This document shows positions 1 through 64,000 of a stretch of 64,000 bases of DNA, piece by piece. The notes under the pieces were generated by a model, which worked only from the letters and a program-made list of their open reading frames with translations, was not told where the DNA came from and ran no database searches. The stretch is from Verrucomicrobiota bacterium (GTDB lineage Bacteria > Verrucomicrobiota > Verrucomicrobiia > Opitutales > Opitutaceae), in the NCBI GenBank assembly GCA_016235555.1, contig JACRKC010000066.1:1-64000 (forward strand), in the 5' to 3' direction. The position numbers and the translations under genes are program-made. Position 1 is the first letter of the stretch. The number at the start of each line of letters is the position of its first letter.

Positions 1-141
1 GCGGATCGGATCGGTTCGCGCGCCGGGCTAGGCGGCGCGCAACGGGCCGGAGCGCAGCGGAGGCCGGGCGGCTCGCGCGCGGAGCGGAGCCGTCAGGCGG
101 AGCGCAGAGCGCGAGGCGTAGGCGTTTGGGCGCGCGGATAT
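1..141. other. GC-rich segment, possible breakpoint
   Basis: Very GC-rich sequence with repeated short words (variants of GGAGCGCAG and GAGGCCGGGCGG) that codes for nothing recognisable. The reading frame of the RCC1-repeat gene runs into it and stops. Its style resembles the GC-rich palindromic spacers inside the neighbouring mobile element (around 6.4, 7.8 and 12.5 kb). I infer a junction near 141, but the window edge prevents proof. Confidence 0.35.
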
Positions 142-611
142 CCGGCCGCAATCGCGACAATCCCGCTGAGGCCAGGAACTGCAACGGGGAGCAGCGGCGA
201 AGGCGTGGAACCGCTGGTGTAACCTTGACCCAGTTGGGCCGCATAGTTGGGACCCCAAGCCCACACGGTGCCGTCTTTCTTCAGCGCAACAGAGTGAGTC
301 GTGCCGGCCGCCACGCTGACGACGTTGTTCAAGCCGCCAAGCACCTGCACCGGTGTCGATCGGATCGTCTGCGTCCCGTCACCCAGATAATACGCACCGA
401 CGCCCCAGACAGTGCCGTCGCCTTTGACGACATACGACCGCCCGCCGCCGCCGGAAATCGTAGTCGTGTTGGTGAGCACGACGCTGGTTTGGTTCGTCGG
501 CTGCACCGAAATGGTCGGCGCGCTGGCTGACAGGACCGCGGGTGCCACGCCGCATGCGGCAACGGCACGAAACAGACGGATGCTGCGGCGCAGATTCGAA
601 ATCGAGTGCAT
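93..611 (-). pseudogene. Truncated RCC1-repeat secreted protein
   Basis: A 172-residue product with an N-terminal signal-like segment (to about residue 30) followed by roughly two RCC1 beta-propeller blades, recognisable from SVAAGTTHSVALKKDGTVWA and VWGVGAYYLGDG. RCC1-type propellers usually need about seven blades, so this is far too short. After GLSGIVAIAAGY, where the next blade should give a small/His-Ser pattern, the protein becomes a Pro/Arg/Ala tail and ends in the GC-rich segment at the window edge. It starts 7 bp after the stop of the thioredoxin-like gene, so the two are probably co-transcribed. RCC1 proteins in this phylum are secreted and of unknown function. It may be an intact short protein, but a broken gene is more likely. 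Confidence 0.6.
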
Positions 612-618
612 GGCAGAT

Positions 619-1701
619 TCAAAGTCCGGCGTTTGTTAGCAGCGCCGGCAGCTCGTCCGGCCGTCCGTAGCTGGCTAGATTGCCTCCACGGTCGAACACA
701 TAGACATACGGCAGGTGCTGGTTCTTAAAAAGTTTGCCGACCACGCCGGCCGAGGGAGCGGCGTCAAAACAGTAACTCCCGGGGAAGGGTGCCAGACTCC
801 GGGCAGCCAGCGTTGCGCCAACGCCCGAGTGCAAGGCGACATACACCCAACGGGCGTCATGGGGAACAATCGAGCTGTGTCCTTTTAGCCGGTTGAGATC
901 GTTGACCCTCGCGTCGCCCGACCAGAGATACACGATAGTCGGTTTGCCGGGCGTTGAAAGCGCCACGGGCTCCCCCTCCAATGTGGTGAACACGGCATCC
1001 ACCTTTTTGCCGAGGAGGGAATAGCGGTCGATGGTAAGCTGGGCTTCGATTTTGGCCGAAGCCGGCGCCGGTTGCAGCAGGATTTTCCGGGCCACGCGAT
1101 TGGCGGTCTCACGATCCGCCGTATTCACGACGGCAAGGTAAAATCCGTAAACCTCCGGCAGGTCTCCAAATTCGGTCCGGAGGCGATCGGCGGTTCTTTC
1201 GTGCTCGGCCGGATCGCTGGACAACGCACGGCCGTTTTGTCGCAGTTCGTATTGGAGTCGTTCCATCATCACCGCCACTTCCAGGCGGTCTTTGCCGGGA
1301 ATGGTCCGGTCGCCGCGATAAGCGGAGGCTGTCTGCAACGCCACTTGGCCGCGATCCGCATCGGTCGCCAGCACGCCGCGCAGGAGGCTCATGCTTTCGA
1401 GCTTCCTCGCTTGCGGCACTCGTGGATCGTTGGGGAACGACGTATAAAATACGTTTGCGCTCTGCGCGGTTTGTCTGGCCACTCCCGCGCGCTGCTGAAT
1501 GTCCGCCTGAACTTGGGCTGGGGTCTTGCGCGTGGCGCTGGTGGCGGTCGCGGGCATCGGGGCTGATGCCGTGGTAAGGTTGGCCCATGCTCGATCGGCA
1601 GCGTTGCTGGCCGCATTCTGCGCGAAGACCAAGCTGGTGTTCAGCAGGACCAACAGAGTGCAAGCGCTTGTTCGTATTAGAGAATATTGTAAGGGGTTCA
1701 T
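619..1701 (-). CDS. Secreted thioredoxin-fold protein lacking the CxxC motif
   Basis: A 360-residue protein. I chose the ATG at 1701 because it gives a clean signal peptide (MNPLQYSLIRTSACTLLVLL, then cleavage after FAQ). Residues about 40-230 are helical and TPR-like, with residence-type repeats (RVPQARKLESMSLLRGVLAT). The C-terminal 120 residues look like a TlpA/redoxin thioredoxin fold: PTIVYLWSGDARVNDLNRLK sits where TlpA proteins have the W-C-x-x-C active site, and LPYVYVFDRGGNLASYGRPD matches the later cis-Pro strand region. The catalytic cysteines are absent, so redox activity is unlikely. A binding or folding role in the periplasm is inferred. It is followed at once by the RCC1 gene. 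Confidence 0.65.
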   Translation of the reverse strand: MNPLQYSLIRTSACTLLVLLNTSLVFAQNAASNAADRAWANLTTASAPMPATATSATRKTPAQVQADIQQRAGVARQTAQSANVFYTSFPNDPRVPQARKLESMSLLRGVLATDADRGQVALQTASAYRGDRTIPGKDRLEVAVMMERLQYELRQNGRALSSDPAEHERTADRLRTEFGDLPEVYGFYLAVVNTADRETANRVARKILLQPAPASAKIEAQLTIDRYSLLGKKVDAVFTTLEGEPVALSTPGKPTIVYLWSGDARVNDLNRLKGHSSIVPHDARWVYVALHSGVGATLAARSLAPFPGSYCFDAAPSAGVVGKLFKNQHLPYVYVFDRGGNLASYGRPDELPALLTNAGL

Positions 1702-2015
1702 GTCGGAAATGACGTGTGTCAACGAGTCCACTACGGGCGGAGAAAGCAAAAAGCACCGAATGCAGCTTCCGGCAGTCGCCCGCAGTTCCAAGAAAACTTT
1801 TCGGGAAAAATTCCCGATGTGATTGGCGTATAATATGCTAAAGCAGATGCCTTCCGCAGAACAAAAAGCCTGTTATCGGCAGGCGATTGGGCACTTGAGA
1901 AAGGCAGACGCACGCTCCAAGCAGCAAAGGTCAGATCGCAGGGGCTTTTTTGTTTTATGATCCAACCCGAGCATGACTTACGACGGCGCTGCGGCTAATA
2001 ATAACACCGGTTCGA
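1702..2015. other. Intergenic region with small hairpins
   Basis: No gene seen. There is a 7-bp-arm hairpin at 1801-1817 (TCGGGAA-AAA-TTCCCGA) and a 5-bp-arm hairpin at 1868-1884. TATAAT lies at 1829-1834 on the plus strand but has no convincing -35 partner. It lies between the thioredoxin-like gene and the 3' end of the relaxase operon, so it should hold the promoter of the former. The left boundary of the mobile element may lie here, but I see no direct repeat that proves it. Confidence 0.4.
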
Positions 2016-2384
2016 TCATCGTTTCCGGCGCTCTTCCGCATCCAGCGGTTCGATCCGAATCTCACGCACGAGGGCCATGTAGGATGGCAGTCGCGCCGCG
2101 TCCGTGAAATCCGCCGCCACCACCGCGACCAGCCTTGCCTCCACCTCAGCCACGGCTTTGTAAACTACGTCGAGATTTTTTCCGGCGATGACGACGCTGT
2201 GCGTGACGTAGGAGAGTTCGAGGGCGGTTCCGTCGGTTTTGAGCGACAGCTTGAGCAACGACGAGTAGGGCAGCGCCACTTGCTCCCGCGGCGATTGGAG
2301 GCGCAAAAACGCCGCCGGGACCTCCCGCGTCTCAAGACAGCGGGGATCGGCCGGCCGATCATTCTCGTGGCGGGTCTTTAACAT
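2016..2384 (-). CDS. Small hypothetical protein downstream of the relaxase
   Basis: A 122-residue protein of no family I recognise. It begins 6 bp after the relaxase stop and on the same strand, so it is almost certainly co-transcribed and probably translationally coupled. The middle (VALPYSSLLKLSLKTDGTAL) and later part (SYVTHSVVIAGKNLDVVYKA) read as alternating beta strands, followed by an amphipathic helix, which resembles a small PilZ-like or PH-like beta-barrel fold. There is no signal peptide or membrane segment. A role accessory to mobilization is inferred from position only. Confidence 0.6.
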   Translation of the reverse strand: MLKTRHENDRPADPRCLETREVPAAFLRLQSPREQVALPYSSLLKLSLKTDGTALELSYVTHSVVIAGKNLDVVYKAVAEVEARLVAVVAADFTDAARLPSYMALVREIRIEPLDAEERRKR

Positions 2385-2390
2385 GACTGG

Positions 2391-5291
2391 TCAGAATCCC
2401 ATCCGCATGCGCGACCCGGCCTGATGGTGGTGGATGGCGGGACGCGGTGGTCGAAAGTCCTCTTCCGCCGGTCGCGGACCCCTCACGGTCGGTTTAACCG
2501 CCTCGGCAACTATCTTTTCCGACTCGACCGCCGCCTCACCGGGCCGCTGCTGCGGATTAACCGCCAGAAAACACGCCCGCACGTGCATCAAGTGACGCCA
2601 ACCGCGAGCCATGACGGAGCGGAGATCGGTCCCGAGCGCGTGCTGGCGCACAAACTCCATTGCCGACATCCGTGCTTCGCTCTTCAATCCCGCGGCGTCG
2701 AGGAACGCCTCACGGTCCGGCACAAACACGCGGATGCCCTCGCGTCCACGGGTCGTAGAAACATACAGCCCCTCGCGCGAAATCGCGCCCGCCACGAAGA
2801 CGTGATCCACCGTGAGTCCCTGCGCAGCGTGGGAGGTCATCGCGTAGCCATGCACGACCTGCCGCGTGTGCAGCGTCGAGCCGTCGGCGAGCACGAGCCG
2901 GCCGCTGGCGTCCACGGACCGAACATGCACAGTCGCACCATTCGCGAGCCGCTGTTTCTGTCCATCGGCGCGTTCAGCATAGCTCACGGCCCGCACGCGC
3001 AAGAGGTCGCCGGCCCCGACCGCGAGCGGACGTTGCTCGCAGACGGTCCACGTGAGGCCAGATTGGCGGGGCGAGATGGAAGATTCCTCCGCGCCGCGGG
3101 CGACGACCAGCCGGTGTTTTTCTTTCCTAACGACGCGCAGCTCGTCGCCTTTCGCAAAATGTTTTGTCGCCTTGTGCGTCACCAGCACGTCGCCGGGTTG
3201 ATAGTTGCGCACGTCTTTCTGCTGCGCCCTGGTCCAATCCTTCGCCCGCAGCGACGCGATGGTCTGTTCTTCGCGGGCAAGTTTTCCGGCGGCGCGGAGT
3301 TTTTCGCGGGCGTGCAGATTAAGCGCGTCGATTTCCGCCCACGTGGGCGCGACCATCAGCGCGGTTTTTGCCCGCTCTTGGACGCCGGCTTTCGTGCGAA
3401 CGGTTTTGATTTCCTGGGAGGCCGCGAACCAATCGTTGACCATGCGCACCCGCCGGTCAGTTGGATTTTCGATCTCAACGATGGCACCCATCGCATCGAG
3501 CTTGGCCACGCCTTCGGCGATTTTCCCGCCCGCGAGCGCATCGGCGGCGGCCCTGTAGGCTGGATTTGCCGACTGCCGCCGGACTTCGTGCAGTTCGGCC
3601 ACCGTGACTCGCGATTCGTGTTCGACGATCCGCGCAGCGTCGCCGGCCTCGACGCTCTTGTGCTGGCCGGAATCGCCGACGAACACGAGCCGCGCATGTT
3701 GTTTCTCTGCCAGATCGACAACCGCCTTGAGCTGGCGGAGGGAGAGGAGGCCGTATTCGTCGATGACGACGGCTTTTTGGCGGATGGAGTCTTGCAGGGC
3801 CGGATCGACCAACAATCGCTGGACGGTTTGCGTCTCTCGCAAGGCGATCGCCGCGGCGGTGCGACCGGCCTGTGCTTGTTCGGCGCCATCGCGGCGGAGG
3901 ATTTCCACGGCCTGGGTGCTTGGAGCGAAACAGGCGACCTCGCGTTTGATGGAAGCCATGCCCTCGATGGCGCTCGCGAGCGTGTGCGTCTTACCGGTGC
4001 CGGCCCGGCCGCGCAGCACGACGGCGCGGTCGCCTGAATTGAGAATCAAACCGACCGCCGCCCGCTGTTCCTTGGATAATTTCTCGCCGGCGTCGCTCAT
4101 GAGGTAACCGAGTTCGGCAAGGGTGCCGGCATTGGTATTGAGTTGGGCCACCAGCGCGCGTTCCAGGTCGAGCGCCGCGCGGGTCGTCACCTTGTCGTCG
4201 GCGTGGAGGAGGGCACTGTTGCCACCAACGACGGCCTCTTTGATGGCGCTGAGCGGGTGCTGGCCGTAGGACTGCCGGAGAATCTCGGCGGTGAGTTCGT
4301 GGACGGGGACAACCGTCTTTCGCTCAAACACGTGTTCGACGGCCCGTTCGACGGCGACGGCGAGGACGACGCGGTCTGTGGTGACGGGCTTGGCTTTTTC
4401 GCGCAGCGCATGGAGCTGCCGCAGTTCCTCGGCGTTCACCTGGGCGAACTGGCGCTGCCGCACGTCGTCCGGCGTCAGCTCGTATTGCTTCTTCGCCCGG
4501 TTCTCGCGGACGAGGACGGCGATTTCGTCGCGGGTAAGCTCGCGGCCGAGTTCTGCTTCGCGGACGGCGACGGCGCGGTCGCGCTCGGCAGCTCGCTTCG
4601 AAAACCGTTCGATCAAATTCGAGGAAATTCCAGCAAGTTCGAAGCCGTGCTCCCGGCGTTCGATGGCGTAGCCGAGTTTTTGGACCTCGCGAGCGAGGGC
4701 GTTGCGATACACCTCCGTGAGATAGCGGGCGCGTTCGAAGATATTCGAGGATTCGAGCGCCAGCAGCCGGGAGCTCGAATCACCTCGAACGACATTGAAC
4801 ACGAACGCGTGCGAGTGGAGGTGAGGGTCGAGGGCGCGACTCTCCCCGTGACGGAAGACTGCCGCGGCGATGCTGGGGCTCGTCACGTAGCGTTTGTTGA
4901 TGCCACGGCCGTCTTGATGGGCGGCGAAGGTCTCCAATTCGCGCAGGGCCGCGTTTACCGCCGTTTCATGGGCGGCGACCAGGCGATCGTCACCACCGAT
5001 GAAGGCTTGGATGGAGACCGACTTGGGAGCGTTGAACGTGGCATCGTAGCCGGCACGACGGGCCGCTGCCATGCGCTCCGTCAGTTGTTCGCCCGTGGCT
5101 GCGTGATGGTTGCTGGCGACGCGCTCGAAGGCCTCGTCGGAGATGGTCGCGCCCTCGACCAATCCGACCGCTTCGCAGAGCTGCCCGAAGCACTGGCCTT
5201 CGACTTTCATGCCCTGCGAATAGTAATCCGCCTGCCGGAGGTATTCACCCAAGGCCTTACTGAAGACCTTGCATGTTCGAATGGTCAACAT
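2391..5291 (-). CDS. MobF-family relaxase-helicase (TrwC/TraI type)
   Basis: A 966-residue conjugative relaxase. It nicks oriT and carries the strand into the recipient, and its C-terminal SF1 helicase unwinds the DNA. The N-terminal relaxase domain shows the candidate nucleophile tyrosines Y23/Y24 (ADYYSQG), the FNAPKSVSI motif at residues 86-94 and the three-histidine metal site H157-x-H159-x-H161. The helicase half has Walker A GRAGTGKT at 428-435, Walker B VVIDEYG at 508-514 and late motifs SHAAQGLTVD and STTRGREG. The length is normal for MobF. The start at 5291 is set by a strong Shine-Dalgarno (GGAGG, 6 nt upstream on the minus strand). The protein ends in RMRMGF. It is transcribed away from the putative oriT gap and followed by a small gene. 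No coupling protein is seen nearby. Confidence 0.92.
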   Translation of the reverse strand: MLTIRTCKVFSKALGEYLRQADYYSQGMKVEGQCFGQLCEAVGLVEGATISDEAFERVASNHHAATGEQLTERMAAARRAGYDATFNAPKSVSIQAFIGGDDRLVAAHETAVNAALRELETFAAHQDGRGINKRYVTSPSIAAAVFRHGESRALDPHLHSHAFVFNVVRGDSSSRLLALESSNIFERARYLTEVYRNALAREVQKLGYAIERREHGFELAGISSNLIERFSKRAAERDRAVAVREAELGRELTRDEIAVLVRENRAKKQYELTPDDVRQRQFAQVNAEELRQLHALREKAKPVTTDRVVLAVAVERAVEHVFERKTVVPVHELTAEILRQSYGQHPLSAIKEAVVGGNSALLHADDKVTTRAALDLERALVAQLNTNAGTLAELGYLMSDAGEKLSKEQRAAVGLILNSGDRAVVLRGRAGTGKTHTLASAIEGMASIKREVACFAPSTQAVEILRRDGAEQAQAGRTAAAIALRETQTVQRLLVDPALQDSIRQKAVVIDEYGLLSLRQLKAVVDLAEKQHARLVFVGDSGQHKSVEAGDAARIVEHESRVTVAELHEVRRQSANPAYRAAADALAGGKIAEGVAKLDAMGAIVEIENPTDRRVRMVNDWFAASQEIKTVRTKAGVQERAKTALMVAPTWAEIDALNLHAREKLRAAGKLAREEQTIASLRAKDWTRAQQKDVRNYQPGDVLVTHKATKHFAKGDELRVVRKEKHRLVVARGAEESSISPRQSGLTWTVCEQRPLAVGAGDLLRVRAVSYAERADGQKQRLANGATVHVRSVDASGRLVLADGSTLHTRQVVHGYAMTSHAAQGLTVDHVFVAGAISREGLYVSTTRGREGIRVFVPDREAFLDAAGLKSEARMSAMEFVRQHALGTDLRSVMARGWRHLMHVRACFLAVNPQQRPGEAAVESEKIVAEAVKPTVRGPRPAEEDFRPPRPAIHHHQAGSRMRMGF

Positions 5292-5630
5292 GACCCACCT
5301 CCATTTTCACCCAAGCCAAACGAACTCAACGAAGCCGCAACCGAGCAACCAACACTACGAATTACCACCTCAACCCAATCAACAACGCCTACTACAACGA
5401 AGAAACAGAACCTCAATGACTGAACAAACTCATCAAAACGAAAGCGAAAAACATCAACCAACTGAAGTATCCAAAGACTCAATCGATGCAAAAGCCCCAA
5501 CGAATCGAAATCACTCAGGAAAAACCAAAGAAAGAAATAGCTTAGGACACCAACGTCCAAGCCTCGCGGCTTAGACCCCGGCAAAAGCGCTCCCATTGCG
5601 CTGCCGCTTCGCTCCGAATATCGTTCCAAA
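5292..5630. other. Candidate oriT and divergent promoter region
   Basis: A 339-bp gap between the divergent relaxase and HTH-like genes. By eye the plus strand is strongly A/C-rich and poor in G and T up to about 5540, unlike the GC-rich genes around it. The HTH-proximal end carries three close inverted repeats: CTTAGGAC/GTCCAAG at 5541-5561 (one bulge), AAGCC-TCGC-GGCTT at 5559-5572 and AGCGC/GCGCT at 5586-5602. Position beside a MobF relaxase, low GC, strand skew and hairpins are what an oriT shows. No nic consensus can be assigned by eye. The promoters of both genes must also lie here. Confidence 0.5.
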
Positions 5631-6242
5631 ATGATTCCTTCGCCACCACCTGCACACCACGCCACCACTCCCGAACCGCCACCGACGCTCGCCGAGTTGG
5701 TCGCCAAGGCGCGCCACCCGAAGCAGCCGAAAACGGCGCAGCTTGAGGCGCACCGCGCGGAACTGCTGCGGCTGCGCCGCGAAGGCGATTCCGTCGAGGT
5801 GCTGGCGAGGGCGTTGCGCGGCCTCGGCGTCGAAATCTCCGCCGAGGCGCTGCGGCTGTGGCTCAACCGCCAACTCCGCCGGAAAGCGGCGAAGCGCGGA
5901 CGAGTGACGCGCGCCGTCACGCCCCAAGAACCGATGCCGGCATCGCCACCACCACCGCCGGAGCCAAGTGCAATCGTGGAGCGCGTCGCGGTAGCGGCCG
6001 GCGTTGTGGCAGACACCGTCGTCACGCCCACAGTAACTCCGATCGAGGTAACGCCTCCTTCGCCTGCACCCGTGGCCGCCGTCAGCACAGCGTCGCCGCC
6101 TTCGGTTCCGCTACCGCAAAGCGGCAGCGGTCCGGGAACGACAGGGCCGGCGAAGCCATACACGCCGTGGAAGAACAATTTTACTCCGTTGATTATCGAC
6201 AGCTGCCCACGTGAACCAAGAACGGCACCGGGTAATTCGTAG
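5631..6242 (+). CDS. HTH-like protein with proline-rich tail, possible mobilization accessory factor
   Basis: A 203-residue protein divergent from the relaxase across the putative oriT. Residues about 20-85 carry a helix-turn-helix-like pattern (AELLRLRREGDSVEVLARAL, then GVEISAEALRLWLNRQL) typical of small plasmid and mobilization proteins that bind oriT or regulate relaxase genes. The N-terminus and the region after residue 95 are rich in Pro/Ala/Thr/Val and probably disordered. It ends with a short conserved-looking segment, KPYTPWKNNFTPLII. The start ATG at 5631 lacks a clear Shine-Dalgarno. The opposite strand is also open over the same stretch, a common GC artefact. DNA binding is inferred, not shown. 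Confidence 0.6.
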   Translation: MIPSPPPAHHATTPEPPPTLAELVAKARHPKQPKTAQLEAHRAELLRLRREGDSVEVLARALRGLGVEISAEALRLWLNRQLRRKAAKRGRVTRAVTPQEPMPASPPPPPEPSAIVERVAVAAGVVADTVVTPTVTPIEVTPPSPAPVAAVSTASPPSVPLPQSGSGPGTTGPAKPYTPWKNNFTPLIIDSCPREPRTAPGNS

Positions 6243-6289
6243 GCGAGCGCTGACTCCATGTCTCGAGCATGGCAGCTTTTGCAGGGCGT

Positions 6290-6333
6290 GCGGAGTCTCC
6301 GCAGCGCACATTCAGGTGCGCCAATGTTCGCTC
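6290..6333. repeat. 44-bp direct repeat, copy 1
   Basis: Starts GCGGAGTCTCC and ends CCAATGTTCGCTC. It matches the copy at 6726-6769 at 40 of 44 positions in the same orientation, 436 bp away. Differences fall at positions 12, 21, 27 and 29. Its role is unknown; a recombination scar, protein-binding site or residue of a duplicated gene end are all possible. Confidence 0.8.
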
Positions 6334-6470
6334 AGACGAGGTCGTTGGAGATGAGGGTGTCCGTAAGTGCAGCGCGACGCGCGCATGACGCGAAGCGTCG
6401 ACCGGCGCAGAAACCTGCGCTCGCAAGGGGAACGGGAAACCGCCCGGAGGGCGGAGGCCCGGGCTCCGAT

Positions 6471-6521
6471 CTCCACGAAGGCACGCCGCGGGTCGCGCTA
6501 TTTCGGCGTGCCATCGTGGAG
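6471..6521. repeat. Imperfect hairpin with 18-bp arms
   Basis: Left arm 6471-6488 and right arm 6504-6521 pair at 17 of 18 positions with a 15-nt loop. Weaker pairing continues outwards (GGGCTCC against GGAGCCC). There is no T-run, so it is not an ordinary terminator. It is similar in character to the palindromes at 7732-7901. Confidence 0.7.
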
Positions 6522-6725
6522 CCCGCGGAGCGTGCGGCCTGAGCGCGGAGACATGGGCCGATCGCGTGCCCACGACTCCGCGCCGGCCGCCGGTCGGGGG
6601 CAAACGCCCCGTTCTTCGGAAATAGATGCGTGCAGCACGTTCATCGGGCACACCATGCGCCAGCACGAGCAGCCTGCCGTTGAACCGCACCAGCGGGATT
6701 TCAACTGGAAGATCGGCCGGTATTG

Positions 6726-6769
6726 GCGGAGTCTCCCCAGCGCACCTTCAGTTTCGCCAATGTTCGCTC
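6726..6769. repeat. 44-bp direct repeat, copy 2
   Basis: Second copy of the repeat at 6290-6333 (40/44 identical). It overlaps the last seven codons and stop of the hypothetical gene ending at 6748, so copy 1 could be the tail of a lost related gene. Confidence 0.8.
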
Positions 6770-7683
6770 GGGCAATTTCCCTCGGCGGCGTAGCATTTCG
6801 CCATCGGGTCCAGTCCGGACAAGAGCAGCGCCAATTGGGCGTGCAACGACCGCCGCACCGCCGGGTCGCTGAGGTAACCGGGAGCGCGTTCATTGAACCA
6901 AGTCGCCAGCTCGGTTGCCTTGGGTCCGGCGCGAATCGTGAGCATCCGGTAGTGTCCCGGTGCATCCCAGCCCCACTCATCGGCGCGGGCTTCGCACCAT
7001 TCGGCAATGGTGGCAGCCAGCTTCTTTTTCCCGGCCGAGGCACGGAGCGCCGGAATCGCTGCCACGAAGCAGCCGTCCGCCGCGTGGTGTTCCGCACACT
7101 CGGTTTGCAGCTTGGTGAAAAATGACCGCCACCACCACGCGGGTTCGATGCGACTCATCCGTGCGATGGCGGAATCGGTCGCGAGGTCATCGAAAAAGTC
7201 ATCGCCCAATCCGCGCGGGCCAGTCTGCGTCCAGTAGGCTTGCGCGGCGGTGTGGCGGGCCTGTTCCACGAACGAGGCGTGGCGCGACCGCGCCGCGAGG
7301 AAATCGGACTGGAGTCGCTCAACCTCGCTGTTGCGCAATGCCGGTGGGCGATCAGCTCCACTGACGCGCCACTGGCGGAAATGAGTTTCCAGCGCGGATT
7401 CCATCGCGTGGCGGACGCCGACATAGGCGGCGCCGCCGATCTGTTCATGCGCCGGCTCCACGGCTGACTCACGGCGGATCAGCGCTGCCAAGGGCCGGCG
7501 ACGGAGTTGCTTGTCACAAATCGCCGCACCGATCTCCGCCACGAAGGGCGCGGCGAGTTCGGGCTGAGGCGCCAGGCAGCGGGGCAGTTTCGACGCATCA
7601 AATGCCCGGCTCACCCGCCAGTCGGTGAAGACTTGCGCCCAAGAGTCGAAGCCGGTGGGAAGCGTAGGTTGCAACCGGGCCAT
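6748..7683 (-). CDS. Hypothetical protein of the mobile element
   Basis: A 311-residue protein that I do not recognise. I set the start at the ATG at 7683 (MARLQPTLPTGFDSW) because the open frame upstream of it is the GC-rich palindromic spacer and has atypical Pro/Arg/Ala composition. The protein is mainly helical and rich in Ala, Arg and Trp, with a tryptophan cluster IEPAWWWRSFFTKLQ near the middle and ATIAEWCEARADEWGWD later. No signal peptide, membrane segment or nucleotide-binding motif is visible. It is cytosolic by appearance and divergent from the CoiA-like gene. Its 3' end overlaps a 44-bp repeat, so its present C-terminus may have been shaped by recombination. Confidence 0.55.
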   Translation of the reverse strand: MARLQPTLPTGFDSWAQVFTDWRVSRAFDASKLPRCLAPQPELAAPFVAEIGAAICDKQLRRRPLAALIRRESAVEPAHEQIGGAAYVGVRHAMESALETHFRQWRVSGADRPPALRNSEVERLQSDFLAARSRHASFVEQARHTAAQAYWTQTGPRGLGDDFFDDLATDSAIARMSRIEPAWWWRSFFTKLQTECAEHHAADGCFVAAIPALRASAGKKKLAATIAEWCEARADEWGWDAPGHYRMLTIRAGPKATELATWFNERAPGYLSDPAVRRSLHAQLALLLSGLDPMAKCYAAEGNCPSEHWRN

Positions 7684-7731
7684 TATATCATGGCGGGCAA
7701 TGCGGGCCGGAATGGCCGCGGACCGGCACCG

Positions 7732-7784
7732 GGAACAAGGTCGCGCCGGGCTCTGCGTTGCTCCGCCCGGCGCGACCCTGTTCC
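7732..7784. repeat. Strong hairpin with 20-bp arms
   Basis: Left arm 7732-7751 and right arm 7765-7784 match as inverted copies at 19 of 20 positions around a 13-nt loop. No T-run follows on either strand. It may be a structured recombination site, an RNA element or a small palindromic transposable element. Confidence 0.85.
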
Positions 7785-7812
7785 TGCGAAGGCCGGTGGG
7801 TGCCCGGAAGCG

Positions 7813-7901
7813 GCCACGGGAGGCCGGGGACCGGAGCGCTGCGCTCGCGACCGCTCCGCCTGCGGCTCCGTCGGTCGCGTCCGGCCCCGGCCACCCGTGG
7901 C
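7813..7901. repeat. Nested palindrome
   Basis: Outer arms 7813-7835 and 7880-7901 pair with one gap and one mismatch. Inside are a perfect 8-bp stem (CGCGACCG at 7846-7853 with CGGTCGCG at 7872-7879) and a small GAGCGC-T-GCGCTC hairpin at 7834-7846. Together with the hairpin just upstream this gives about 170 bp of nearly continuous foldable sequence. Confidence 0.8.
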
Positions 7902-8160
7902 TCGTCCGGCCGGGTGTTGCCACCCATTGATTTGTAATGCGAATAAGATACCACCAGTGGGCGAGGACGTATTGCGGCGAAAACTCGACCACTATGAATC
8001 TCGCTACGAGATGCGGTCACGTCCACTTTAACGCGGCCAACGACGTCACCCGAACTCAAGAGCTGACTTCGATAGGTCGGTTTCGGAATATGCCGCAAGA
8101 ACGCTGAGCTTCCACGGAGCGCCGCAGTTTGACTAGACGCGCACTTCCCGACGAACTGGA

Positions 8161-9330
8161 GTGATGCTCAGGGACAACGACGGCGTTCCGTTTGCGATCG
8201 ACGCCAACGGGAAATTTCGCGACGTAGCCGACGTGGAGCGCGGGCTGCGGTGCGATTGTTTTTGCGCCGATTGCAAAGGACCGCTGGTCGCAAAAAAGGG
8301 CCACATTCGGGCGCATCATTTTGCGCATCACGACCGCCACGATTGTCGCCATGCCTTGGAAGCGTCGCTTTTTGGGATGTTGCTGACGATACTACGTCAA
8401 CCCGGCGCTACGCTGATGGTTCCGCCATGCGGTGATCGCCACGAACTTGTCCCGAGACCGCACGAGATCTTCACGGAAAGCCAGGCGGCAAAATTTTTCC
8501 GCACCCCTTGGGTAATCGAGCCGGCCACGGTCTCCCTCGATGGCGCGGAGCTGGCGCAGCCAACGATTAGCGTGTCCTCTGCTGATCGGCCCGAGATACG
8601 CACGGCCGAGCTAGAAGTGCACGTGCTGTCACATCGGAAGCGGGAGCCGGAGATCTTGCCACAAATCCGCCGCGACGGCCCAGCAGTGCTGGCGCTCGAT
8701 TTGCGCGACTATGCCGCCCTTTGGTGGAGCGTTTGCGACGAACACAAGGACGAAACTCTCGATGCGGCGATGACTGCAACCGGCGTCATGCGCCAATGGC
8801 TCCAGCGGCAGACGGGCGGTCGAACTTGGCTGTATCACCCCGGGCTGGAGCAGCGCAGACGGAAACTACGGCAATGGATCGCCGAGCATAGTCGGGCAGC
8901 CGCGGAATGGCGAACCCGGGAGAAACTTAGATACGTCCCACGCCATCCACCCGCTGTTCCGCCGCCGACCGCGCAAAGTCGCACGCTGTCGGTGCACCCG
9001 GCCGAGGACTCCGGGCGCGAGGTAGTGTTGGTGCCAGTCTGCCCAAGCGGCGCCGATGCTATGCCCGTCGGCTATATCCGGCGGCTGAAAGATGCGCAGT
9101 GGCTCACCACGCACATGGCGGCGAATATTGGGCTGTGGCAGGATCAGCGGAGTCGGATGTATGTTTTCCTCGGTCGCGCAGGAGAACCGGTTCCGGCGGT
9201 CGTTCAAGACATGCTCGATCCGGCGAACGACTGGCAACCGGTGTTTTCAACGGATGCCGCTCACTTCGTAGCGGCAAAAGAGCTGTTGCGTCGTTCACTC
9301 GCACCGTATGGGCAGCGTCCGACAACTTAG
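8161..9330 (+). CDS. CoiA-like protein with Cys/His zinc-binding N-terminus
   Basis: A 389-residue protein. The N-terminal 70 residues match the pattern of the competence protein CoiA family: CDCFCADCKGPLVAKKG followed by HIRAHHFAHH, a zinc-ribbon-like Cys cluster joined to a His-rich motif. CoiA proteins are linked to DNA processing in natural transformation and often have a nuclease-like core. The middle (TAELEVHVLSHRKREPEILP) could be the acidic part of such a core, but I cannot identify a full PD-(D/E)xK set. It lies on a mobile element, so a role in DNA uptake, restriction or element maintenance is open. The start is uncertain: GTG at 8161 or ATG at 8164. Confidence 0.7.
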   Translation: MMLRDNDGVPFAIDANGKFRDVADVERGLRCDCFCADCKGPLVAKKGHIRAHHFAHHDRHDCRHALEASLFGMLLTILRQPGATLMVPPCGDRHELVPRPHEIFTESQAAKFFRTPWVIEPATVSLDGAELAQPTISVSSADRPEIRTAELEVHVLSHRKREPEILPQIRRDGPAVLALDLRDYAALWWSVCDEHKDETLDAAMTATGVMRQWLQRQTGGRTWLYHPGLEQRRRKLRQWIAEHSRAAAEWRTREKLRYVPRHPPAVPPPTAQSRTLSVHPAEDSGREVVLVPVCPSGADAMPVGYIRRLKDAQWLTTHMAANIGLWQDQRSRMYVFLGRAGEPVPAVVQDMLDPANDWQPVFSTDAAHFVAAKELLRRSLAPYGQRPTT

Positions 9331-9709
9331 CGGTGCGGCCAGCCGCCATGTGGCCGGAGGGACGTTTATCGCGCACGCGGTCAGTCGCGATCTCGATGTC
9401 ACGCTCCTGAACATGACGCGCCAACGCCACGGCAAAACCCGGGCTTCCGCGGATTTGGTCAATGCCGGCGAGGAGCTGATGGCCAAACTCGGGAAAATCG
9501 ACGTCCGGAAATCCGGTCGTGTTCAGCACACCGACGCAACCGCGCTGCCGCTCGCGCGCGCTGTCCTGCTGGCCCTGGCCAACCGGAATCCGAAGGAGGC
9601 ACGCCTGATTGCCGAGCTCTTTTCGTCACCCGAGGAACTTCAACGCGCAACCGAACGATTGCTTCGTCGAGCCTTCGCCTTGGACCGAGTGGTCCCGTTG
9701 GAGACCTGA
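9308..9709 (+). CDS. Small hypothetical protein overlapping the CoiA-like gene
   Basis: A 133-residue helical protein of no known family. Its ATG lies 23 bp inside the end of the CoiA-like gene, suggesting translational coupling, but no Shine-Dalgarno is clear. The C-terminal half (ATALPLARAVLLALANRNPK, then EARLIAELFSSPEELQRA) reads as regular amphipathic helices, which supports real coding. The opposite strand is also open over part of it. Its stop is 18 bp from the end of the convergent wHTH gene. Confidence 0.45.
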   Translation: MGSVRQLSGAASRHVAGGTFIAHAVSRDLDVTLLNMTRQRHGKTRASADLVNAGEELMAKLGKIDVRKSGRVQHTDATALPLARAVLLALANRNPKEARLIAELFSSPEELQRATERLLRRAFALDRVVPLET

Positions 9710-9727
9710 CTCAAGCGCGGGAGAACG

Positions 9728-10297
9728 CTACACGCGGCCACAATAGCTCACGCGTCCGATCTCGCGCGAAGAAAACCCATAACCCTTTTCTTCGTAGAGA
9801 TCGAAACACGCTTTCACGACCGGAACCGGCAATCCCAACTCGCGCGCCACCGCCTTGCCATCGAGCCAGTGCCCCGGCGTGCACTCATCGATCGTTTTGA
9901 CGAGCAAACGCATCTTCTCACCGTCTTCAAAACGCGGACATAGATAGAATAGCAGGTAGCCCGGATCGGACACTCGAATTCCGAGCGGCACTTGGTGGCC
10001 AAGGCGGTGCGCGCAGACAATGTGTCCTCGACTCTCCAGGATCGCCAGCGCTCGGCGAAACCGCTGATAGGTGTCATCCTCCAGTTTGAACGAGGCGTCC
10101 TCCGTCTTTTTGATGATCGAATAGATCACCGCAGAGGCTTCCGGAATGTCGGGCTGCAAAGCACTGAGTGGATCCTCGAGGCGGACGAGCCTCGCTTGCA
10201 ATGCGGCTGAGTCCATCTCCGACTGGAGCTGCACCAGGGGTGATGTGAGCGGGCTTACGCTTCCCGCGACTTTGATGAGCGTCGAAATCCAGTTCAC
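9728..10297 (-). CDS. Winged-helix protein, third gene of the Abi-alpha/DUF2806 operon
   Basis: A 189-residue cytosolic protein. It starts with GTG at 10297, which overlaps the DUF2806 stop by 4 bp (GTGA), so the two are translationally coupled. The N-terminus (ISTLIKVAGSVSPLTSPLV) is hydrophobic and could be a membrane-proximal or oligomerising helix. Residues about 45-100 are helical (SAVIYSIIKKTEDASFKLED). Residues 130-189 have the layout of a winged helix-turn-helix (GKAVARELGLPVPVVKACFD, then a beta-rich GYGFSSREIGRVSY). I do not recognise the family. Position suggests it is a regulator or third component of the putative defence unit. Confidence 0.7.
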   Translation of the reverse strand: MNWISTLIKVAGSVSPLTSPLVQLQSEMDSAALQARLVRLEDPLSALQPDIPEASAVIYSIIKKTEDASFKLEDDTYQRFRRALAILESRGHIVCAHRLGHQVPLGIRVSDPGYLLFYLCPRFEDGEKMRLLVKTIDECTPGHWLDGKAVARELGLPVPVVKACFDLYEEKGYGFSSREIGRVSYCGRV

Positions 10298-11292
10298 CGG
10301 GTCGCACTCGTCGCAGTCGGCGTGGCATCTTCAAAGACCATTCCCGCGCGCCGCAGGTGTTCGCGAATCTGGGTCAGATACGATGCGTCCGGCGTCCGGC
10401 CCGTCAGCGCGAAGAGGCTCTCACCCAAGGACGTTACTTTCCACGCATCGAAGGTCACAAGTTTGGTCCATTTGTTGATAACCGGCGTGCCATTCACGAA
10501 GGGTGCACCCTTCGTCCGCAGGAAATTTGGCTGCACGTGTGCGGGGATGATTTGATCGGCTCCGGCGGCGATTCGACGGGCAGAATACCGGCTTAAGTGC
10601 AACCCGCTCGGATTGACCGGTCCTTCGACCGAAAACTCGAAGATGAAATCGTTCGGCTCAATGAGCCCAAGTTCCTTGAGCAGGCTCGCCTCGGCGAGGG
10701 GCTCTTCGGCGAGGACTTCCTGCTCTTGCTCATGTCCGAGCCGCCATTCCTGACGAATGTGCGAGTGCAAGAAGGCGCTGGAACTCCCGTCGTGATGTTC
10801 GACCCGCAGCACTTTCGCGGCGATGGCGTCGATCATTTCTGCCTGACGTGGCTCAAGATCCTTGAGCACGCGAAACAGCCGTCGCGGAAATCTTCCCGGC
10901 GAGGAAAATTCCCCGGCGAGAAGCTTCGCCCATACAGCGTGCAGCCTCTGGTCGGACACCTCCTGTGCCTCTAACACGAACCTATTGATCCAATCCGCGT
11001 CAACGTCCCCACTTGGCTTGCGGTCGGACGACACCAGTCGCAGAGCCTGATCGAGCACCGCCTCAAGGTTCTCCTGTTTCTTGGTTTCCTGGGCAACGAG
11101 CCGTTGAGCCGCTCGTCGTCGCAGATCATCCGCCTCGAGTTCCGCGCCGGTCTTGACGAGCAGGGCATCTGCTTGCGCCTTGGCCTCACGCCGAATTCGA
11201 GTCGGTTCGTATAAGACACCGGTTCCTTTGCCGATGAGTTCGACGAGCTTGGTGGCAGGTTCGGATAATCCCGCGAGATCCTTGATTTCCAT
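10294..11292 (-). CDS. DUF2806-family protein
   Basis: A 332-residue protein. The N-terminus (MEIKDLAGLSEPATKLVELI, then GTGVLYEPTRIRREAKAQAD) matches what I remember of DUF2806: a short hydrophobic/helical start, then a long charged helix. Residues 101-160 carry RFVLEAQEVSDQRLHAVWAK and LEPRQAEMIDAIA. This is the same arrangement as residues 92-151 of the upstream Abi-alpha protein, so the two proteins share a homologous helical module. The C-terminal third looks like a winged helix. Function is unknown; the family is found in accessory and defence-rich regions. It lies 39 bp downstream of the Abi-alpha gene and overlaps the next gene by 4 bp. Confidence 0.78.
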   Translation of the reverse strand: MEIKDLAGLSEPATKLVELIGKGTGVLYEPTRIRREAKAQADALLVKTGAELEADDLRRRAAQRLVAQETKKQENLEAVLDQALRLVSSDRKPSGDVDADWINRFVLEAQEVSDQRLHAVWAKLLAGEFSSPGRFPRRLFRVLKDLEPRQAEMIDAIAAKVLRVEHHDGSSSAFLHSHIRQEWRLGHEQEQEVLAEEPLAEASLLKELGLIEPNDFIFEFSVEGPVNPSGLHLSRYSARRIAAGADQIIPAHVQPNFLRTKGAPFVNGTPVINKWTKLVTFDAWKVTSLGESLFALTGRTPDASYLTQIREHLRRAGMVFEDATPTATSATR

Positions 11293-11331
11293 GAAGTGTT
11301 GTAGCAGGGAGCAACGCCGGCCGCAGTTCGG

Positions 11332-12069
11332 CTACGGCTCGCAGGCCTTGAGCAATTGATGCCCAAGCGGCGACGGACGGAATGTGGTCCTGCGGTCAAC
11401 GACGCGCACACCAAAGCTCGTGGTCCCGATCTCGACCGACGACGGGACCGGTTGCTCGCCATTTTTCGTCAGGAATTCGTCCACGATCAGGCCGAGACGA
11501 TGCAAGTTTTGCAATGAGACAAAAACATCCTGCTCGGACGCTGCGGTAACCTTGACCAAATCGGCCGAGAATACGCCTCCGCCGGGCACATTCCTGAACT
11601 GCTTCCAGCCCTGATCGGCGAGATGCTTCAGAATGCGCACGTCCTGCGGTTCAAGCGCCGCCAGGGCATAATTGAAGATCCGTTTTAGACTCAGGCGTTT
11701 TTCCGGATCGGTCGCGTTGGCCAGCAATCCCGCCCAAAGATCTTGGAGGGATTCGTCATCTTCCCACGACGCTTCCTCCAAAATGCGCGCCGCATACTTG
11801 AGCGGGATCGGCCGAGTCTTCTGCACCTTTCGCGCCGCGTGAATAGCGTCCATCTTCTCCTCGATCCGCTGTAGATTCTTCCACCGCAAAAACCGCGTCC
11901 AGTCGCCAAGCGCTCCGCCCGCTTCGCTCAACGCCGACCCCAGCACCTTGCCAAAGAAGCCACCCAGTTCACGGAGACCGTCAATCGCTTTACCTCCGGT
12001 TTCCGCGACAGCAGTGACAGCTTTGGCTGATGATTCGATCACGGTGATCAGCATAGACTGCCGCGGCAT
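11332..12069 (-). CDS. Abi-alpha (DUF4393) family protein
   Basis: A 245-residue protein and first gene of a three-gene operon. Residues 51-110 fit the DUF4393/Abi-alpha family: a Trp-rich helix (LGDWTRFLRWKNLQRIEEKM), then IPLKYAARILEEASWEDDES and LWAGLLANA. The C-terminal half reads as a winged helix ending SPLGHQLLKACEP. The N-terminal 50 residues are Ala/Gly-rich and amphipathic, possibly membrane-interacting. The family is named for an abortive-infection link, but no enzymatic activity is known to me. The pairing with a paralogous DUF2806 protein and a wHTH protein on a mobile element makes an anti-phage role plausible but unproven. Confidence 0.8.
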   Translation of the reverse strand: MPRQSMLITVIESSAKAVTAVAETGGKAIDGLRELGGFFGKVLGSALSEAGGALGDWTRFLRWKNLQRIEEKMDAIHAARKVQKTRPIPLKYAARILEEASWEDDESLQDLWAGLLANATDPEKRLSLKRIFNYALAALEPQDVRILKHLADQGWKQFRNVPGGGVFSADLVKVTAASEQDVFVSLQNLHRLGLIVDEFLTKNGEQPVPSSVEIGTTSFGVRVVDRRTTFRPSPLGHQLLKACEP

Positions 12070-12772
12070 CGGAGAGAATTACAAATGCAGTCCTTCTCTC
12101 CACGAAGATCTCAATTCTTCGGTCCGCCCGTGCCGCATGATACGGCGGGCGCAAGGTCGACTCATCTGAGGCTCCACTTTGCCGCTCCCGCCGCCGGGCC
12201 GCAACCATGCTGCTCACGCTCGCCCGAGAAAATGCCTGCGTCCTGCCCGTTTGGTTGATGACCGTCGGCTTTACGCGCGAAGCGGGAAAACGCGCAGCGG
12301 AGATCGGTGCCCTGACACTGCTAGTGCCAGCCTTTCGAGAATCTGGATTTCGTCGCGAGCGTGGAAAACACTGTGCGGGTCCCGCTGCGCAAGCGGGCGC
12401 GACCGACCCGGTGTCTGCTTCTTTACCGACGGCGTAATCGGCAGGTGGGCGGAGGGGGGGCGCGGCTCTGTTTTCGCCGGCGGGACCTGCAGGGTGTTCG
12501 TGCGTTCCCGGAATTGCTGTGAAGGGCTGCGTTCGTGAGGTGGGTGAGCCTCGGTTGGAGTCGGCGGACCTCCGCGCGCCGGTCCCTGCGGCGCTTTGCT
12601 TCGGCGCGTCCGGCCCCGCACGCCGGCGCGCCTAGCTGGGGCGACTTCGCCCCAGCCCCCGATGGCGCGTTGAAATCGGGCGGCGGACAAGCGCACATCG
12701 GACGGCGCGAATGTGCGCTGCCACGACTGGCTGCGTGCGCTGTGGCGGCACAGACTGCACGGCAATAGGACT
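12070..12772. other. GC-rich divergent intergenic region
   Basis: A 703-bp gap between the Abi-alpha operon (minus) and the HTH-DUF6036 operon (plus). Several frames are open but all have GC-artefact composition. It contains GC-rich palindromes, including a perfect 9-bp hairpin at 12636-12655 and a GGCGCG/CGCGCC pairing around 12601-12632. Both operon promoters should lie here. I see no RNA gene. Confidence 0.45.
12636..12655. repeat. Perfect 9-bp hairpin
   Basis: Arms CTGGGGCGA (12636-12644) and TCGCCCCAG (12647-12655) with a 2-nt loop, in the spacer upstream of the HTH-DUF6036 operon. No T-run follows. Confidence 0.8.
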
Positions 12773-13225
12773 ATGAATGAATGTGTCGCGGCCGATGTTG
12801 AACGGGTTCCAGTGCCAGTTAACGGCGGGGCCGGTCGCGCGATTTCGCCGTTCGATCCGGGCCGCTTCGGTCATCTGAGCGACGCGGAAATCCTGCGGCG
12901 GATCGGTGCGCTGCTGGCGAAGGCACTGATTCGCAGCGGCCGGTTGGCCCGGCCGGCGAAGCACATCGTGAACGCGGCCACCGATGCGACCGCGCCGACC
13001 ATCGACCCCGTGGAGTTGATTCCCGATCCAGCGGCGCGGCGGATCGAGCACTTCCTGCGCCTGTCGGGACCGGCCACGCCCGCCGAACTGGCGACCAGGC
13101 TCGAAATCAAGCGCCGCACGCTCGCGCGGAAACTTCACCTGCTGCGAACAGGCGGGCTGTGCGAGGTCACGGGGCAGACGCGCAACGCGCGCTACGCTGT
13201 GCGCACCGACTTTGCCGCCAATTGA
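12773..13225 (+). CDS. Winged-helix regulator of the DUF6036 module
   Basis: A 150-residue protein starting at ATG 12773 (MNECVAADVERV). Upstream in-frame codons belong to the GC-rich spacer. The C-terminal 60 residues have a MarR/IclR-like winged helix: IEHFLRLSGPATPAELATRL, then EIKRRTLARKLHLLRTGGLC and a wing ending RYAVRTDF. The N-terminal part has a helix (HLSDAEILRRIGALLAKALI) that may form a dimer interface. It probably binds DNA and regulates its own three-gene operon. The next gene begins about 80 bp downstream. Confidence 0.65.
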   Translation: MNECVAADVERVPVPVNGGAGRAISPFDPGRFGHLSDAEILRRIGALLAKALIRSGRLARPAKHIVNAATDATAPTIDPVELIPDPAARRIEHFLRLSGPATPAELATRLEIKRRTLARKLHLLRTGGLCEVTGQTRNARYAVRTDFAAN

Positions 13226-13306
13226 TTTGGCCGGATCAGAAATTCCCGCTTTCAACTTTTGCGCTTCTCCGCACAATTTCCACAGGCTGTTGTCCCATGT
13301 CGTCCG

Positions 13307-13621
13307 ATGCCTGAATACTTCCACAAAAAAATTGACGCCCGCTTGCTGCGCTTGACCGAAGCGGTAGTCCGTCGCCTCGACGCCGAGCCGGCGTTGCGCA
13401 GCCGGCTGGCGGACAATGTATCCCGCTGGCCCAACCGGCGGCTGCGGGCGCAGTGGGAGCGGCGGCTGGCGGGGCCGTGGCCGGTGCTGCGCGCGCAGTT
13501 GCTCGCCCAGACCGACGACGGCGCCGCGTTGCGCCAGGACGCGCCGTTAGGGGGCATCCTTCCGGCGGCCGAGCGCACTGGGATCATGCGGGAATTCGCC
13601 CATGACGCGGTCCCAACTTGA
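13307..13621 (+). CDS. Small protein paired with DUF6036, possible antitoxin
   Basis: A 104-residue protein starting at ATG 13307 (MPEYFHKKIDARLLRL); an upstream in-frame ATG at 13259 is less likely. It is helical and basic: NRRLRAQWERRLAGPWPVLR and then LRQDAPLGGILPAAERTGIM. That second segment resembles small proteins I recall next to DUF6036 genes in other bacteria, though I cannot verify this. It overlaps the DUF6036 start by 20 bp, indicating coupled translation. An antitoxin or partner role is inferred from layout only. Confidence 0.6.
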   Translation: MPEYFHKKIDARLLRLTEAVVRRLDAEPALRSRLADNVSRWPNRRLRAQWERRLAGPWPVLRAQLLAQTDDGAALRQDAPLGGILPAAERTGIMREFAHDAVPT

Positions 13622-14243
13622 ACACGTGGTGCGGGCGGCAGGGGCGATCACCGACGAACAAAAAATTCTGGTGCTCGGCAGTCAGTCTATCTTGGGGGCG
13701 TTTCCGCAGGCGCCGGAATCTTTGACGGTCTCGCGCGAAGCCGATGTTTGCCCGGTGCAGGATCCGGCGAAGGCGGACCTGATTTCCGGGACAATCGGCG
13801 AAATCTCGCAGTTCGACACCACGTTTGGCTACTACGCGCACGGCCTGCCGCCGAACGCCTGCCCGCTCCCCCACGGTTGGGAAACGCGGCTCGTCCCGTT
13901 CCAGAATTCCAACACCCGCGGTGTGACGGCGCTGTGTTTGGCCCCGCTCGATCTGGCGAGTTCCAAACTCGTCGCCGGGCGGGACAAGGACAAGGAATTC
14001 GTGGCCGAGATGCTGCGGCACAAACTGATTGAGGAACAGGCGCTCAGGGAACGCGTCGCGCTCTTCACGCAGGCCGAGCAGCGCCGGATCGCCCGGCTGA
14101 ATCTCGAAATTGTCCAGGCTCGGCTCGCCACCGCCGTCAAGGAGGCGGAGCGAGCGGAGGCCGCCAAGCGTGAAGCCGCGGCGAAGATTTCACCCGCTGC
14201 GCCGCCCCGCCCAGCCTCGCACGGGCCGCGCATGGGAATGTGA
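13602..14243 (+). CDS. DUF6036 nucleotidyltransferase-like protein
   Basis: A 213-residue protein. The N-terminal 130 residues match the DUF6036 pattern: EQKILVLGSQSILGAFP carries the Gly-Ser of the nucleotidyltransferase fold, and SREADVCP supplies the acidic pair. Then come a His-Gly segment (YYAHGLPPNACPLPHGWETR) and LDLASSKLVAGRDKDKEFVA. Such proteins resemble AbiEii-type or MNT-type toxins. Residues 135-213 form a long charged coiled-coil-like helix and an Ala/Pro tail ending GPRMGM. The last residues echo the RMRMGF end of the relaxase. Toxin activity is an inference from fold and operon layout. Confidence 0.75.
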   Translation: MTRSQLEHVVRAAGAITDEQKILVLGSQSILGAFPQAPESLTVSREADVCPVQDPAKADLISGTIGEISQFDTTFGYYAHGLPPNACPLPHGWETRLVPFQNSNTRGVTALCLAPLDLASSKLVAGRDKDKEFVAEMLRHKLIEEQALRERVALFTQAEQRRIARLNLEIVQARLATAVKEAERAEAAKREAAAKISPAAPPRPASHGPRMGM

Positions 14244-14266
14244 TCGAGTTGAGTCGACCGGCAGGT

Positions 14267-16378
14267 TTAGCTTGCCGCTACAGTTGCCGAAAGCGCAGCA
14301 AACCGCCGCACCTGTTCATCGAGCGGCAGCTCCGCGAGCGCCTTCATCCGATTCAGCCCGAAGCGACGGGCTTCCTCGGCGCTCGTGATGTTCAGCAGGT
14401 GCGCTTGAATCGGCTCGGCGAGTTCGAGCAGTTTCATGTGATGGGTGATCGACCCGGCCGCGAGACCTTCCTCGGCGGCGAGCTTGATCCGGTTGAGTCC
14501 GCGCTCGGCGTCCAGCCGGCGCTGCCACGCCCGGGCGCGGTGGATCGGATGTAGCACCGGGGGCAATTCCGGTTTCGGCGCAGGCGCGCGCCGGGTGAAG
14601 CCCAATTCACAGCGGAACGGCGTCAGCAGGGTCACCGGCTTCTGGGCGCCGGACACCGGCGCCAGCGCGACGTTGAGCGTGAGGATCAGCGGCCGACCCG
14701 GCGCGACCGAGGCGGCGAGTGCCGTGCGTTCCTCGATGACGAGTTGTTCGGACATGCCTTCAATCAGCCGTCCGACGCGCAGTTTCAGGCGCAGTTCAAG
14801 CAGGCGCAGGCACGAGCCGGCTTTGGGTGCGGGCTTAGCGGAAGGGCGCACTTCGACGCGTTCGACGAACAGCATGACGAGATCGCGTTGCTCGTTCGGT
14901 GAGAGGGTCGGCAGGAGTTCTCCGAACTTTTCGAGCGCGGTGCCGACGCGCTGGGTGTCGATGTCGCCTTCCTCACTGGCGGCGAGTTCGAGCCGGACCT
15001 GCTCGCGCTCCACGAGCAGCCGCTGTTTCTCGGTTTGCAGGGCGCCGGCTTGCTCGCGCAGCACTTCGTCGAGCGCGGCGACGTTGCCGAGCACGAGGGC
15101 TTTCGCGCAGTTGCGCAATTGCTCGGTGATCGAGGTGAGTCCCTTTTCGACCTCACTGAGCCGAACGCGGAGCGGAACGCGGTCCGTCTGACGGCGTTCG
15201 CGAGCGCTGGCGGTCGTGGCGGCGAGAACATCGGGATGCTGGCTGCACGCCCCGAGGAAACCGACGACGGCCGTTTCGAGCGCAGTCGCCGAGACATGCC
15301 GCACGGGACAATGCGCGTCCGAGCGTTCCTTGTGGGCATAGCCGCAGGTGTAGTAGCGGTAGGGCTTGCCGTCGGGATCGAGTTTGCCGCTGGCATTGGG
15401 GATCATCGCCCGGCCGCAGCAGCCGCAGTGCGCGACGCCCTTGAGCAGGTGAAAATGCTTGTCACGGTTGCGGAACCGTCGCGCCGCCGGCTGAATCGCC
15501 GGGCGGATGCCGGCGTTGGCCCGCTCCCACAGGTCGTCGGTGACCAACGCGGCGTGCAGGCCGGGGAATTCCTTGCCGTTCATCCGCACGCGACCGGCAT
15601 AGAGCGGGCGGGTGATGAGTCGGCGGATGATGTCCGAGCGAAAACGCTTTTCGCCGACGTTTTTCTTGGTGCCATCGCGTTTCTTGAAAATACGCGCCCG
15701 CGTGCGGAGTCCCTCGTCGTTGAGCGTATTCGCGATTTCCGTAAGCGACGTGAGCTTCGCGGCCATTTCAAAGATGCGGCGCAGGGTGGCCGCCTCGGTG
15801 AGATGCGGACTCAGACCTTGCAGCGCCTCGTCGTAGACGTAGCCAAACGGCACCTGCCCGCCGGTCCAGAATCCGCGCTTCGCCTGCTCGTTGAGTTTGA
15901 TGCGAATTTTCTCGGCCGTGTTGTCGCGCTCATACTCGTTCACGCTCATCACGATGTTGTTCTTAAGCCGGCCGGAGGGCGTCGCTTCGGAGATGTCCTC
16001 GGTTACGCTGACGAGCTGGCAGCCGTGCGCCTTGAGGAAGGCGCGGAACGGTGCCCATTCGCTCGTGCTACGCAGCACGCGCTCCAGTTTGAAGATCACG
16101 ACGACTTTGATTTCGCCGGCCTCAATTTGGCGCATCAGCGCCCGGATGCCCGGACGGTTCAGCGAGCCGCCTGAGTAGGCCGGATCAGAGAAGCACGCCA
16201 CCTCGAACCAGCCGTCGCCGGCGTGTTTCGCGATGAAATCGCGGCAGACGGCCGCTTGGCTCTCGCAGGAATCGAAACGCCCGCCGACTTGGTTGGCCGT
16301 CGAGACGCGGGCATAAATCGCCACCGCGATGGCGTGGGCGCGGGCGCGAACGGATGTGGGTGACTGGATCGCAGACAT
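14267..16378 (-). CDS. Large serine recombinase with C-terminal extension
   Basis: A 703-residue site-specific recombinase that likely integrates and excises the element. The catalytic domain has nucleophile S26 in YARVSTANQ, a CESQ segment and FKLERVLRSTSEW. The recombinase domain follows (PFGYVYDEALQGLSPHLTEA, then IRRLITRPLYAGRV). A zinc ribbon uses CGCCGRAM and later YYTCGY...HC. A coiled coil lies at about 430-490 (LREQAGALQTEKQRLLVERE). Residues about 580-703 are an extension with a KorB/ParB-like helical pattern (EEGLAAGSITHHMKLLELAE), unusual among large serine recombinases. The ATG at 16378 is fixed by GGAGG 8 nt upstream. The gene stops 23 bp from the convergent DUF6036 gene. Confidence 0.9.
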   Translation of the reverse strand: MSAIQSPTSVRARAHAIAVAIYARVSTANQVGGRFDSCESQAAVCRDFIAKHAGDGWFEVACFSDPAYSGGSLNRPGIRALMRQIEAGEIKVVVIFKLERVLRSTSEWAPFRAFLKAHGCQLVSVTEDISEATPSGRLKNNIVMSVNEYERDNTAEKIRIKLNEQAKRGFWTGGQVPFGYVYDEALQGLSPHLTEAATLRRIFEMAAKLTSLTEIANTLNDEGLRTRARIFKKRDGTKKNVGEKRFRSDIIRRLITRPLYAGRVRMNGKEFPGLHAALVTDDLWERANAGIRPAIQPAARRFRNRDKHFHLLKGVAHCGCCGRAMIPNASGKLDPDGKPYRYYTCGYAHKERSDAHCPVRHVSATALETAVVGFLGACSQHPDVLAATTASARERRQTDRVPLRVRLSEVEKGLTSITEQLRNCAKALVLGNVAALDEVLREQAGALQTEKQRLLVEREQVRLELAASEEGDIDTQRVGTALEKFGELLPTLSPNEQRDLVMLFVERVEVRPSAKPAPKAGSCLRLLELRLKLRVGRLIEGMSEQLVIEERTALAASVAPGRPLILTLNVALAPVSGAQKPVTLLTPFRCELGFTRRAPAPKPELPPVLHPIHRARAWQRRLDAERGLNRIKLAAEEGLAAGSITHHMKLLELAEPIQAHLLNITSAEEARRFGLNRMKALAELPLDEQVRRFAALSATVAAS

Positions 16379-16386
16379 GGCAAGAA

Positions 16387-16391
16387 CCTCC
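16387..16391 (-). promoter_or_regulatory. Ribosome binding site of the recombinase
   Basis: CCTCC on the plus strand reads GGAGG on the minus strand, 8 nt before the ATG at 16378. It decides the start among several upstream in-frame codons. Confidence 0.8.
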
Positions 16392-16440
16392 GTTTTGAGT
16401 GGGAGGGGCGATCCAATTGGCCTCGGCCCCAGGTTGATTT

Positions 16441-16590
16441 GTTTCGACCGGAATTATCGCACATCCCGCGAAAATCTCACGCGCGGAATTTTAACGGCAC
16501 CGAAAACGCGCCCATTTTTGGGCGAATTTTTCGTGATGGCCGCCAGCCAAAACGAGAACTTATTTCGTCACCGTTAAAATGGCGTTTTCA
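16441..16590. other. Candidate attachment-site region
   Basis: Lower-GC sequence between the recombinase start and the tRNA. It has a 10-bp inverted repeat, ATTTTAACGG (16488-16497) with CCGTTAAAAT (16571-16580), and between them a small hairpin CGCCCA-TTTT-TGGGCG near 16510-16530. Large serine recombinases often lie next to their own att site with such spaced inverted motifs. The promoter of the recombinase is probably here too, so it could simply be an operator. No second copy was found at the left end. Confidence 0.4.
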
Positions 16591-16626
16591 CTCGTGACTT
16601 TGGCACAGCGACTTGCGCATTTTAAT

Positions 16627-16655
16627 CCCCGTATCACGAGGTTCGTGATACGGGG
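16627..16655 (-). terminator. Probable terminator of tRNA-Ser
   Basis: A perfect 13-bp stem: CCCCGTATCACGA (16627-16639) pairs with 16643-16655 around a 3-nt loop. It lies 4 bp beyond the tRNA 3' end and is followed on the minus strand by ATTAAAAT rather than a long T-run. A factor-assisted terminator or processing signal is likely; an element-end structure is the alternative. Confidence 0.6.
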
Positions 16656-16659
16656 AAAA

Positions 16660-16753
16660 TGGCGGAGAGAGAGGGATTCGAACCCTCGGATGGGATTTAA
16701 ACCCCATCAACGGTTTAGCAAACCGCCCCTTTCGGCCACTCAGGCATCTCTCC
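16660..16753 (-). tRNA. tRNA-Ser(GCU)
   Basis: A 94-nt class II tRNA including an encoded CCA. The acceptor arms are GGAGAGA and TCTCTCC, the D-arm contains GCCTGAGTGGCCGAAAGG, and the anticodon stem-loop is CGGTTTGCTAAACCG with anticodon GCT. A long variable arm (about 16 nt) as expected for serine comes before a T-arm with GGTTCGAATCC. Its 3' end points toward the mobile element. It decodes AGC/AGU. Confidence 0.95.
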
Positions 16754-17350
16754 GTTCACTGACTTCCAAGCGTCGTTCGCAGATTTTTTGGTTCTCCAGC
16801 GATCGTCGCCGCCTCGACAGTGGCCGCTCGCGGGCGGGTCATTGTGTTGGTGGCAAGCGCTGGGAAAACCGACTCGATACACGAACAACACGGACGATTG
16901 TTCGGCTTTCAGCTCTGTCAAACCCTAACATGGATCGGGATTCTTGCCGGGTGTGACCCAAACCGGGGACGAGCCGCGGACTGTGCAGGGCGGTGGATAG
17001 CCGCCAGGCGGGGGCCCGAGAAAAAATCACGTGGAGGACGCGGTGCTGAAACAGCTGTGCACGCAACCGGCATCGCTGCGGTAGGTGGAGGGCGAGTTCG
17101 ACGCGGTGGAGAATCGCGGAGGACAGCGGGCCACGCCGTGGGGGACGTCGCCGAGGCCGGCGCCTGGCGGATCGGACCCTACACCCGCGTCGGATTCCCA
17201 CTGCGGAGCGGTTGCGCCAGCGGTGACTGGCACGCCTGCTGGCGCAGCCGATCTCGGCTTGGGTGCCACCCGGTGCGGCCGGTGGACAAGAATCGCGGTT
17301 GCACCGCGGACGCGGCCCGGTTTTCGTTGGGAGACTTTCCCTCCCGCAAC
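16754..17350. other. Intergenic region before the ytf operon
   Basis: About 600 bp with no convincing gene. Plus-strand frames are open but lack a plausible product. It should contain the promoters of the tRNA (minus) and of the sugar-importer operon (plus). I see no clear -35/-10 pair, operator or riboswitch. Confidence 0.4.
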
Positions 17351-18307
17351 ATGCAAAAACTCCTCCCTCGTCTTGTGTGGGTTGCCGCCGGTCTGTTCGC
17401 CGCAACCGCCTCGCTCCACGCCCAGGCCGCCAAGAAACAACTCAAGGTCGGCTTCGCCCAAACCGGTGCGGAGAGCGCCTGGCGCACCGCGAATTCGGAA
17501 TCGATGAAAAGCGAGGCCGCCAAGCGTGGCATCGACCTCAAGTTCTCCGATGGCCAGGGCAAGCAGGAGAACCAGATCCGGGCCGTGCGTTCGTTTATCA
17601 CCCAGGGCGTCGATGCCATTGTCATCGCCCCGATCGTCGAGACCGGCTGGGATCCCGTCCTGCGTGACGCGAAACGCGCCAAGATTCCGGTGATCCTGAC
17701 CGACCGCACGATCAAGACGGAGGACGAATCGCTGTTTGCCTGTTTCATCGGCTCCGACTTCTACGAGGAGGGCCGGATGGCGGCCGATTGGCTCGCCAAG
17801 AAAACGAGCGGCAAGGGCCGGATCGTCGAACTGCAGGGCACGCCCGGGTCGGCGCCCGCCAACGAGCGCCGCAAGGCGTTCGGCGACGCGATCGCGAAGT
17901 ATCCGGGGCTGAAAATCATCGATTCCCAGAGCGGCAACTTCGAGCGCTCCACCGGCAAGGTCGTGATGGAGGCGCTCCTGAAGAAGCACGGCCGCACGAT
18001 CGAAATCGTTTACGCGCACAACGACGACATGGCGCTCGGCGCCATCCAGGCGATCGAGGCCGCGGGCCTCAAGCCGGGCAAGGACATCATCATCGTCTCG
18101 ATCGATGCGATCAAGGAAGCCGTCCAGGCCGTGGTCGACGGCAAGATCAACTGCACCGTCGAGTGCAATCCGCTCTTCGGTCCCAAGGTTTACGACACGA
18201 TTGCCAAACTCGTCGCCGGCGAAAAGGTGCCGAAAAAGGCGTTCAACAAGGACGAACTGTTCGACTCGACCAACGCCGCGGCCGTGATTGCGAAGCGGCA
18301 ATACTGA
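17351..18307 (+). CDS. ytfQ: Sugar ABC transporter periplasmic binding protein (YtfQ-like)
   Basis: A 318-residue protein, the same length as E. coli YtfQ, the galactofuranose-binding protein. Start at ATG 17351 gives a signal peptide (MQKLLPRLVWVAAGLFAATA, cleavage near HAQA). Family matches are strong across the length: KVGFAQTGAESAWRTAN, GQGKQENQIRAVRSFITQGV, IAPIVETGWDPVL, VYAHNDDMALGAIQAIEAAG and LKPGKDIIIVSIDAIKEA. It should bind a furanose sugar in the periplasm and deliver it to the YtfT/YjfF-like permeases. It is the first gene of a five-gene operon; the ATPase starts 18 bp downstream. The exact sugar (galactofuranose or arabinofuranose) cannot be told from sequence. Confidence 0.93.
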   Translation: MQKLLPRLVWVAAGLFAATASLHAQAAKKQLKVGFAQTGAESAWRTANSESMKSEAAKRGIDLKFSDGQGKQENQIRAVRSFITQGVDAIVIAPIVETGWDPVLRDAKRAKIPVILTDRTIKTEDESLFACFIGSDFYEEGRMAADWLAKKTSGKGRIVELQGTPGSAPANERRKAFGDAIAKYPGLKIIDSQSGNFERSTGKVVMEALLKKHGRTIEIVYAHNDDMALGAIQAIEAAGLKPGKDIIIVSIDAIKEAVQAVVDGKINCTVECNPLFGPKVYDTIAKLVAGEKVPKKAFNKDELFDSTNAAAVIAKRQY

Positions 18308-18325
18308 GCGCCGCGGTCGCGCCCC

Positions 18326-19837
18326 GTGCCCGATTCCGCCTTACTGCGCCTCCGCGGCGTCACCAAACGCTTCCCCGGCGTCATCGCGCTGAGCGGCGTG
18401 GATTTTTCGGTTCGCGCCGGCGAGGTGCATGCACTCCTCGGCGAAAACGGCGCCGGAAAATCCACGCTCATCAAAGTTCTCACCGGCGTGCATCCGCCGG
18501 ACGCGGGTGAGTTCGTGTTGGATGGAAGACCGATCTCGGCGCGTTCGCCCAAGGAGGCCGAGGCGGCCGGCATCAGCACCGTCTACCAGGAGGTGAATTT
18601 GATCCCGGGCCTCTCGGTCGCCGAAAACATCGCCCTCGGCCGCCAGCCGGGGCGGTTTGGGTTCGTCGACTGGCGCGCGGTCCGGCGGCACGCGCGAGAG
18701 GCGTTGGCGCGGCTCGAGATCGAGTGTGATGTCGACGCGGAACTCGGCTCGTTGTCCGTCGCGTTGCAACAGATGGTGGCGATCGCCCGGGCGCTGGATC
18801 TGCGGGCGCGCCTCCTGATTCTGGATGAGCCGACGGCCAGCCTGGACGAAAAGGAGGTGGCGGAGCTGTTTTCGGTGATGCGCCGGCTGCGCGGCGAAGG
18901 GCTCGGGCTGATTTTCGTCACGCATTTCCTCGATCAAGTTTACGCGATCAGCGACCGCATCACCGTCCTGCGCAACGGCCAGCTCGTGGGCGAGTATGTC
19001 ACCGCCGAGTTGCCGCGCCTGAAGCTGGTCGGCCACATGCTGGGCCGTGAAGTGCATGATGAGGCTGGCCGGGTCGACGTGACGCCGGTCGCGCGGGAAG
19101 CGGCGGCGCCGCTCCTCGAAGCGCGCGGCCTCGCGCGTCGCGGCGCCGTCCACCCGCTCGATCTCACTCTGCGGCGCGGAGAAGTCACCGGCCTGGCCGG
19201 GTTGCTCGGTTCCGGACGCACCGAGACGGCGCGCCTGCTGTTCGGCATCGATGCGGCCGATGCGGGCGAAATCCGTGTGCGGGGTGATCGCGTGTCGCTG
19301 GGGGCCCCGCGCGATGCCGTGCGCCTCGGCCTGGCGTTCTGTTCCGAAGATCGGAAAATCGAGGGCATTTTGCCCAACCTGTCGGTGCGCGAAAATCTCA
19401 TCCTCGCGTTGCAGGCGAAACGCGGCGTCTGGCGCACGCTGGCGCGGGCCGAGCAGGACAAGCTCTGCGAACACTACATCGCCGCCCTGCGCATCAAGAC
19501 GCCGGGCCCCGAGACGCCGATCCGCAATCTCTCCGGCGGCAACCAGCAGAAGGTGCTGCTGGCCCGCTGGCTCGCGACGCAGCCCGAGTTGATCATTCTC
19601 GACGAACCGACGCGGGGCATCGATGTCGGCGCCAAAGCGGAGATCGAGCAACTCGTCGCCAAGCTGCGCGCCGACGGCCTCGCCGTGCTGCTGATTTCGT
19701 CGGAGATCGAGGAGATCGTCCGCAACTGCTCGCGCGTGCTCGTGATGCGGGAGCGGCGACTGGAGGCCGAGGTGGCGGCGGACAACCTGACCACCGGTCG
19801 GTTGATGCGTGCGATGGCGGGAGGACATCGTGAGTAG
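18326..19837 (+). CDS. ytfR: Sugar ABC transporter ATPase (YtfR-like, two ABC domains)
   Basis: A 503-residue tandem ATPase of the RbsA/YtfR type that powers sugar import. It starts with GTG at 18326. The first domain has Walker A GENGAGKST at 39-47 and Walker B LLILDEPTASLD; its signature is degenerate (LSVALQQ). The second domain has a degenerate Walker A (LGSGRTE), a good signature LSGGNQQK and Walker B LIILDEPTRGIDVGAKAE. This division, with one competent site split over both halves, is usual in the family. It lies between the binding protein and permease genes and overlaps the next gene by 8 bp. Confidence 0.93.
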   Translation: MPDSALLRLRGVTKRFPGVIALSGVDFSVRAGEVHALLGENGAGKSTLIKVLTGVHPPDAGEFVLDGRPISARSPKEAEAAGISTVYQEVNLIPGLSVAENIALGRQPGRFGFVDWRAVRRHAREALARLEIECDVDAELGSLSVALQQMVAIARALDLRARLLILDEPTASLDEKEVAELFSVMRRLRGEGLGLIFVTHFLDQVYAISDRITVLRNGQLVGEYVTAELPRLKLVGHMLGREVHDEAGRVDVTPVAREAAAPLLEARGLARRGAVHPLDLTLRRGEVTGLAGLLGSGRTETARLLFGIDAADAGEIRVRGDRVSLGAPRDAVRLGLAFCSEDRKIEGILPNLSVRENLILALQAKRGVWRTLARAEQDKLCEHYIAALRIKTPGPETPIRNLSGGNQQKVLLARWLATQPELIILDEPTRGIDVGAKAEIEQLVAKLRADGLAVLLISSEIEEIVRNCSRVLVMRERRLEAEVAADNLTTGRLMRAMAGGHRE

Positions 19838-20831
19838 ATCGTTCACGCGTTCGCCGGTCTTCTGGCCGGCCGTCGGATTGATCGCACTCGTCGTGCTCAA
19901 TACGGCGGTCAATCCGGCGTTTCTGAAGATCACCCTGCTCGATGGTCACCTCTTCGGGACGCCGATCGATATTCTCACGCAGGGTTCGCGCACCATGTTG
20001 CTCGCGCTGGGCATGACGCTGGTGATTGCCACCGGCGGCGTCGATCTGTCGGTCGGCTCGGTGGTCGCGATCGCGGGGGCGGTCTGCGCCTTGATGCTGC
20101 AAGGCGGGCATTCGCTGGCGCTCACGATCGTGGCGGCGCTGGCGGTCGGCGGAGCCGCCGGCGCGGTCAACGGCACGCTGGTCGCGCGCATCGGCATCCA
20201 GCCGATCGTGGCCACGCTCATCCTGATGGTGGCGGGGCGCGGGGTCGCGCAACTCCTCGCCGGCGGCCAGGTGCTCATCGTGAAACACGCGGGCTTCGGT
20301 TATCTCGCCAACGGTTTTTTCCTGACGCTGCCCGTCGCGCCGTTGCTCGTCGGCGGGTTGTTTGTCGTCACGCAACTCGTGGTGCGGCGGACGGCGATCG
20401 GGCTTTTTCTCGAAGCCGTGGGGGACAACGAGACGGCCAGCCGCTTCGCCGGCCTCGCCGCGGCGCGGGTGAAAATCCTGGCCTACGTCTTCTGCGGTGC
20501 CTGCGCCGGGCTCGCCGGCGTGCTCTGGGCCGCCAATGTGGGCGCGGCCGACGCCAATCGCTCCGGCGAGAATGCCGAACTCGATGCCATCTTCGCCGTG
20601 GTGGTCGGCGGCACGGCGCTCACGGGCGGGCGCTTCGTGCTGGCCGGCTCGTTGCTCGGGGCGGTGCTGATCCAGACGCTCACGATCTCGATGTATAACC
20701 TCGGGATTTCGCCCGCCGTCGCGCCCGTGCCGAAGGCCCTGCTCATCGTCGGGGTGTCGCTGCTGCAATCCGACCGTCTGCGGCGCTGGCTGGCCGGCCT
20801 CTGGACGCGGGGCGGGAAAGGGACGGCGTGA
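19830..20831 (+). CDS. ytfT: Sugar ABC transporter permease (YtfT-like)
   Basis: A 333-residue inner-membrane permease of the BPD_transp_2 family. The GTG at 19830 is chosen because GGGAGGA lies directly upstream and the gene then overlaps the ATPase stop by 8 bp. The family motif GMTLVIATGGVDLSVGSVVA is present, and the loop before the last helices has GLAGVLWAANVGAADANRSG and ELDAIFAVVVGGTALTGG. About nine to ten hydrophobic segments are visible. It forms the channel with the next gene product. Confidence 0.92.
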   Translation: MSRSFTRSPVFWPAVGLIALVVLNTAVNPAFLKITLLDGHLFGTPIDILTQGSRTMLLALGMTLVIATGGVDLSVGSVVAIAGAVCALMLQGGHSLALTIVAALAVGGAAGAVNGTLVARIGIQPIVATLILMVAGRGVAQLLAGGQVLIVKHAGFGYLANGFFLTLPVAPLLVGGLFVVTQLVVRRTAIGLFLEAVGDNETASRFAGLAAARVKILAYVFCGACAGLAGVLWAANVGAADANRSGENAELDAIFAVVVGGTALTGGRFVLAGSLLGAVLIQTLTISMYNLGISPAVAPVPKALLIVGVSLLQSDRLRRWLAGLWTRGGKGTA

Positions 20832-21793
20832 ACGCCCTGCGCAAAAACCTTCCGCTGTTCGTGACCGGCGCGATCCTCGTGGTGCTCTTCGGCACGGCGG
20901 CCCGCCTGTATGACGGCTTTTATTCGGCGCGGGTGATCGTGAGCCTCCTCTCGGACAATGCGTTTCTCGGGGTGGCGGCAGTCGGCATGACGCTCGTGAT
21001 TTTTTCGGGAGGCATCGATTTGTCGGTTGGCGCGGTGATCGGGTTTACGTCGATCTTCACGGCCACGCTGATCGTGACCAAGGGCGTGCATCCGCTGCTG
21101 GCGTGGTCGCTGGCGCTGCTGCTCGGCTCGGCCCTCGGGGCCGGAATGGGCGCGCTGATTCACTGGTTCGGCATCCCGCCGTTCCTGACGACGCTCGCGG
21201 GCATGTTTTTCGCGCGGGGGCTGGCGTTCTGGATCAACACCGAGTCCATCGGCGTCACGCATCCGCTGGTCGAAAAGCTCACCAACTTCGATCTCGCGCT
21301 CGGCGACGCGGTGCACCTGCCCGCCGCGGCGCTCGCGTTGCTGGCCGTGGTGCTGGCCGGCTATGTGCTCGCCCACCACACCCGCTTCGGCCGGACCTTG
21401 CTCGCCGTGGGGGGCAGCGAGCAGTCGGCGCTGCTCATGGGCCTGCCGGTCGGGCGGACGAAGATCGCCGTCTATGCGCTCAACGGGTTCCTCGCGGCGC
21501 TCGCCGGCATCGTGGCGTCGCTCTACACGAGTTCGGGCAACGCTTCGGCCGGACTCGGCCTGGAACTCGACGCGATCGCCGTGGTGGTGATCGGCGGCAC
21601 CCTGCTGACCGGCGGACGCGGACACATGGTCGGCACGCTGCTCGGCGTGTTGATCTTCGGCACCATCCAGGCGGCGATCCTGTTCGACGGCCGGCTGAGT
21701 TCGTGGTGGATGCGCATCGTGGTCGGCGCACTGCTGTTGTTGTTCATCTTGCTCCAGCGCGGACTGGTGCGGGGAATGACCAAGCGCGCGTAG
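20828..21793 (+). CDS. yjfF: Sugar ABC transporter permease (YjfF-like)
   Basis: A 321-residue second permease, paralogous to the preceding one. It starts with GTG at 20828, overlapping the previous stop by 4 bp (GTGA). It carries GMTLVIFSGGIDLSVGAVIG, a PPFLTTLAGMFFARGLAFWI segment typical of YjfF, and ELDAIAVVVIGGTLLTGGRG. About ten membrane helices. Together with the YtfT-like protein it forms a heterodimeric channel, as in the E. coli ytfQRT-yjfF system. Confidence 0.92.
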   Translation: MNALRKNLPLFVTGAILVVLFGTAARLYDGFYSARVIVSLLSDNAFLGVAAVGMTLVIFSGGIDLSVGAVIGFTSIFTATLIVTKGVHPLLAWSLALLLGSALGAGMGALIHWFGIPPFLTTLAGMFFARGLAFWINTESIGVTHPLVEKLTNFDLALGDAVHLPAAALALLAVVLAGYVLAHHTRFGRTLLAVGGSEQSALLMGLPVGRTKIAVYALNGFLAALAGIVASLYTSSGNASAGLGLELDAIAVVVIGGTLLTGGRGHMVGTLLGVLIFGTIQAAILFDGRLSSWWMRIVVGALLLLFILLQRGLVRGMTKRA

Positions 21794-21802
21794 CAGCCGC
21801 CG

Positions 21803-23686
21803 ATGAAGGCCAGGAAATTACTCTGGGTCGTGGCCATCGCTGCCGGTGCAGGCGCGGACGGAAATGCCGCGGAGCAGGCCGCAACGATGGCGATAGCTGA
21901 TCCGCGGCACATCGCGAACGGCCGGGTGATTCCGAGCGAAGGCTACGCCGACCAGCCGTATATCGTGCAAACCGACGACGGCGCGTGGCTCTGCGCCATC
22001 ACGACCGGAAAAGGTGTCGAGGGTGCCGCGGGGCAGCATGTCGTTTCGATGCGCAGCCGCGACCAGGGGCGCACGTGGGAGCAGATCGTCGGCATCGAGC
22101 CGGTGGATGGCCCCGAGGCGTCCTACGCGGTGCTGCTCAAGGTGCCCGGCGGTCGCGTCTACGCCTTTTACAACCACAACACGGATCGCGTCGCCGAGGT
22201 GAAACGCGAGGATCGCGGTGTCTACAAGCGCGTCGATTCGCTGGGCCACTATGTTTTCAAATTCAGCGACGATCACGGACGGAGCTGGTCGGCGCAGCGC
22301 TACGAGGTGCCGGTGCGTGAATTCGCGACGGATCGCAGCAATGTCTACGGCGGAAAACTGCGCTTCTTCTGGAACGTCGGCCGGCCGCTGATCCGCGGTG
22401 ACGCGGTGTTGCTGGTGCTGCACAAGGTCGGCGCGATGGGCAACGGGTTCTTCGCGCAGTCGGAGGGCGCGTTTTTGCGCAGCGCGAATATCCTGACCGA
22501 GCGCGACCCGGTCCGGATCACGTTCGAGACCCTGCCCGGGGGCGACCTCGGGTTGCGCACACCGGCGGGCGGCGGACGCGTTGCCGAGGAGCAAAGCCTC
22601 GTGGCGCTCAGCGACGGGTCGCTCTATTGCGTCTATCGCACCACCGACGGCTGGCCGGCGACCGCCTACAGTCGCGATGGCGGCCGGTCGTGGACGCCGC
22701 CGGCCTACAAGACCTACGCGCCCGGCGGGCCGCGCGTGAAGCACCCGCGCGCCGCGAACTTCGTCTGGCGCTGTAGCAACGGGAAATTCCTCTACTGGTT
22801 TCACAACCACGGCGGCCCGATCATAGCGCGCATGCAGGCCGATGCCACCGGCGCGACGGGCAATCCCTACAACGACCGCAACCCGGCCTGGCTCATGGCC
22901 GGCGAGGAGCGCGACACACCCGGCGGAAAAATCATCGTGTGGTCGCAACCGGAAATTCTCCTCTACGACGACGATCCGTTCATCCGCATGAGCTATCCGG
23001 ATTTGGTGGAGGAAGGCGGCCGGTTCTTCGTCACGGAAACGCAGAAAAATGTCGGCCGGGTGCATGAAATCCCGCCGGCGCTGGTCGAGGGCCTGTTCAA
23101 TCAGTTTGCCGCCCGCACCGTCGTCCGTGACGGGCTGGTGCTGACGCTGCCGGGCAGCCAGCCGCTGCCGCGGGAGGTGGCGATGCCGAAGCTGCCGGAG
23201 TGGCACCTCCGCGACGGGAAACGCGCCGATCATGGCGGCGCTGACCAACGGGCCGGTTTCAGCCTCGATCTCTGGTGCACCACCGAGACGGATTCTCCCG
23301 GCGCCGTGCTGCTGGACAACCGCGACGAAAGTGGTCGCGGATTTGTGGTCGCGACGACCGGCCGCGGCGCGGTGCGCATCACGATGAACGACGGTCGCAG
23401 TGAATCGTCGTGGGAGAGTGATGCCATCAAGGCCCGCCCCGGCGGCGTCCACCACGTCGTCGTCACAGTCGACGGCGGGCCGAAGATCATCACCTTCGTG
23501 ATCGACGGGGTGCTGGGCGACGGCGGCGATGAGCGGCAGTTTGGCTGGGGACGGTTCAGTCCGCACCTGCGGGCACCCAACGGGGCGCCGAAGCTCAAGC
23601 TCGATCCGGCGGTGCAATCGCTGCGGATTTACCGGCGGGCCCTGCGCACGAGCGAGGCCGTCGGGAACTATCGCGCCGGGAGGTAG
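21803..23686 (+). CDS. Secreted sialidase-fold (BNR) protein with LamG-like domain
   Basis: A 627-residue protein. A signal peptide at residues 1-22 is followed by a sialidase-type beta-propeller with three Asp-box motifs (SRDQGRTW, SDDHGRSW, SRDGGRSW). The C-terminal 160 residues form a LamG/concanavalin-like beta sandwich (FSLDLWCTTETDSPGAVLLD to LRIYRRALRTSEAVGNY). It starts 9 bp after the YjfF-like stop, so it is part of the importer operon. It may release or recognise the sugar that the transporter takes up. Sialidase activity itself is not assured, because the Arg triad cannot be assigned by eye and many such proteins act on other glycans. Confidence 0.82.
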   Translation: MKARKLLWVVAIAAGAGADGNAAEQAATMAIADPRHIANGRVIPSEGYADQPYIVQTDDGAWLCAITTGKGVEGAAGQHVVSMRSRDQGRTWEQIVGIEPVDGPEASYAVLLKVPGGRVYAFYNHNTDRVAEVKREDRGVYKRVDSLGHYVFKFSDDHGRSWSAQRYEVPVREFATDRSNVYGGKLRFFWNVGRPLIRGDAVLLVLHKVGAMGNGFFAQSEGAFLRSANILTERDPVRITFETLPGGDLGLRTPAGGGRVAEEQSLVALSDGSLYCVYRTTDGWPATAYSRDGGRSWTPPAYKTYAPGGPRVKHPRAANFVWRCSNGKFLYWFHNHGGPIIARMQADATGATGNPYNDRNPAWLMAGEERDTPGGKIIVWSQPEILLYDDDPFIRMSYPDLVEEGGRFFVTETQKNVGRVHEIPPALVEGLFNQFAARTVVRDGLVLTLPGSQPLPREVAMPKLPEWHLRDGKRADHGGADQRAGFSLDLWCTTETDSPGAVLLDNRDESGRGFVVATTGRGAVRITMNDGRSESSWESDAIKARPGGVHHVVVTVDGGPKIITFVIDGVLGDGGDERQFGWGRFSPHLRAPNGAPKLKLDPAVQSLRIYRRALRTSEAVGNYRAGR

Positions 23687-23705
23687 CGGGGCGGGAGGCG
23701 CGCGA

Positions 23706-25994
23706 TCAAAAGCGCAGGGCCGTGCTGAGTTTCCACTGCGCGCCGGCCGGCCAGAACGCGTTGTCGGTGAGAATCTGCTGGCCGAAAATGTCGGTGACGG
23801 CGAGGTGCAGGCTGAGGGTTTTATTGCCGCGAACCTTCCACGCATAGGCCATCATGCCGCCCCAATAGCTGTTCGCCGGGAGGTAGACCGTGGTGGTCGT
23901 CGCACTCGTGCTGTAGATGCGGACATTCTCCGTCGAGTAGTAGTAGGTCAGGCCGGCGCGCAGACCCTTGAGCAGCCGGCCCGAAAACGCGTAGGTGGCG
24001 GCGACGCTGCCTTTGCGGGCGGGGCCGCTGTTGGCGACGCGCTGGCCGACATTGGCGGGGGCCGCGCGGTTCTGCACGGTGCGGGCGTCGAGCCACCCCA
24101 TGTTGCCAATGAGCGAGAGGTTCGTCGTGAGCTTGCCGCTCACATCGAGGCCGATGCCGCGCGAGCGCGTGCTGCCGCCGGGGGCGAGGGCGGGGAGGAG
24201 CGGATTCGTGCCGCCGGGATTGTCGGGGTTGCTCGTGGTCTCGTTTTCCTGGCGCGCCGTGAAAGCGGCGGCGGAGTAGGAAAAGCTGCCGTGCAGGAGC
24301 ACGCCCTTGAAGCCAAGCTCTCCGCCGGTGGCCTCGGTGTTGCCGTAGACGTCGCCGGTGTTGGTGTCGACCGACGGGTTGGGGTCGAACGAGCTACCGT
24401 AGCTGCCGTAGGCGACGAGCTTCTCGCCGGCGAGCTTGTAGCTGAGGCCGACCGAGTAGGTGGTGTATTTCTTGTCGGAAGTGGCGTCGCGGAGTGTGGC
24501 GCGCGTGCTGAGCGGTTGCTTGCGGTGGATGGTGTAGGTGTCGGCGCGGCCGGTGGCCATCAGGACGAGACGTTCGTCGGCGAACGAGGCCATGTGATTG
24601 TAGAACACGCCGAGCTCCTCGTTGTAGAGATTGAAGGTCGAGCCATCGACCATCGGCCACGTGTCGACGAACGTCGGCTGTCCGGCGCGGACGAGAAAGT
24701 CCGGGTCGAAGGGGCTGGGTTTCTGCCACGCCGCGAGAGTGACACCCGGCGGCAGCAACGCGGTGATCGCCGCGGCGTTGGTCAGGTTCCAGGTCTTTTG
24801 TTTCTGGCCGAGGTAAATCCAGTCGAAGCCGACGTGCGACTGGTGGACGACGCCGCCGGTCTTGAACTTGCCGGCGAAATCGACCTGCGCGCCGTCCTGC
24901 TCGTAGACGAACTCCTGGTGATAAGGGGAGCGGGAGCCGGTCCAGTTGTTGGTGACGAAACTCCAGTTGCCGAGGCTCGTGGGGCCGAAGCGGCGGAAGT
25001 GGCGGTTGGTGTTGGAGAGGTTGGCCTGGACGGACCACACCTGGTTGAAGCGATGCTGAAAGGTGAGGTAGCTCGAATTGTTGTAGCGCTGGTAGCGGTT
25101 GTAGGGGCCGGCCTGGTTGAAACGCGTGAGACGCTCGCCGTAGCCGGGATATTGATCCTCGGGGATGGTGTAGACGAGGCCTTGCGTGCGGTTGCTGCGA
25201 TCGACCCAGCGGGTGAAGACCACGAAGGGGTTGGCGTTGCGCTGCGTGAAGGCGAACTCGAGGTTGACCGAGGTGTTGGCGTTGAACTTGTAGATCAGGC
25301 CGCCGCTGAGATCGAGGGTGCGGTTATACCACCAGTCGGTCGGGCGGTTGAAATCGTAGTAGGTGCCGTCGAGGCGGTAGAACACGTTCTTCGTGATCGG
25401 GCCGGTGGTGCTCCCACTGACACGCTTGTAGTGGTTGTCGCCGCCGATCACTTCGAGCGACGACTCGGCGCGGGCCTTCGGCTTTTTCGTGATGAAATTG
25501 ATCACGCCGCCCGGCGCGGTCGCGCCGTAGACGCCGGCGGAGGGGCCTTTGAGCACTTCGACACGATCGACGTTGTTGGAATCGGGCTGCTGGATGATCG
25601 AAAAGCCGTTGCGAAATTGCGGCATGCCGAAACCGCGGAGGCGCGAGCCGCCGTTGCCGGCGCCGGCCGCGTCGGCGGGTTTCACGTTGCTGACGAAGCC
25701 GTTGAGCTCGTCGAAATCGAACAGCATGAAATCGTTGAAGAACTCGCTCGGGAGCGACTGCACGGAGAACGGCAGATCGAGGAGCTTCGCCGCGGTGCGG
25801 GTGCCGGAGGTCGTCTCGGTGGCGAGGTAGCTGTTATCCTGGTTGGTCTCGACACGGAACTCGGGCAGTGTGACCGGTTGGTCGGCCGCAACGGCAGGCG
25901 ACGGCCGGGCGGTCTGGGCGGCGGCGAACGGGGAAAGCACGAGCAACGCAGACAAAGCAGCGGCGGCGGGACGGACGGTCACGGGAGGATTCAT
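23706..25994 (-). CDS. TonB-dependent outer-membrane receptor
   Basis: A 762-residue receptor. A signal peptide (to AAAQ) is followed by a plug domain at about 55-175: a degenerate TonB-box region VTLPEFRVETNQ, then PFSVQSLPSEFFNDFMLFDF, GSRLRGFGMPQFRNGF, VEVLKGPSAGVYGATAPGGV and INFITKKP. A 22-stranded barrel ends in aromatic KLSTALRF, the outer-membrane insertion signature. The plug resembles FhuE/FpvA-type receptors more than SusC types. It is convergent with the ytf operon (19 bp between stops) and follows the neighbouring PA14/toroid gene on the same strand. The substrate is unknown; an oligosaccharide or siderophore are both possible. Confidence 0.9.
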   Translation of the reverse strand: MNPPVTVRPAAAALSALLVLSPFAAAQTARPSPAVAADQPVTLPEFRVETNQDNSYLATETTSGTRTAAKLLDLPFSVQSLPSEFFNDFMLFDFDELNGFVSNVKPADAAGAGNGGSRLRGFGMPQFRNGFSIIQQPDSNNVDRVEVLKGPSAGVYGATAPGGVINFITKKPKARAESSLEVIGGDNHYKRVSGSTTGPITKNVFYRLDGTYYDFNRPTDWWYNRTLDLSGGLIYKFNANTSVNLEFAFTQRNANPFVVFTRWVDRSNRTQGLVYTIPEDQYPGYGERLTRFNQAGPYNRYQRYNNSSYLTFQHRFNQVWSVQANLSNTNRHFRRFGPTSLGNWSFVTNNWTGSRSPYHQEFVYEQDGAQVDFAGKFKTGGVVHQSHVGFDWIYLGQKQKTWNLTNAAAITALLPPGVTLAAWQKPSPFDPDFLVRAGQPTFVDTWPMVDGSTFNLYNEELGVFYNHMASFADERLVLMATGRADTYTIHRKQPLSTRATLRDATSDKKYTTYSVGLSYKLAGEKLVAYGSYGSSFDPNPSVDTNTGDVYGNTEATGGELGFKGVLLHGSFSYSAAAFTARQENETTSNPDNPGGTNPLLPALAPGGSTRSRGIGLDVSGKLTTNLSLIGNMGWLDARTVQNRAAPANVGQRVANSGPARKGSVAATYAFSGRLLKGLRAGLTYYYSTENVRIYSTSATTTTVYLPANSYWGGMMAYAWKVRGNKTLSLHLAVTDIFGQQILTDNAFWPAGAQWKLSTALRF

Positions 25995-26121
25995 GGCGAG
26001 GCGGAGGGCTTGGGTTTGGGCAACGACCGCCGGGGGTCATCGGCCGGCGGGGGTCCGGGACGGCGCCAGTCGGAGGCGCCGTGGACCCGCGCTCAACGCC
26101 GCGGTTGGTCCACCGTTGACT

Positions 26122-26288
26122 TACTCCGGAGCTTGCTCGGCTTGGTTGGAAACGGGGGTAGGTGGAAAATTCCGGGGAGCGCCTGCGTCTCGGCACCCGA
26201 GACGGGTGCGCTCCCCGAGCCGAGGTGAAATTGCGCGATGCATTGGCTTTGATCAAATGCCCCGGGGCTTGCCCGGGGATGTTTACTT
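26122..26288 (+). repeat. Composite palindromic repeat, copy A (replaced centre)
   Basis: It shares both flanks with copies B-E: the CTTGGTTGG segment at one end and the CCCGGGG-type hairpin (26260-26278) followed by GATGTTTACT at the other. The centre is different. Instead of the GAGCGCCAGCGAG palindrome it has nested hairpins: 9-bp arms 26174-26182/26208-26216 and 8-bp perfect arms 26186-26193/26197-26204. It lies in the 538-bp gap 25995-26532, where I see no gene. Confidence 0.75.
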
Positions 26289-26532
26289 CGCTGCCTCTTA
26301 CGCGCGATCCGCGCCCTGCCCGGCGCAGAAGTATACGATGCCCGGCAGCACCTGAATGACGAAGCCTACGCTGCGTTCGACTACAAGGGAGTGAAATCTG
26401 AAGTCCAAACGCCGCTTTCAGCTTTTTGGATCGACTGCCCACTTGGTTGTCCTGCGGTTGTTTTCGAAGAAGTGGTCCAACACCTTGAGCGGTTTCCGGT
26501 GCGTTGGTGGCATTGCATCATTTGAACGAAAT

Positions 26533-29500
26533 TCACGACCGTAGCGGGACGGAGAGTTCGGCCAGGTCGAGTTTCCCACTGACAGTTTCCGTCTCCACGT
26601 GACAGCGGAACGCCTTCGCGCCGTCGGGCACTGGGATCGTGAACTCGTAGGGAAACTCCGCGCACTCGAAGCGCTGCGGGCCGGTGCCGAAGTCGGCGGT
26701 GCAGGTGGCGTGCTTCACTTGCTCGGGGCCGGCTTTCAGCCACACGTGCACGCTTGTCAGGCCGCGGCCGAAACGGAGCGCGGTCGCGGTCACCTCGCCG
26801 AAGGAGGTTTTCACTTTCTGCGACGAACCTGCCGGCAGCGGCGGCGTCGCGGGATCGAGGACGGCGTCTTGGATTTCGGTCGTGCACGCGGCGCCGTCGA
26901 TCGCGAGGGCGACAAGGCCCTTGGCGGGCACGGTGATTTTGGCGCGACCGTCGGTCACGGTGAGCGCGGGGCCGGGCTGGTTGTTCGTCCACGTGCGGGC
27001 GGAGTGGGCGCCAGCGAGCGCGACACGCGCGGGATCGACGGTGACGATGGCGGTGACTTCCCGCGGGGCTTGGTTGGAGAAGGCGAGGTAGAGCCGGCCG
27101 GTGCCGCGGGCGGCGACGTAGTTGAGTTGCACCGTGTCGGCGGTCACGAGGCGTTTCGGCAGCCAGAGATACGCGCCGGTGTCGCCGTAGAATTTTCCCG
27201 GGCGTGCGCCGAAGACCTTGTTGCGGAAATAGGCGCCGGTGTTGGTGTATTCGGAGGGAAAGTCGATCAACGCATCGGAGCGCGCGTAGATGTCGGAGAC
27301 GAGGAAATCGACGAGGAACGCCGTCATCGGCAGCGGGTGGTTGTAGTGTGCGGAGGTGAATTTCTTGATCTCCTCGAAGGGGCGGAGCGGGTAGTCGGCC
27401 TGCTGGTGGAGCGTGGTGTAGCCGTTGCGGTAGGCGTAGCTCGGGTAGTTGGCGTAGCGGCCGACGACGGCGCTGCGCGCGATGTCCGAGAAAAACGGCT
27501 CGGCGGCGTCGCGCGCGAGGCGGGCGAACCAGCCGGCGTAGGGCGCGTTGAAGATGCCGCGGTGGCTGTGCGCGGTGGCGGCACCCTCGGGCGTGAGGCC
27601 GTTGGCGGCGACGCGCCACGCGGGCACGATCTCCTCGGGCACGGGCTGGTTGTGGTAGCGGCCGCCGGGGTTGGCGGTGAACGGTGTGTCGGGAATCACC
27701 GGCACCAGGTAGACGTAGGCGGCGAACTCCTGCGCGCCCTCGACGGCCGCGCGCAGGTAGCGTGGGTCGTCGGTGTCGGCATGCAATTCGTAGAGCAGGT
27801 CGAAGGCTGCGGCCAGCTCCGGCCAGACCGAGCTGCCGAGGTCGCCGAAATTTTCCGCGGGCCGATCGATGCGGAGCGCGAGGTAGCGATCGGCGGCGGC
27901 GCAGGCGTGGTCGAGCGAACGACGGTCGCCGGTGAGGCGGTAGTTCACAAGGTGTGTGGTGAGCGCGTTGCGCGTGACCCAGATCTCGTTGCGGCGCGGC
28001 GGCGGCGGCTCCTTGCCGGTCTCGGCGCCCGCCGAGTCGCGTGCGAAGAGCTCGCGGATCACCGTCGTGCGGCCGCCGGTGAGCCGGTAGACGGCCGTGA
28101 GGTCGCACGCGTTGTTGACGTGGCCGCCGATGAATTTCGGCTCGGCGAATTTCGTCGAGACCGTGTTGCGCGAGAGGAAATATTCCAGTGTGGGCCGCGA
28201 GCGGCGTTCGAGGAATTCGGCGCGGTCGAACACGAGCGCGAGCGAGAGCGCGTCGGCCGCGGACTGCTGGCGGCCGGCGCCGGGGCCGCCGTCGTTCTGG
28301 TAGCCCCAGGTTTTGTAGCGCGGATACCAGTAGGAGAACCGGTCGGTGAGGACGTAGTCGGCCATGTTCTCGATCGTGGTGTTGAGCGAGCGGAGGGCGT
28401 TTTCGCGGTAGTCGCGGAAACCGTAGAGCGAGCGTGCGAGGTGCTTGAAGGCGTCGAACCACCCGCCGCGCCGCACCGCGAGCCGCACGGCGAACGTGTA
28501 GCTGCCGCCCGCGGCGATCGCGGAGTCGGGGCCGCCGAGCACGGGCGCGAAGAGCTGCGGCTGCGCCTCGCCGGCGGCGTTGCGCACGAGCACGCCGAAA
28601 CGGGAGTTCTCGTTCGTCGGCATGCGGAACGGCATCTCGCGTGCGTCGGCGCCGACGCCGACGGTGTTGCCGCCGAGACCGGCGAGCGTGAACGGAATCG
28701 GGCACTCGAACTCCTTCGTCAGATAGGCGCGGTTGGGAAACCGCCGCTCCTGCCACACGAGCGGCTGCCAGATCCAGTCGGCGCCCGCCATCGGCTGCGT
28801 GGGCGCGCCGACGTAACCGAGGGAGAATTGTCCGGCGGATTTCGCAGCGAGGCGCATCGTGACGAGCGGCTCGGTGCCGTCGGCCGGGAGCGTGATCTCC
28901 GCGCTGATCGTGTAGTCGGGCTGCGGGGCGAACTGCCACGCGAGCGCGGCGCCGCGCCGCTCGACGGCGGTTGCACGCAGGCGCGTGCGCGGATGGGCCG
29001 CGGTGAGAAAATCGGGCTCCTTGTCCCACGTGGGGACGAGGTAGTTGGTGTCGCCCACCGGTCCATCGTCGAGGTAGTGCGAGCCTTTTGGGTCGAGCTT
29101 GATCTCGTGCCCGCGAGGCTGAAACACGACCGCGAACTCGGGTGCGAACACTGCGCTTGCCCCCGTGGCCTTTTCGGTGACGACGAACGCACCATCGGCG
29201 CGCGAGTCGAGTGTGTAGGTGGCGTTGGCGAGCTGCGCGGGCGCGCCGATCGCGGTGCCGGCGGCGGGGCCGGCAATGGCCTCGCGCCGGACCGCGGCGG
29301 TGACGGCCGCGCCTTCGACGGCGCGCCACTCGACGGCGATTTCGCCGCGGCCGGTGAGATTGATGAACTCGACCACGAGTTCGTAGGGTTTGCCCTTGGT
29401 CAGAGTGAGTTTGGTGGTGGCGCGCTCGGCGAAGTTCGTCGCGGCGGCGGAGCGGTTGAGCAGCATGCGGCCGTCGAGCTTGAGTTGCGCCGACGCCGTC

Positions 29501-29805
29501 GAGCGGAGCGACAGCGTGAACTCGCCGCTCACCACCGGCATGACGGTCGCCGACCAGCGCGCAGCGTAGCTCGTGAGTCCGCCGGGCGGCGGCTGGCGCC
29601 CGATTTCGTTTTCGAGCCGCGACGCCACCGGATCGGCGGCGAAGTCGGTGCCGCGGAAATACTCGGCGAGAAATGCGCGGTCGCCTTCCTTCATGTGGAC
29701 TTCGCCGAGCGGGCCGGCGGCGAGCGGGGCGAACGGGAGCTCAGCGGAACGGGCGCCGGCAAGGGCGGCGAACGCGCCAAGGAAGGCGAGGAGGCGCGGT
29801 TTCAT
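26533..29805 (-). CDS. Very large secreted PA14/alpha-toroid protein
   Basis: A 1090-residue secreted protein, family not named with confidence. A signal peptide ends near residue 20. Residues 35-160 are PA14-like (FLAEYFRGTDF, ATVMPVVSGEFTLSLRS, KPYELVVEFINLTGRGEIAV). After a beta-sandwich region, residues about 480-900 look like an (alpha/alpha) toroid with repeated helix pairs (LTTHLVNYRLTGDRRSLDHA). It ends in beta-sandwich domains. The central part is clearly paralogous to the protein at 39137-42076; both have YNHP/YNHI-type segments, YPLRPFEEIKKF or YPLRPFKELS, and FYGDTGAYLWLP or FFGRDDAVLWLP. A polysaccharide lyase or hydrolase role is inferred from the fold and locus. Confidence 0.7.
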   Translation of the reverse strand: MKPRLLAFLGAFAALAGARSAELPFAPLAAGPLGEVHMKEGDRAFLAEYFRGTDFAADPVASRLENEIGRQPPPGGLTSYAARWSATVMPVVSGEFTLSLRSTASAQLKLDGRMLLNRSAAATNFAERATTKLTLTKGKPYELVVEFINLTGRGEIAVEWRAVEGAAVTAAVRREAIAGPAAGTAIGAPAQLANATYTLDSRADGAFVVTEKATGASAVFAPEFAVVFQPRGHEIKLDPKGSHYLDDGPVGDTNYLVPTWDKEPDFLTAAHPRTRLRATAVERRGAALAWQFAPQPDYTISAEITLPADGTEPLVTMRLAAKSAGQFSLGYVGAPTQPMAGADWIWQPLVWQERRFPNRAYLTKEFECPIPFTLAGLGGNTVGVGADAREMPFRMPTNENSRFGVLVRNAAGEAQPQLFAPVLGGPDSAIAAGGSYTFAVRLAVRRGGWFDAFKHLARSLYGFRDYRENALRSLNTTIENMADYVLTDRFSYWYPRYKTWGYQNDGGPGAGRQQSAADALSLALVFDRAEFLERRSRPTLEYFLSRNTVSTKFAEPKFIGGHVNNACDLTAVYRLTGGRTTVIRELFARDSAGAETGKEPPPPRRNEIWVTRNALTTHLVNYRLTGDRRSLDHACAAADRYLALRIDRPAENFGDLGSSVWPELAAAFDLLYELHADTDDPRYLRAAVEGAQEFAAYVYLVPVIPDTPFTANPGGRYHNQPVPEEIVPAWRVAANGLTPEGAATAHSHRGIFNAPYAGWFARLARDAAEPFFSDIARSAVVGRYANYPSYAYRNGYTTLHQQADYPLRPFEEIKKFTSAHYNHPLPMTAFLVDFLVSDIYARSDALIDFPSEYTNTGAYFRNKVFGARPGKFYGDTGAYLWLPKRLVTADTVQLNYVAARGTGRLYLAFSNQAPREVTAIVTVDPARVALAGAHSARTWTNNQPGPALTVTDGRAKITVPAKGLVALAIDGAACTTEIQDAVLDPATPPLPAGSSQKVKTSFGEVTATALRFGRGLTSVHVWLKAGPEQVKHATCTADFGTGPQRFECAEFPYEFTIPVPDGAKAFRCHVETETVSGKLDLAELSVPLRS

Positions 29806-29820
29806 ACTCGTAGGGTCTAA

Positions 29821-29955
29821 TACCCCGGAGCTTGCTCCGGCTTGGTTGGGTAGCGACGAGCGTCGGCTCGCTGGCGCTCGCCGCTACGATGAGTGGTCGA
29901 AGGTCGCATGGTCGGATTGGCCAAATGTCCCGGAGCTTGCCCCGGGGATGTTTAC
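29821..29955 (+). repeat. Composite palindromic repeat, copy B (shortened)
   Basis: Contains CTTGGTTGGGTAGCGACGAGC, GGCTCGCTGGCGCTCGCCGC, CTACGATGAGTGGTCGAAGG and the end GGGGATGTTTAC, shared with copies C-E. The left half of the central palindrome is shortened, and the family's GATACC end is replaced by a CCGGAG-CTTG-CTCCGG hairpin (29825-29840). It lies directly upstream of the PA14/toroid gene, within 20 bp of its start. Confidence 0.85.
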
Positions 29956-29974
29956 GCCGAGCGCGGCTTTGGCT

Positions 29975-31348
29975 TCAGCTCCGCCACACGTGGTCGCCGA
30001 AATTCCAGCCGCGGCGCGCGGGCACGCGCACGAGGTCCTCGGTGTCGCGCACGTTCGCCACGCGCATGGTCTTGGCGTCCCATTCGACATCGCGGTTGAT
30101 GCGTTGCGCGAGCACGCCCACGAGCACGGCCTCGGTGAGGCGGGCGGAGTAGTCGAAGTTGGACCCGGGCGCCGGGCCCTCGCCCTTGATCGCGCGGAGC
30201 CATTCCTGGAACGGGCCGCCGATCACGCGCGGAATCTTTTTCGCGGGGCGGTTTTTCAGGAACTCCTGCCAGTCGGCCTCCGGCAGCAGCAGGCGCGGGC
30301 TGTCGGGCCGGCCGCCGGTCATGAGCGTGCACTTGCTGCCGACCATCATCATACCGGAACCGCCGAGCGATTTCTTGCGGTCCCAGTCGAGCGGCATGGG
30401 CGGGCGCTGGCCGCCGTCATACCAGTGGAGTGCGACGGGCGGGAGCGAGCCGCGGGCCGGAAAGTCGAATTTGAGATGCGACGAGCGGTGGCTGAAACCG
30501 TCGCTGATCGGCTCGAGGTTCACCACGGAGACGCGCGTGGGTTGATCGAGGTCGAGCGACCAGTAGGGCGCGTCGAGCGTGTGGCAGGCCCAGTCGCCGA
30601 GGATGCTCGTCCCGAAGTCCCACCAGCCGCGCCACAGCCGCGGCGCGAATTCGGCGGTGAACGGCCGCTTTTTCGCCGGCCCGAGCCAGCAGTCGAAGTC
30701 GAGCGTCGCCGGGACCGCGAGCGCGGGCGGCGGGAATTTTTCCGGAATGCGGAAGTAATGTCCCTTGGCAAAATCGGGGCCGCTCAACCACGCGTGCACT
30801 TCGCGCACCTCGCCGAGCACGCCGGCCTCGAACCATTCCCTGGCGAGCCGGATGCCCTCGGTGGCATGGCCCTGGTTGCCCATCTGCGTGATGACCTTGA
30901 AGCGGTGCGCGGCGCGGCGGAGCGTGCGCGCCTGCCAGATGTCGTGCGTGAGCGGTTTCTGGACGTAGACGTGCTTGCCCATCTCCATCGCAAGAAACGC
31001 CGCCGGGAAATGCGAGTGATCCGGCGTGGAGACGACGACGGCGTCGATGTCGCGGCGCATTTTCTCGAGCATTTTCCGGTAGTCGCGGAAGCGCGGGACG
31101 CCGGGGTGCTTGGCGTAGTTGCCCGCGGCGGTTTCGTCGTCGACGTCGCAGAACGCGACGTAGTTTTCGCCGAGGCAGCCGGAGAGGGCGGTGCCGCCGA
31201 TGCCGCCGACACCGATGAAGGCGAGGTTGACCTTTTTGCTCGGCGGCGGGCCTTCCTGACCGATGGCGAAGCGCGGCAGGGCGAAGAGCGTCGCTGCGGC
31301 GGTCGAGGTTTTGAGAAACTCGCGGCGGGAGAACGGACGGGGAATCAT
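29975..31348 (-). CDS. Secreted Gfo/Idh/MocA-family oxidoreductase
   Basis: A 457-residue NAD(P)-dependent oxidoreductase. The ATG at 31348 is chosen because it gives a twin-arginine signal (FSRREFLKTS, R8-R9). The Rossmann fold has VNLAFIGVGGIGGTALSG and the later family motif HVYVQKPLTHD, in which Gln replaces the usual Glu of EKP. The C-terminal sheet carries WWDFGTSILGDWACHTLDAP, a common variant in Planctomycetes-Verrucomicrobia enzymes. Export by the Tat route means folded, cofactor-loaded export to the periplasm. Such enzymes remodel sugars or may act as glycosidases by an NAD redox mechanism. It is in a carbohydrate locus next to an esterase gene on the same strand. Confidence 0.88.
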   Translation of the reverse strand: MIPRPFSRREFLKTSTAAATLFALPRFAIGQEGPPPSKKVNLAFIGVGGIGGTALSGCLGENYVAFCDVDDETAAGNYAKHPGVPRFRDYRKMLEKMRRDIDAVVVSTPDHSHFPAAFLAMEMGKHVYVQKPLTHDIWQARTLRRAAHRFKVITQMGNQGHATEGIRLAREWFEAGVLGEVREVHAWLSGPDFAKGHYFRIPEKFPPPALAVPATLDFDCWLGPAKKRPFTAEFAPRLWRGWWDFGTSILGDWACHTLDAPYWSLDLDQPTRVSVVNLEPISDGFSHRSSHLKFDFPARGSLPPVALHWYDGGQRPPMPLDWDRKKSLGGSGMMMVGSKCTLMTGGRPDSPRLLLPEADWQEFLKNRPAKKIPRVIGGPFQEWLRAIKGEGPAPGSNFDYSARLTEAVLVGVLAQRINRDVEWDAKTMRVANVRDTEDLVRVPARRGWNFGDHVWRS

Positions 31349-31502
31349 GGTAGGCGTGAGGTTGAGCGGGGCAACGGGAGGTTTGACGGTTTTGCGGCGC
31401 CAAGGTGACGAGGCGGATGGCAGACGACGGTCGTGAAGCGGTCGCTTCGCCTCACCGGCGCGCAGCAGAGCGCGGCCAACCGGCCGCGCAAGGGCGTCCG
31501 TG

Positions 31503-32810
31503 TCACCGCGGGGCTGAGGTGCGGAGGTAGGCAAGGACCTCGTCGCGCACGCGGGCTTCGTAGTCGGGCCGGCTCACGTGGCCGGTGTCGAGGTGCGGCC
31601 AGAGGTGCTTGGTGGTTTTGATCTGGTTGAAGGCGGCATAGACCCCGGTCGGCGGGCAAATGTGGTCGATGAAACCGACGGTCAGGAACACCTGGGCGCG
31701 GATGCGGGGCGCGAAATTGACGGAGTCGTAGTAGCGCACGGCTTCGACGACACGCGGGTCGGGTTGCGGTGTGCCGTTCGGAATCAGCCGCGGCCAGCCG
31801 TTGATGCGATGCACGGTGATGCCGGTGTGGTCGCAGAAGGTGGGGATCTCGGCGGAAACATACGTCACCCGCGAGTCGAGTGCGCCGGCGGCGATGGCCT
31901 GACCACCGCCCTGGCTGCGTCCCAGCGCCACGAGGTGGCGGCCGTCCCACCCGGGTTGGGCGGCCAGCGTGTCGATGGCGCGGAGCAGCCGGAAGAAAAT
32001 GCCGCGCAGATACATGGTCTCCCGGGATTCGCGGCCTTGGAGATAGTATTCCTTGAGTTCGCCGGCCTGGAGCGCCGCGTAAAACTCGCGCGGCTGGCCG
32101 TTGGGGAGGCCGTTGGCGTTGAAATCGAGGGCGACAAAACCGTCCTGCGCCCATTTCACGGCGGACGCCAGGCGTGACGTGGTGACTCCGGCACCGTGGC
32201 ACAGCGCGATGGCCGGGAGCGATCCGGCCTTCGCGCCCGCCGGACGCGCGAGGTAGCCCGAGAGGCCGCGGCCGACGCCGGTATCGGCCTGCACGTCGAA
32301 ACACTCGATGCCGGCGGCCGGCGATGCGACCGGGGTGAAGCGGAGGCGCGCGGGGGTGGTGGCGAGCTGTTTTTTCTGCGCGGTCCAGAACGCATCGAAG
32401 TCCGCGGGTGCGGCCAGGCTCGGCGCGATGGAGAGCGGATCGATGGCGGCGCCACCGCGCGCAGTGAGTTTGGCCGCGGCGGGCGGCGTGCATTCGACCA
32501 GGCAGTGGAGAAACCCGGGCTCGCTCAGGGAGGCCTCGAGGACGAGGCCCGTGGCGGGGACGGCGGCGACGCCCTCGCGGCCGAGCGGCACGCCGTCCTG
32601 CGTGATGCTCCATTTGGCGTCGGGGACGGTCACGGGTTTTCCGTCGCGCGAGAGAGAAACGGTGAACGCCACCCGATCGCCGCGGCGGTAGGTGTGGTCG
32701 GCGCGGTCGAGGGTGACTTTGAGTTCGTAACCGGCGGCGGCGCTCGGCGCGGCCGCGAAGGCGCGAAGGCCGAGGGCGACGAGGAGGACGAGGCGAAGAA
32801 GCAATGGCAT
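31503..32810 (-). CDS. Secreted acetyl-xylan-esterase-like hydrolase (CE7 type)
   Basis: A 435-residue alpha/beta hydrolase. A signal peptide ends near residue 21, and an extra N-terminal beta-sandwich (residues 25-125) precedes the catalytic domain. The CE7 layout is clear: AIDPLSIAPSLAAPADFDAF, GYLARPAG, a nucleophile elbow GRSQGG with S299, D382 in VGFIDHICPP and H411 in DTGHV. CE7 enzymes remove acetyl groups from oligosaccharides. It probably deacetylates the glycan handled by this locus. It lies upstream of the Gfo/Idh/MocA gene with a 154-bp gap. Confidence 0.88.
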   Translation of the reverse strand: MPLLLRLVLLVALGLRAFAAAPSAAAGYELKVTLDRADHTYRRGDRVAFTVSLSRDGKPVTVPDAKWSITQDGVPLGREGVAAVPATGLVLEASLSEPGFLHCLVECTPPAAAKLTARGGAAIDPLSIAPSLAAPADFDAFWTAQKKQLATTPARLRFTPVASPAAGIECFDVQADTGVGRGLSGYLARPAGAKAGSLPAIALCHGAGVTTSRLASAVKWAQDGFVALDFNANGLPNGQPREFYAALQAGELKEYYLQGRESRETMYLRGIFFRLLRAIDTLAAQPGWDGRHLVALGRSQGGGQAIAAGALDSRVTYVSAEIPTFCDHTGITVHRINGWPRLIPNGTPQPDPRVVEAVRYYDSVNFAPRIRAQVFLTVGFIDHICPPTGVYAAFNQIKTTKHLWPHLDTGHVSRPDYEARVRDEVLAYLRTSAPR

Positions 32811-32927
32811 GGTCAGCGGGCGGGGAAACGGTCAGAGGCTGGCCGGCGCATCGGTGGTGCGGAGGGTCGGGAGCAGCAGGACGGCCGGGGTGAAGACGAA
32901 AACCGCGCGCACGGGGTTCATTCTCAT

Positions 32928-33115
32928 TGGGTTCGATACCGCGAAGCCCTGGTCGCCTGCGGCGCCGCCACAGGCGGGTAAACTTGCTTCGGCTTGGTTG
33001 GTGTAGCGACGAGCGCCAGCGAGTCGAAGAGCGTCGGCTCGCTGGCGCTCGCCGCTACGATGAGTGGTCGAAGGTTGCGTGGTGGGATTGGTCAAACGCC
33101 CCGGGGATGTTTACT
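32928..33115 (+). repeat. Composite palindromic repeat, copy C
   Basis: Full-length at the GATACC end: TGGGTTCGATACCGCGAAGC, then GCCTGCGGCGCCGCCACAGG, the GCGCCAGCGAG/CTCGCTGGCGC central palindrome and GATGAGTGGTCGAAGGTTGC. The first 66 bases match copies D and E nearly perfectly. The final CCCCGGGG hairpin has lost one arm but GATGTTTACT is kept. It lies between the esterase start and the 3' end of the second TonB receptor. Confidence 0.9.
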
Positions 33116-33204
33116 GGGTGCGCGCAGTGGAGCGCACGCGGCGGCGCGTGGAAAGCGCCGCCGCGGTCAATCGTTGACGGGCCGCGCCGGGCCGACGGCC
33201 GGCG

Positions 33205-36200
33205 TTAGAACGAGCCCTTGAGTCCCGCGGAGATCGCGATGCCGTAGTCGTCGCGCTGGTAGCGCTTGGCGTAGGCGGGGGTGTTGCGGCTGTAGCGTTC
33301 GACCACGAATGGTTCGCCCATGATGTTGCGGGCGCCGAGGAAAAATCCGACGGACTTGCGGAAACGATACTCGGCGTCGACGTCCATGGTGAGGCGGGAG
33401 TTGACGTAGATGTAGGTGCCGGGCTCCGCGACGCCGCCGACGGAGCTCTGGCGTTGCTGGCCGCGGGCGTTCCAGTTGACGCGCACGCTGTATTTCGGGC
33501 GCTCGAGGCTGATGCCCCAGTTCTGGCTGCGGCGGATGAAAGCGCTGAAGTCAGCGATGCGGTTGCCGGTGAGGTGGAGCTGCGTGATGTTGTAACGCAC
33601 GCTGACGCCGCGCGCCCACGGCGGGAGGAATTTCAGGGGCTGGCGGAAGTTGAACTCGGTGCCGTCGATGCGCGCGCGGCCGACGTTCGAGAGGTAGCTG
33701 ATGAGGTAGCCGCCGGTGGCGTAGCTGTCGTCGAGCCCGTATTGGTCGAGCAGCTCGGGCGTGACGTCGACGACGGTGGAGCCGAAGAAATCCTTGATGT
33801 CCTTGCGGAACACGCCGGCCGTGATCTCGCCGCCGGTCTTCGTGTAGTAGGAAAGCGCGACGTCGTAATTGCGGGCGGTCCACGGCTTCAGGTTGACGTT
33901 GTTGATCGTGATCGTGCGGGCGGTGGTGCTCGCGGGATCGGGGAGCGTGGTGCCGGGGATGATGTTGGTGTAGTTCGGGCGCGAGAGGGTGTCGGCGTAG
34001 CTGGCCCGCGCGATGAGATCGCTGGTGACGTTGTAGGTGAGGTTGAGGCTCGGGTAGTAGTCGCCGTAGCTCTTCTCGATGTGCGCGCCGCGATCGGTGT
34101 ATTGGAGGCGGTTGAGCGTGGCGGTGTCGGCGACGATCTTGATGGGCTGGATGCCGGCGACGTTGGGGTTGCCGTCGACGAGTGCGCCGGAGGCGGTGCG
34201 CTGGTAGGTGCGCGAGACGTCGTTGAGCGGGCCGTAGCCGTCGTCCTGCGTGCGTTCGTGGCGGGCGCCGGCGACGATCCAGAGGCGGTTCTTCAGGAGA
34301 CGGAAATCGAAGCGCAGATACTCGGCGGTGATGGTTTCCTGGATGACGTTCGAGTTGAGCGCGTTTTGCTGGATGGCGAACGCCTCGTCGTGCTGGAAGT
34401 ATTCCGGGTGGGCCTTGAAGAGATCGTAGACCTTGTAGGCGCTCGGGAATTGCCAGGCGCCGTTGCCGTAGGGGGCGGGCACGGTGGAGAGCCCGGTGTC
34501 GACGAAGTCGTAGCCGCCGGCGCGCTCGTCGCCGCTGGCGGCGCGACCGTCGGCCCCGAGGAACGTCCAGCGGCGGAACGGCCGGCGCGCCTCGGCGGTG
34601 GCGCGGCGGGCATCGACGCCGGCCTTCACCTGGAACGTGAGCCCGGCGAGGTCGACGTAGCGGCTCACGTTGGCCTTGATACCCTTGTTGGTGTTGAGCG
34701 AATCGACCGGCTGCGTGCTGGCGGTGCCGACGGTGTAGGGCGCGAGTTTGCGGAGATCGAGCGGGGCGCCGGCGAGCGTGGCGGAGATGTTGTCGGGGCG
34801 GGTTTCGTTGTTGCCGTCGAAGCGCACGCTGAGACCGGTGAGGCTGTAAGTGACGCCTTGGAAGTAGCCGTAATCCATGTCGCGGAAGAGGCCCTTCGAG
34901 TGCGAAGTGTAGGTGCTGGCGTCGAGTTTCCAGACGGGGCCGTCGTGGCGCCACTTGGCGTTGAGGACGTAGGTGGCGCGGCCGGCTTTGCGCTGCGAGG
35001 GGGAGAGGGAGACGTTGCCCGCGGTGCCGCCCTGCGTGTAAGTGGGGCTCCACGCGGTGGGCGCGGCGGTGCTGATGACGGCGACGTGGTTGTTGAACAT
35101 GGCGTCGAACGCGCTCCACGAACCGCCCACGCTCACGACATCGTGGCGGCGCACGCGCCAGTCGAGCGTGGCGCCCATCGAGTAGCGGGAGGTCATCTTG
35201 GGGCCGTCGTTGAACTGGTAGCCGGTCATCGCGGGATTCGCGAGGGTGGCGAAATTCGAGCCGCCGCTGGTGGGATTCCACCGCGGGCCGGAGGTGAATT
35301 GCTGGTTGAAGATGTTCGAGCTGAGGCCGGTCACGGTGAAACCGAAGTCCTTCGAGACGGGGCGCACGTAGGTGAAATCGAAACCGGGCAGGACCTTCGC
35401 GCGCGCCTCGCGACCGGGGCCCGGCGAGCGGCCGAGGGAGAGAAACTGCGCGTCCTGCTGCCACTGGTGGTTCATGCTGAGCACGGCGCGGTAGGTGAAC
35501 TCGGCGCGCGAGCGCTCGAACGCGCTCTTGCTCACGAGATTGATCGTGCCGCCGATCGCATCGGCGGAGCTTTCGGGTGTCGGGCCTTTCGTGACCTCGA
35601 TGCGGGAGACGTTGTTGATGGAGAGCTGGTCGAATTCGAAGACGCGATTCGCCACGCCGGCGCCGGTGTTGGCGATGCGGTTGCCGTCGACGGTGACGGC
35701 GGAGGCCGCGGATGGCAGGCCGCGCACGGCGACGGAGCGGGCGTCGGCGGCGGTGTAGTCGAGCGTGACGCCGGGGAGGAATTTCAGGAACTCGCCGACA
35801 TTGCCCTCGGTGACGGTGCCGAACTCGTCGGCGGCGACGACGTTCTTGATGTTGGCGGCGAAGCGCTGCTCGTTGATCGCGATGGCGGCGGCGTTGGTCT
35901 CCTTGACCGCGGCGACGACGAAGGCGTCGAGTTGGACGGGGTCGCCCTCGGGCTTCGGAGCGATGCCGAGCTGGGTGAGGCTGAAGTCGCGTGTCGACGT
36001 CCGGCCGGCGGCGACGGCCAGCGTCGCGGTCTGCGGGGTGAGCCCGGTGAAAAACACCTGCAGCGTCACGGAGCCGGGCGCGACGCCGGTGAGGCGATAC
36101 TCGCCGTAGCTGTTGGTGAACGTCTGGAACGTCGTGCCCTCGATGGAAACACGGGCGTTTTCGAGGTAGGCGCCGTTGGTGGTGTTGAGCACGCGGCCCT

Positions 36201-36300
36201 CGATGGTGCCGGGGGCCTGCGCGAATCCGGGCGCGGCGGCGAACAGCAACGCGGCGAGTGCGCCGAGAATGCGGCGGAAGAACGAACGGGAGGTTTTCAT
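33205..36300 (-). CDS. TonB-dependent receptor with carboxypeptidase-regulatory-like N-domain
   Basis: A 1031-residue outer-membrane receptor. A signal peptide ends near residue 27. Residues 30-110 are a CarboxypepD_reg-like domain (GTIEGRVLNTTNGAYLENAR, GEYRLTGVAPGSVTL). The plug at about 145-265 has VGEFLKFLPGVTLDYTAADA, VAVRGLPSAASAVTVDGNRI and RIEVTKGPTPESSADAIGGT. The long barrel ends AISAGLKGSF. This size and layout match oligosaccharide-importing receptors of Verrucomicrobiota and Xanthomonadales, although no SusD partner is present. It is transcribed divergently from the large secreted-protein genes and MFS operon, suggesting a shared regulator. Confidence 0.92.
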   Translation of the reverse strand: MKTSRSFFRRILGALAALLFAAAPGFAQAPGTIEGRVLNTTNGAYLENARVSIEGTTFQTFTNSYGEYRLTGVAPGSVTLQVFFTGLTPQTATLAVAAGRTSTRDFSLTQLGIAPKPEGDPVQLDAFVVAAVKETNAAAIAINEQRFAANIKNVVAADEFGTVTEGNVGEFLKFLPGVTLDYTAADARSVAVRGLPSAASAVTVDGNRIANTGAGVANRVFEFDQLSINNVSRIEVTKGPTPESSADAIGGTINLVSKSAFERSRAEFTYRAVLSMNHQWQQDAQFLSLGRSPGPGREARAKVLPGFDFTYVRPVSKDFGFTVTGLSSNIFNQQFTSGPRWNPTSGGSNFATLANPAMTGYQFNDGPKMTSRYSMGATLDWRVRRHDVVSVGGSWSAFDAMFNNHVAVISTAAPTAWSPTYTQGGTAGNVSLSPSQRKAGRATYVLNAKWRHDGPVWKLDASTYTSHSKGLFRDMDYGYFQGVTYSLTGLSVRFDGNNETRPDNISATLAGAPLDLRKLAPYTVGTASTQPVDSLNTNKGIKANVSRYVDLAGLTFQVKAGVDARRATAEARRPFRRWTFLGADGRAASGDERAGGYDFVDTGLSTVPAPYGNGAWQFPSAYKVYDLFKAHPEYFQHDEAFAIQQNALNSNVIQETITAEYLRFDFRLLKNRLWIVAGARHERTQDDGYGPLNDVSRTYQRTASGALVDGNPNVAGIQPIKIVADTATLNRLQYTDRGAHIEKSYGDYYPSLNLTYNVTSDLIARASYADTLSRPNYTNIIPGTTLPDPASTTARTITINNVNLKPWTARNYDVALSYYTKTGGEITAGVFRKDIKDFFGSTVVDVTPELLDQYGLDDSYATGGYLISYLSNVGRARIDGTEFNFRQPLKFLPPWARGVSVRYNITQLHLTGNRIADFSAFIRRSQNWGISLERPKYSVRVNWNARGQQRQSSVGGVAEPGTYIYVNSRLTMDVDAEYRFRKSVGFFLGARNIMGEPFVVERYSRNTPAYAKRYQRDDYGIAISAGLKGSF

Positions 36301-36539
36301 GGCAGGGAGCGAACAGAGTGGTTCCTGGCAGACGGAGCGAAGGCGCCGTCAGGTCAAACCGTCCTGATAAGCCAATCGCCGGGAGGCAAAAAGCACTGGA
36401 CTGGTCGACAGTTGAGCACGCGGGCAGGGCGGCGGTGCGGCGGCGGGATTGTCAACTGTCGAGCGCGCCGGACGTTGTCATGGCGCGGGTCGGACCGCAG
36501 TGTGGACGTTCCGAAACCAAACCCCAGCGCCTCCGCCTC
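36301..36539. promoter_or_regulatory. Divergent promoter region with paired 11-bp boxes
   Basis: A 239-bp gap between the receptor (minus) and the large secreted-protein operon (plus). TCGACAGTTGA at 36405-36415 and its exact inverse TCAACTGTCGA at 36452-36462 are 36 bp apart. Each box is also nearly palindromic by itself (4 of 5 base pairs). This is the look of a two-site operator for a dimeric repressor or activator controlling both directions. No regulator gene is in this locus. Confidence 0.5.
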
Positions 36540-39134
36540 ATGCGCCTCCGTCGCGTCTTTATTCTCCTGTTGAGTGTTTGCGCCGCCGCCCTGCGCGGCG
36601 CGGACGCCACGCCGGTGCTCGAAGACGCGGGCGTGCGGCTCGCGTGGCAGCAAACGCCGTCCGGCTGGCAACTCGCCGAGGCGACGGTGCGCACGGCCGG
36701 CGGCAACCGTGCGCTCGGCGCCCCGTCGGGCGAATACACGCTGCTTTACTCGGCCACCGCGCCCGACAAGACGCCGGTCACGATCGCGTGGGCGGGCGGC
36801 AGTGGCAGCGCGTTCCCCGAGGCGCACTACCGTTACCTGATCGGCAAGTGGAAGGAGACGACGAGCCCGGTTGCGCTGAACATCGCGGGCGAAGCGCGGA
36901 CGTTTTTTCCCGCGGCGGCGGAGCGGGCGGGCGAGGGCGCGTGGGTTTTCCGGCACGCCGACGAGACCGCCGAGGTGCGGGCCACGTGGTCGCTCGATCC
37001 GGCGTTTCCCGGCGATGTGCGCGTGACGCTCGCGCTCACCGCCAAGAAAGCCGGCTGGTTCTCGCTCGCGACGCCCACGCTCACGACCGTGGCGCCGGCG
37101 GAACTCGCCTGGGCCGTCGTGCCCGGCTGTTTCCAGGGCGCTGCGCTGCAATCGGATTTCGTGCTCGCCGCCGGCTACGGTCAGGGGCTGCCCGACCGGC
37201 CGGTGCTCGCGCGCGAGCGCGTGGCCTCGACCCTCGCCTCGATCATGACGGCGAAGAGTGGCGCGACGCTCGGCGTGATCGCGGAACCGGGCACGGCCGC
37301 CGATCCGTGGGCGGTGGATCGCGACACGCGCGCGACGTGGAAGCTCGGTCTCTCGCACATGAACCGCGCCGGCCGGCTCGCGCCCACGCTCTACCATCCG
37401 GTGCTCGGCGAGGCCGGTTCGAAACTCGCCGCGGGGGAAACGCGCACCTGGGCGTTTCGCTATTCGTTGCGGGTGGGCGACTGGCTGACGGTGCTGCGCC
37501 ACACGGCTTACGACCTCTACAAGCTCGACGAATTCCTCACGCTGAAACGGCCCGCGCGCTCGCTGAGTGACCGGCTGCGCGCGATGCACCGCTACGTCGC
37601 AGACGACCGGACGTCGCTCTGGCGCACGGAGGAGTTTGGCGGCGTCACGCTCGGCGCGCAGGCTTACAACGGCGGCGTGGTCGGATCGGATCGCGATGCG
37701 ATGAAAAACTCCGACTACGGTGCGATGTGGATGCTCGCCGCGCTCACCGGCGATCCGCGGCTGGTGGACGGGCGGCTGCCGTTTGCGCGGGCGTTCAAGC
37801 TCGTGCAGCAGCAGGGCGCGCCCGGGTTTTTTCAAGGCGCGGCGGTCGGTCAGTATTTCCTGTCGAAGAGCCGTCGCTTCACCGAGGAGTGGGGCGACTA
37901 TGTCGAGCCCGTCGCGCTCACGTTCTATACGATGCTCGATCTGGGCAACATCCTGCTCTTCGCGCCGGGCGACGAGGAGTTGCGGGCGCGGTTGCGCCTC
38001 GGCGCCGACCGTCTGCTCGCGTGGCAGCACACCGACGGCCACTGGGAGGTGGCCTACGACCGCGCCACCCAGCGTCCGGTGTTCACGGATTTGCGCGATC
38101 TGCGGCCGACGTTCTACGGACTGCTCGTCGCGCATCGCGTGCTCGGCGACGAAAAATACCTCGCGGCGGCACGGCGCGGCGCCGACTGGCTGATCCGCCA
38201 GGCCGTCGAGCCGGGCGCGTTTCTCGGGGTGTGCGGCGATGCGCGTTTCGCGCCTGACTTCGCCACCGCCCAGATCGCGCAGGCGCTCCTCGATCTGCAC
38301 GCGGCCACCGGCGATGCGCGCTACCGCGATGCGGGGATCGCGGCCGGGCGGTTCTACCTGACCTCGGTTTACACCCATCCGCGGGCCACCACCGCACCGA
38401 AGACAGTGAATCCAACCACCCGCGCCGATTGGGAGATCAGCCAGCAAGGCCTCAGTTACGAACACGGCACCGCGCTCGGCTCGGCCAACGGCGGCGGCCC
38501 GATCCTGCTCGCGAGTCACGCCGGGCTGTTCCTGCGGCTGCACCGGCTGACCGGCGAGCCGCTGTTCCGCGACTTCGCCCGGGCGGCGGCCTGGGCGCGC
38601 GATGCGTTCGTCGATCCGGCCACGAGTGTGGCGTCATACTACTGGAACGCGATGAACCGTGGTGCGGGTCCGTATCCGCATCACGCCTGGTGGCAGATCG
38701 GCTGGATCACGGACTACCTGCTGGCCGAGGTCGAGCTGCGCTCGGGCGGAGCCGTGGCGTTTCCGCGTGGCTTCATCACGCCGAAAGTCGGACCGCACTC
38801 GAGCTACGGTTTTGCGCCGGGAAAGGTGTTTGGCGAACCGGCCGCGCTCCATTGGGGCGAGGTGACGACCGGCGATGCCGCCGTGGACAGCGTGCTCGCC
38901 CGAACGGTCGACGGTCGCAAGATCTACGTCGTGCTGCTCAACAACAGCGTCCGCGCCACGACGGCGCAGGTGCACGCGGCGGCCGCGGCGCTGACGGGCG
39001 GACGCGCGACGGCCTGGACCAAAATCACCGCGCGCGACGCCGCGGGAAAAACGCTGAACGTCCGGCAGCAGGACGGGGCGACGTGGGTCGAACTGCCGGC
39101 GACGGGGCTCGCGGTGCTGAGGTGCGAATTCTGA
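36540..39134 (+). CDS. Large secreted alpha-toroid protein, putative glycan-active enzyme
   Basis: An 864-residue protein starting at ATG 36540 with a signal peptide (MRLRRVFILLLSVCAAAL, cleavage near RGAD). Residues about 25-310 are beta-rich (VRLAWQQTPSGWQLAEATVR, then AKKAGWFSLATPTLT). Residues about 330-740 are an alpha-toroid with repeated helix pairs (RRGADWLIRQAVEPGAFLGV, LLDLHAATGDARYRDAGIAA). A C-terminal beta domain has GRKIYVVLLNNS. Its general layout matches the proteins at 26533 and 39137 but with low identity, so it is a distant member. It is the first gene of a plus-strand operon; the next starts 2 bp after its stop. The enzymatic reaction is unknown. Confidence 0.72.
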   Translation: MRLRRVFILLLSVCAAALRGADATPVLEDAGVRLAWQQTPSGWQLAEATVRTAGGNRALGAPSGEYTLLYSATAPDKTPVTIAWAGGSGSAFPEAHYRYLIGKWKETTSPVALNIAGEARTFFPAAAERAGEGAWVFRHADETAEVRATWSLDPAFPGDVRVTLALTAKKAGWFSLATPTLTTVAPAELAWAVVPGCFQGAALQSDFVLAAGYGQGLPDRPVLARERVASTLASIMTAKSGATLGVIAEPGTAADPWAVDRDTRATWKLGLSHMNRAGRLAPTLYHPVLGEAGSKLAAGETRTWAFRYSLRVGDWLTVLRHTAYDLYKLDEFLTLKRPARSLSDRLRAMHRYVADDRTSLWRTEEFGGVTLGAQAYNGGVVGSDRDAMKNSDYGAMWMLAALTGDPRLVDGRLPFARAFKLVQQQGAPGFFQGAAVGQYFLSKSRRFTEEWGDYVEPVALTFYTMLDLGNILLFAPGDEELRARLRLGADRLLAWQHTDGHWEVAYDRATQRPVFTDLRDLRPTFYGLLVAHRVLGDEKYLAAARRGADWLIRQAVEPGAFLGVCGDARFAPDFATAQIAQALLDLHAATGDARYRDAGIAAGRFYLTSVYTHPRATTAPKTVNPTTRADWEISQQGLSYEHGTALGSANGGGPILLASHAGLFLRLHRLTGEPLFRDFARAAAWARDAFVDPATSVASYYWNAMNRGAGPYPHHAWWQIGWITDYLLAEVELRSGGAVAFPRGFITPKVGPHSSYGFAPGKVFGEPAALHWGEVTTGDAAVDSVLARTVDGRKIYVVLLNNSVRATTAQVHAAAAALTGGRATAWTKITARDAAGKTLNVRQQDGATWVELPATGLAVLRCEF

Positions 39135-39136
39135 CG

Positions 39137-42076
39137 ATGAAGCGCGCGCTCCGGTTTTTCGTTTGGTCGAGCCTGGCCGCCGGTTGCGCGGCGCCACTGG
39201 TCGTGGCCCAGTCGCTCGCGAACGCACGCTACACGATCGAACCGCTGGCCGATGGCGCGGTGCGCGTGGTGACGAAGGACGCCGGCGCGTGGGTCTTTCG
39301 CGGCGACTTCGTGGTGTTGCGCGCCGCGACCGATCCGGAGCCGGCGATGCGGCCGGCCGGCGTGCCGCGCGTGCAATACAACGTGATCACCTGGAAGGCC
39401 ACCGGGGCCGAGCCGCGTCGCGGTGCGGCCAAGGCGGGCTCCGTGCGTTCGGGCGGACAGGCCGGCGACGGTTTCGACGATCGGATTCTCCAAGGCGACA
39501 CCCAGGCGCGGACGCCGGACGTATTTGCCGCGGCTCCGGCGGTGCGGATGCGGGCGACGCGCGCGGCGGCCGCGGGACGGGAGGTGCGGTTCGAGTTCGC
39601 GGAACAACGCGATTTTCAACTGAGCGCGAGCGTGGCGCTGCCGGACGACGATGGGGAACCGGTGCTGCGTTTCACGCTGGAGCCGAGGACGGCCGGCTAT
39701 TTTTCGGTGGGCTACGTCGGCGCGCCCGCGTGCGCGGCGGAAGAGGCGGACGAGATCTGGCAGCCGTTCATCTGGACGGAGAAACGCTTCCCGCACGCGT
39801 CGTTTGTGACGGCGGCGTTCCAGTGTCCCGTGCCGGCGACGCTCGTGCGCCGCGGCGCGACGACGCTCGGCGTGGTCGCGGACGCGGATGAGTTTCCGTT
39901 CGAGCCGCTGCCGGTGCTGACGAACAGCCGCTACGCCGTGGCGCTGCGCGAGCAGGACGGGCGCGCGCGGCCGATGGTGTTTGCGCCGCTGCTCGGCGGG
40001 GCGGAGTCGAAGCGCGCGGCGGGCGCGGCGTTTTCGTTCAAGCTGCGGTTGTTCGCGGCTCGCGCCGACATCCCCGGCGCCTACGAGCAAATCGCGCGGC
40101 GCCTCTGTGGCTTGCGCGACTTCCGCCGCAACGCGCTCTGCCCGCTCAACGAAACCCTCGACAACATGATCGACTACGGGATGAGCGAGTGGAGCTGGTT
40201 CATCGAGGAGCTGAAGGGGTGCTCGTATTCCACCGACGTGCCCGGCGCGGTGAAAAACGTCTCGTCGCTCAATCCGCTCAACCTCGCGCTCGTCGCCGAT
40301 GATCCGGAGATCTTCCGGCGGCGCGCCTACCCGATCGTGGAGTTTCTGCTGTCGCGGGAGAAGTTCCTGTTCTCGCTCGACCGGAACCAGAAAAATCAGA
40401 GTCCGTCGCGCGCGTTGCTCGGGCCCTGTGCGCCGGTGAGCGAACTCGCGGCGCTCGCCGGGCTCACGCATGGCGCGTCGCCGGTGCTGCGAATGCTCGC
40501 CGAGCGCGAACTCGGCCGCACGCGGGTGCTGAACCTGGACGACGCGGTCGCCGGCGACAGCTGGCCGAATCTCACCGAGATGTTTCTCGCGACCCGCGAA
40601 CCGCGTTATCTCGCGGCGGCGCGGGCGGGCGCGGACAAGTTTTTGCGCGAGCAGGGCGAGACCCTGGCCAGCGACTTCAGCGCCTCGGCGCTGTTTTTCT
40701 GGGTGGGCTGGGCGCCGAAATGGCAGAATTTCCTGCAACTCTACGAAGCGACGGGCGAGCGACGCTACCTCGACGCGGCGCATCGCGGCGCGCGGCGCTA
40801 TGCGATGTTTTGCTGGATGGGGCCGCGCGTGCCGGACGCGGAGGTGCCGGTGAATGCCGGCGGCAGGGCGCCCGTCTACTGGTATCTGCAAAGCAAGGGC
40901 CACGCCCCGATGCGCGCCGCCGAGGAACGCGTGCCGGCGTGGCGGCTGTCGGAGATCGGGCTCACGCCGGAGTCGTCGGGCACGATGGCGGGTCACCGCG
41001 GGATCTTCATGGCGCACCATGCGCCGTGGATGCTGCGGATCGCGGCACTGACGGGTGACACGTTTCTCCACGATGTGGCGCGCGCGGCGGTCGTCGGGCG
41101 CTATCGGAATTTTCCCGGTTATCACCTCAACACCGCCCGCACGACGATCTACGAGAAGGCGGACTACCCGCTGCGGCCGTTCAAAGAGCTCTCGGTGAAT
41201 TCATTTCACTACAACCATATCTGGCCGCACATGTCGCTCGTGCTGGATTACCTCGTGACCGACTTCTTCGCCCGTTCGCGTGGCGCGATCGATTTCCCTT
41301 CGCGCTACATCGAGGGCTACGCCTACCTGCAGAGCAAATTTTACGGTGATCGGCCCGGGAAGTTTTTCGGACGCGACGATGCCGTGCTCTGGCTGCCGCC
41401 GCGGTTGTTGAAGACCACCGGCACGGTCGAGCTCAACCATCTGGCCGCCCGCGGGCGCAGCGGGCTTTATCTGGCGTTTGCGAACCAGTCGCCGGAGCCG
41501 GTGACGGCGGAGGTGACGTTCAATCCTGCAGTGCTGCCGCAACTGAAGGACAAAGTGTATCGAGTGAACGAAGTGGGTGCCTCGGAAGCGATGTTCAGAC
41601 GAGATGTGCGCGTTGGTAATAACGTGCGACGGTTGGCTCGTGAATCGATCGCCAGTGATCTCAAGAATGGAGTTATGACCGTCTCGGTTCCTCCAATGGG
41701 CCTCACCGCCTTTGAAATCGAAGGGCTGACGGTCGCGCCGAAATTTCAGGACGCGCTGGTCGCCACCAAGCCAACCGACGCGTGGCGTCGCGACTATCTC
41801 GAACTGGAGTGGGGTGGCGCGCGTGCGATGGTCCTGAACTTCGGCACGGTGGCGACGACGGCGTTCATCTACCTCCGCGACGACGATGCGAGGTTCAAGG
41901 ATGTCACGCTCACTTACCTCGACGGACGCGCGGAGAAGGTCATGGTCGACGCGGCGTTTCCGTTCGAGTTCACGGTGCCGCTCGCGCCCGACGCGCAGGC
42001 GCTGCGTTTCCGGTTGAGCGGCACGACGGTCGACGGTCGGACGGTGCAAGCCGATTGGGCCGCACTCGAAAGGTAA
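39137..42076 (+). CDS. Large secreted alpha-toroid protein, paralogue of the 26533 gene
   Basis: A 979-residue protein starting at ATG 39137, 2 bp after the previous stop. A signal peptide ends near VVAQ. Like the protein at 26533-29805 it has FSVGYVGAPACAAEEADEIW, WQPFIWTEKRFPHASFVTAA, a FRRNALCPLNETLDNMIDYG segment, a helical toroid (RYLDAAHRGARRYAMFCWMG), YPLRPFKELSVNSFHYNHIW and a C-terminal beta region. It lacks the PA14-like insertion at the N-terminus. A polysaccharide-degrading role is inferred; no catalytic residues can be assigned. Base composition drops slightly near 41,530-41,690, where codons are less GC-rich than around. Confidence 0.72.
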   Translation: MKRALRFFVWSSLAAGCAAPLVVAQSLANARYTIEPLADGAVRVVTKDAGAWVFRGDFVVLRAATDPEPAMRPAGVPRVQYNVITWKATGAEPRRGAAKAGSVRSGGQAGDGFDDRILQGDTQARTPDVFAAAPAVRMRATRAAAAGREVRFEFAEQRDFQLSASVALPDDDGEPVLRFTLEPRTAGYFSVGYVGAPACAAEEADEIWQPFIWTEKRFPHASFVTAAFQCPVPATLVRRGATTLGVVADADEFPFEPLPVLTNSRYAVALREQDGRARPMVFAPLLGGAESKRAAGAAFSFKLRLFAARADIPGAYEQIARRLCGLRDFRRNALCPLNETLDNMIDYGMSEWSWFIEELKGCSYSTDVPGAVKNVSSLNPLNLALVADDPEIFRRRAYPIVEFLLSREKFLFSLDRNQKNQSPSRALLGPCAPVSELAALAGLTHGASPVLRMLAERELGRTRVLNLDDAVAGDSWPNLTEMFLATREPRYLAAARAGADKFLREQGETLASDFSASALFFWVGWAPKWQNFLQLYEATGERRYLDAAHRGARRYAMFCWMGPRVPDAEVPVNAGGRAPVYWYLQSKGHAPMRAAEERVPAWRLSEIGLTPESSGTMAGHRGIFMAHHAPWMLRIAALTGDTFLHDVARAAVVGRYRNFPGYHLNTARTTIYEKADYPLRPFKELSVNSFHYNHIWPHMSLVLDYLVTDFFARSRGAIDFPSRYIEGYAYLQSKFYGDRPGKFFGRDDAVLWLPPRLLKTTGTVELNHLAARGRSGLYLAFANQSPEPVTAEVTFNPAVLPQLKDKVYRVNEVGASEAMFRRDVRVGNNVRRLARESIASDLKNGVMTVSVPPMGLTAFEIEGLTVAPKFQDALVATKPTDAWRRDYLELEWGGARAMVLNFGTVATTAFIYLRDDDARFKDVTLTYLDGRAEKVMVDAAFPFEFTVPLAPDAQALRFRLSGTTVDGRTVQADWAALER

Positions 42077-42079
42077 CCG

Positions 42080-43480
42080 ATGGCGCGCATCCCGCATTTC
42101 CGCTGGGCCATCCTCACGCTCGTGTTTCTCGCGGCGGTGTTGAACTACGTCGACCGGCAGACGCTCTCGGCGCTCGCGCCGACGATCCAGCGCGACCTCG
42201 GCATGGACGACCGCGCCTACGCCAACGTCGTCAATCTCTTCCTCGTCGCCTACACGATCGCCTATCTGATCTCCGGAAAGATCGTGGATGCGCTCGGCAC
42301 ACGGGCGGGCATGGTGTTGTTCGTGGCGTGGTGGTCGGTGGCCAACATGCTGACGGCCGCGGCGCACGGGGTGCGATCGCTGGGCGTGTTTCGTTTCGGA
42401 CTGGGCCTGGGCGAGGCGGGCGTGTGGCCGGCGGCCTCGAAGGTGGTGGCGGAGTGGTTTCCCGCGCGCGAGCGCGCGCTCGCGATCGGCATCTATACGA
42501 TGGGAGCCACGATCGGTGCGACGGTGGCGCCGTATCTCGTCATCCCGCTCGCGGGTTTTCCGTTCGCGCAGAAGCTGCCGTTCGTGGCGGACCTGTTCGG
42601 CCCCGGCGCGGGCTGGCGGATGGCGTTCGTCGTGACCGGGCTGCTCGGGCTCATGTGGCTCGTGCCGTGGTGGCTGTTCTACCGGCAACCGCGCGAATCG
42701 AACCAGATCACCGCGGCCGAACTCGGGATGCTCGACCAGGCGACCGCCGAGGAGGCGCGGACCAGCGGCACGGTGAACGAGGCGCCGTGGACGTGGCGGC
42801 AGATTTTCACGAGCCGCGTCGTGTGGCTGTTGCTGCTCGGCCGGCTCATCACGGATCCGGTCTGGTATTTTTATCAGTTCTGGTTTCCGAAATACCTGCA
42901 CACCGCGCGCGGTGTCGCGCAGGATCAGCTCACGATCACCTGGATCGTCTATGCCGCGGCCGGCGCGGGCAGCCTCGCCGGCGGCTGGCTGTCGGGGGTG
43001 TTGGTGAAACGGAAAATCGCCCCGGCGCAGAGCCGGCTCTGGGTGATGCTCGGATGCGCGTGCCTGATGCCGGTCTCGCCGTTCATCGCGCACGTAGCCG
43101 GCCTCGACGGCGCGATGACGCTCACGGTGATCGCCGTCTTCGCCGCGCTCGCGTGGCTGATCAACATCAGCTCGCTCGTGGTCGACCTCGTGCCACGCGC
43201 GTGCCTCGGCACGGTGTTCAGCGTCGTCGCCACGGGCAGCACGATCGGCGGCATCCTGATGAACACCCTCGTGGCCGCAATGGTGTCGGGCCCCGGCAAA
43301 GGCGCCGGCTTCCTCGACCGCGCGGTCAACACCCTGCTCGGACCGCTGCTCGGGGCCGTGCAGGGCGCCGGTTACGCGCGCTGGTTCCTCATCATGGCCT
43401 GCCTCCACCCGGTCGCCTGGCTGCTGCTGTGGCGGCTGCGGCCGCGTCCCGCGGTTCCGGCCGCGCCATCAATTCGCTGA
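42080..43480 (+). CDS. MFS transporter, hexuronate (ExuT-like) family
   Basis: A 466-residue inner-membrane transporter of the anion:cation symporter group. Twelve hydrophobic segments are visible. Family matches include the start RWAILTLVFLAAVLNYVDRQ (Asp-Arg after helix 1), GLGLGEAGVWPAASKVVAEW, FPARERALAIGIYTMGATIG and FYQFWFPKYLHTARGV. ExuT-type proteins import glucuronate or galacturonate with protons. It begins 3 bp after the large secreted protein gene and overlaps the oxidoreductase start by 1 bp, so it is part of the operon. This suggests the target glycan contains uronic acid. Confidence 0.9.
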   Translation: MARIPHFRWAILTLVFLAAVLNYVDRQTLSALAPTIQRDLGMDDRAYANVVNLFLVAYTIAYLISGKIVDALGTRAGMVLFVAWWSVANMLTAAAHGVRSLGVFRFGLGLGEAGVWPAASKVVAEWFPARERALAIGIYTMGATIGATVAPYLVIPLAGFPFAQKLPFVADLFGPGAGWRMAFVVTGLLGLMWLVPWWLFYRQPRESNQITAAELGMLDQATAEEARTSGTVNEAPWTWRQIFTSRVVWLLLLGRLITDPVWYFYQFWFPKYLHTARGVAQDQLTITWIVYAAAGAGSLAGGWLSGVLVKRKIAPAQSRLWVMLGCACLMPVSPFIAHVAGLDGAMTLTVIAVFAALAWLINISSLVVDLVPRACLGTVFSVVATGSTIGGILMNTLVAAMVSGPGKGAGFLDRAVNTLLGPLLGAVQGAGYARWFLIMACLHPVAWLLLWRLRPRPAVPAAPSIR

Positions 43481-45777
43481 TGCACCTCGCTCCTCCCGCC
43501 TCCTCCCGTGAACTCCGCACCGTGCGCCACGACGCCGATCTCGTCGTCGTGGGCGGCGGCCTCGCCGGCACGTGTTGCGCCATCACCGCGGCGCGCGCCG
43601 GCCTCCGGGTCGTCCTCGTGCAGGACCGCCCCGTGCTCGGCGGTAATGCCTCCAGCGAGGTGCGCCTCTGGATTCTCGGCGCCACCTCGCACATGGGAAA
43701 CAACAACCGCTGGGCCCGCGAAGGCGGCGTGATCGACGAGATTCTCGTCGAAAACATGTTCCGCAATCCCGAGGGCAACCCGCTGCTCGTCGACGCGTTG
43801 CTCCTCGAAAAGGTCGCCGCCGAGCGGAACATCACGCTGCTCCTCAACACCGCTGTCCACGAGCTGACGAAACGCGACGCTGACACGATCGAGAGCGTGC
43901 GGGCGTTCTGCGCGCAGAACTCGACGCGCTACGAACTGCACGCGCCGCTGTTCTGCGATGCGTCGGGCGACGGCATCGTCGGCTTCATGGCCGGCGCGGC
44001 GTTTCGCGTCGGCGCGGAGTCGCGCGCGGAATTCGGCGAGGGCTTCGCCCCGGAAACGGCGGGCGGCGATCTGCTCGGCCACTCGCTTTATTTCTACTCG
44101 AAGGACACGGGCCGGCCGGTGCAGTTCACGGCGCCGGGTTTCGCGCTCACCGACATCACGAAGATCCCGCGCTGGCGGCAGTTCAATGCGCGCGAGCACG
44201 GCTGCAAACTCTGGTGGATCGAGCACGGCGGTCTGCTCGACACCGTGCACGACACCGAGCGCATCAAGTGGGAACTCTGGCAGGTCGTCTACGGCGTGTG
44301 GCACCACATCAAGAACAGCGGCCAGTTTCCCGAGGCCGCGAACCTCACGCTCGAATGGGTCGGCCACATCCCGGGCAAGCGCGAGAGCCGCCGCTTCGAG
44401 GGTGACTACATCCTCCGGCAGCAGGACATCGTCGAACAGCGGTCGCACCCGGACACGGTTGCGTTTGGCGGTTGGGCGATGGACCTCCACCCGGTTGAGG
44501 GAGTCTTCTCCGCGGAATCCGGCTGCACGCAGTGGCACGCGAAAGGCGTCTACCCGATTCCGTATCGCTGCCTCTACAGCCGCAATCTGACCAACCTCTT
44601 TCTCGCGGGTCGCATCATCAGTGCGTCCCACGTCGCGTTCGGTTCGAGCCGCGTGATGGCCACGTGCGCGCTCACCGGCCAGGCGGTGGGCCTGGCCGCC
44701 GCGCTCTGCCGCCGCGGGGGGATTGCGCCGAGGGCGCTCGGTGCACCCGCGCGCATCGGCGGGTTGCAGCGGGCGTTGCTCCGCGTGGGGCATCATCTCC
44801 CGGGCGTGACGCTGCAGGATGACACGGACCTGGCGCCGCGGGCGGTGATCTCGGCCACCAGCGAACTGCGGCTCGCCGAGCTTCCGCCCGACGGCCCGTC
44901 CGTCTCGTTGGACGATGGCTGGGCCATGATGCTGCCGGTCGCCGCCGGTGCGCGGCTGGAGCTGACGGTGTTTGCCGATGTCGCGCAGGCCGCCGAACTG
45001 CGGGCCGAGCTGCGCCAGAGCGCCCGGCCGGACAATCACTCACCGGACGTCACGCTGGAAAGAATCACCATGCCGCTGCCGCCGGGAGCGAACCAGCCGG
45101 TGGTGGTGCGTTTCGCGCCGACCTTCACGGACACCCGCTATGCGTTCGTCTGTTTTTTCGGCAGTGGAGCGGTGCGGCTGCGCACGAGCGAGCGACGCCT
45201 GACGGGCGTGCTCTCGCTGTGTCACAAGGTGAACCTCGCCGTGGCCACCTCGGCCACGCAGATGCCACCGCCGGGCATCGGGATCGACACCTTCGAATTC
45301 TGGCAGCCGCAGCGCCGGCCCGAGGGACGCAATCTGGCGCTGCGCCTCGCCACGCCGCTGGCGGCCTTTGCGGCGCACCATGTCGTCAACGGCGTCGCCC
45401 GCCCGACCTGCCAGCCCAACGCGTGGGTGGCCGACTTCGCCGACACCGCCCCCGTGCTCACGCTGCGCTGGCCGACTCCGCAAGTCATCGCGTGCGTCGA
45501 GCTCATGTTCGACGTGGACTACGATCACCCGATGGAATCGGTGCTGATGGGCCACCCCGAGCGGCGGATGCCGTTCTGTGTGGCGCGCTACCGGGTGCGG
45601 GACGACACCGGCGCCGTGCTTGCGGAATGCGCCGACAATCACCACGCGCGCAACGTGCTCGTGCTGCCGCAGCCGGTCACGACGCGCGAGTTGCACGTCG
45701 AGCTCACGGCGCCGGCGGCCCACGTGCCGGCGGCACTGTTCGCCGTGCGTTGCTACCCGGCCGCCGGGAGTCGCTAG
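43480..45777 (+). CDS. FAD-dependent oxidoreductase with C-terminal beta-sandwich domain
   Basis: A 765-residue protein starting at ATG 43480, which overlaps the transporter stop by 1 bp (TGATG). Residues 20-440 form an FAD_oxidored-type domain: DLVVVGGGLAGTCCAITAAR, RPVLGGNASSEVRLWILGA, CDASGDGIVGFMAGAAFR and NLFLAGRIISASHVAFGSSR, then ATCALTGQAVGLAAAL. The C-terminal 300 residues are beta-rich and discoidin-like (RYAFVCFFGSGAVRLRTSER, and ARYRVRDDTGAVLAEC). No signal peptide is present, so it acts in the cytosol, probably on the imported sugar or uronic acid product. The substrate is unknown. This family is common in Verrucomicrobiota glycan loci. Confidence 0.82.
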   Translation: MHLAPPASSRELRTVRHDADLVVVGGGLAGTCCAITAARAGLRVVLVQDRPVLGGNASSEVRLWILGATSHMGNNNRWAREGGVIDEILVENMFRNPEGNPLLVDALLLEKVAAERNITLLLNTAVHELTKRDADTIESVRAFCAQNSTRYELHAPLFCDASGDGIVGFMAGAAFRVGAESRAEFGEGFAPETAGGDLLGHSLYFYSKDTGRPVQFTAPGFALTDITKIPRWRQFNAREHGCKLWWIEHGGLLDTVHDTERIKWELWQVVYGVWHHIKNSGQFPEAANLTLEWVGHIPGKRESRRFEGDYILRQQDIVEQRSHPDTVAFGGWAMDLHPVEGVFSAESGCTQWHAKGVYPIPYRCLYSRNLTNLFLAGRIISASHVAFGSSRVMATCALTGQAVGLAAALCRRGGIAPRALGAPARIGGLQRALLRVGHHLPGVTLQDDTDLAPRAVISATSELRLAELPPDGPSVSLDDGWAMMLPVAAGARLELTVFADVAQAAELRAELRQSARPDNHSPDVTLERITMPLPPGANQPVVVRFAPTFTDTRYAFVCFFGSGAVRLRTSERRLTGVLSLCHKVNLAVATSATQMPPPGIGIDTFEFWQPQRRPEGRNLALRLATPLAAFAAHHVVNGVARPTCQPNAWVADFADTAPVLTLRWPTPQVIACVELMFDVDYDHPMESVLMGHPERRMPFCVARYRVRDDTGAVLAECADNHHARNVLVLPQPVTTRELHVELTAPAAHVPAALFAVRCYPAAGSR

Positions 45778-45817
45778 GGCAGCGCCCCGGAAGAAACGAG
45801 ACAGCGCAACGCCGGGT

Positions 45818-45873
45818 AGCTGCGAGCGTGAGCGAGTGGCTCGCCCGGAAACCACTCGCTCGCGCTCGCGGCT
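45818..45873. repeat. GAGCGTGAGCGAGTGG-type hairpin
   Basis: Arms 45818-45839 and 45852-45873 pair over about 22 bp with few mismatches around a 12-nt loop. It is the same family as the hairpin at 61738-61793; both stand just plus-strand upstream of a composite repeat copy. It lies 40 bp after the oxidoreductase stop. Confidence 0.8.
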
Positions 45874-45957
45874 GCACCCCACGAAATCTCGGGGTCGCTG
45901 CGCCAGCCGGTTTCGGCGGGGCGGCGTCAGGTCGGTCGGGCTGGGTTTTATTCGGCG

Positions 45958-46156
45958 TGGGTCCGATACCGTGAAGCCCTGGTCGCCTGCGGCGCCGCCA
46001 CAGGCGGGTAAACCTGCTTCGCCTTGGTTGGGTGGCGACGAGCGCCAGCGAGTCGGGGCGCGTCGGCTCGCTGGCGCTTGCCGCTACGATGAGTGGTCGG
46101 AGGTTGCAGGATGGAATTGGTCTGATGCCTCGGGGTTTGCCCCGAGGATCTTTACT
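45958..46156 (+). repeat. Composite palindromic repeat, copy D
   Basis: Full-length copy: GATACCGTGAAGCCCTGGTC, GCCTGCGGCGCCGCCACAGG, CTTGGTTGGGTGGCGACGAG, the central GCGCCAGCGAG palindrome, GATGAGTGGTCGGAGGTTGC and a terminal CCTCGGGG/CCCCGAGG hairpin followed by ATCTTTACT. The terminal arms carry compensating changes relative to other copies, keeping the pairing. It lies upstream of the M28 peptidase gene. Confidence 0.9.
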
Positions 46157-46227
46157 GTCTGCGCCCTGCGCCTGAAACCTCCTGCGCGCGAGGTTGCCAA
46201 CCCTCCACGCGCTCCCACACTGCCGCG

Positions 46228-47877
46228 ATGCGTTATCCGCTCCTGTTTCTTTTCTCGATCGCGGCGGTCGCCCGCGCCGCCGAACCGGCCCACGGCATCT
46301 CCGCCGCGAGCATCCTCGCCCGGACCAGGATTCTTGCCTCCGATGAATTCGAGGGGCGCGGGCCGGCCACGCCCGGGGAGGAGAAAACCGTCAGCTACCT
46401 CGCGGCCGAATTCCGGAAGCTCGGCCTGAAGCCGGGCAATCCCGACGGCACCTATTTTCAAAACGCCCGGCTCGTCGGCATCACCTCCAAGCCCACGCTC
46501 GCCTTCCGCGTCGGCGGCAACGCGATGCCGGTGGAGAACATCAACGATTACGTCGCGTTCTCCACCCGCGTGCAGCCGCACGTCGAGGGCACAAACAGCG
46601 ACGTCGTCTTCGTCGGCTACGGCATCGTCGCGCCGGAGTTTGGCTGGGACGACTACAAGGGCGTCGATGTCCGCGGCAAGACCGTCGTCATGCTCATCAA
46701 CGACCCGCCCCTCGTCGACGTTGCGACCGGCAAGCTCGACCCGAAGCTGTTCGGCGGCGCCGCGATGACCTACTACGGCCGCTGGACCTACAAATACGAG
46801 ATCGCCGCGCAGAAAGGCGCCGCCGCCTGCCTCATCGTCCACGAAACCGGTCCCGCCGCCTATCCCTTCGGTGTCGTGATCACGAGTTGGAGCCGCGAGA
46901 ACTTCGAGATCAACACCCCCGACCGCAACGCCGGCCACGTCGCGCTCTCCGGCTGGCTCACCCTCGAGGCCACCAGGAAACTCTTCAACGCGTGCGGCCG
47001 CGACTTCGATGCCCTCAAGAAATACGCCGGCACGCGCGATTTCCGCCCCGTGCAGTTTCCGGCCAAGGCCTCGTTCTCGGTCGACAACACGCTCCGCGAA
47101 GTCGACTCCCGCAACGTCATCGCGCTCCTCCCCGGCGCCGATCCCCGGCTGCGCGACGAATACCTCATCTACTCCGCGCACTGGGACCATCTCGGCCGCG
47201 ACACCACCAAGGCCGGCGACCAGATCTACAACGGCGCCGCCGACAACGCCGCCGGCGTGGCCGTGCTCCTCGAGCTCGCTCAAGCCTACCGGGCCCTGCC
47301 CGCCGCCCAGCAGCCGAAGCGCAGCGTGATTTTTCTCTCCATCACCGCCGAGGAAAAAGGCCTGCTCGGCTCGCGCTACTACGCGCAAAACCCGCTCTAT
47401 CCGCTCACCCGCACCGTCGCCAATCTCAACATGGATGGCGCCAACCAATTCGGCCGCACCAGCGACATGGAGGCCGTGGGTTTCGGCGCCTCCACGATCG
47501 ACGACATCGGCATCGCCGTCGCCAAGGCCCAGGGCCGCGAGATGAAGCCCGAAAGCCGCCCGGAGCGGGGCAGCTACTACCGCAGCGACCACTTCGAATT
47601 CGCGAAGGTCGGCGTGCCGTCCTACTATCCGAAGTCCGGCAAAAAGTTCATCGGCCAGCCCGACGACCACGGCGAGAAGCTCGTCGCCGCCTACATCGCG
47701 AAGGACTACCATCAAGTCACCGACGACGTGAAACCCGAGTGGACCTTCGAAGGCGCCGCGCAGGACACCGAGTTCCTCCTGAAGGTTGGCCTCCAGATCG
47801 CCAACGACGCCAAGTGGCCCGAGTGGCGCCCCGGCAACGAATTCAAAGCCCGCCGCGACGCGATGCTGCGAAAGTAA
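46228..47877 (+). CDS. Secreted M28-family aminopeptidase with PA domain
   Basis: A 549-residue zinc peptidase. A signal peptide (MRYPLLFLFSIAAVARA) is followed by a protease-associated domain at about 110-260 (VVFVGYGIVAPEFGWDDYKG, VRGKTVVMLINDPPL). The M28 catalytic domain has the zinc ligands H318 (YSAHWDHLG), D339 (GAADNAAG), E375/E376 (TAEEKG), D403 (NMDG) and H455 (SDHFEF). It should remove N-terminal residues from peptides in the periplasm or outside. It lies downstream of repeat copy D and near the DPP-like peptidase/hydroxyproline genes, so a role in peptide use is reasonable. Confidence 0.93.
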   Translation: MRYPLLFLFSIAAVARAAEPAHGISAASILARTRILASDEFEGRGPATPGEEKTVSYLAAEFRKLGLKPGNPDGTYFQNARLVGITSKPTLAFRVGGNAMPVENINDYVAFSTRVQPHVEGTNSDVVFVGYGIVAPEFGWDDYKGVDVRGKTVVMLINDPPLVDVATGKLDPKLFGGAAMTYYGRWTYKYEIAAQKGAAACLIVHETGPAAYPFGVVITSWSRENFEINTPDRNAGHVALSGWLTLEATRKLFNACGRDFDALKKYAGTRDFRPVQFPAKASFSVDNTLREVDSRNVIALLPGADPRLRDEYLIYSAHWDHLGRDTTKAGDQIYNGAADNAAGVAVLLELAQAYRALPAAQQPKRSVIFLSITAEEKGLLGSRYYAQNPLYPLTRTVANLNMDGANQFGRTSDMEAVGFGASTIDDIGIAVAKAQGREMKPESRPERGSYYRSDHFEFAKVGVPSYYPKSGKKFIGQPDDHGEKLVAAYIAKDYHQVTDDVKPEWTFEGAAQDTEFLLKVGLQIANDAKWPEWRPGNEFKARRDAMLRK

Positions 47878-47974
47878 CCCCGGTCTCCGGCCGGCCCGCC
47901 GACGAGCGGCGGCCCTGCAAAGTCCGAACACGTCTCGTTACTGGTATCAGGCCAACGTCACCTCGCCTTCGGAC

Positions 47975-48132
47975 TGTAGGCCCGGCCGGTGGCCGGGCGG
48001 CCTCGCGGGTTTCCGGTTTGGTTTTGCAGCGGTAGGTCAGCTCGCTTGCGAGCGCGGTCTGGCGCGCGCCAGCGGGCCGGCCTCCGCGGGAACGATTGGT
48101 GCATTCACACCGGAAACCCGGCCGGGCCTGCA
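47975..48132. repeat. Inverted-arm element (GGCCCGGCCGG family)
   Basis: The right arm 48109-48132 is the inverse of two left pieces, 47975-47989 and 48007-48017, separated by a 17-nt insertion. Between the arms the sequence holds further GCTCGC and GCGCGC palindromes. It begins about 100 bp after the M28 stop. No coding content seen. Confidence 0.7.
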
Positions 48133-48167
48133 ACGGAAAATCTGAAAGCTACGGGAGGTGGGTCTCA

Positions 48168-48298
48168 GACCAACGGCTGCTGAAGAATGGACGATTGGGT
48201 CGCGTGGTGGGTCGGGGTTTATCCCCGACGCCTGCGGTCGGACGATGTCGGGCGTAAAGCCCGACCTACGATCATCCAGATCTCAACAGCCGTTGGTC
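48168..48298. repeat. Element with 16-bp inverted ends and two inner hairpins
   Basis: Ends 48168-48183 and 48283-48298 are inverted copies at 15 of 16 positions. Inside are two similar hairpins: GTCGGGG-TTTAT-CCCCGAC at 48211-48229 and GTCGGGC-GTAAA-GCCCGAC at 48247-48265. The right end touches the stop codon of the convergent SUMF1/BNR gene. It looks like a small non-coding mobile repeat; it might also act as a terminator. Confidence 0.8.
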
Positions 48299-50644
48299 TC
48301 ACTTCACTCCGCGCTCGAAGAACTTTTCCGTGCCCGGCACGAGCTCGAAATTTTTCCATGTCGACTCGGCGCGCGGCGTGCCGTCGGGCCAGCAGGCCTT
48401 GTGGTGACTGGTGCCGTCGGCGTGATGCAGCCACTCCCAGAGTTTGATCCCCTCGGGCGACCAATAAGCCTCGTGACCGATTTTGACTCCGCGCACGTAG
48501 GTCGCTTCGCGCTGCTTTGTGCCGTTGGCGTGATGCCAGATTTCTATGCCCTCGAGCAGCACCCGACCGTCGTCGGCAGTGCCGAGGGACCAGAGGATGT
48601 GGGGCTTCCCGGCCGCATAAATGTCGGCGTGCCCTTCCACCGCGGCGATGGTGGTGGCGCGGCTGCGTTGCACGGTCGGATCGCCATCGGCGAAGGTGGC
48701 TTCACTCAGAATCCAGGCTTCGTTCATTTCGTAGTGGAGCGCGGCGGCGCCGCTCGTGGCGAGCAGGTGGACGAGGCCGTTTGGGGCCTGGCGGGCGACC
48801 GAGTTGCCGGCGCCGGATTCGGTGCGGGGCGCCGGCGAGGGTTCGGGCAGCCGTTTCCAACGCCAGGTGTCGCCGTCGTCCTCCGACAGCGCGACATACC
48901 GGCCGTCCTGGCGGATCGAGTCCGCACCGCTCCCGGATTTCGACGGTTGAAATTCGCCCGCGAAAAACAGCCGTCCGCTCGCCAGCCGGAGCAGACCCGG
49001 GCTTTGGCCGCGCTCCAGCGGAGGCAGCGATGAGCTGCTGAGTTCGTAGCTCTGGCCGCGGTCCCGGCTGAGCGCGCGCGGCAGGGACTTTCCGATCTGC
49101 GAATCGCTCCCGCCCAGACCAAGGATGGCGCCGTCCCGCGTCAGCGCGAACGCCGTGTGGCGGCCGAAGGTCCGGCCGGTGGTGTCGTGCCAGGCGGTGC
49201 CACCGCTGCGCGTGGTCCAGAGCATCGACTGCACGCCCAACGGGCCGCCTGGTGCCGCTGCAGCCGCGAGGTAGATCGCGCCGCTGTCGTCGACGACCAC
49301 GCTGTTGAGGGGCTGCGGGCGTTCGAGCGCCGGACCGAGCGGGCCGGTGATGTGCGGGAAGGTGACGTCGCTCCACGTGAGGCCGAAGTCGCGCGAGGTG
49401 ATGTAGTGAAACGGAAAATGCCCCTCCGCGTAAGGGTGGGCCCAAAACAGCCAGAGCTTTTCCCGGTCGTGCCAGAGCAGTGGCGCCTGGTCGGCGGCAT
49501 CGGGCGTGTCGAGCAGCACCGACGGCAGGTCCCACTGGTCGGCGCCGAAGCGCAGGCGCGCGGCCAGGAGACGCGTCGCAGGATCGAACTCGCGTCGCGC
49601 CCGGGCGAACACGAGCAGCGCGTCGCCATTGGGCAGGACGTCGAATCCGAGACTGAGCGAACCGCGGTCCGCGGTGGACGCGCCGTCGTCAGACCGGACA
49701 GCTGCCGCCTGATCGACGGCGGGCGCGGCGAGCGGCAGGCGGCGCAGGCGGAGATACGGCTCCGCCGGATCGGGGCCGCGCATGACGGCGGCGATCAGCG
49801 GCTTTACGCCCTGCCGCACGAAGGGCGCGAGCACCGGTTGGGGTTTGGTTTTCAGCAGCGGCGCGAACACGAGCCGGAAACCGATTTGATGCAGGCCGTA
49901 GCTCTGTGGGTTCGGCATGCCGTCGAAATACGGCCCGAAACGTGGCGGGGCCGCGGCGCGGTTGGATGGGCGCCGGAAGGACGCGGCCGGGGGGCTGGGC
50001 GCGGTGTCGAGCCCGCCGCCGCGCACGACGCGCATGGAACCGCTCTCGACGCCGACCGGATCGGTGGCGTCGTCGACCGGGTAGTCGCCATACGAATCGA
50101 AACACCACTCGAGCGGACCGCTGAGCATGTTTTTCACGCCCCACGGGTTGGCGACGTCGGGAGCGGATTCCCAGGACTGCCGCGCGACGGCGACGGCCTC
50201 GTCGGTGCGGCCCGCGCGGCAGACGTATTCCCATTCCGCCTCGGTGGGCAGCCGGTAGGCGCGGCCCTCGCGCAGGCTCAGCCATGCGCAAAACGCCATC
50301 GCATCGCGCCAGCTCACTCCCGCGGCGTAGGGCGCGTAGTCGGGCGTGAGTTCGGCGACCGCACGGAAACGAAGCACCTGTGCGGCGGTGACCTCGGTCT
50401 CCGAAATGAAAAACGGCGCGGCGATTTTCACGCGATGCGCCGGCTGTTCATCCGGGTCGGCGGCCGTCGCCGTCGAGCCCATGACAAATTCGCCGGCGGC
50501 GATGGGCACGAAACGCAGGCCGAGGGAGTTGGTGAAGGGCTCGGGGGCGGGAGTGGTTTGCGCGTGGGACGCGACCGACAATGCGGTGAAGGCAACGACG
50601 GAGCCGAGCGTTGCGAGCGGCCGGAGGACGGGGTGAGGGCGCAT
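48299..50644 (-). CDS. Secreted SUMF1-like/BNR/MORN fusion protein
   Basis: A 781-residue protein starting at ATG 50644 with a signal peptide (PLATLGSVVAFTALSVASHA). Residues about 38-260 are a formylglycine-generating-enzyme-like domain (FVPIAAGEFVMGSTATAADP, FFISETEVTAAQVLRF, YRLPTEAEWEYVCRAG, GPLEWCFDSYGDYP, VVRGGGLDTAP). The catalytic cysteines found near the RGGS motif of true enzymes are missing. Residues about 300-660 are a BNR/sialidase-like propeller (ITSRDFGLTWSD, LSRDRGQSYEL, LSEDDGDTWRW). The last 90 residues are MORN/YwqK-like (GIKLWEWLHHADGTSHHKAC). It is not a sulfatase activator by sequence; a binding or surface role is inferred. The three-part fusion is unusual. Confidence 0.75.
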   Translation of the reverse strand: MRPHPVLRPLATLGSVVAFTALSVASHAQTTPAPEPFTNSLGLRFVPIAAGEFVMGSTATAADPDEQPAHRVKIAAPFFISETEVTAAQVLRFRAVAELTPDYAPYAAGVSWRDAMAFCAWLSLREGRAYRLPTEAEWEYVCRAGRTDEAVAVARQSWESAPDVANPWGVKNMLSGPLEWCFDSYGDYPVDDATDPVGVESGSMRVVRGGGLDTAPSPPAASFRRPSNRAAAPPRFGPYFDGMPNPQSYGLHQIGFRLVFAPLLKTKPQPVLAPFVRQGVKPLIAAVMRGPDPAEPYLRLRRLPLAAPAVDQAAAVRSDDGASTADRGSLSLGFDVLPNGDALLVFARARREFDPATRLLAARLRFGADQWDLPSVLLDTPDAADQAPLLWHDREKLWLFWAHPYAEGHFPFHYITSRDFGLTWSDVTFPHITGPLGPALERPQPLNSVVVDDSGAIYLAAAAAPGGPLGVQSMLWTTRSGGTAWHDTTGRTFGRHTAFALTRDGAILGLGGSDSQIGKSLPRALSRDRGQSYELSSSSLPPLERGQSPGLLRLASGRLFFAGEFQPSKSGSGADSIRQDGRYVALSEDDGDTWRWKRLPEPSPAPRTESGAGNSVARQAPNGLVHLLATSGAAALHYEMNEAWILSEATFADGDPTVQRSRATTIAAVEGHADIYAAGKPHILWSLGTADDGRVLLEGIEIWHHANGTKQREATYVRGVKIGHEAYWSPEGIKLWEWLHHADGTSHHKACWPDGTPRAESTWKNFELVPGTEKFFERGVK

Positions 50645-50783
50645 CAAGTAGGCGTGGGGCAGGACGAGTGAGCGTTCGAAAAGGCGCGGCCAGTGCAAGC
50701 CGTGCGCCGACGGGCGGTCGGGAGAATTTCCCGGATAATCGACTGGAGCGGGGAGTGGGCCTGCGGCAGGATGGCCTGCGATT

Positions 50784-53324
50784 ATGAGAAATCTCCTCTC
50801 GTCGATCGGAATCTCGGCCGTGGTGTGCGGTGTGGCGCTGGCGCAGGAACTGACGCCGCCATACATTTTCACGACGTTGGCGGGCAAGGCAGGCACGCCG
50901 GACTTCGTGGATGGCCCGGGTGAGCTGGCGCGCTTCAAATCGCCGGCCAAGCTGGCGATCGACGCGCAAGGTAATCTCTACGTCGCGGATCGGGGAAATG
51001 GTGCAGTGCGCAAGATCTCCCCGGCTGGCGTGGTCACGACGTTGGCGGGCATTCCGTCAAATGCTTCGATCAGTGAGCGAAACGCCCGGATCTCATCGGT
51101 GGTGGACGGTGTCGGCGAGGAAGTGCGTTTCGGGCTGAGTGGGTTGAATGGTATCGCAGTGGATACTCGCGGCAACGTTGCCGTGTCGGATCTCGACACG
51201 ACGGGGTTTGGCTCGGGCTCTTCTCAGATCGGGTCCCGAGTCCGGATACCCCGGGGGTTTGTGCGCACGGTCTCGCCTTCGGGTGTGGTTACAACGTTGG
51301 CGGGGGGCACAGAGCCGGTGGTGACCTTGGTGCAGGTAGCCGGCAGCACGGCGACCACCTATCAGTATAGCGGCAATTACGATGCGACGGGCCGAAATGC
51401 GATTTTCGATAATCCGACGAATCTCGTCTTCGATCGAAACGCCAACATCTTTGTCGTGGACGGTAGCACGGTGCGGAAAGTCACACCGGAGGGGGTGGTC
51501 ACGACGTTTGTTGGCCGCTCGCCGACAGTGGCCTCGCCAATTTTGGGTTCCGACGCCCGGCTCGAGTCGGTCGATGGAAGCGCGACGACGGCGAAGTTTA
51601 TCAACCTGCACGCGTTGGCCATGCTACCAACCGGCGAAATCATGGCAACGGATGGGGGCTTGGTGCGGCTGATCGCGACGAACGGCGATGTGACAACGAT
51701 CGCGGGGTCGGGACGGGGCTACGATAATATCGATGGAGTCGGGCGGTCCGCTTGGTTTGGTGCGATCAGTGCGGTAGCGGTCGATGCGGAGGGCAACGCG
51801 TATTTCGCTGATGCTCTATATTCGGTTATTCGCCGGATGAGTGTGGGGCGGTATGTGGCGACGGTGGGTGGAAAACAGTCCGTCGGGGGTTTCGCGGATG
51901 GCATGGGATCCGTCGCGCGCTTCTTTCAGCCGACCGGCATAGCCGTGGACACGGCGGGCAACATCTACGTCGCCGACACGGGGAGCCACACGATCCGGAA
52001 AGGCGTGCCGGCGGTCGCGCCGAAGATTCAAACGCAGCCGCAATCGTATGCGCTGACGCCCGGGCAGAACGTGGCACTGTTGGTGGCGGCGACGGGGTTT
52101 CCAGCGCCAACGTTTCAGTGGAGCAAGGACGGTGTCGTGATCAGCGGGGCCACGGGCACGAGTCTGACGCTGTCCAATCCGCAGGTGGCGGACGCCGGGC
52201 GCTACACGGTGACGGTCACCAATGCCGCAGGAACCGTGATCAGCGACGTGGCGGTGATCGGGGTGGGTAGTGGACCCGTGGTGTCGACGCAGCCGCTCGC
52301 ACAATCCGTGCAGGGTGGGCAAGGGGTGACGCTGTCCGTCACCGCCAGCGGCACGCCGGCGCCGACGTTTCAGTGGCGGAAGGACGGCGTGGCGATCCCG
52401 GGCGCGACGAGCGCGACCCTCACGGTGAGCAGCGCGCAGGCGGGCGACGCGGGCAGCTACACCGTCGTCGTCACGAATGCGGCCGGCTCGGTCACGTCGA
52501 GCGCGGCGGTCGTCACAGTCAACACGAGCCGCATCGTGAATCTCTCCATCCGCTCGACGCTCGCGGCGGGCGGATCGTTGACGGTGGGATTTGTGGTCGC
52601 GGGCAACGGCAAGCCGCTGCTCGTGCGTTGCGTGGGGCCGGGGCTCGCGCAGTTCGGCGTGGGCGGCACGGTGGTCGATCCGCGGCTGGCGTTTTACGCG
52701 GGGAGCACGCTCGTCACGAACAACGACAACTGGGGCGGAGCGGCGAACGCGGCGCAGATCGTCGCGACGTCGGCGCAGATTGGAGCGTTTGCGTTACCGG
52801 CGGGCAGTCTGGATGCGGCGCTGCTCACGACGCTGGATGGCGGCGGTTATTCGGTGCAGGTGTCCGGAGCTGGCGGCGACGGTGGCATCGCTTTGGTCGA
52901 ACTCTACGATGCCAACAACACCACGGCGGCGCGGCTCGCGAATGTGTCGGCCCGCACGCAGGTGGGGGCGGGGGAGAGCGCGCTGTTCGCGGGGTTCGTG
53001 GTGGCCGGCAATGCGAAGCGCAAGGTGCTCATTCGCGCGATCGGGCCGACGCTGGGGGCGTTTGGCGTGAACGGCGCGCTGGCGGACACGCGGGTCGATC
53101 TGATCGCGGCTGGGGCAAGTGCGCCGATGGCGGGCAACAACGATTGGGGCGGCGGGGCGGAACTGGCGGCGGCGTTCGGGGCGGTGGGCGCGTTTCCACT
53201 CGCGGCTGACACCAAGGACGCGGCGCTGCTGGTGACGCTCGATCCGGGCAGCTACACCGTGCAGGTGTCGGGCGTGGGCGGACTCACGGGCGAGGCGCTG
53301 GTGGAGATTTACGAGGTGCCTTGA
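50784..53324 (+). CDS. Secreted NHL-repeat/Ig-like protein with twin C-terminal modules
   Basis: An 846-residue protein. A signal peptide is cleaved after ALAQ. Residues about 25-410 are NHL beta-propeller repeats (LAIDAQGNLYVADRGNGAVR, IAVDTAGNIYVADTGSHTIR). Residues 413-495 and 496-580 are two Ig-like domains (PTFQWSKDGVVISGATGTSL and PTFQWRKDGVAIPGATSATL). The last 260 residues hold two copies of a module with LLVRCVGPGLAQFGVGG or VLIRAIGPTLGAFGVNG and NNDNWGG or NNDWGGG, a type common in Opitutaceae surface proteins. Binding or adhesion is inferred; no enzyme domain is seen. It is divergent from the SUMF1 fusion gene. Confidence 0.8.
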   Translation: MRNLLSSIGISAVVCGVALAQELTPPYIFTTLAGKAGTPDFVDGPGELARFKSPAKLAIDAQGNLYVADRGNGAVRKISPAGVVTTLAGIPSNASISERNARISSVVDGVGEEVRFGLSGLNGIAVDTRGNVAVSDLDTTGFGSGSSQIGSRVRIPRGFVRTVSPSGVVTTLAGGTEPVVTLVQVAGSTATTYQYSGNYDATGRNAIFDNPTNLVFDRNANIFVVDGSTVRKVTPEGVVTTFVGRSPTVASPILGSDARLESVDGSATTAKFINLHALAMLPTGEIMATDGGLVRLIATNGDVTTIAGSGRGYDNIDGVGRSAWFGAISAVAVDAEGNAYFADALYSVIRRMSVGRYVATVGGKQSVGGFADGMGSVARFFQPTGIAVDTAGNIYVADTGSHTIRKGVPAVAPKIQTQPQSYALTPGQNVALLVAATGFPAPTFQWSKDGVVISGATGTSLTLSNPQVADAGRYTVTVTNAAGTVISDVAVIGVGSGPVVSTQPLAQSVQGGQGVTLSVTASGTPAPTFQWRKDGVAIPGATSATLTVSSAQAGDAGSYTVVVTNAAGSVTSSAAVVTVNTSRIVNLSIRSTLAAGGSLTVGFVVAGNGKPLLVRCVGPGLAQFGVGGTVVDPRLAFYAGSTLVTNNDNWGGAANAAQIVATSAQIGAFALPAGSLDAALLTTLDGGGYSVQVSGAGGDGGIALVELYDANNTTAARLANVSARTQVGAGESALFAGFVVAGNAKRKVLIRAIGPTLGAFGVNGALADTRVDLIAAGASAPMAGNNDWGGGAELAAAFGAVGAFPLAADTKDAALLVTLDPGSYTVQVSGVGGLTGEALVEIYEVP

Positions 53325-53354
53325 GTTTCCACGCGAAGCGGCTCGAATGGGGGC

Positions 53355-53924
53355 ATGGGTGAACGCCTGACGGCTCCAATCTGTAATCGCTGCCATGAAC
53401 GGACGGCGCGGCGGGGTGGCGCGACCGTTCGCACGTGGGCGGGAGTCGGAGTCGTGTCGGTGTTTGTGTCGCTGATGCTGTGGGGCTGCGTGCAGGTGCC
53501 GGTGGATGCGCGCGCCTTGATCAATGCCGGCTACGCGGCCGCATTGAAGGGCGACGCGGCGACCACCAGACAGCATTATGAAAAGGCGCTGGCGGCGGAG
53601 CCGGGCGCGAAGGGACACCGGGTGAGCTACGGGTGGGCGCTGTTCAATTTGAAACTGTTTGACGAAGCGTTGCAGCAATGGAGGCAGGCGTATGCGGGCG
53701 TGGATCACGACGCGGCCAACATCGAGGTTTGCCTGGCGCTCGCGTGCCACCGAACCGGGCGCAAAGCGGAGGCGCTGGAGTGGTATGCGAAACAGGTGGC
53801 GCGCGACGAACGGTTCGGTGAGGCCGCCGGCGTCGCGTTTGTCACGTCGCATTGGCGCGCACTCGAACAGGAGACGTTACGGGCGCTGTTTGAGGATTTC
53901 TCACGGCGGTCGGCTCCGAAGTGA
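53355..53924 (+). CDS. TPR-containing putative lipoprotein
   Basis: A 189-residue protein. A hydrophobic segment VGVVSVFVSLMLWGC ends in a lipobox-like Cys at about residue 46, but the 28 residues before it are long for a signal peptide, so the start is uncertain. The rest is TPR-like: AGYAAALKGDAATTRQHYEK, YGWALFNLKLFDEALQQWRQ and LALACHRTGRKAEALEWYAK. It follows the NHL-Ig gene by 30 bp and probably shares its transcript. It may be a membrane-anchored adaptor. No partner can be named. Confidence 0.65.
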   Translation: MGERLTAPICNRCHERTARRGGATVRTWAGVGVVSVFVSLMLWGCVQVPVDARALINAGYAAALKGDAATTRQHYEKALAAEPGAKGHRVSYGWALFNLKLFDEALQQWRQAYAGVDHDAANIEVCLALACHRTGRKAEALEWYAKQVARDERFGEAAGVAFVTSHWRALEQETLRALFEDFSRRSAPK

Positions 53925-53952
53925 GAGGCGCCCCCCTCGCGGTCCGATCGGA

Positions 53953-54846
53953 TCAGAGCGTCGGGCGGGTGGCCAGGGCCCGACTAAGGGCCTTTTTTGC
54001 GGCCACGAGTTCGGCGCCCTCGAGCGGCAGGCGCGGTGGGCGCACCGTCGCGCTGCCGCAACCCATCTCGCCCTGGATCCATTTGATGTATTGCACGAAC
54101 TTCGGGACCGTATCGAGGCGCAGCAACGGGAGGAACCACTGGTAGATCGCATCGGCGCGCGCGTGGTCGCCGGCTTGGGCGGCATTGAAGAGCGCGACGG
54201 ACTCGGCGGGGAACGCGTTGACGAGGCCGGCGATCCAGCCCTGCGCTCCGGCGGCGATGCCTTCGACGATCGCGTCGTCCATGCCGACGAGCACGTTCAG
54301 CCGGCCGCCGACGAGGTGGCGGATGGCGGTGACGCGGCGGGTGTCGCCGCTCGACTCCTTGACGGCGTGCAGCGTGGGAAACTCCGCAACCAGCTCGGCG
54401 ATCTGCGCGGGCAGATAGTCGGTTTTGTAGGCCGGCGGGTTGTTGTAGAGCATGCACGAGAGCTTCGTCGCGCGAAAGACGGCCGCGAGGTGCGCCTTCA
54501 TCTCGCGCCAGTCGGTGCTGTAAACATAGGGCGGCAGCACCATCAGGCCGGAGGCGCCGGCCTTCGCGGCCCCGCGGGCGAGCGCGACGGCCTCGGTGGT
54601 CGAGAGCGAGGCGATGCCGAGCACGACGGGCACGCGGCCCTTCGCGGCTTGGACGGCGGTGCGCACGACGGCGATTTTTTCGTCGAAGGAGAGCGTGGCG
54701 GCTTCACCGAGGGAGCCGCAGCAGACGAGGCCGGTGCAGCCGCAGTCGATCATCCAGCGGCAATGGCGTGCGAACGCGGCGTGATCGATCGCGCCGTTGG
54801 CGCGGAGGTTGGTGGTGAGGGCGGGAATGACGCCGGTCCAGTTCAT
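53953..54846 (-). CDS. DapA-family deaminase/aldolase, likely hydroxyproline pathway
   Basis: A 297-residue class I aldolase-fold enzyme. The ATG at 54846 gives the standard N-terminus MNWTGVIPALTTNLRANGAI. The Schiff-base lysine is K163 (HAVKESSGD) and the catalytic tyrosine Y134 (CMLYNNPPAY); the GSLGEAATL loop replaces the usual GTTGE. Given the epimerase and DadA-like genes upstream on the same strand, the best call is 1-pyrroline-4-hydroxy-2-carboxylate deaminase, which yields 2-oxoglutarate semialdehyde. Dihydrodipicolinate synthase or N-acetylneuraminate lyase activities are less likely alternatives. The semialdehyde dehydrogenase gene of that pathway is not in the window. Confidence 0.8.
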   Translation of the reverse strand: MNWTGVIPALTTNLRANGAIDHAAFARHCRWMIDCGCTGLVCCGSLGEAATLSFDEKIAVVRTAVQAAKGRVPVVLGIASLSTTEAVALARGAAKAGASGLMVLPPYVYSTDWREMKAHLAAVFRATKLSCMLYNNPPAYKTDYLPAQIAELVAEFPTLHAVKESSGDTRRVTAIRHLVGGRLNVLVGMDDAIVEGIAAGAQGWIAGLVNAFPAESVALFNAAQAGDHARADAIYQWFLPLLRLDTVPKFVQYIKWIQGEMGCGSATVRPPRLPLEGAELVAAKKALSRALATRPTL

Positions 54847-54950
54847 GGGAAGACAAGGAAAGTGGCCACAAAAGGCACGGAATGCACACAACAGAAATAC
54901 TGAATCCTGAGTTTTCTGAGCCTTTTGTGGCCAAGAAATGTTTGCCGCTC

Positions 54951-56204
54951 TCAGGCGCCGAAGCGATCGGGCGAAAGCAGCTTAAGGTCAATGGAGGGGC
55001 TCTCGCCGGAGAGGAGTTGCGCGACGATGCGGCCTGTGATCGGGGCGAGGCTGAGGCCCATCATCGCGTGGCCGGTGGCGGCGGTGAGATTATCGAAGCG
55101 CGCGAAACGACCGAGGTAGGGCAGCCCATCGGGCGAGCAGGGCCGCAGGCCGCGCCACGGCGTGATGGCGCCGAAATCTGCGGTGCGAAACTCCGGGAAA
55201 TAGCGCGGCACCGCCTCGATGATGCCCTGCACGCGTTCGGGGCGGATCGACTCGTCGAGGCCGCTCAGTTCCATGGTGCCGCCGACGCGCAGCGTGTCGC
55301 CCATCGGCGTGACGGCCACGCGGGCCTCGGTGAAGATCGAGCACAGCCGCGGCAACTGGCGCGGGCGCGGCAGCGTGAGGCTGTAGCCCTTGCCCGGCTC
55401 CATCGGCAGACGCAGGCCGAGCGAACGGACGGTGGCGGGCGACCACGAGCCGCCGGCGAGCACGAACTCATCGGCGGTGATTTCTCCGCGCGGCGTGATC
55501 GCGGCGACGACACGGCGGCCTTCGCTGCGCCAGCCGGTGATCTCGGTCGACCACGCGAACTGCACGCCGGCTTCGCGGGTGAGGCGCAGCAGCGTGGCCA
55601 TGAAGCGTTGCGGTGTGAGGTGGCAGTCGAGCGGGAAGTAAACCGCGCCGGCGATGTCCATGCGCACGTCCGGATCGAGTTCGGCGGCGCGGGCGGCGGT
55701 CACGACCTCGGCGGCCACGCCGAGTTCGCGGGCGCGAGCGACGATCGCGCCCTCGTGGTCGAGTGCGGACTGCGTTTTGCAGAGCATGAGCAGCCCGCGT
55801 TGCACGAGGCCGAAGTCGTTGCCGGTGGTGTCGGCGAGTTCCTCGAAGAGCGCGCGGCCGGCGAGACTGAGATCGCGCAACACCGGCGCGGAGCGCGCGA
55901 CGTGCTGCTCCGTGGATGCGCGCATGAAACGCAGGCCCCAGCCGATCAGCGACGCGCTGAGCCGAGGGCGGATGTAGAACGGGCTCTTCGGATCGAACAT
56001 CCATTTGAACGCGAGCGCGGTCATGCCCGGCGCGGCGAGCGGCACGAAATGACTCGGCACGATCATGCCGGCGTTGCCGAACGAGCAGCCGTCGCGGTCC
56101 TCGGGGTGGCGGTCGACGACGGTGACCTCGTGGCCGCGGGCGCGCAGGTAATGGGCGGCGCAGAGGCCGATGACGCCGGCGCCGCAGATGAGGATGTGGC
56201 TCAT
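54951..56204 (-). CDS. D-amino-acid dehydrogenase family (DadA-like), likely D-hydroxyproline
   Basis: A 417-residue FAD enzyme of the DAO family. The ATG at 56204 starts the FAD motif directly (MSHILICGAGVIGLCAAHYL). Further matches are VVDRHPEDRDGCSFGNAGMI, PMEPGKGYSLTL, TPMGDTLRVGGTMELSG and WRGLRPCSPDGLPYLGR, then a final ATGHAMMGLSLAPITGR, all typical of DadA-like proteins. No signal peptide. In context it should oxidise cis-4-hydroxy-D-proline to the pyrroline that the next gene product deaminates. Another D-amino acid is possible. It lies 104 bp upstream of the DapA-family gene. Confidence 0.85.
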   Translation of the reverse strand: MSHILICGAGVIGLCAAHYLRARGHEVTVVDRHPEDRDGCSFGNAGMIVPSHFVPLAAPGMTALAFKWMFDPKSPFYIRPRLSASLIGWGLRFMRASTEQHVARSAPVLRDLSLAGRALFEELADTTGNDFGLVQRGLLMLCKTQSALDHEGAIVARARELGVAAEVVTAARAAELDPDVRMDIAGAVYFPLDCHLTPQRFMATLLRLTREAGVQFAWSTEITGWRSEGRRVVAAITPRGEITADEFVLAGGSWSPATVRSLGLRLPMEPGKGYSLTLPRPRQLPRLCSIFTEARVAVTPMGDTLRVGGTMELSGLDESIRPERVQGIIEAVPRYFPEFRTADFGAITPWRGLRPCSPDGLPYLGRFARFDNLTAATGHAMMGLSLAPITGRIVAQLLSGESPSIDLKLLSPDRFGA

Positions 56205-56214
56205 GGCTGATGGA

Positions 56215-56281
56215 GCGGCGGGTGTCCCTGCCCGCCGATGGCGGCGCCCGGCAAACCTCGGCGGGCAGGGACGCCCGCCGC
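56215..56281. repeat. GCGGCGGG-type hairpin element
   Basis: Arms 56215-56238 and 56258-56281 are inverted copies at 23 of 24 positions around a 19-nt loop. Same family as 59968-60036. It starts 11 bp upstream of the DadA-like start codon, so it lies in its 5' untranslated region. Confidence 0.85.
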
Positions 56282-56330
56282 TACGGGATCGCCTGCAAGC
56301 AGGCACCGACACTGGGAGGGATTCATGAAA

Positions 56331-56447
56331 GGTGGAGCGCGTTGACCTCAACGCGCTGGTTTGAAGGTGGGCGCGGATTTAACCCGCGACTCGTCGGGGC
56401 GTAAAGCCCCTCCCACCAAACGCGCGTTGGGTGCATCGCGCTCCACC
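56331..56447. repeat. GGTGGAGCGCGTTGA element, copy 1
   Basis: End arms 56331-56356 and 56422-56447 match as inverted copies at about 22 of 26 positions. The inside has two further pairings (GCGCGGATTTAACCCGCG and GGGGCGTAAAGCCCC). Related to 57623-57698. It lies in the 354-bp gap between the epimerase and DadA-like genes, where I see no gene. Confidence 0.8.
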
Positions 56448-56493
56448 TGTTCGCAGTCATGCTATGGGCGCATTTCGCTTTTCTGCAATCGAC

Positions 56494-56535
56494 GAGGCGG
56501 GACGCCTCGTCCACGTGGCGGAGGCGTCCTGCCTC
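56494..56535. repeat. GAGGCGGGACGCCTC hairpin
   Basis: Arms 56494-56508 and 56521-56535 pair at 14 of 15 positions with a 12-nt loop. It lies 23 bp beyond the stop of the epimerase gene and is followed on the plus strand by GAAAAATAAG. On the minus strand it could work as a weak terminator or stabilise the mRNA end. Confidence 0.7.
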
Positions 56536-56558
56536 AGTCAGAAAAATAAGATGTGCCC

Positions 56559-57491
56559 TCATGCTCTTATCCCCCAGCAAAACGGATCGCGCTCGTCGAG
56601 GTGAAGCGTGGCCTCCGCCATGATGTGCGCGGTGCCGGTGATCACCGGCGCGACTTCGCCTTTGGCCCGATCGAGCCAGCGATAGCGGCCCTCGAAACGG
56701 CTGCCGATCACGCTCTCCTGCACCCACGTGGCGCCCTCGGCGAGTTTGCCGTCGTCGGCGAGGCAGGCGAGTTTGGCGCTGGTGCCGGTGCCGCACGGCG
56801 AGCGGTCGTAGGCCTTGCCGGGGCAGAGCACGAAGTTGCGGCTGTGCGCGCCGGCTGCGGGGGAGGGCGCGAAGAGTTCGACGTGGTCGACTTCGGGATG
56901 ACCCTGGGTGTTGACCGCTTGGCGGACGCGCCAGGTGAAATCGGTGAGCGCTTCGAGATGAGTGAGCTTGAGTGCGAGAGTGTGCTCGGCGACGAGGAAA
57001 AACCAGTTGCCGCCCCATGCGATGTCACCGCGCACATCGCCGAAGCCCGGCACGCGGGCGACGAAGTTTTTCGTTTTGCGAAAGCTCGGCACGTTGGCGA
57101 CCGACACGCGGCCGTCGGCGTGCAGTTCGGCTTCCACGGCACCGACGGGTGTGTCGAGGCCGACGCGACCCGGACGGATGCGACCGAGATGGGCGAGCGA
57201 CGCGACGAGCCCGATCGTGCCGTGGCCGCACATGCCGAGGTAGCCGACGTTGTTGAAAAAGATCACGCCGACTTCGCAGCCGGCGCGATGCGGCGGCACG
57301 AGCAAGGCGCCGACGACGGTGTCGGAGCCGCGGGGCTCGTTGACGATGGCGGAGCGGTAGGCGTCGAAGTTCTGGCGGAAGCGGGCGACGCGCTCGTCGA
57401 GCGGGCCGGTGCCGAGGTCGGGTCCGCCGTCGAGGACGAGGCGCGTGGGTTCACCGCCAGTGTGGCTGTCGAGGACGCGGATGCGTTTCAT
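56559..57491 (-). CDS. Proline racemase family, likely 4-hydroxyproline 2-epimerase
   Basis: A 310-residue enzyme starting at ATG 57491 (MKRIRVLDSHTGGEPTRLVL). Both catalytic cysteines are present: C88 in GMCGHGTIG and C233 in SPCGTGTSA. That excludes the trans-3-hydroxyproline dehydratases, which have Thr at the second site. Other family motifs are VNEPRGSDTVVGALL, VGVIFFNNVGYLG and GNWFFLVAEH. Next to DadA-like and DapA-family genes on the same strand, epimerisation of trans-4-hydroxy-L-proline to cis-4-hydroxy-D-proline is the most likely reaction. Proline racemase is the alternative. It is cytosolic. Confidence 0.87.
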   Translation of the reverse strand: MKRIRVLDSHTGGEPTRLVLDGGPDLGTGPLDERVARFRQNFDAYRSAIVNEPRGSDTVVGALLVPPHRAGCEVGVIFFNNVGYLGMCGHGTIGLVASLAHLGRIRPGRVGLDTPVGAVEAELHADGRVSVANVPSFRKTKNFVARVPGFGDVRGDIAWGGNWFFLVAEHTLALKLTHLEALTDFTWRVRQAVNTQGHPEVDHVELFAPSPAAGAHSRNFVLCPGKAYDRSPCGTGTSAKLACLADDGKLAEGATWVQESVIGSRFEGRYRWLDRAKGEVAPVITGTAHIMAEATLHLDERDPFCWGIRA

Positions 57492-57516
57492 TGGGCGGAG
57501 GCGGGGACGGCGAAGC

Positions 57517-57581
57517 AGGGCGGGCATGTGACCCGCCCTTGGGCACGGAGAGAGTTCGAGGGCGGGTCACAGACCCGCCCT
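57517..57581. repeat. Tandem GGGCGGG hairpins
   Basis: Two neighbouring hairpins with the same arms: AGGGCGGG/CCCGCCCT at 57517-57539 and again at 57559-57581. They start 26 bp upstream of the epimerase start codon. Confidence 0.75.
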
Positions 57582-57622
57582 ACTGCACGCGGGCGATGCC
57601 GTGCTTGGCTTCGTGCAGTTGA

Positions 57623-57698
57623 GGTGGAGCGCGTTGACCGCAACGCGCTTGGGCTGCGACGTGGCTCCGGAAAGCGCGTTGGGGTCAACGCGCTCCCC
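57623..57698. repeat. GGTGGAGCGCGTTGA element, copy 2
   Basis: Arms 57623-57650 and 57672-57698 are nearly perfect inverted copies (one or two differences) around a 21-nt loop. It shares arm sequence with the element at 56331-56447 but lacks its long centre. It lies in the gap between the DPP-like and epimerase genes. Confidence 0.85.
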
Positions 57699-57770
57699 CT
57701 CGATCCAATTGTTTCGTCAGGGAGAGCAGGTTCGGCTGCGCGATCTCGGGTTGGAGCAGGCATGGCGGTG

Positions 57771-59966
57771 TCACGGTCTGAACGTGCGCACGAAAAAATC
57801 CTCCATGCGCCTGCGTCCGTAGGGGGTGCGGAAGACGCCGTGGCCGGCGCCGGGCAGGACGAGATACTCGAAGTCCTTGCCGGCTTTCGCGAGAGCGGCG
57901 GCGACTTGATATGTGCTGGACGGGTCGACGTTCTTGTCGAGTTCGCCGACGGCGAGGACGAGCTTGCCCTGGAGGCGATGCGCGTTGGTCACGTTGGAGT
58001 TGGCGGCGTAGTGCGGCCCGACGGGCCAGCCCATCCATTGCTCGTTCCACCAGATTTTGTCCATGCGGTTGTCGTGGCAGCCGCAGTCAGAGGCGGCGGC
58101 CTGGTAGACATCGCCGTGAAAGAGCAGGGCGCCGAGCGCGCTCTGACCGCCGGCGCTCGTGCCGTAAATGCCAAGGCGGGTGAGATCCAGCTCGGGAAAC
58201 TTCTCTGCCGCCGCGCGCAGCCAGGCGATCCGGTCCGGGAAGCCGGCATCGGCGACATTCTGCCAGCAGACATCGTGAAACTGCTTCGACCGGCCAGTGG
58301 TGCCCATGCCGTCGATCTGCACGACGATGAAGCCGCGCTCGACGAGGGCGTCGTGGGCGCCGAAGGCTTTCGGCACGAAGAACCCGTGCGGGCCGGCGTA
58401 GATGCGTTCGATGACGGGATATTTTTTCGCCGGGTCGAAATCGCGCGGACGCAGAATGAGCCCGAAAATATCCGTCGTGCCGTCGCGGCCCTTGGCAACG
58501 AACCGCTGCGGCCAGCGGCCGCGGGCGGCGAGGACGGCGCTGGCGTCGGCGGTTTCGAGTTCGCAGACGATGCTGCCGTCACTCGCGCGGCGAAGCACGG
58601 AGTGCGGCGGCGCGTCGACGCGCGACCATGAATCGACGAAGAACGCGTGATCGGGCGACCACGCGATGGTGTGCGTGCCATGCTCGGGCGTGAGGATTTT
58701 GAAATCCGTGCCGTCGAGATTCACGCGGCAGAGTTGCTCGTAATAGGGATCGTCGAGGCCACCGGCGCCGCCGGCGCGGAACCACAGCGTGCGCGAGCGG
58801 CGGTCGAGATGCTCGATCCCGCGCACGACCCAGGCGCCGCGGGTGATCGGGTTCTTCACGCGGCCGGCGCGGCTGTCGTAGAGGTAGAGGTGGCACCAGC
58901 CGTCGCGCTCGCTGGGCCAGATGATTTCGTCGGACGCATCGAGGTATTCGACGAAGCGTCCGGTGCGGGAGTAGTGCACAAACGTGTCGCTGCGCTCGTC
59001 GATGACGACGCGCAACGCGCCGGTCGTGGCGTTGACCGAACAGACCTGGAGGAGTTGGTGGCCGCGCTGGTTGTGTTGAAAGAGGAAGCGCGTCGAGTCC
59101 GGCGCCCAGCGGACGGGGTCCATGCTCCACGGATTGGGCATCGCGCTCTGGTCGACGGGAATCTCGCGGGCCGCGGCGACATCGAAAAGCCGCGGCCGGC
59201 TGACCGGCAGTTCGTCGCCGGGCTTGAGATAGGGATACGATTGAACCTTGGGTTGCAGTTGATCGGAAGGGCTGGAGTCGACGAGCGTCACGCGGCGCTC
59301 GGGCACGGTGCGCGTCTGCATCGCGACCAGATGTTTCGAATCGGGCGACCAGCGCACGTCGGCTTCGTGGGCCGGGGCGTCGGCGCGATCGTATTGCATG
59401 CTGACGAGACGGGCGCGCGACACGTCGCGACGATAGGTGTGACCGGGGCTGCCCGTGTGCGAGAGCGGCACTTCGCGCTTGGTGGCAACTTCACGGAGCC
59501 AGAGATTGTCGTCGCGGGCGAAGGCCTCCCACTTGCCATCGGGTGACACCGGGCGGCCGCGGCGTTCGCGTTCGTCGTCGCTGGCGGAGGCCGGGGCGGT
59601 CGGGCTCGTGCGGGGTGGCTCGGCGGCCAGCTCAAATTTCTCCAGGTCGAGCACCCAGGAGCGGTTGCCGCTCTTGAATCTGAGTTGGCGCAAATCGGCG
59701 GAAAGTTCGGCCTGCGTGATCTGGTCAACGCCGGCGGCGGTGAGAGCGGCACGCGCCTTCGCGAAATCGAAAGCAGGAGTGCGCGAACCGGCGCGGCAAT
59801 CGACGACGAAGAACTCGTCGCCGGCGGGCGTGTCGACGCGATACCAGAAGCGCGCCGTCTGGCCGAGCCAGTGTGGTTGCACGGGGCCGCGATAGAGCTT
59901 GGGCACATCGGCGGCGGCGAGGGCGGGGCCGAGGAGCAGCGCGAGGCCGAGCGTCAGAAGTCGCAC
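57771..59966 (-). CDS. Secreted S9 prolyl-oligopeptidase-family peptidase (DPP IV type)
   Basis: A 731-residue peptidase. I chose the GTG at 59966, which gives a signal peptide ([20 protein letters not shown]); the open frame continues upstream only through a hairpin repeat and antisense of a sulfatase. Residues about 100-460 form a DPP-type beta-propeller ([53 protein letters not shown]). The hydrolase domain has S604 (GTSAGGQS), D677 (GELDKNVD) and H709 (GAGHGVF). DPP IV-type enzymes release X-Pro dipeptides, fitting the downstream hydroxyproline genes. An acyl-aminoacyl peptidase activity is the alternative. Confidence 0.88.
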
Positions 59967-59967
59967 C

Positions 59968-60036
59968 GTAGCGGCGGGCGTCCCTGCCCGCCGATCTTGA
60001 CGCATGGGGACCGGCAGGCCGGGACGCCGGCCGCTA
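59968..60036. repeat. GCGGCGGG-type hairpin element, second copy
   Basis: Arms 59968-59993 and 60012-60036 pair at about 22 of 26 positions; the left arm matches the element at 56215-56281. It begins 2 bp upstream of the chosen GTG start of the DPP-like gene, so its hairpin would cover the ribosome binding site. The rest of the gap up to 60188 shows no gene. Confidence 0.8.
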
Positions 60037-60188
60037 CGCGATGGCCTGCTGCCGTCGGCGACTTCAGACGCGGTATTTGGACAACGGGCGAGGGGCAGCG
60101 GGGGCATGGGGGAGTGCAGAAAAAATGACCGGCGAAGTCCAGTGCGCGGAGTTGTATTTCGCGTGCGATGCGTTTTCGCTCGCGCCTG

Positions 60189-61733
60189 ATGAAACCCCGT
60201 CACCCCCGCATCGCGGCGTTGGGCCTCGCGGCTCTCGCCTTGGCAACATCCGGATTGCTGGCCGCCGAGCGCGCGCGTCCCCGCAACATCGTCATCATCT
60301 ACGCTGACGATCTCGGCTATGGCGATGTCGGCTGTTACGGGGCGAAGCGCGTGGCGACGCCGAACGTCGACCGGCTCGCACGCGAAGGACTGCGTTTCAC
60401 GGCCGCCTACGCGACCTCGGGCACGTGCACGCCGTCGCGGTTTGCGCTGCTTTCCGGCGAATATCCGTGGCGGCGCGACGGCACGGGCGTGCTGCCGGGC
60501 GACGCGGCGCTCGTGATCGATCTCAATCGCGCGACACTGCCGACGCTGTTGAAAAAAGCGGGCTACACCACTGGCGTCGTCGGCAAATGGCATCTCGGTC
60601 TCGGCGCGAAGGGGCAGCCGATCGATTGGAACAAGCCGATCACCCCCGGGCCGCGCGAGGTGGGGTTCGATTATCACTTCATCATGGCGGCGACGGGCGA
60701 CCGCGTGCCGTGCGTCTACGTCGAGCAGCAGCGCGTGGTCGGCCTCGATCCGGCGGACCCGTTGCGTGTGGACTACCAGAAGCCGTTCCCGGGCGAGCTC
60801 AACGGCGTGACCGACCGCGCGACGCTGAAGATGGATTGGTCGCACGGGCACAACATGGCGGTCGTCAATGGCGTCGGGCGCATCGGCTACTACACGGGCG
60901 GCAAGGCGGCGCAGTGGGTCGACGAGGACATGGCGGATACGTTTACCAAACACGCGGTGGATTTCATCGCGCGCGAAAAGGCGAAGCCGTTCTTCCTGTT
61001 CTTCGCGACGCACAGCATCCATGTGCCGCGCGTGCCGCACGCGCGTTTTGCCGGCAAGACCGGCATGGGGCCGCGCGGCGATGCGATCGTGGAGTTCGAC
61101 TGGCAGGTGGGCGAGGTGCTGGCGGCCTTGGAAAAACACGGCCTCACGCGCGACACGCTCGTCCTCCTGTCGAGCGACAACGGCCCGGTGGTCGACGATG
61201 GCTACAAGGACCAGGCGGTCGAGAAACTGGGTGACCACCGCCCGGCGGGCCCATTCCGCGGCGGCAAATACAGCCGCTTCGAGGCGGGCACGCGCGTGCC
61301 GTTCATCGTGCGCTGGCCCGGCCACGTGAAGCCGGGCACCACGACCGAGGCGATGGTGAGTCAGGTGGATTTTGCCGCGACATTCGCGGCGATGGCGGGC
61401 GTTAAACCCGGCGACAACGACGCGCCCGACAGTCTCGATGTCGGTGCCGCGCTGCTCGGCCAATCGCCGCGCGGGCGCGATTACGTGATCGAACACTCGG
61501 GGCGGCTCGCGTTGCGCGAGGGCAATTGGAAATTCATCCAGCCCGCACCGCAGGGCGTGGCCTTCAACAAGGCGACGGCCACCGAGACGGCCAACTCGCC
61601 GCAGCCGCAACTCTACGATCTCGCGACCGATCCCGGCGAGAAGACCAACGTCGCCGCGGCGAACGCCGAGCGCGTCACGGCGATGGGCGACAAACTGGCC
61701 GCGTTGCAGAAGAACCCGCGCACGCGGCCCTGA
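60189..61733 (+). CDS. Sulfatase (S1 family)
   Basis: A 514-residue type I sulfatase. The ATG at 60189 gives a signal peptide (MKPRHPRIAALGLAALALAT, cleavage near AAE); an in-frame ATG at 60168 is the alternative. The formylglycine signature is C80-T-P-S-R (SGTCTPSRFALLSGEY) and the metal site is D40-D41 (NIVIIYADDLGYGDVG). Further matches are VVGKWHLGLG, THSIHVP and LLSSDNGPVVDDGYKD, with FRGGKYSRFEAGTRVPFIVR. It removes sulfate esters from a glycan in the periplasm. It heads a row of three sulfatase genes. Maturation needs a formylglycine-generating enzyme encoded elsewhere. Confidence 0.93.
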   Translation: MKPRHPRIAALGLAALALATSGLLAAERARPRNIVIIYADDLGYGDVGCYGAKRVATPNVDRLAREGLRFTAAYATSGTCTPSRFALLSGEYPWRRDGTGVLPGDAALVIDLNRATLPTLLKKAGYTTGVVGKWHLGLGAKGQPIDWNKPITPGPREVGFDYHFIMAATGDRVPCVYVEQQRVVGLDPADPLRVDYQKPFPGELNGVTDRATLKMDWSHGHNMAVVNGVGRIGYYTGGKAAQWVDEDMADTFTKHAVDFIAREKAKPFFLFFATHSIHVPRVPHARFAGKTGMGPRGDAIVEFDWQVGEVLAALEKHGLTRDTLVLLSSDNGPVVDDGYKDQAVEKLGDHRPAGPFRGGKYSRFEAGTRVPFIVRWPGHVKPGTTTEAMVSQVDFAATFAAMAGVKPGDNDAPDSLDVGAALLGQSPRGRDYVIEHSGRLALREGNWKFIQPAPQGVAFNKATATETANSPQPQLYDLATDPGEKTNVAAANAERVTAMGDKLAALQKNPRTRP

Positions 61734-61737
61734 ATTC

Positions 61738-61793
61738 GTAGCGGCGAGCGTGAGCGAGTGGTCTCTGATCCACTCGCTCACGCTCGCGGCTAC
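61738..61793. repeat. GAGCGTGAGCGAGTGG-type hairpin, second copy
   Basis: 24-bp arms 61738-61761 and 61770-61793 with one mismatch and an 8-nt loop, starting 5 bp after the sulfatase stop. Same family as 45818-45873. Without a T-run it is not a classic terminator but could protect the mRNA 3' end. Confidence 0.9.
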
Positions 61794-61800
61794 CAACGAA

Positions 61801-62000
61801 AGTAAAAAATCCCCGGGGCAAGCCCCGGGGCATTTGACCAGACCCACCATGCAACCTTCGACCACTCATCGTAGCGGCGAGCGCCCGCGAGCCGACGCGC
61901 TTCGACTCGCTGGCGCTCGTCGCTACCCAACCAAGGCGAAGCAAGTTTACCCGCCTGTGGCGGCGCCGCAGGCGACCAGGGCTTCGCGGTCTCGGACCCA
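61801..62000 (-). repeat. Composite palindromic repeat, copy E
   Basis: Inverted relative to copies A-D. On the plus strand it begins AGTAAAAAATCCCCGGGG and runs through a CCCCGGGGCAAGCCCCGGGG hairpin, the central palindrome and CCGCCTGTGGCGGCGCCGCA to GGTCTCGGACCCA. The GATACC-type end stops 6 bp before the ATG of the next sulfatase, so the repeat supplies most of that gene's leader. Confidence 0.9.
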
Positions 62001-62006
62001 ACGGAA

Positions 62007-63449
62007 ATGAAACTGCCAATCTTGCTTTTCTCGCTAGCCGTCGCGCTCTCCGCCGCGCCGCGCAACATTCTCATCATGCTGGCCGATGACTACGGCTACA
62101 TGGACCTCGGGGCGAACAACCCGAAGACCTTTTACGAGACCCCCAATCTCGACCGACTCGCGGCCCAAGGCGTGCGCTTCACCGACGGCTACGCGGCCAA
62201 TCCCGTGTGCTCGCCGACGCGCTACTCGATCCAGACCGGCAAGTATCCCACGCGCGCCGGTCTGACCAACTGGCTCGCGGGCATGCGCAAGGAGCGGTTC
62301 GACAATGCGCCGCTCACGCTGCAGATGCCGCTGGAGGAAACGACGCTGGCGGAAGTCTTGAAGCCCGCGGGCTACCGCACGGCGTTCGTCGGCAAGTGGC
62401 ACCTCGGTGAGGAGGCGAAGTATTGGCCGGAGGCGCAGGGGTTCGAGATCAACGTGGGCGGTTTTTCGAAAGGCTCACCGCCGAGTTATTTTTCGCCCTA
62501 TAAAAATCCGCGGCTCACCGACGGACCGCCGGGCGAGCACCTCACGATGCGGCTGGCCGACGAGACGTGCGCCCTGATCGCGAAATTCAAGACCGAAGGA
62601 AAGCCGTTCCTGATCCAGCATTGCTTCTACGACGTGCACACGCCGTTGCAGGCGCCGAAAGACCTCATCGAAAAATACCGCGCCAAGGCGGCGCGCCTCG
62701 GGTTGAAGGACGCGTTCGACGAGGAGAAACAGTATTTCATCTCCGTGAAAGGCGCGCGCCAGGTGCGGGCGGTGCAAAGTCACGCGGTCTACGCCGCGAT
62801 GGTGGAGAGCATGGACACCGCGGTTGGCAAAATTTTTAAGCAGCTGGATGACCTCGGTCTCGCGAACGACACGCTCGTAATCTTCACCTCGGACAACGGC
62901 GGCCTCTCCACCTCGGAGGGCCATCCGACCTGCAACTACCCGCTGCGCGGCGGCAAGGGCTGGGTCTACGAAGGCGGCATCCGCGAACCGTTTCTCGTGC
63001 GCCTGCCGGGTGCGGCGAAACGCGGCGCCGCCGAGCCGACGCCGGTGATGAGCATCGATATTTTCCCGACGGCGCTCGAATTTGCGGGCGTGCCGCTGCC
63101 CGCCGGCCTCACGGTGGATGGTCGCAGCCTCGTGCCGCTCCTGCGCCGGGGTGTGGCGCCGGCGCGTGACGCGCTCTTCTGGCACTACCCGCACTACGGC
63201 AACCAGGGCGGCTTTCCGGGAGGCGCCGTGCGCCTGGGCGACTGGAAGCTCGTCGAAAATTACGAAGACGGCTCCGTCGCGCTCTACAATCTGCGCGACG
63301 ACCTCGGCGAAAAACAGGATCTCGCGGCGGCCCAGCCTGAGCGAGTGCGCGCGATGCGGTCACGATTGCACGCGTGGTATCGCGAGACCGGCGCAAAGTT
63401 CCTGCGCGCGAAAGACGGCGGCCCGGCGCCGTGGCAACCCGGATTGTGA
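62007..63449 (+). CDS. Sulfatase (S1 family)
   Basis: A 480-residue sulfatase. A short signal peptide (MKLPILLFSLAVALSAA) is followed by RNILIMLADDYGYMDLG with metal ligands D27-D28. The formylglycine site is C68-S-P-T-R (PVCSPTRYSIQTGKYP). Other matches are TAFVGKWHLGEEAKYWPEAQ, QHCFYDVHTPLQAP and IFTSDNGGLSTSEGHPT, then PLRGGKGWVYEGGIREPFLV. This layout resembles the arylsulfatase A-like group acting on sulfated polysaccharides. The start is 6 bp after repeat copy E, and the stop is 14 bp before the next sulfatase, so those two are co-transcribed. Confidence 0.94.
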   Translation: MKLPILLFSLAVALSAAPRNILIMLADDYGYMDLGANNPKTFYETPNLDRLAAQGVRFTDGYAANPVCSPTRYSIQTGKYPTRAGLTNWLAGMRKERFDNAPLTLQMPLEETTLAEVLKPAGYRTAFVGKWHLGEEAKYWPEAQGFEINVGGFSKGSPPSYFSPYKNPRLTDGPPGEHLTMRLADETCALIAKFKTEGKPFLIQHCFYDVHTPLQAPKDLIEKYRAKAARLGLKDAFDEEKQYFISVKGARQVRAVQSHAVYAAMVESMDTAVGKIFKQLDDLGLANDTLVIFTSDNGGLSTSEGHPTCNYPLRGGKGWVYEGGIREPFLVRLPGAAKRGAAEPTPVMSIDIFPTALEFAGVPLPAGLTVDGRSLVPLLRRGVAPARDALFWHYPHYGNQGGFPGGAVRLGDWKLVENYEDGSVALYNLRDDLGEKQDLAAAQPERVRAMRSRLHAWYRETGAKFLRAKDGGPAPWQPGL

Positions 63450-63463
63450 AATCACCCAACCCC

Positions 63464-64000
63464 ATGCGTCACCTCCACCGATTCCTTCTGCTCGCCGTCA
63501 CGATGCTGGCGCCGGCGTGGATTGCGCGCGCGGCCACGGCCGTGCCGCCGAACATCGTGATGATCATCTCCGACGATCATCATTGGGGCGACTACGGCTT
63601 CATGGGACACGCGCGGATCCGCACGCCGACGCTCGACCGGATGGCGAAGGAGAGCCTGTTGTTCCGGCGCGGCTACGTGCCGGCGAGCCTCTGCTCGCCG
63701 AGCCTCGCGTCGATCGTGACGGGACTCCACCCGCACCAACATCGCGTGACGAGCAATGACCCGGCGATCCCGGCGGGCATGGCGCAAAAGCAGTTTCAGA
63801 AATCGGCCCAGTTCACCGACGGACGCGAAATCATGAACCGTTACATGGACGCGTTGCCCACGCTGCCCCGGGTGCTGACGCAGAACGGTTATCTCACGTT
63901 GCAGACCGGCAAGTGGTGGCAGGGCGATTTCCACCGGGGCGGGTTTACGCATGGCATGACCAAGGGCGGACGGCACGGCGACGAGGGCCTCGACATCGGC
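63464..64000 (+). CDS. Sulfatase-like hydrolase, partial, CSPSL signature
   Basis: The first 179 residues of a secreted sulfatase-fold protein cut by the window end. A signal peptide ends near residue 26 (WIARAATA). The metal-binding start is NIVMIISDDHHWGDYGFMG (D37-D38). At the active site it reads LC77-S-P-S-L81 instead of the usual Arg after the Pro-x (SLCSPSLASIVTGLHPHQHR). I recall some Planctomycetes-Verrucomicrobia sulfatases with the same change, but cannot verify it. The Cys is kept, so formylglycine formation may still occur. TGKWWQGDFHRGGFTHGM replaces the usual GKWHLG segment. Co-transcribed with the preceding sulfatase (14-bp gap). Confidence 0.88.
   Translation, partial: MRHLHRFLLLAVTMLAPAWIARAATAVPPNIVMIISDDHHWGDYGFMGHARIRTPTLDRMAKESLLFRRGYVPASLCSPSLASIVTGLHPHQHRVTSNDPAIPAGMAQKQFQKSAQFTDGREIMNRYMDALPTLPRVLTQNGYLTLQTGKWWQGDFHRGGFTHGMTKGGRHGDEGLDIG

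Follow-up and report, generated by a model that had tools for sequence, protein, structure and literature searches.

A probable trans-4-hydroxy-L-proline catabolic cluster with an S9 peptidase neighbour in an Opitutaceae bacterium

4-Hydroxyproline is a building block of collagen and of plant cell-wall proteins. The bacterial trans-4-hydroxy-L-proline pathway comprises, in the available text of two papers, a 4-hydroxyproline 2-epimerase (HypE), a D-hydroxyproline oxidase or dehydrogenase, a Pyr4H2C deaminase, and 2-oxoglutarate semialdehyde dehydrogenase (KGSADH) (PMC4113996, PMC4364671). In the accessible part of the first, a HypE structure has the pair Cys88/Cys236 (eLife 2014, PMC4113996); in that of the second, HypE-like proteins are told from ProR-like ones by site 1 (not Phe), site 4 (His), and site 5 (Cys or Tyr) (PLoS One 2015, PMC4364671).

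We analyzed a stretch of 64,000 nucleotides from an Opitutaceae bacterium (hereafter the window), in which the genes at 53953–59966 most probably form a trans-4-hydroxy-L-proline catabolic cluster (we put the probability at about 0.88). Overall, this would be the known pathway in a variant form, marked by a recurrent S9 peptidase partner and by a last step that is probably shared. In the open-licence literature, we found no paper on Opitutaceae and hydroxyproline and none on an S9 family peptidase and hydroxyproline; most subscription journals lie outside that literature, and absence from print is thereby weakly tested.

Layout of the cluster and its three enzymes

The genes lie where the preliminary description had placed them, as borne out by coordinates and family matches (Table 1). 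On the minus strand, the order is S9 peptidase, HypE, DadA-like oxidase, and DapA-family protein (S9-E-O-D). The four genes may be read as one transcript; because the intergenic gaps measure 104–354 bp, a single transcript is not assured. Among the adjacent window genes scanned, no transporter, regulator, or KGSADH was recognized. The near-palindromic repeats give four hits in the window (with up to three mismatches) versus 0.02 expected.

Table 1. Features of the window in and near the cluster
Feature	Position	Strand	Basis
S9 serine peptidase with DPPIV_N propeller, 731 aa from GTG	57771-59966	-	DPPIV_N 2e-47, Peptidase_S9 3.2e-42
Predicted 4-hydroxyproline 2-epimerase (HypE), 310 aa	56559-57491	-	NCBIfam, PDB matches, Cys88/Cys233, V60/H203/C223
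DadA-like FAD oxidase, 417 aa	54951-56204	-	Pfam DAO 3.8e-68
DapA-family protein, putative Pyr4H2C deaminase (HypD), 297 aa	53953-54846	-	Pfam DHDPS 1.1e-58
M28 peptidase, not part of the system	46228-47877	+	Pfam Peptidase_M28 9.8e-42
Near-palindromic GC-rich repeats, two copies in the 354-bp HypE-oxidase gap (56205-56558)	56216-56236, 56260-56280	.	repeat search
Two further copies of the same repeat, at the S9 5′ end	59972-59992, 60013-60033		

The Pfam matches of the four proteins are far above chance (Table 1; Pro_racemase 3.6e-98 for the epimerase), and the curated NCBIfam cut-offs are missed by all three enzymes. For HypE, the best models are NF052296 (396.5 bits, cut-off 450) and NF010577 (395.7 bits, cut-off 442). 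The best PDB match is 2azp (PA1268; E 9e-120), with 4j9w also among the relatives. Both cysteines announced for this protein are present (C88 in MCGHG and C233 in SPCGTG), and within the motifs MCGH and DRSPCGTG the active-site Cys occurs in 60/60 and 59/60 family homologues. With sites 4 and 5 located by their distance from the second catalytic Cys, and site 1 by its surrounding motif, the residues are V60 (site 1), H203 (site 4), and C223 (site 5), kept in 59, 60, and 59 of the 60 homologues; this is the HypE pattern and not that of proline racemases. The proline racemase model reaches 198 bits, half of the 396 for 4-hydroxyproline epimerase. Score and residues alike speak against a proline racemase, the case named beforehand as fatal to the hydroxyproline reading, and support an assignment by sequence as a 4-hydroxyproline epimerase.

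The oxidase, with an FAD-dependent oxidase domain and its clustering with HypE, is a probable D-hydroxyproline (cis-4-hydroxy-D-proline) dehydrogenase; it scores 302 bits with NF001933 (cut-off 383). The DapA-family protein has the Schiff-base Lys163 and the Tyr134 of its family. It appears distinct from the biosynthetic DapA: the dapA model gives 163 bits (cut-off 206), Ala139 is aligned to an Arg of Pseudomonas DapA, and a higher-scoring family member occurs on another contig (C38). Epimerase, oxidase, and deaminase fit the first three steps from trans-4-hydroxy-L-proline, as originally proposed, the activities of all cluster enzymes being predicted ones.

In 60 HypE neighbourhoods (from 60 of the 65 HypE-holding relatives in the same family, with G060, G110, G135, G136, and G141 left out), the oxidase is found in 60, HypD in 46, and KGSADH in 33, the usual order being E-O-D-KGSADH; several of these stretches stop less than 3 kb from HypE, so that the lower counts are minima. 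Genes for P-II, an ammonium transporter, tRNA synthetases, and others found near HypE in relatives (named by eye) are taken as local synteny and not function. The sulfatases at 60168–63449, with matches at 29%–49% identity in L041, L042, L046, L055, L060, and L097 and at 84% in L069, are likewise taken as local synteny in G069 and not as part of the cluster. The M28 peptidase, put forward earlier as a partner, is indeed present nearby, but it lies on the other strand, 6 kb off with ORFs between, and no homologue occurs near HypE in any of the 60 neighbourhoods; we rejected the partner role.

The S9 peptidase and its association with hydroxyproline genes

The S9 reading frame is taken from the GTG at 59966; an alternative ATG at 60005, on the far side of an intergenic repeat, is less likely. 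From the GTG, the N-terminus reads, by eye, like a Sec signal peptide, and the peptidase is probably exported. The triad Ser604, Asp677/681, and His709 is invariant in 25/25 aligned sequences. This Ser-Asp-His triad is combined with a propeller and a hydrolase domain, as in DPP IV (S9B). The predicted structure resembles DPP IV (best Z 30.1, rmsd 6.3 over 601 residues); because the model is middling (mean pLDDT 77.8), no claim on the active site is based on it. In DPP IV, a Glu–Glu pair anchors the free N-terminus of the substrate. By sequence, the S9 protein has no EE in the stretch before WSPDS, where 5yp1 has DEEMDR, and other acidic residues could serve. An EE occurs somewhere in that stretch in 10 of the 25 alignment rows (in seven of them at a shared position, well ahead of the 5yp1 pair), and none is conserved. 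The label "DPP-like" given to the protein at the outset holds for fold and triad; an X-Pro or dipeptidyl peptidase specificity is unproven, and with the Glu–Glu pair wanting we do not retain the protein as a proven X-Pro dipeptidyl peptidase. Its substrates may be Pro/Hyp-rich peptides.

As first described, the S9 gene is directly upstream of the epimerase (279 bp apart), and it is a neighbour in relatives too. Besides the window, S9 lies within about 3 kb of HypE in eight relatives (seven of the 60 neighbourhoods and G060). It also occurs beside hydroxyproline genes in contigs of Verrucomicrobiales and Armatimonadetes, with other gene orders. The window clade has S9-E-O-D; elsewhere we observe O-E-D-S9-M24 (G128), S9-S9′-D-x-E-O (L157), E-O-S9 (L170), and D-x-E-O-S9 (L176). 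In S9-D (L167, L215) and S9-M24-x-D (L208), the DapA-family gene is just 44%–47% identical and no HypE is seen. Across 252 genomes, S9 occurs in 15; HypE is present in 11 of these (missing from four) versus 55 of the 237 others (Fisher tests, kinship uncorrected).

On the other hand, S9 could be a bystander, near HypE by chance and through shared ancestry of the neighbourhoods, with no role in hydroxyproline use. The S9 family is broad, and 53 of the 60 HypE neighbourhoods lack the gene. In GTDB, there are at least 594 S9-like stretches, of which the best 80 were kept; HypE is within 10 kb in four of these, and the other 76 have no HypE in the available DNA. Against a bystander stand the several differing gene orders and the number of hits: 79 of the best 80 loci (L150 excluded) give three HypE hits versus 0.32 expected (P 0.0044), an expectation that assumes one HypE per 4-Mb genome in every genome; the same three hits give P = 0.00014 if 30% of genomes have HypE (an assumed figure). 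In a quick S9 tree of 94 proteins (L150 omitted because its location duplicates that of L138; L069, whose frames are broken, dropped for length), the HypE-linkage label needs five changes, gains or losses, of which at least four are forced by well-supported branches; "unlinked" there means that no HypE was seen in the available DNA, several contigs being short. We consider the bystander unlikely; S9 appears to be a genuine, though not obligatory, partner of the hydroxyproline genes.

The last step of the pathway

The final dehydrogenase had been reported as not visible. This is right for the window, and its contig (C24) has no Aldedh match and hence no complete hydroxyproline pathway in one cluster; elsewhere in the genome there is a candidate. 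A genome search for 2-oxoglutarate semialdehyde dehydrogenase, which the preliminary description had proposed, gives nine ALDH-family matches, with a KGSADH homologue on contig C94. This gene is flanked by a D-xylonate dehydratase and a FAH-family gene. The YjhG/YagF xylonate dehydratase is above its cut-off (1061 bits vs. 808); the FAH-family protein, a candidate 2-keto-3-deoxyxylonate dehydratase, and the putative KGSADH are assigned at family level. Together these genes resemble a Weimberg-type pentose cluster. The best PDB matches of the dehydrogenase (1eyy and 3v4c) are both named simply aldehyde dehydrogenases, and the 2,5-dioxovalerate model gives 107 bits versus a cut-off of 750.

A KGSADH homologue is found in 62/66 HypE genomes versus 81/186 others (Fisher tests, kinship uncorrected). 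In 15 HypE clusters (the window and 14 others), the downstream sequence read extends for 5 kb or more and contains no KGSADH. In 13 of these, the genome has a KGSADH homologue elsewhere, of the C94 type in 10 (70%–79% identical, or the C94 copy itself); in the other two genomes (G078 and G045), no KGSADH homologue was found at all. In a KGSADH tree, operon copies and "elsewhere" copies split cleanly, which partly reflects the choice of rows: the 30 "elsewhere" sequences were those matching the C94 copy best. The tree includes 32 of the 33 operon copies, the remaining one being too short; one operon copy (L070) is on a long branch.

The C94 enzyme probably serves the hydroxyproline pathway, with a last step common to pentose oxidation. 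The nine ALDH-family matches leave room for another aldehyde dehydrogenase, for instance the SSADH-like protein on contig C6 (540 bits), and type I KGSADHs are members of the SSADH-like branch. Such a substitute seems rather improbable: broadly, the C94 protein and the operon KGSADHs of relatives are of one type (47%–54% identical), and the frequency of such a gene in HypE genomes also speaks for C94.

Proposed working and comparison with described systems

The probably exported S9 peptidase would trim Pro/Hyp-rich peptides outside the cytoplasm, and hydroxyproline would enter through a transporter. HypE would invert the α-carbon by a two-Cys proton transfer, giving cis-4-hydroxy-D-proline, which the FAD enzyme would oxidize to pyrroline-4-hydroxy-2-carboxylate. 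The DapA-family enzyme, via Lys163, would remove water and ammonia, yielding 2-oxoglutarate semialdehyde, and the KGSADH of the C94 Weimberg-type cluster would convert this to 2-oxoglutarate.

Instead of peptides, the cluster could serve free hydroxyproline or plant hydroxyproline betaine, and in some bacteria the pathways published in the available text of PMC4113996 do begin at the betaine. In the window, however, a peptidase gene adjoins the pathway genes, and in G128 and L208 the S9 gene is followed by aminopeptidase P-like M24 genes; we consider such a source unlikely. A proline racemase or trans-3-hydroxyproline dehydratase identity for the epimerase, in a cluster for D-proline or some other D-amino acid, can be dismissed as highly improbable, although these enzymes share a protein superfamily with HypE and the oxidase is a member of the general DadA/glycine oxidase family. 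To the model scores and the residues at 60, 203, and 223 are added a catalytic pair that is Cys–Cys rather than Cys–Thr and partners in relatives (DapA-family and KGSADH) that match the published hydroxyproline route.

We tentatively propose, at somewhat less than even odds, a joint reading. An S9 subfamily with a DPP IV-like fold and no Glu–Glu pair would be exported, with a new specificity for Hyp/Pro-rich peptides, perhaps as an endo- or oligopeptidase, and hydroxyproline operons in Verrucomicrobiota and Armatimonadota would have acquired it on several occasions. The window lineage would have dropped the operon KGSADH for the pentose-pathway enzyme, the two routes joining at 2-oxoglutarate semialdehyde. 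From gene context, a definite substrate can be hypothesized for a broad S9 subfamily that has been little described, and a way is suggested in which such bacteria might live on peptides of the collagen or extensin type. A last enzyme common with pentose oxidation, as suggested here, would make the pathway seem incomplete from the cluster alone.

With DPP IV and prolyl tripeptidyl aminopeptidase (S9B; 5yp1, 2ecf, 2d5l), the window S9 has fold and catalytic residues in common at 22%–24% identity, and it differs at the Glu–Glu position. With the bacterial trans-4-hydroxy-L-proline pathway, as far as the available text of PMC4113996 and PMC4364671 describes it, the same superfamily is found at each step, including a Cys–Cys HypE; here, KGSADH is in a pentose-type cluster, S9 is upstream, and no adjoining transporter or regulator is recognized. 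The Streptomyces HypR regulon, in the accessible part of its description (PMC6608401), has a multi-subunit dehydrogenase and a GntR-type regulator, neither seen in the window; an M9 collagenase is listed in it, and HypE and a DapA-family deaminase occur as here. The Colwellia collagen-utilization cluster, in the portion available (mSystems 2021, PMC7883544), has an M9 collagenase, YpdF, a hydroxyproline dipeptidase, transporters, and proline genes, whereas here there is one S9, of another family; in both, peptidases occur together with 4-hydroxyproline epimerase and downstream enzymes.

The hydroxyproline cluster and its three enzymes

The window represents nearly the whole of contig C24 (64,903 bases) in a genome of 8.03 Mb and 140 contigs. 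The four genes are listed below in the order of transcription. A GC-rich, near-palindromic intergenic repeat, GGCGGGCAGGGACGCCCGCCG, occurs at 56216-56280 and 59972-60033 (4 matches with up to 3 mismatches vs. 0.02 expected); one opposite-orientation pair lies by the 5′ end of the oxidase gene and another by that of the S9 gene.

Genes of the hydroxyproline cluster (positions in the window)
Gene	Coordinates	Strand	Transcription order
S9 peptidase	57771-59966	minus	first
Epimerase	56559-57491	minus	second
DadA-like oxidase	54951-56204	minus	third
DapA-family protein	53953-54846	minus	fourth

The epimerase is the sole match to the Pro_racemase family in the genome. It scores 396.5 and 395.7 bits with two NCBIfam 4-hydroxyproline epimerase models (below the cut-offs of 450 and 442), 226.9 bits with a third, 198.5 bits with the proline racemase model, and 193.8 and 121.3 bits with the trans-3-hydroxyproline dehydratase models. 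With E values from 9e-120 to 2.5e-115, the closest solved chains are 2azp (PA1268), 4jbd, 4jci, and 4j9w; for the racemase 1w61, E is 2e-49. Cys88 and Cys233 are present, as the preliminary description stated, and are found in 60/60 and 59/60 family homologues, respectively; a published HypE structure shows Cys88/Cys236 (eLife 2014, PMC4113996). According to PMC4364671, Phe at site 1 is ProR-like, His at site 4 is possibly specific to HypE, and Cys or Tyr at site 5 is of the HypE type. Here, those sites hold V60, H203, and C223 (conserved in 59/60, 60/60, and 59/60 homologues).

The oxidase matches DAO (E 3.8e-68) and reaches 302 bits with the DadA subfamily model (cut-off 383), with glycine oxidases as the closest solved chains. 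The DapA-family protein matches DHDPS (E 1.1e-58), with 163 bits for the dapA equivalog (cut-off 206). It retains Lys163 and Tyr134, and Ala139 occupies the place of an Arg in Pseudomonas DapA. The genome contains eight DHDPS-family matches, the top one, on contig C38, probably being the biosynthetic DapA.

Neighborhoods of the epimerase in related genomes

HypE is present in 66 of 252 family genomes. In the 60 neighborhoods read, the oxidase homolog is always nearby (60/60); some contigs stop near HypE and the lower counts are thus minima, with a DapA-family homolog in at least 46, the 2-oxoglutarate-semialdehyde dehydrogenase (KGSADH) in at least 33, and an S9 homolog in at least 7. The commonest order is epimerase–oxidase–deaminase–KGSADH. 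An M28 peptidase, which had also been linked to the cluster, has a homolog in none of the 60.

In five neighborhoods (L066, L078, L089, L092, and L095), the order is epimerase–oxidase–KGSADH without an adjoining DapA-family gene, and no HypD homolog at E 1e-40 or better occurs in their genomes, three of which consist of one or two contigs each. Either another enzyme replaces HypD there or the pathway is altered. The L095 epimerase has lost the second cysteine and is altered at site 5. In L093, an in-frame TGA lies within the HypE match, the oxidase gene is matched piecewise, and searching the genome for KGSADH gave no match at E 1e-60; this could be either a cluster in decay or sequencing errors.

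P-II-like genes (32 loci) and an ammonium-transporter-like gene (19 loci), both named by eye from the sequences, occur near HypE, with upstream examples in L066, L089, L092, L095, and L087. They may reflect mere synteny or be tied to ammonia freed from hydroxyproline. Regulators with PAS_4 and AraC-type (HTH_18) domains are encoded near the cluster at L097:8354-9076 and L046:6852-7580, the latter belonging to an ORF cluster seen in six neighborhoods; none was recognized adjoining the cluster of the window.

A candidate for the last step

For the final dehydrogenase, reported as not visible, a candidate occurs outside the cluster, on contig C94, among the nine aldehyde dehydrogenase matches of the genome. 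This protein (C94:25900-27498) has 1eyy (E 1.6e-135) and 3v4c (E 3.1e-132) as top solved matches and shares 47-54% identity with the KGSADHs encoded in the operons of relatives. One flanking gene encodes a D-xylonate dehydratase of the YjhG/YagF type (1061 bits with TIGR03432, cut-off 808) and the other belongs to the FAH family, by sequence a Weimberg-type arrangement. Of the 30 loci most similar to it, that on C94 included, 23 have a FAH homolog no more than 1.5 kb away. In a tree of 62 KGSADHs, one branch (100/99) separates 32 operon copies from 30 found elsewhere, the latter having been picked by similarity to the C94 copy, which bears on so clean a split.

Fifteen clusters with 5 kb or more of downstream sequence lack a KGSADH there (the window, G081, G075, G220, G098, G096, G066, G079, G246, G078, G025, G045, G201, G128, and G099). 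Ten of these genomes have a KGSADH of the C94 type (the copy on C94 or one with 70-79% identity to it; partial in G096), three (G025, G201, and G128) have a more distant KGSADH elsewhere (40-51%), and in two (G078 and G045) none was found at E 1e-60. KGSADH is present in 62/66 genomes with HypE vs. 81/186 others (Fisher P 2.5e-14, kinship ignored). On this evidence, the pentose-type cluster is the most likely source of the enzyme that the hydroxyproline cluster lacks.

The S9 peptidase and comparison with known systems

All 25 aligned S9 rows share Ser604, an Asp (677 or 681), and His709, and the protein is of the DPP IV/prolyl tripeptidyl aminopeptidase type in both fold and sequence. However, the window protein has no counterpart of the Glu-Glu pair of 5yp1 at the matching place, nor does the alignment conserve one (EE occurs somewhere in that stretch in 10/25). 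A role on Pro/Hyp peptides is therefore read from gene context only; we put a part in hydroxyproline use at roughly 0.7, and any given cleavage mode lower. The peptidase is probably exported.

Of the 252 family genomes, 15 have an S9 homolog (E 1e-100 or better), and HypE is also present in 11 of these (Fisher P 1.1e-4, kinship ignored). The S9 gene neighbors the HypE cluster in the window, G060, G065, G066, G073, G098, G128, and G129, and, in broken frames, in G069; from match coordinates and open frames, S9 and HypE are about 20 bp apart or less, or overlap, in G060, G065, and G073. Among the best 80 of at least 594 GTDB matches, four (L157, L170, L176, and L150, which is G065) have HypE no more than 10 kb away; for the other 76 no HypE was seen in the DNA covered, so that the subfamily overall is not tied to hydroxyproline. 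Three of the 80 (L167, L208, and L215) have a DapA-family homolog (44-47%) and no HypE. Linked loci vary in gene order; the gene following S9 codes for an M24 protein resembling aminopeptidase P in G128 and L208. In the Verrucomicrobiales cluster of L157, a second S9 peptidase with DPPIV_N (12426-14510) lies directly 3′ of the first. The S9 gene of L154, a record titled as a Klebsiella pneumoniae MAG, groups with a Verrucomicrobiales one, and the title is possibly wrong.

A quick tree of 94 S9 rows requires five gains or losses of the linkage label, of which well-supported branches force four or more; the mean for shuffled labels is 10.6. Linkage is thus clustered, yet not limited to one group, and is best read as repeated recruitment.

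The hydroxyproline pathway itself is already known, and peptidases are joined to hydroxyproline genes in a cluster or regulon in, for example, Colwellia (PMC7883544) and Streptomyces (PMC6608401). Unlike both as described in those papers, the present cluster has an S9 partner, seen in several lineages. The last enzyme, probably shared with a pentose-type cluster, is a further difference from the known systems.
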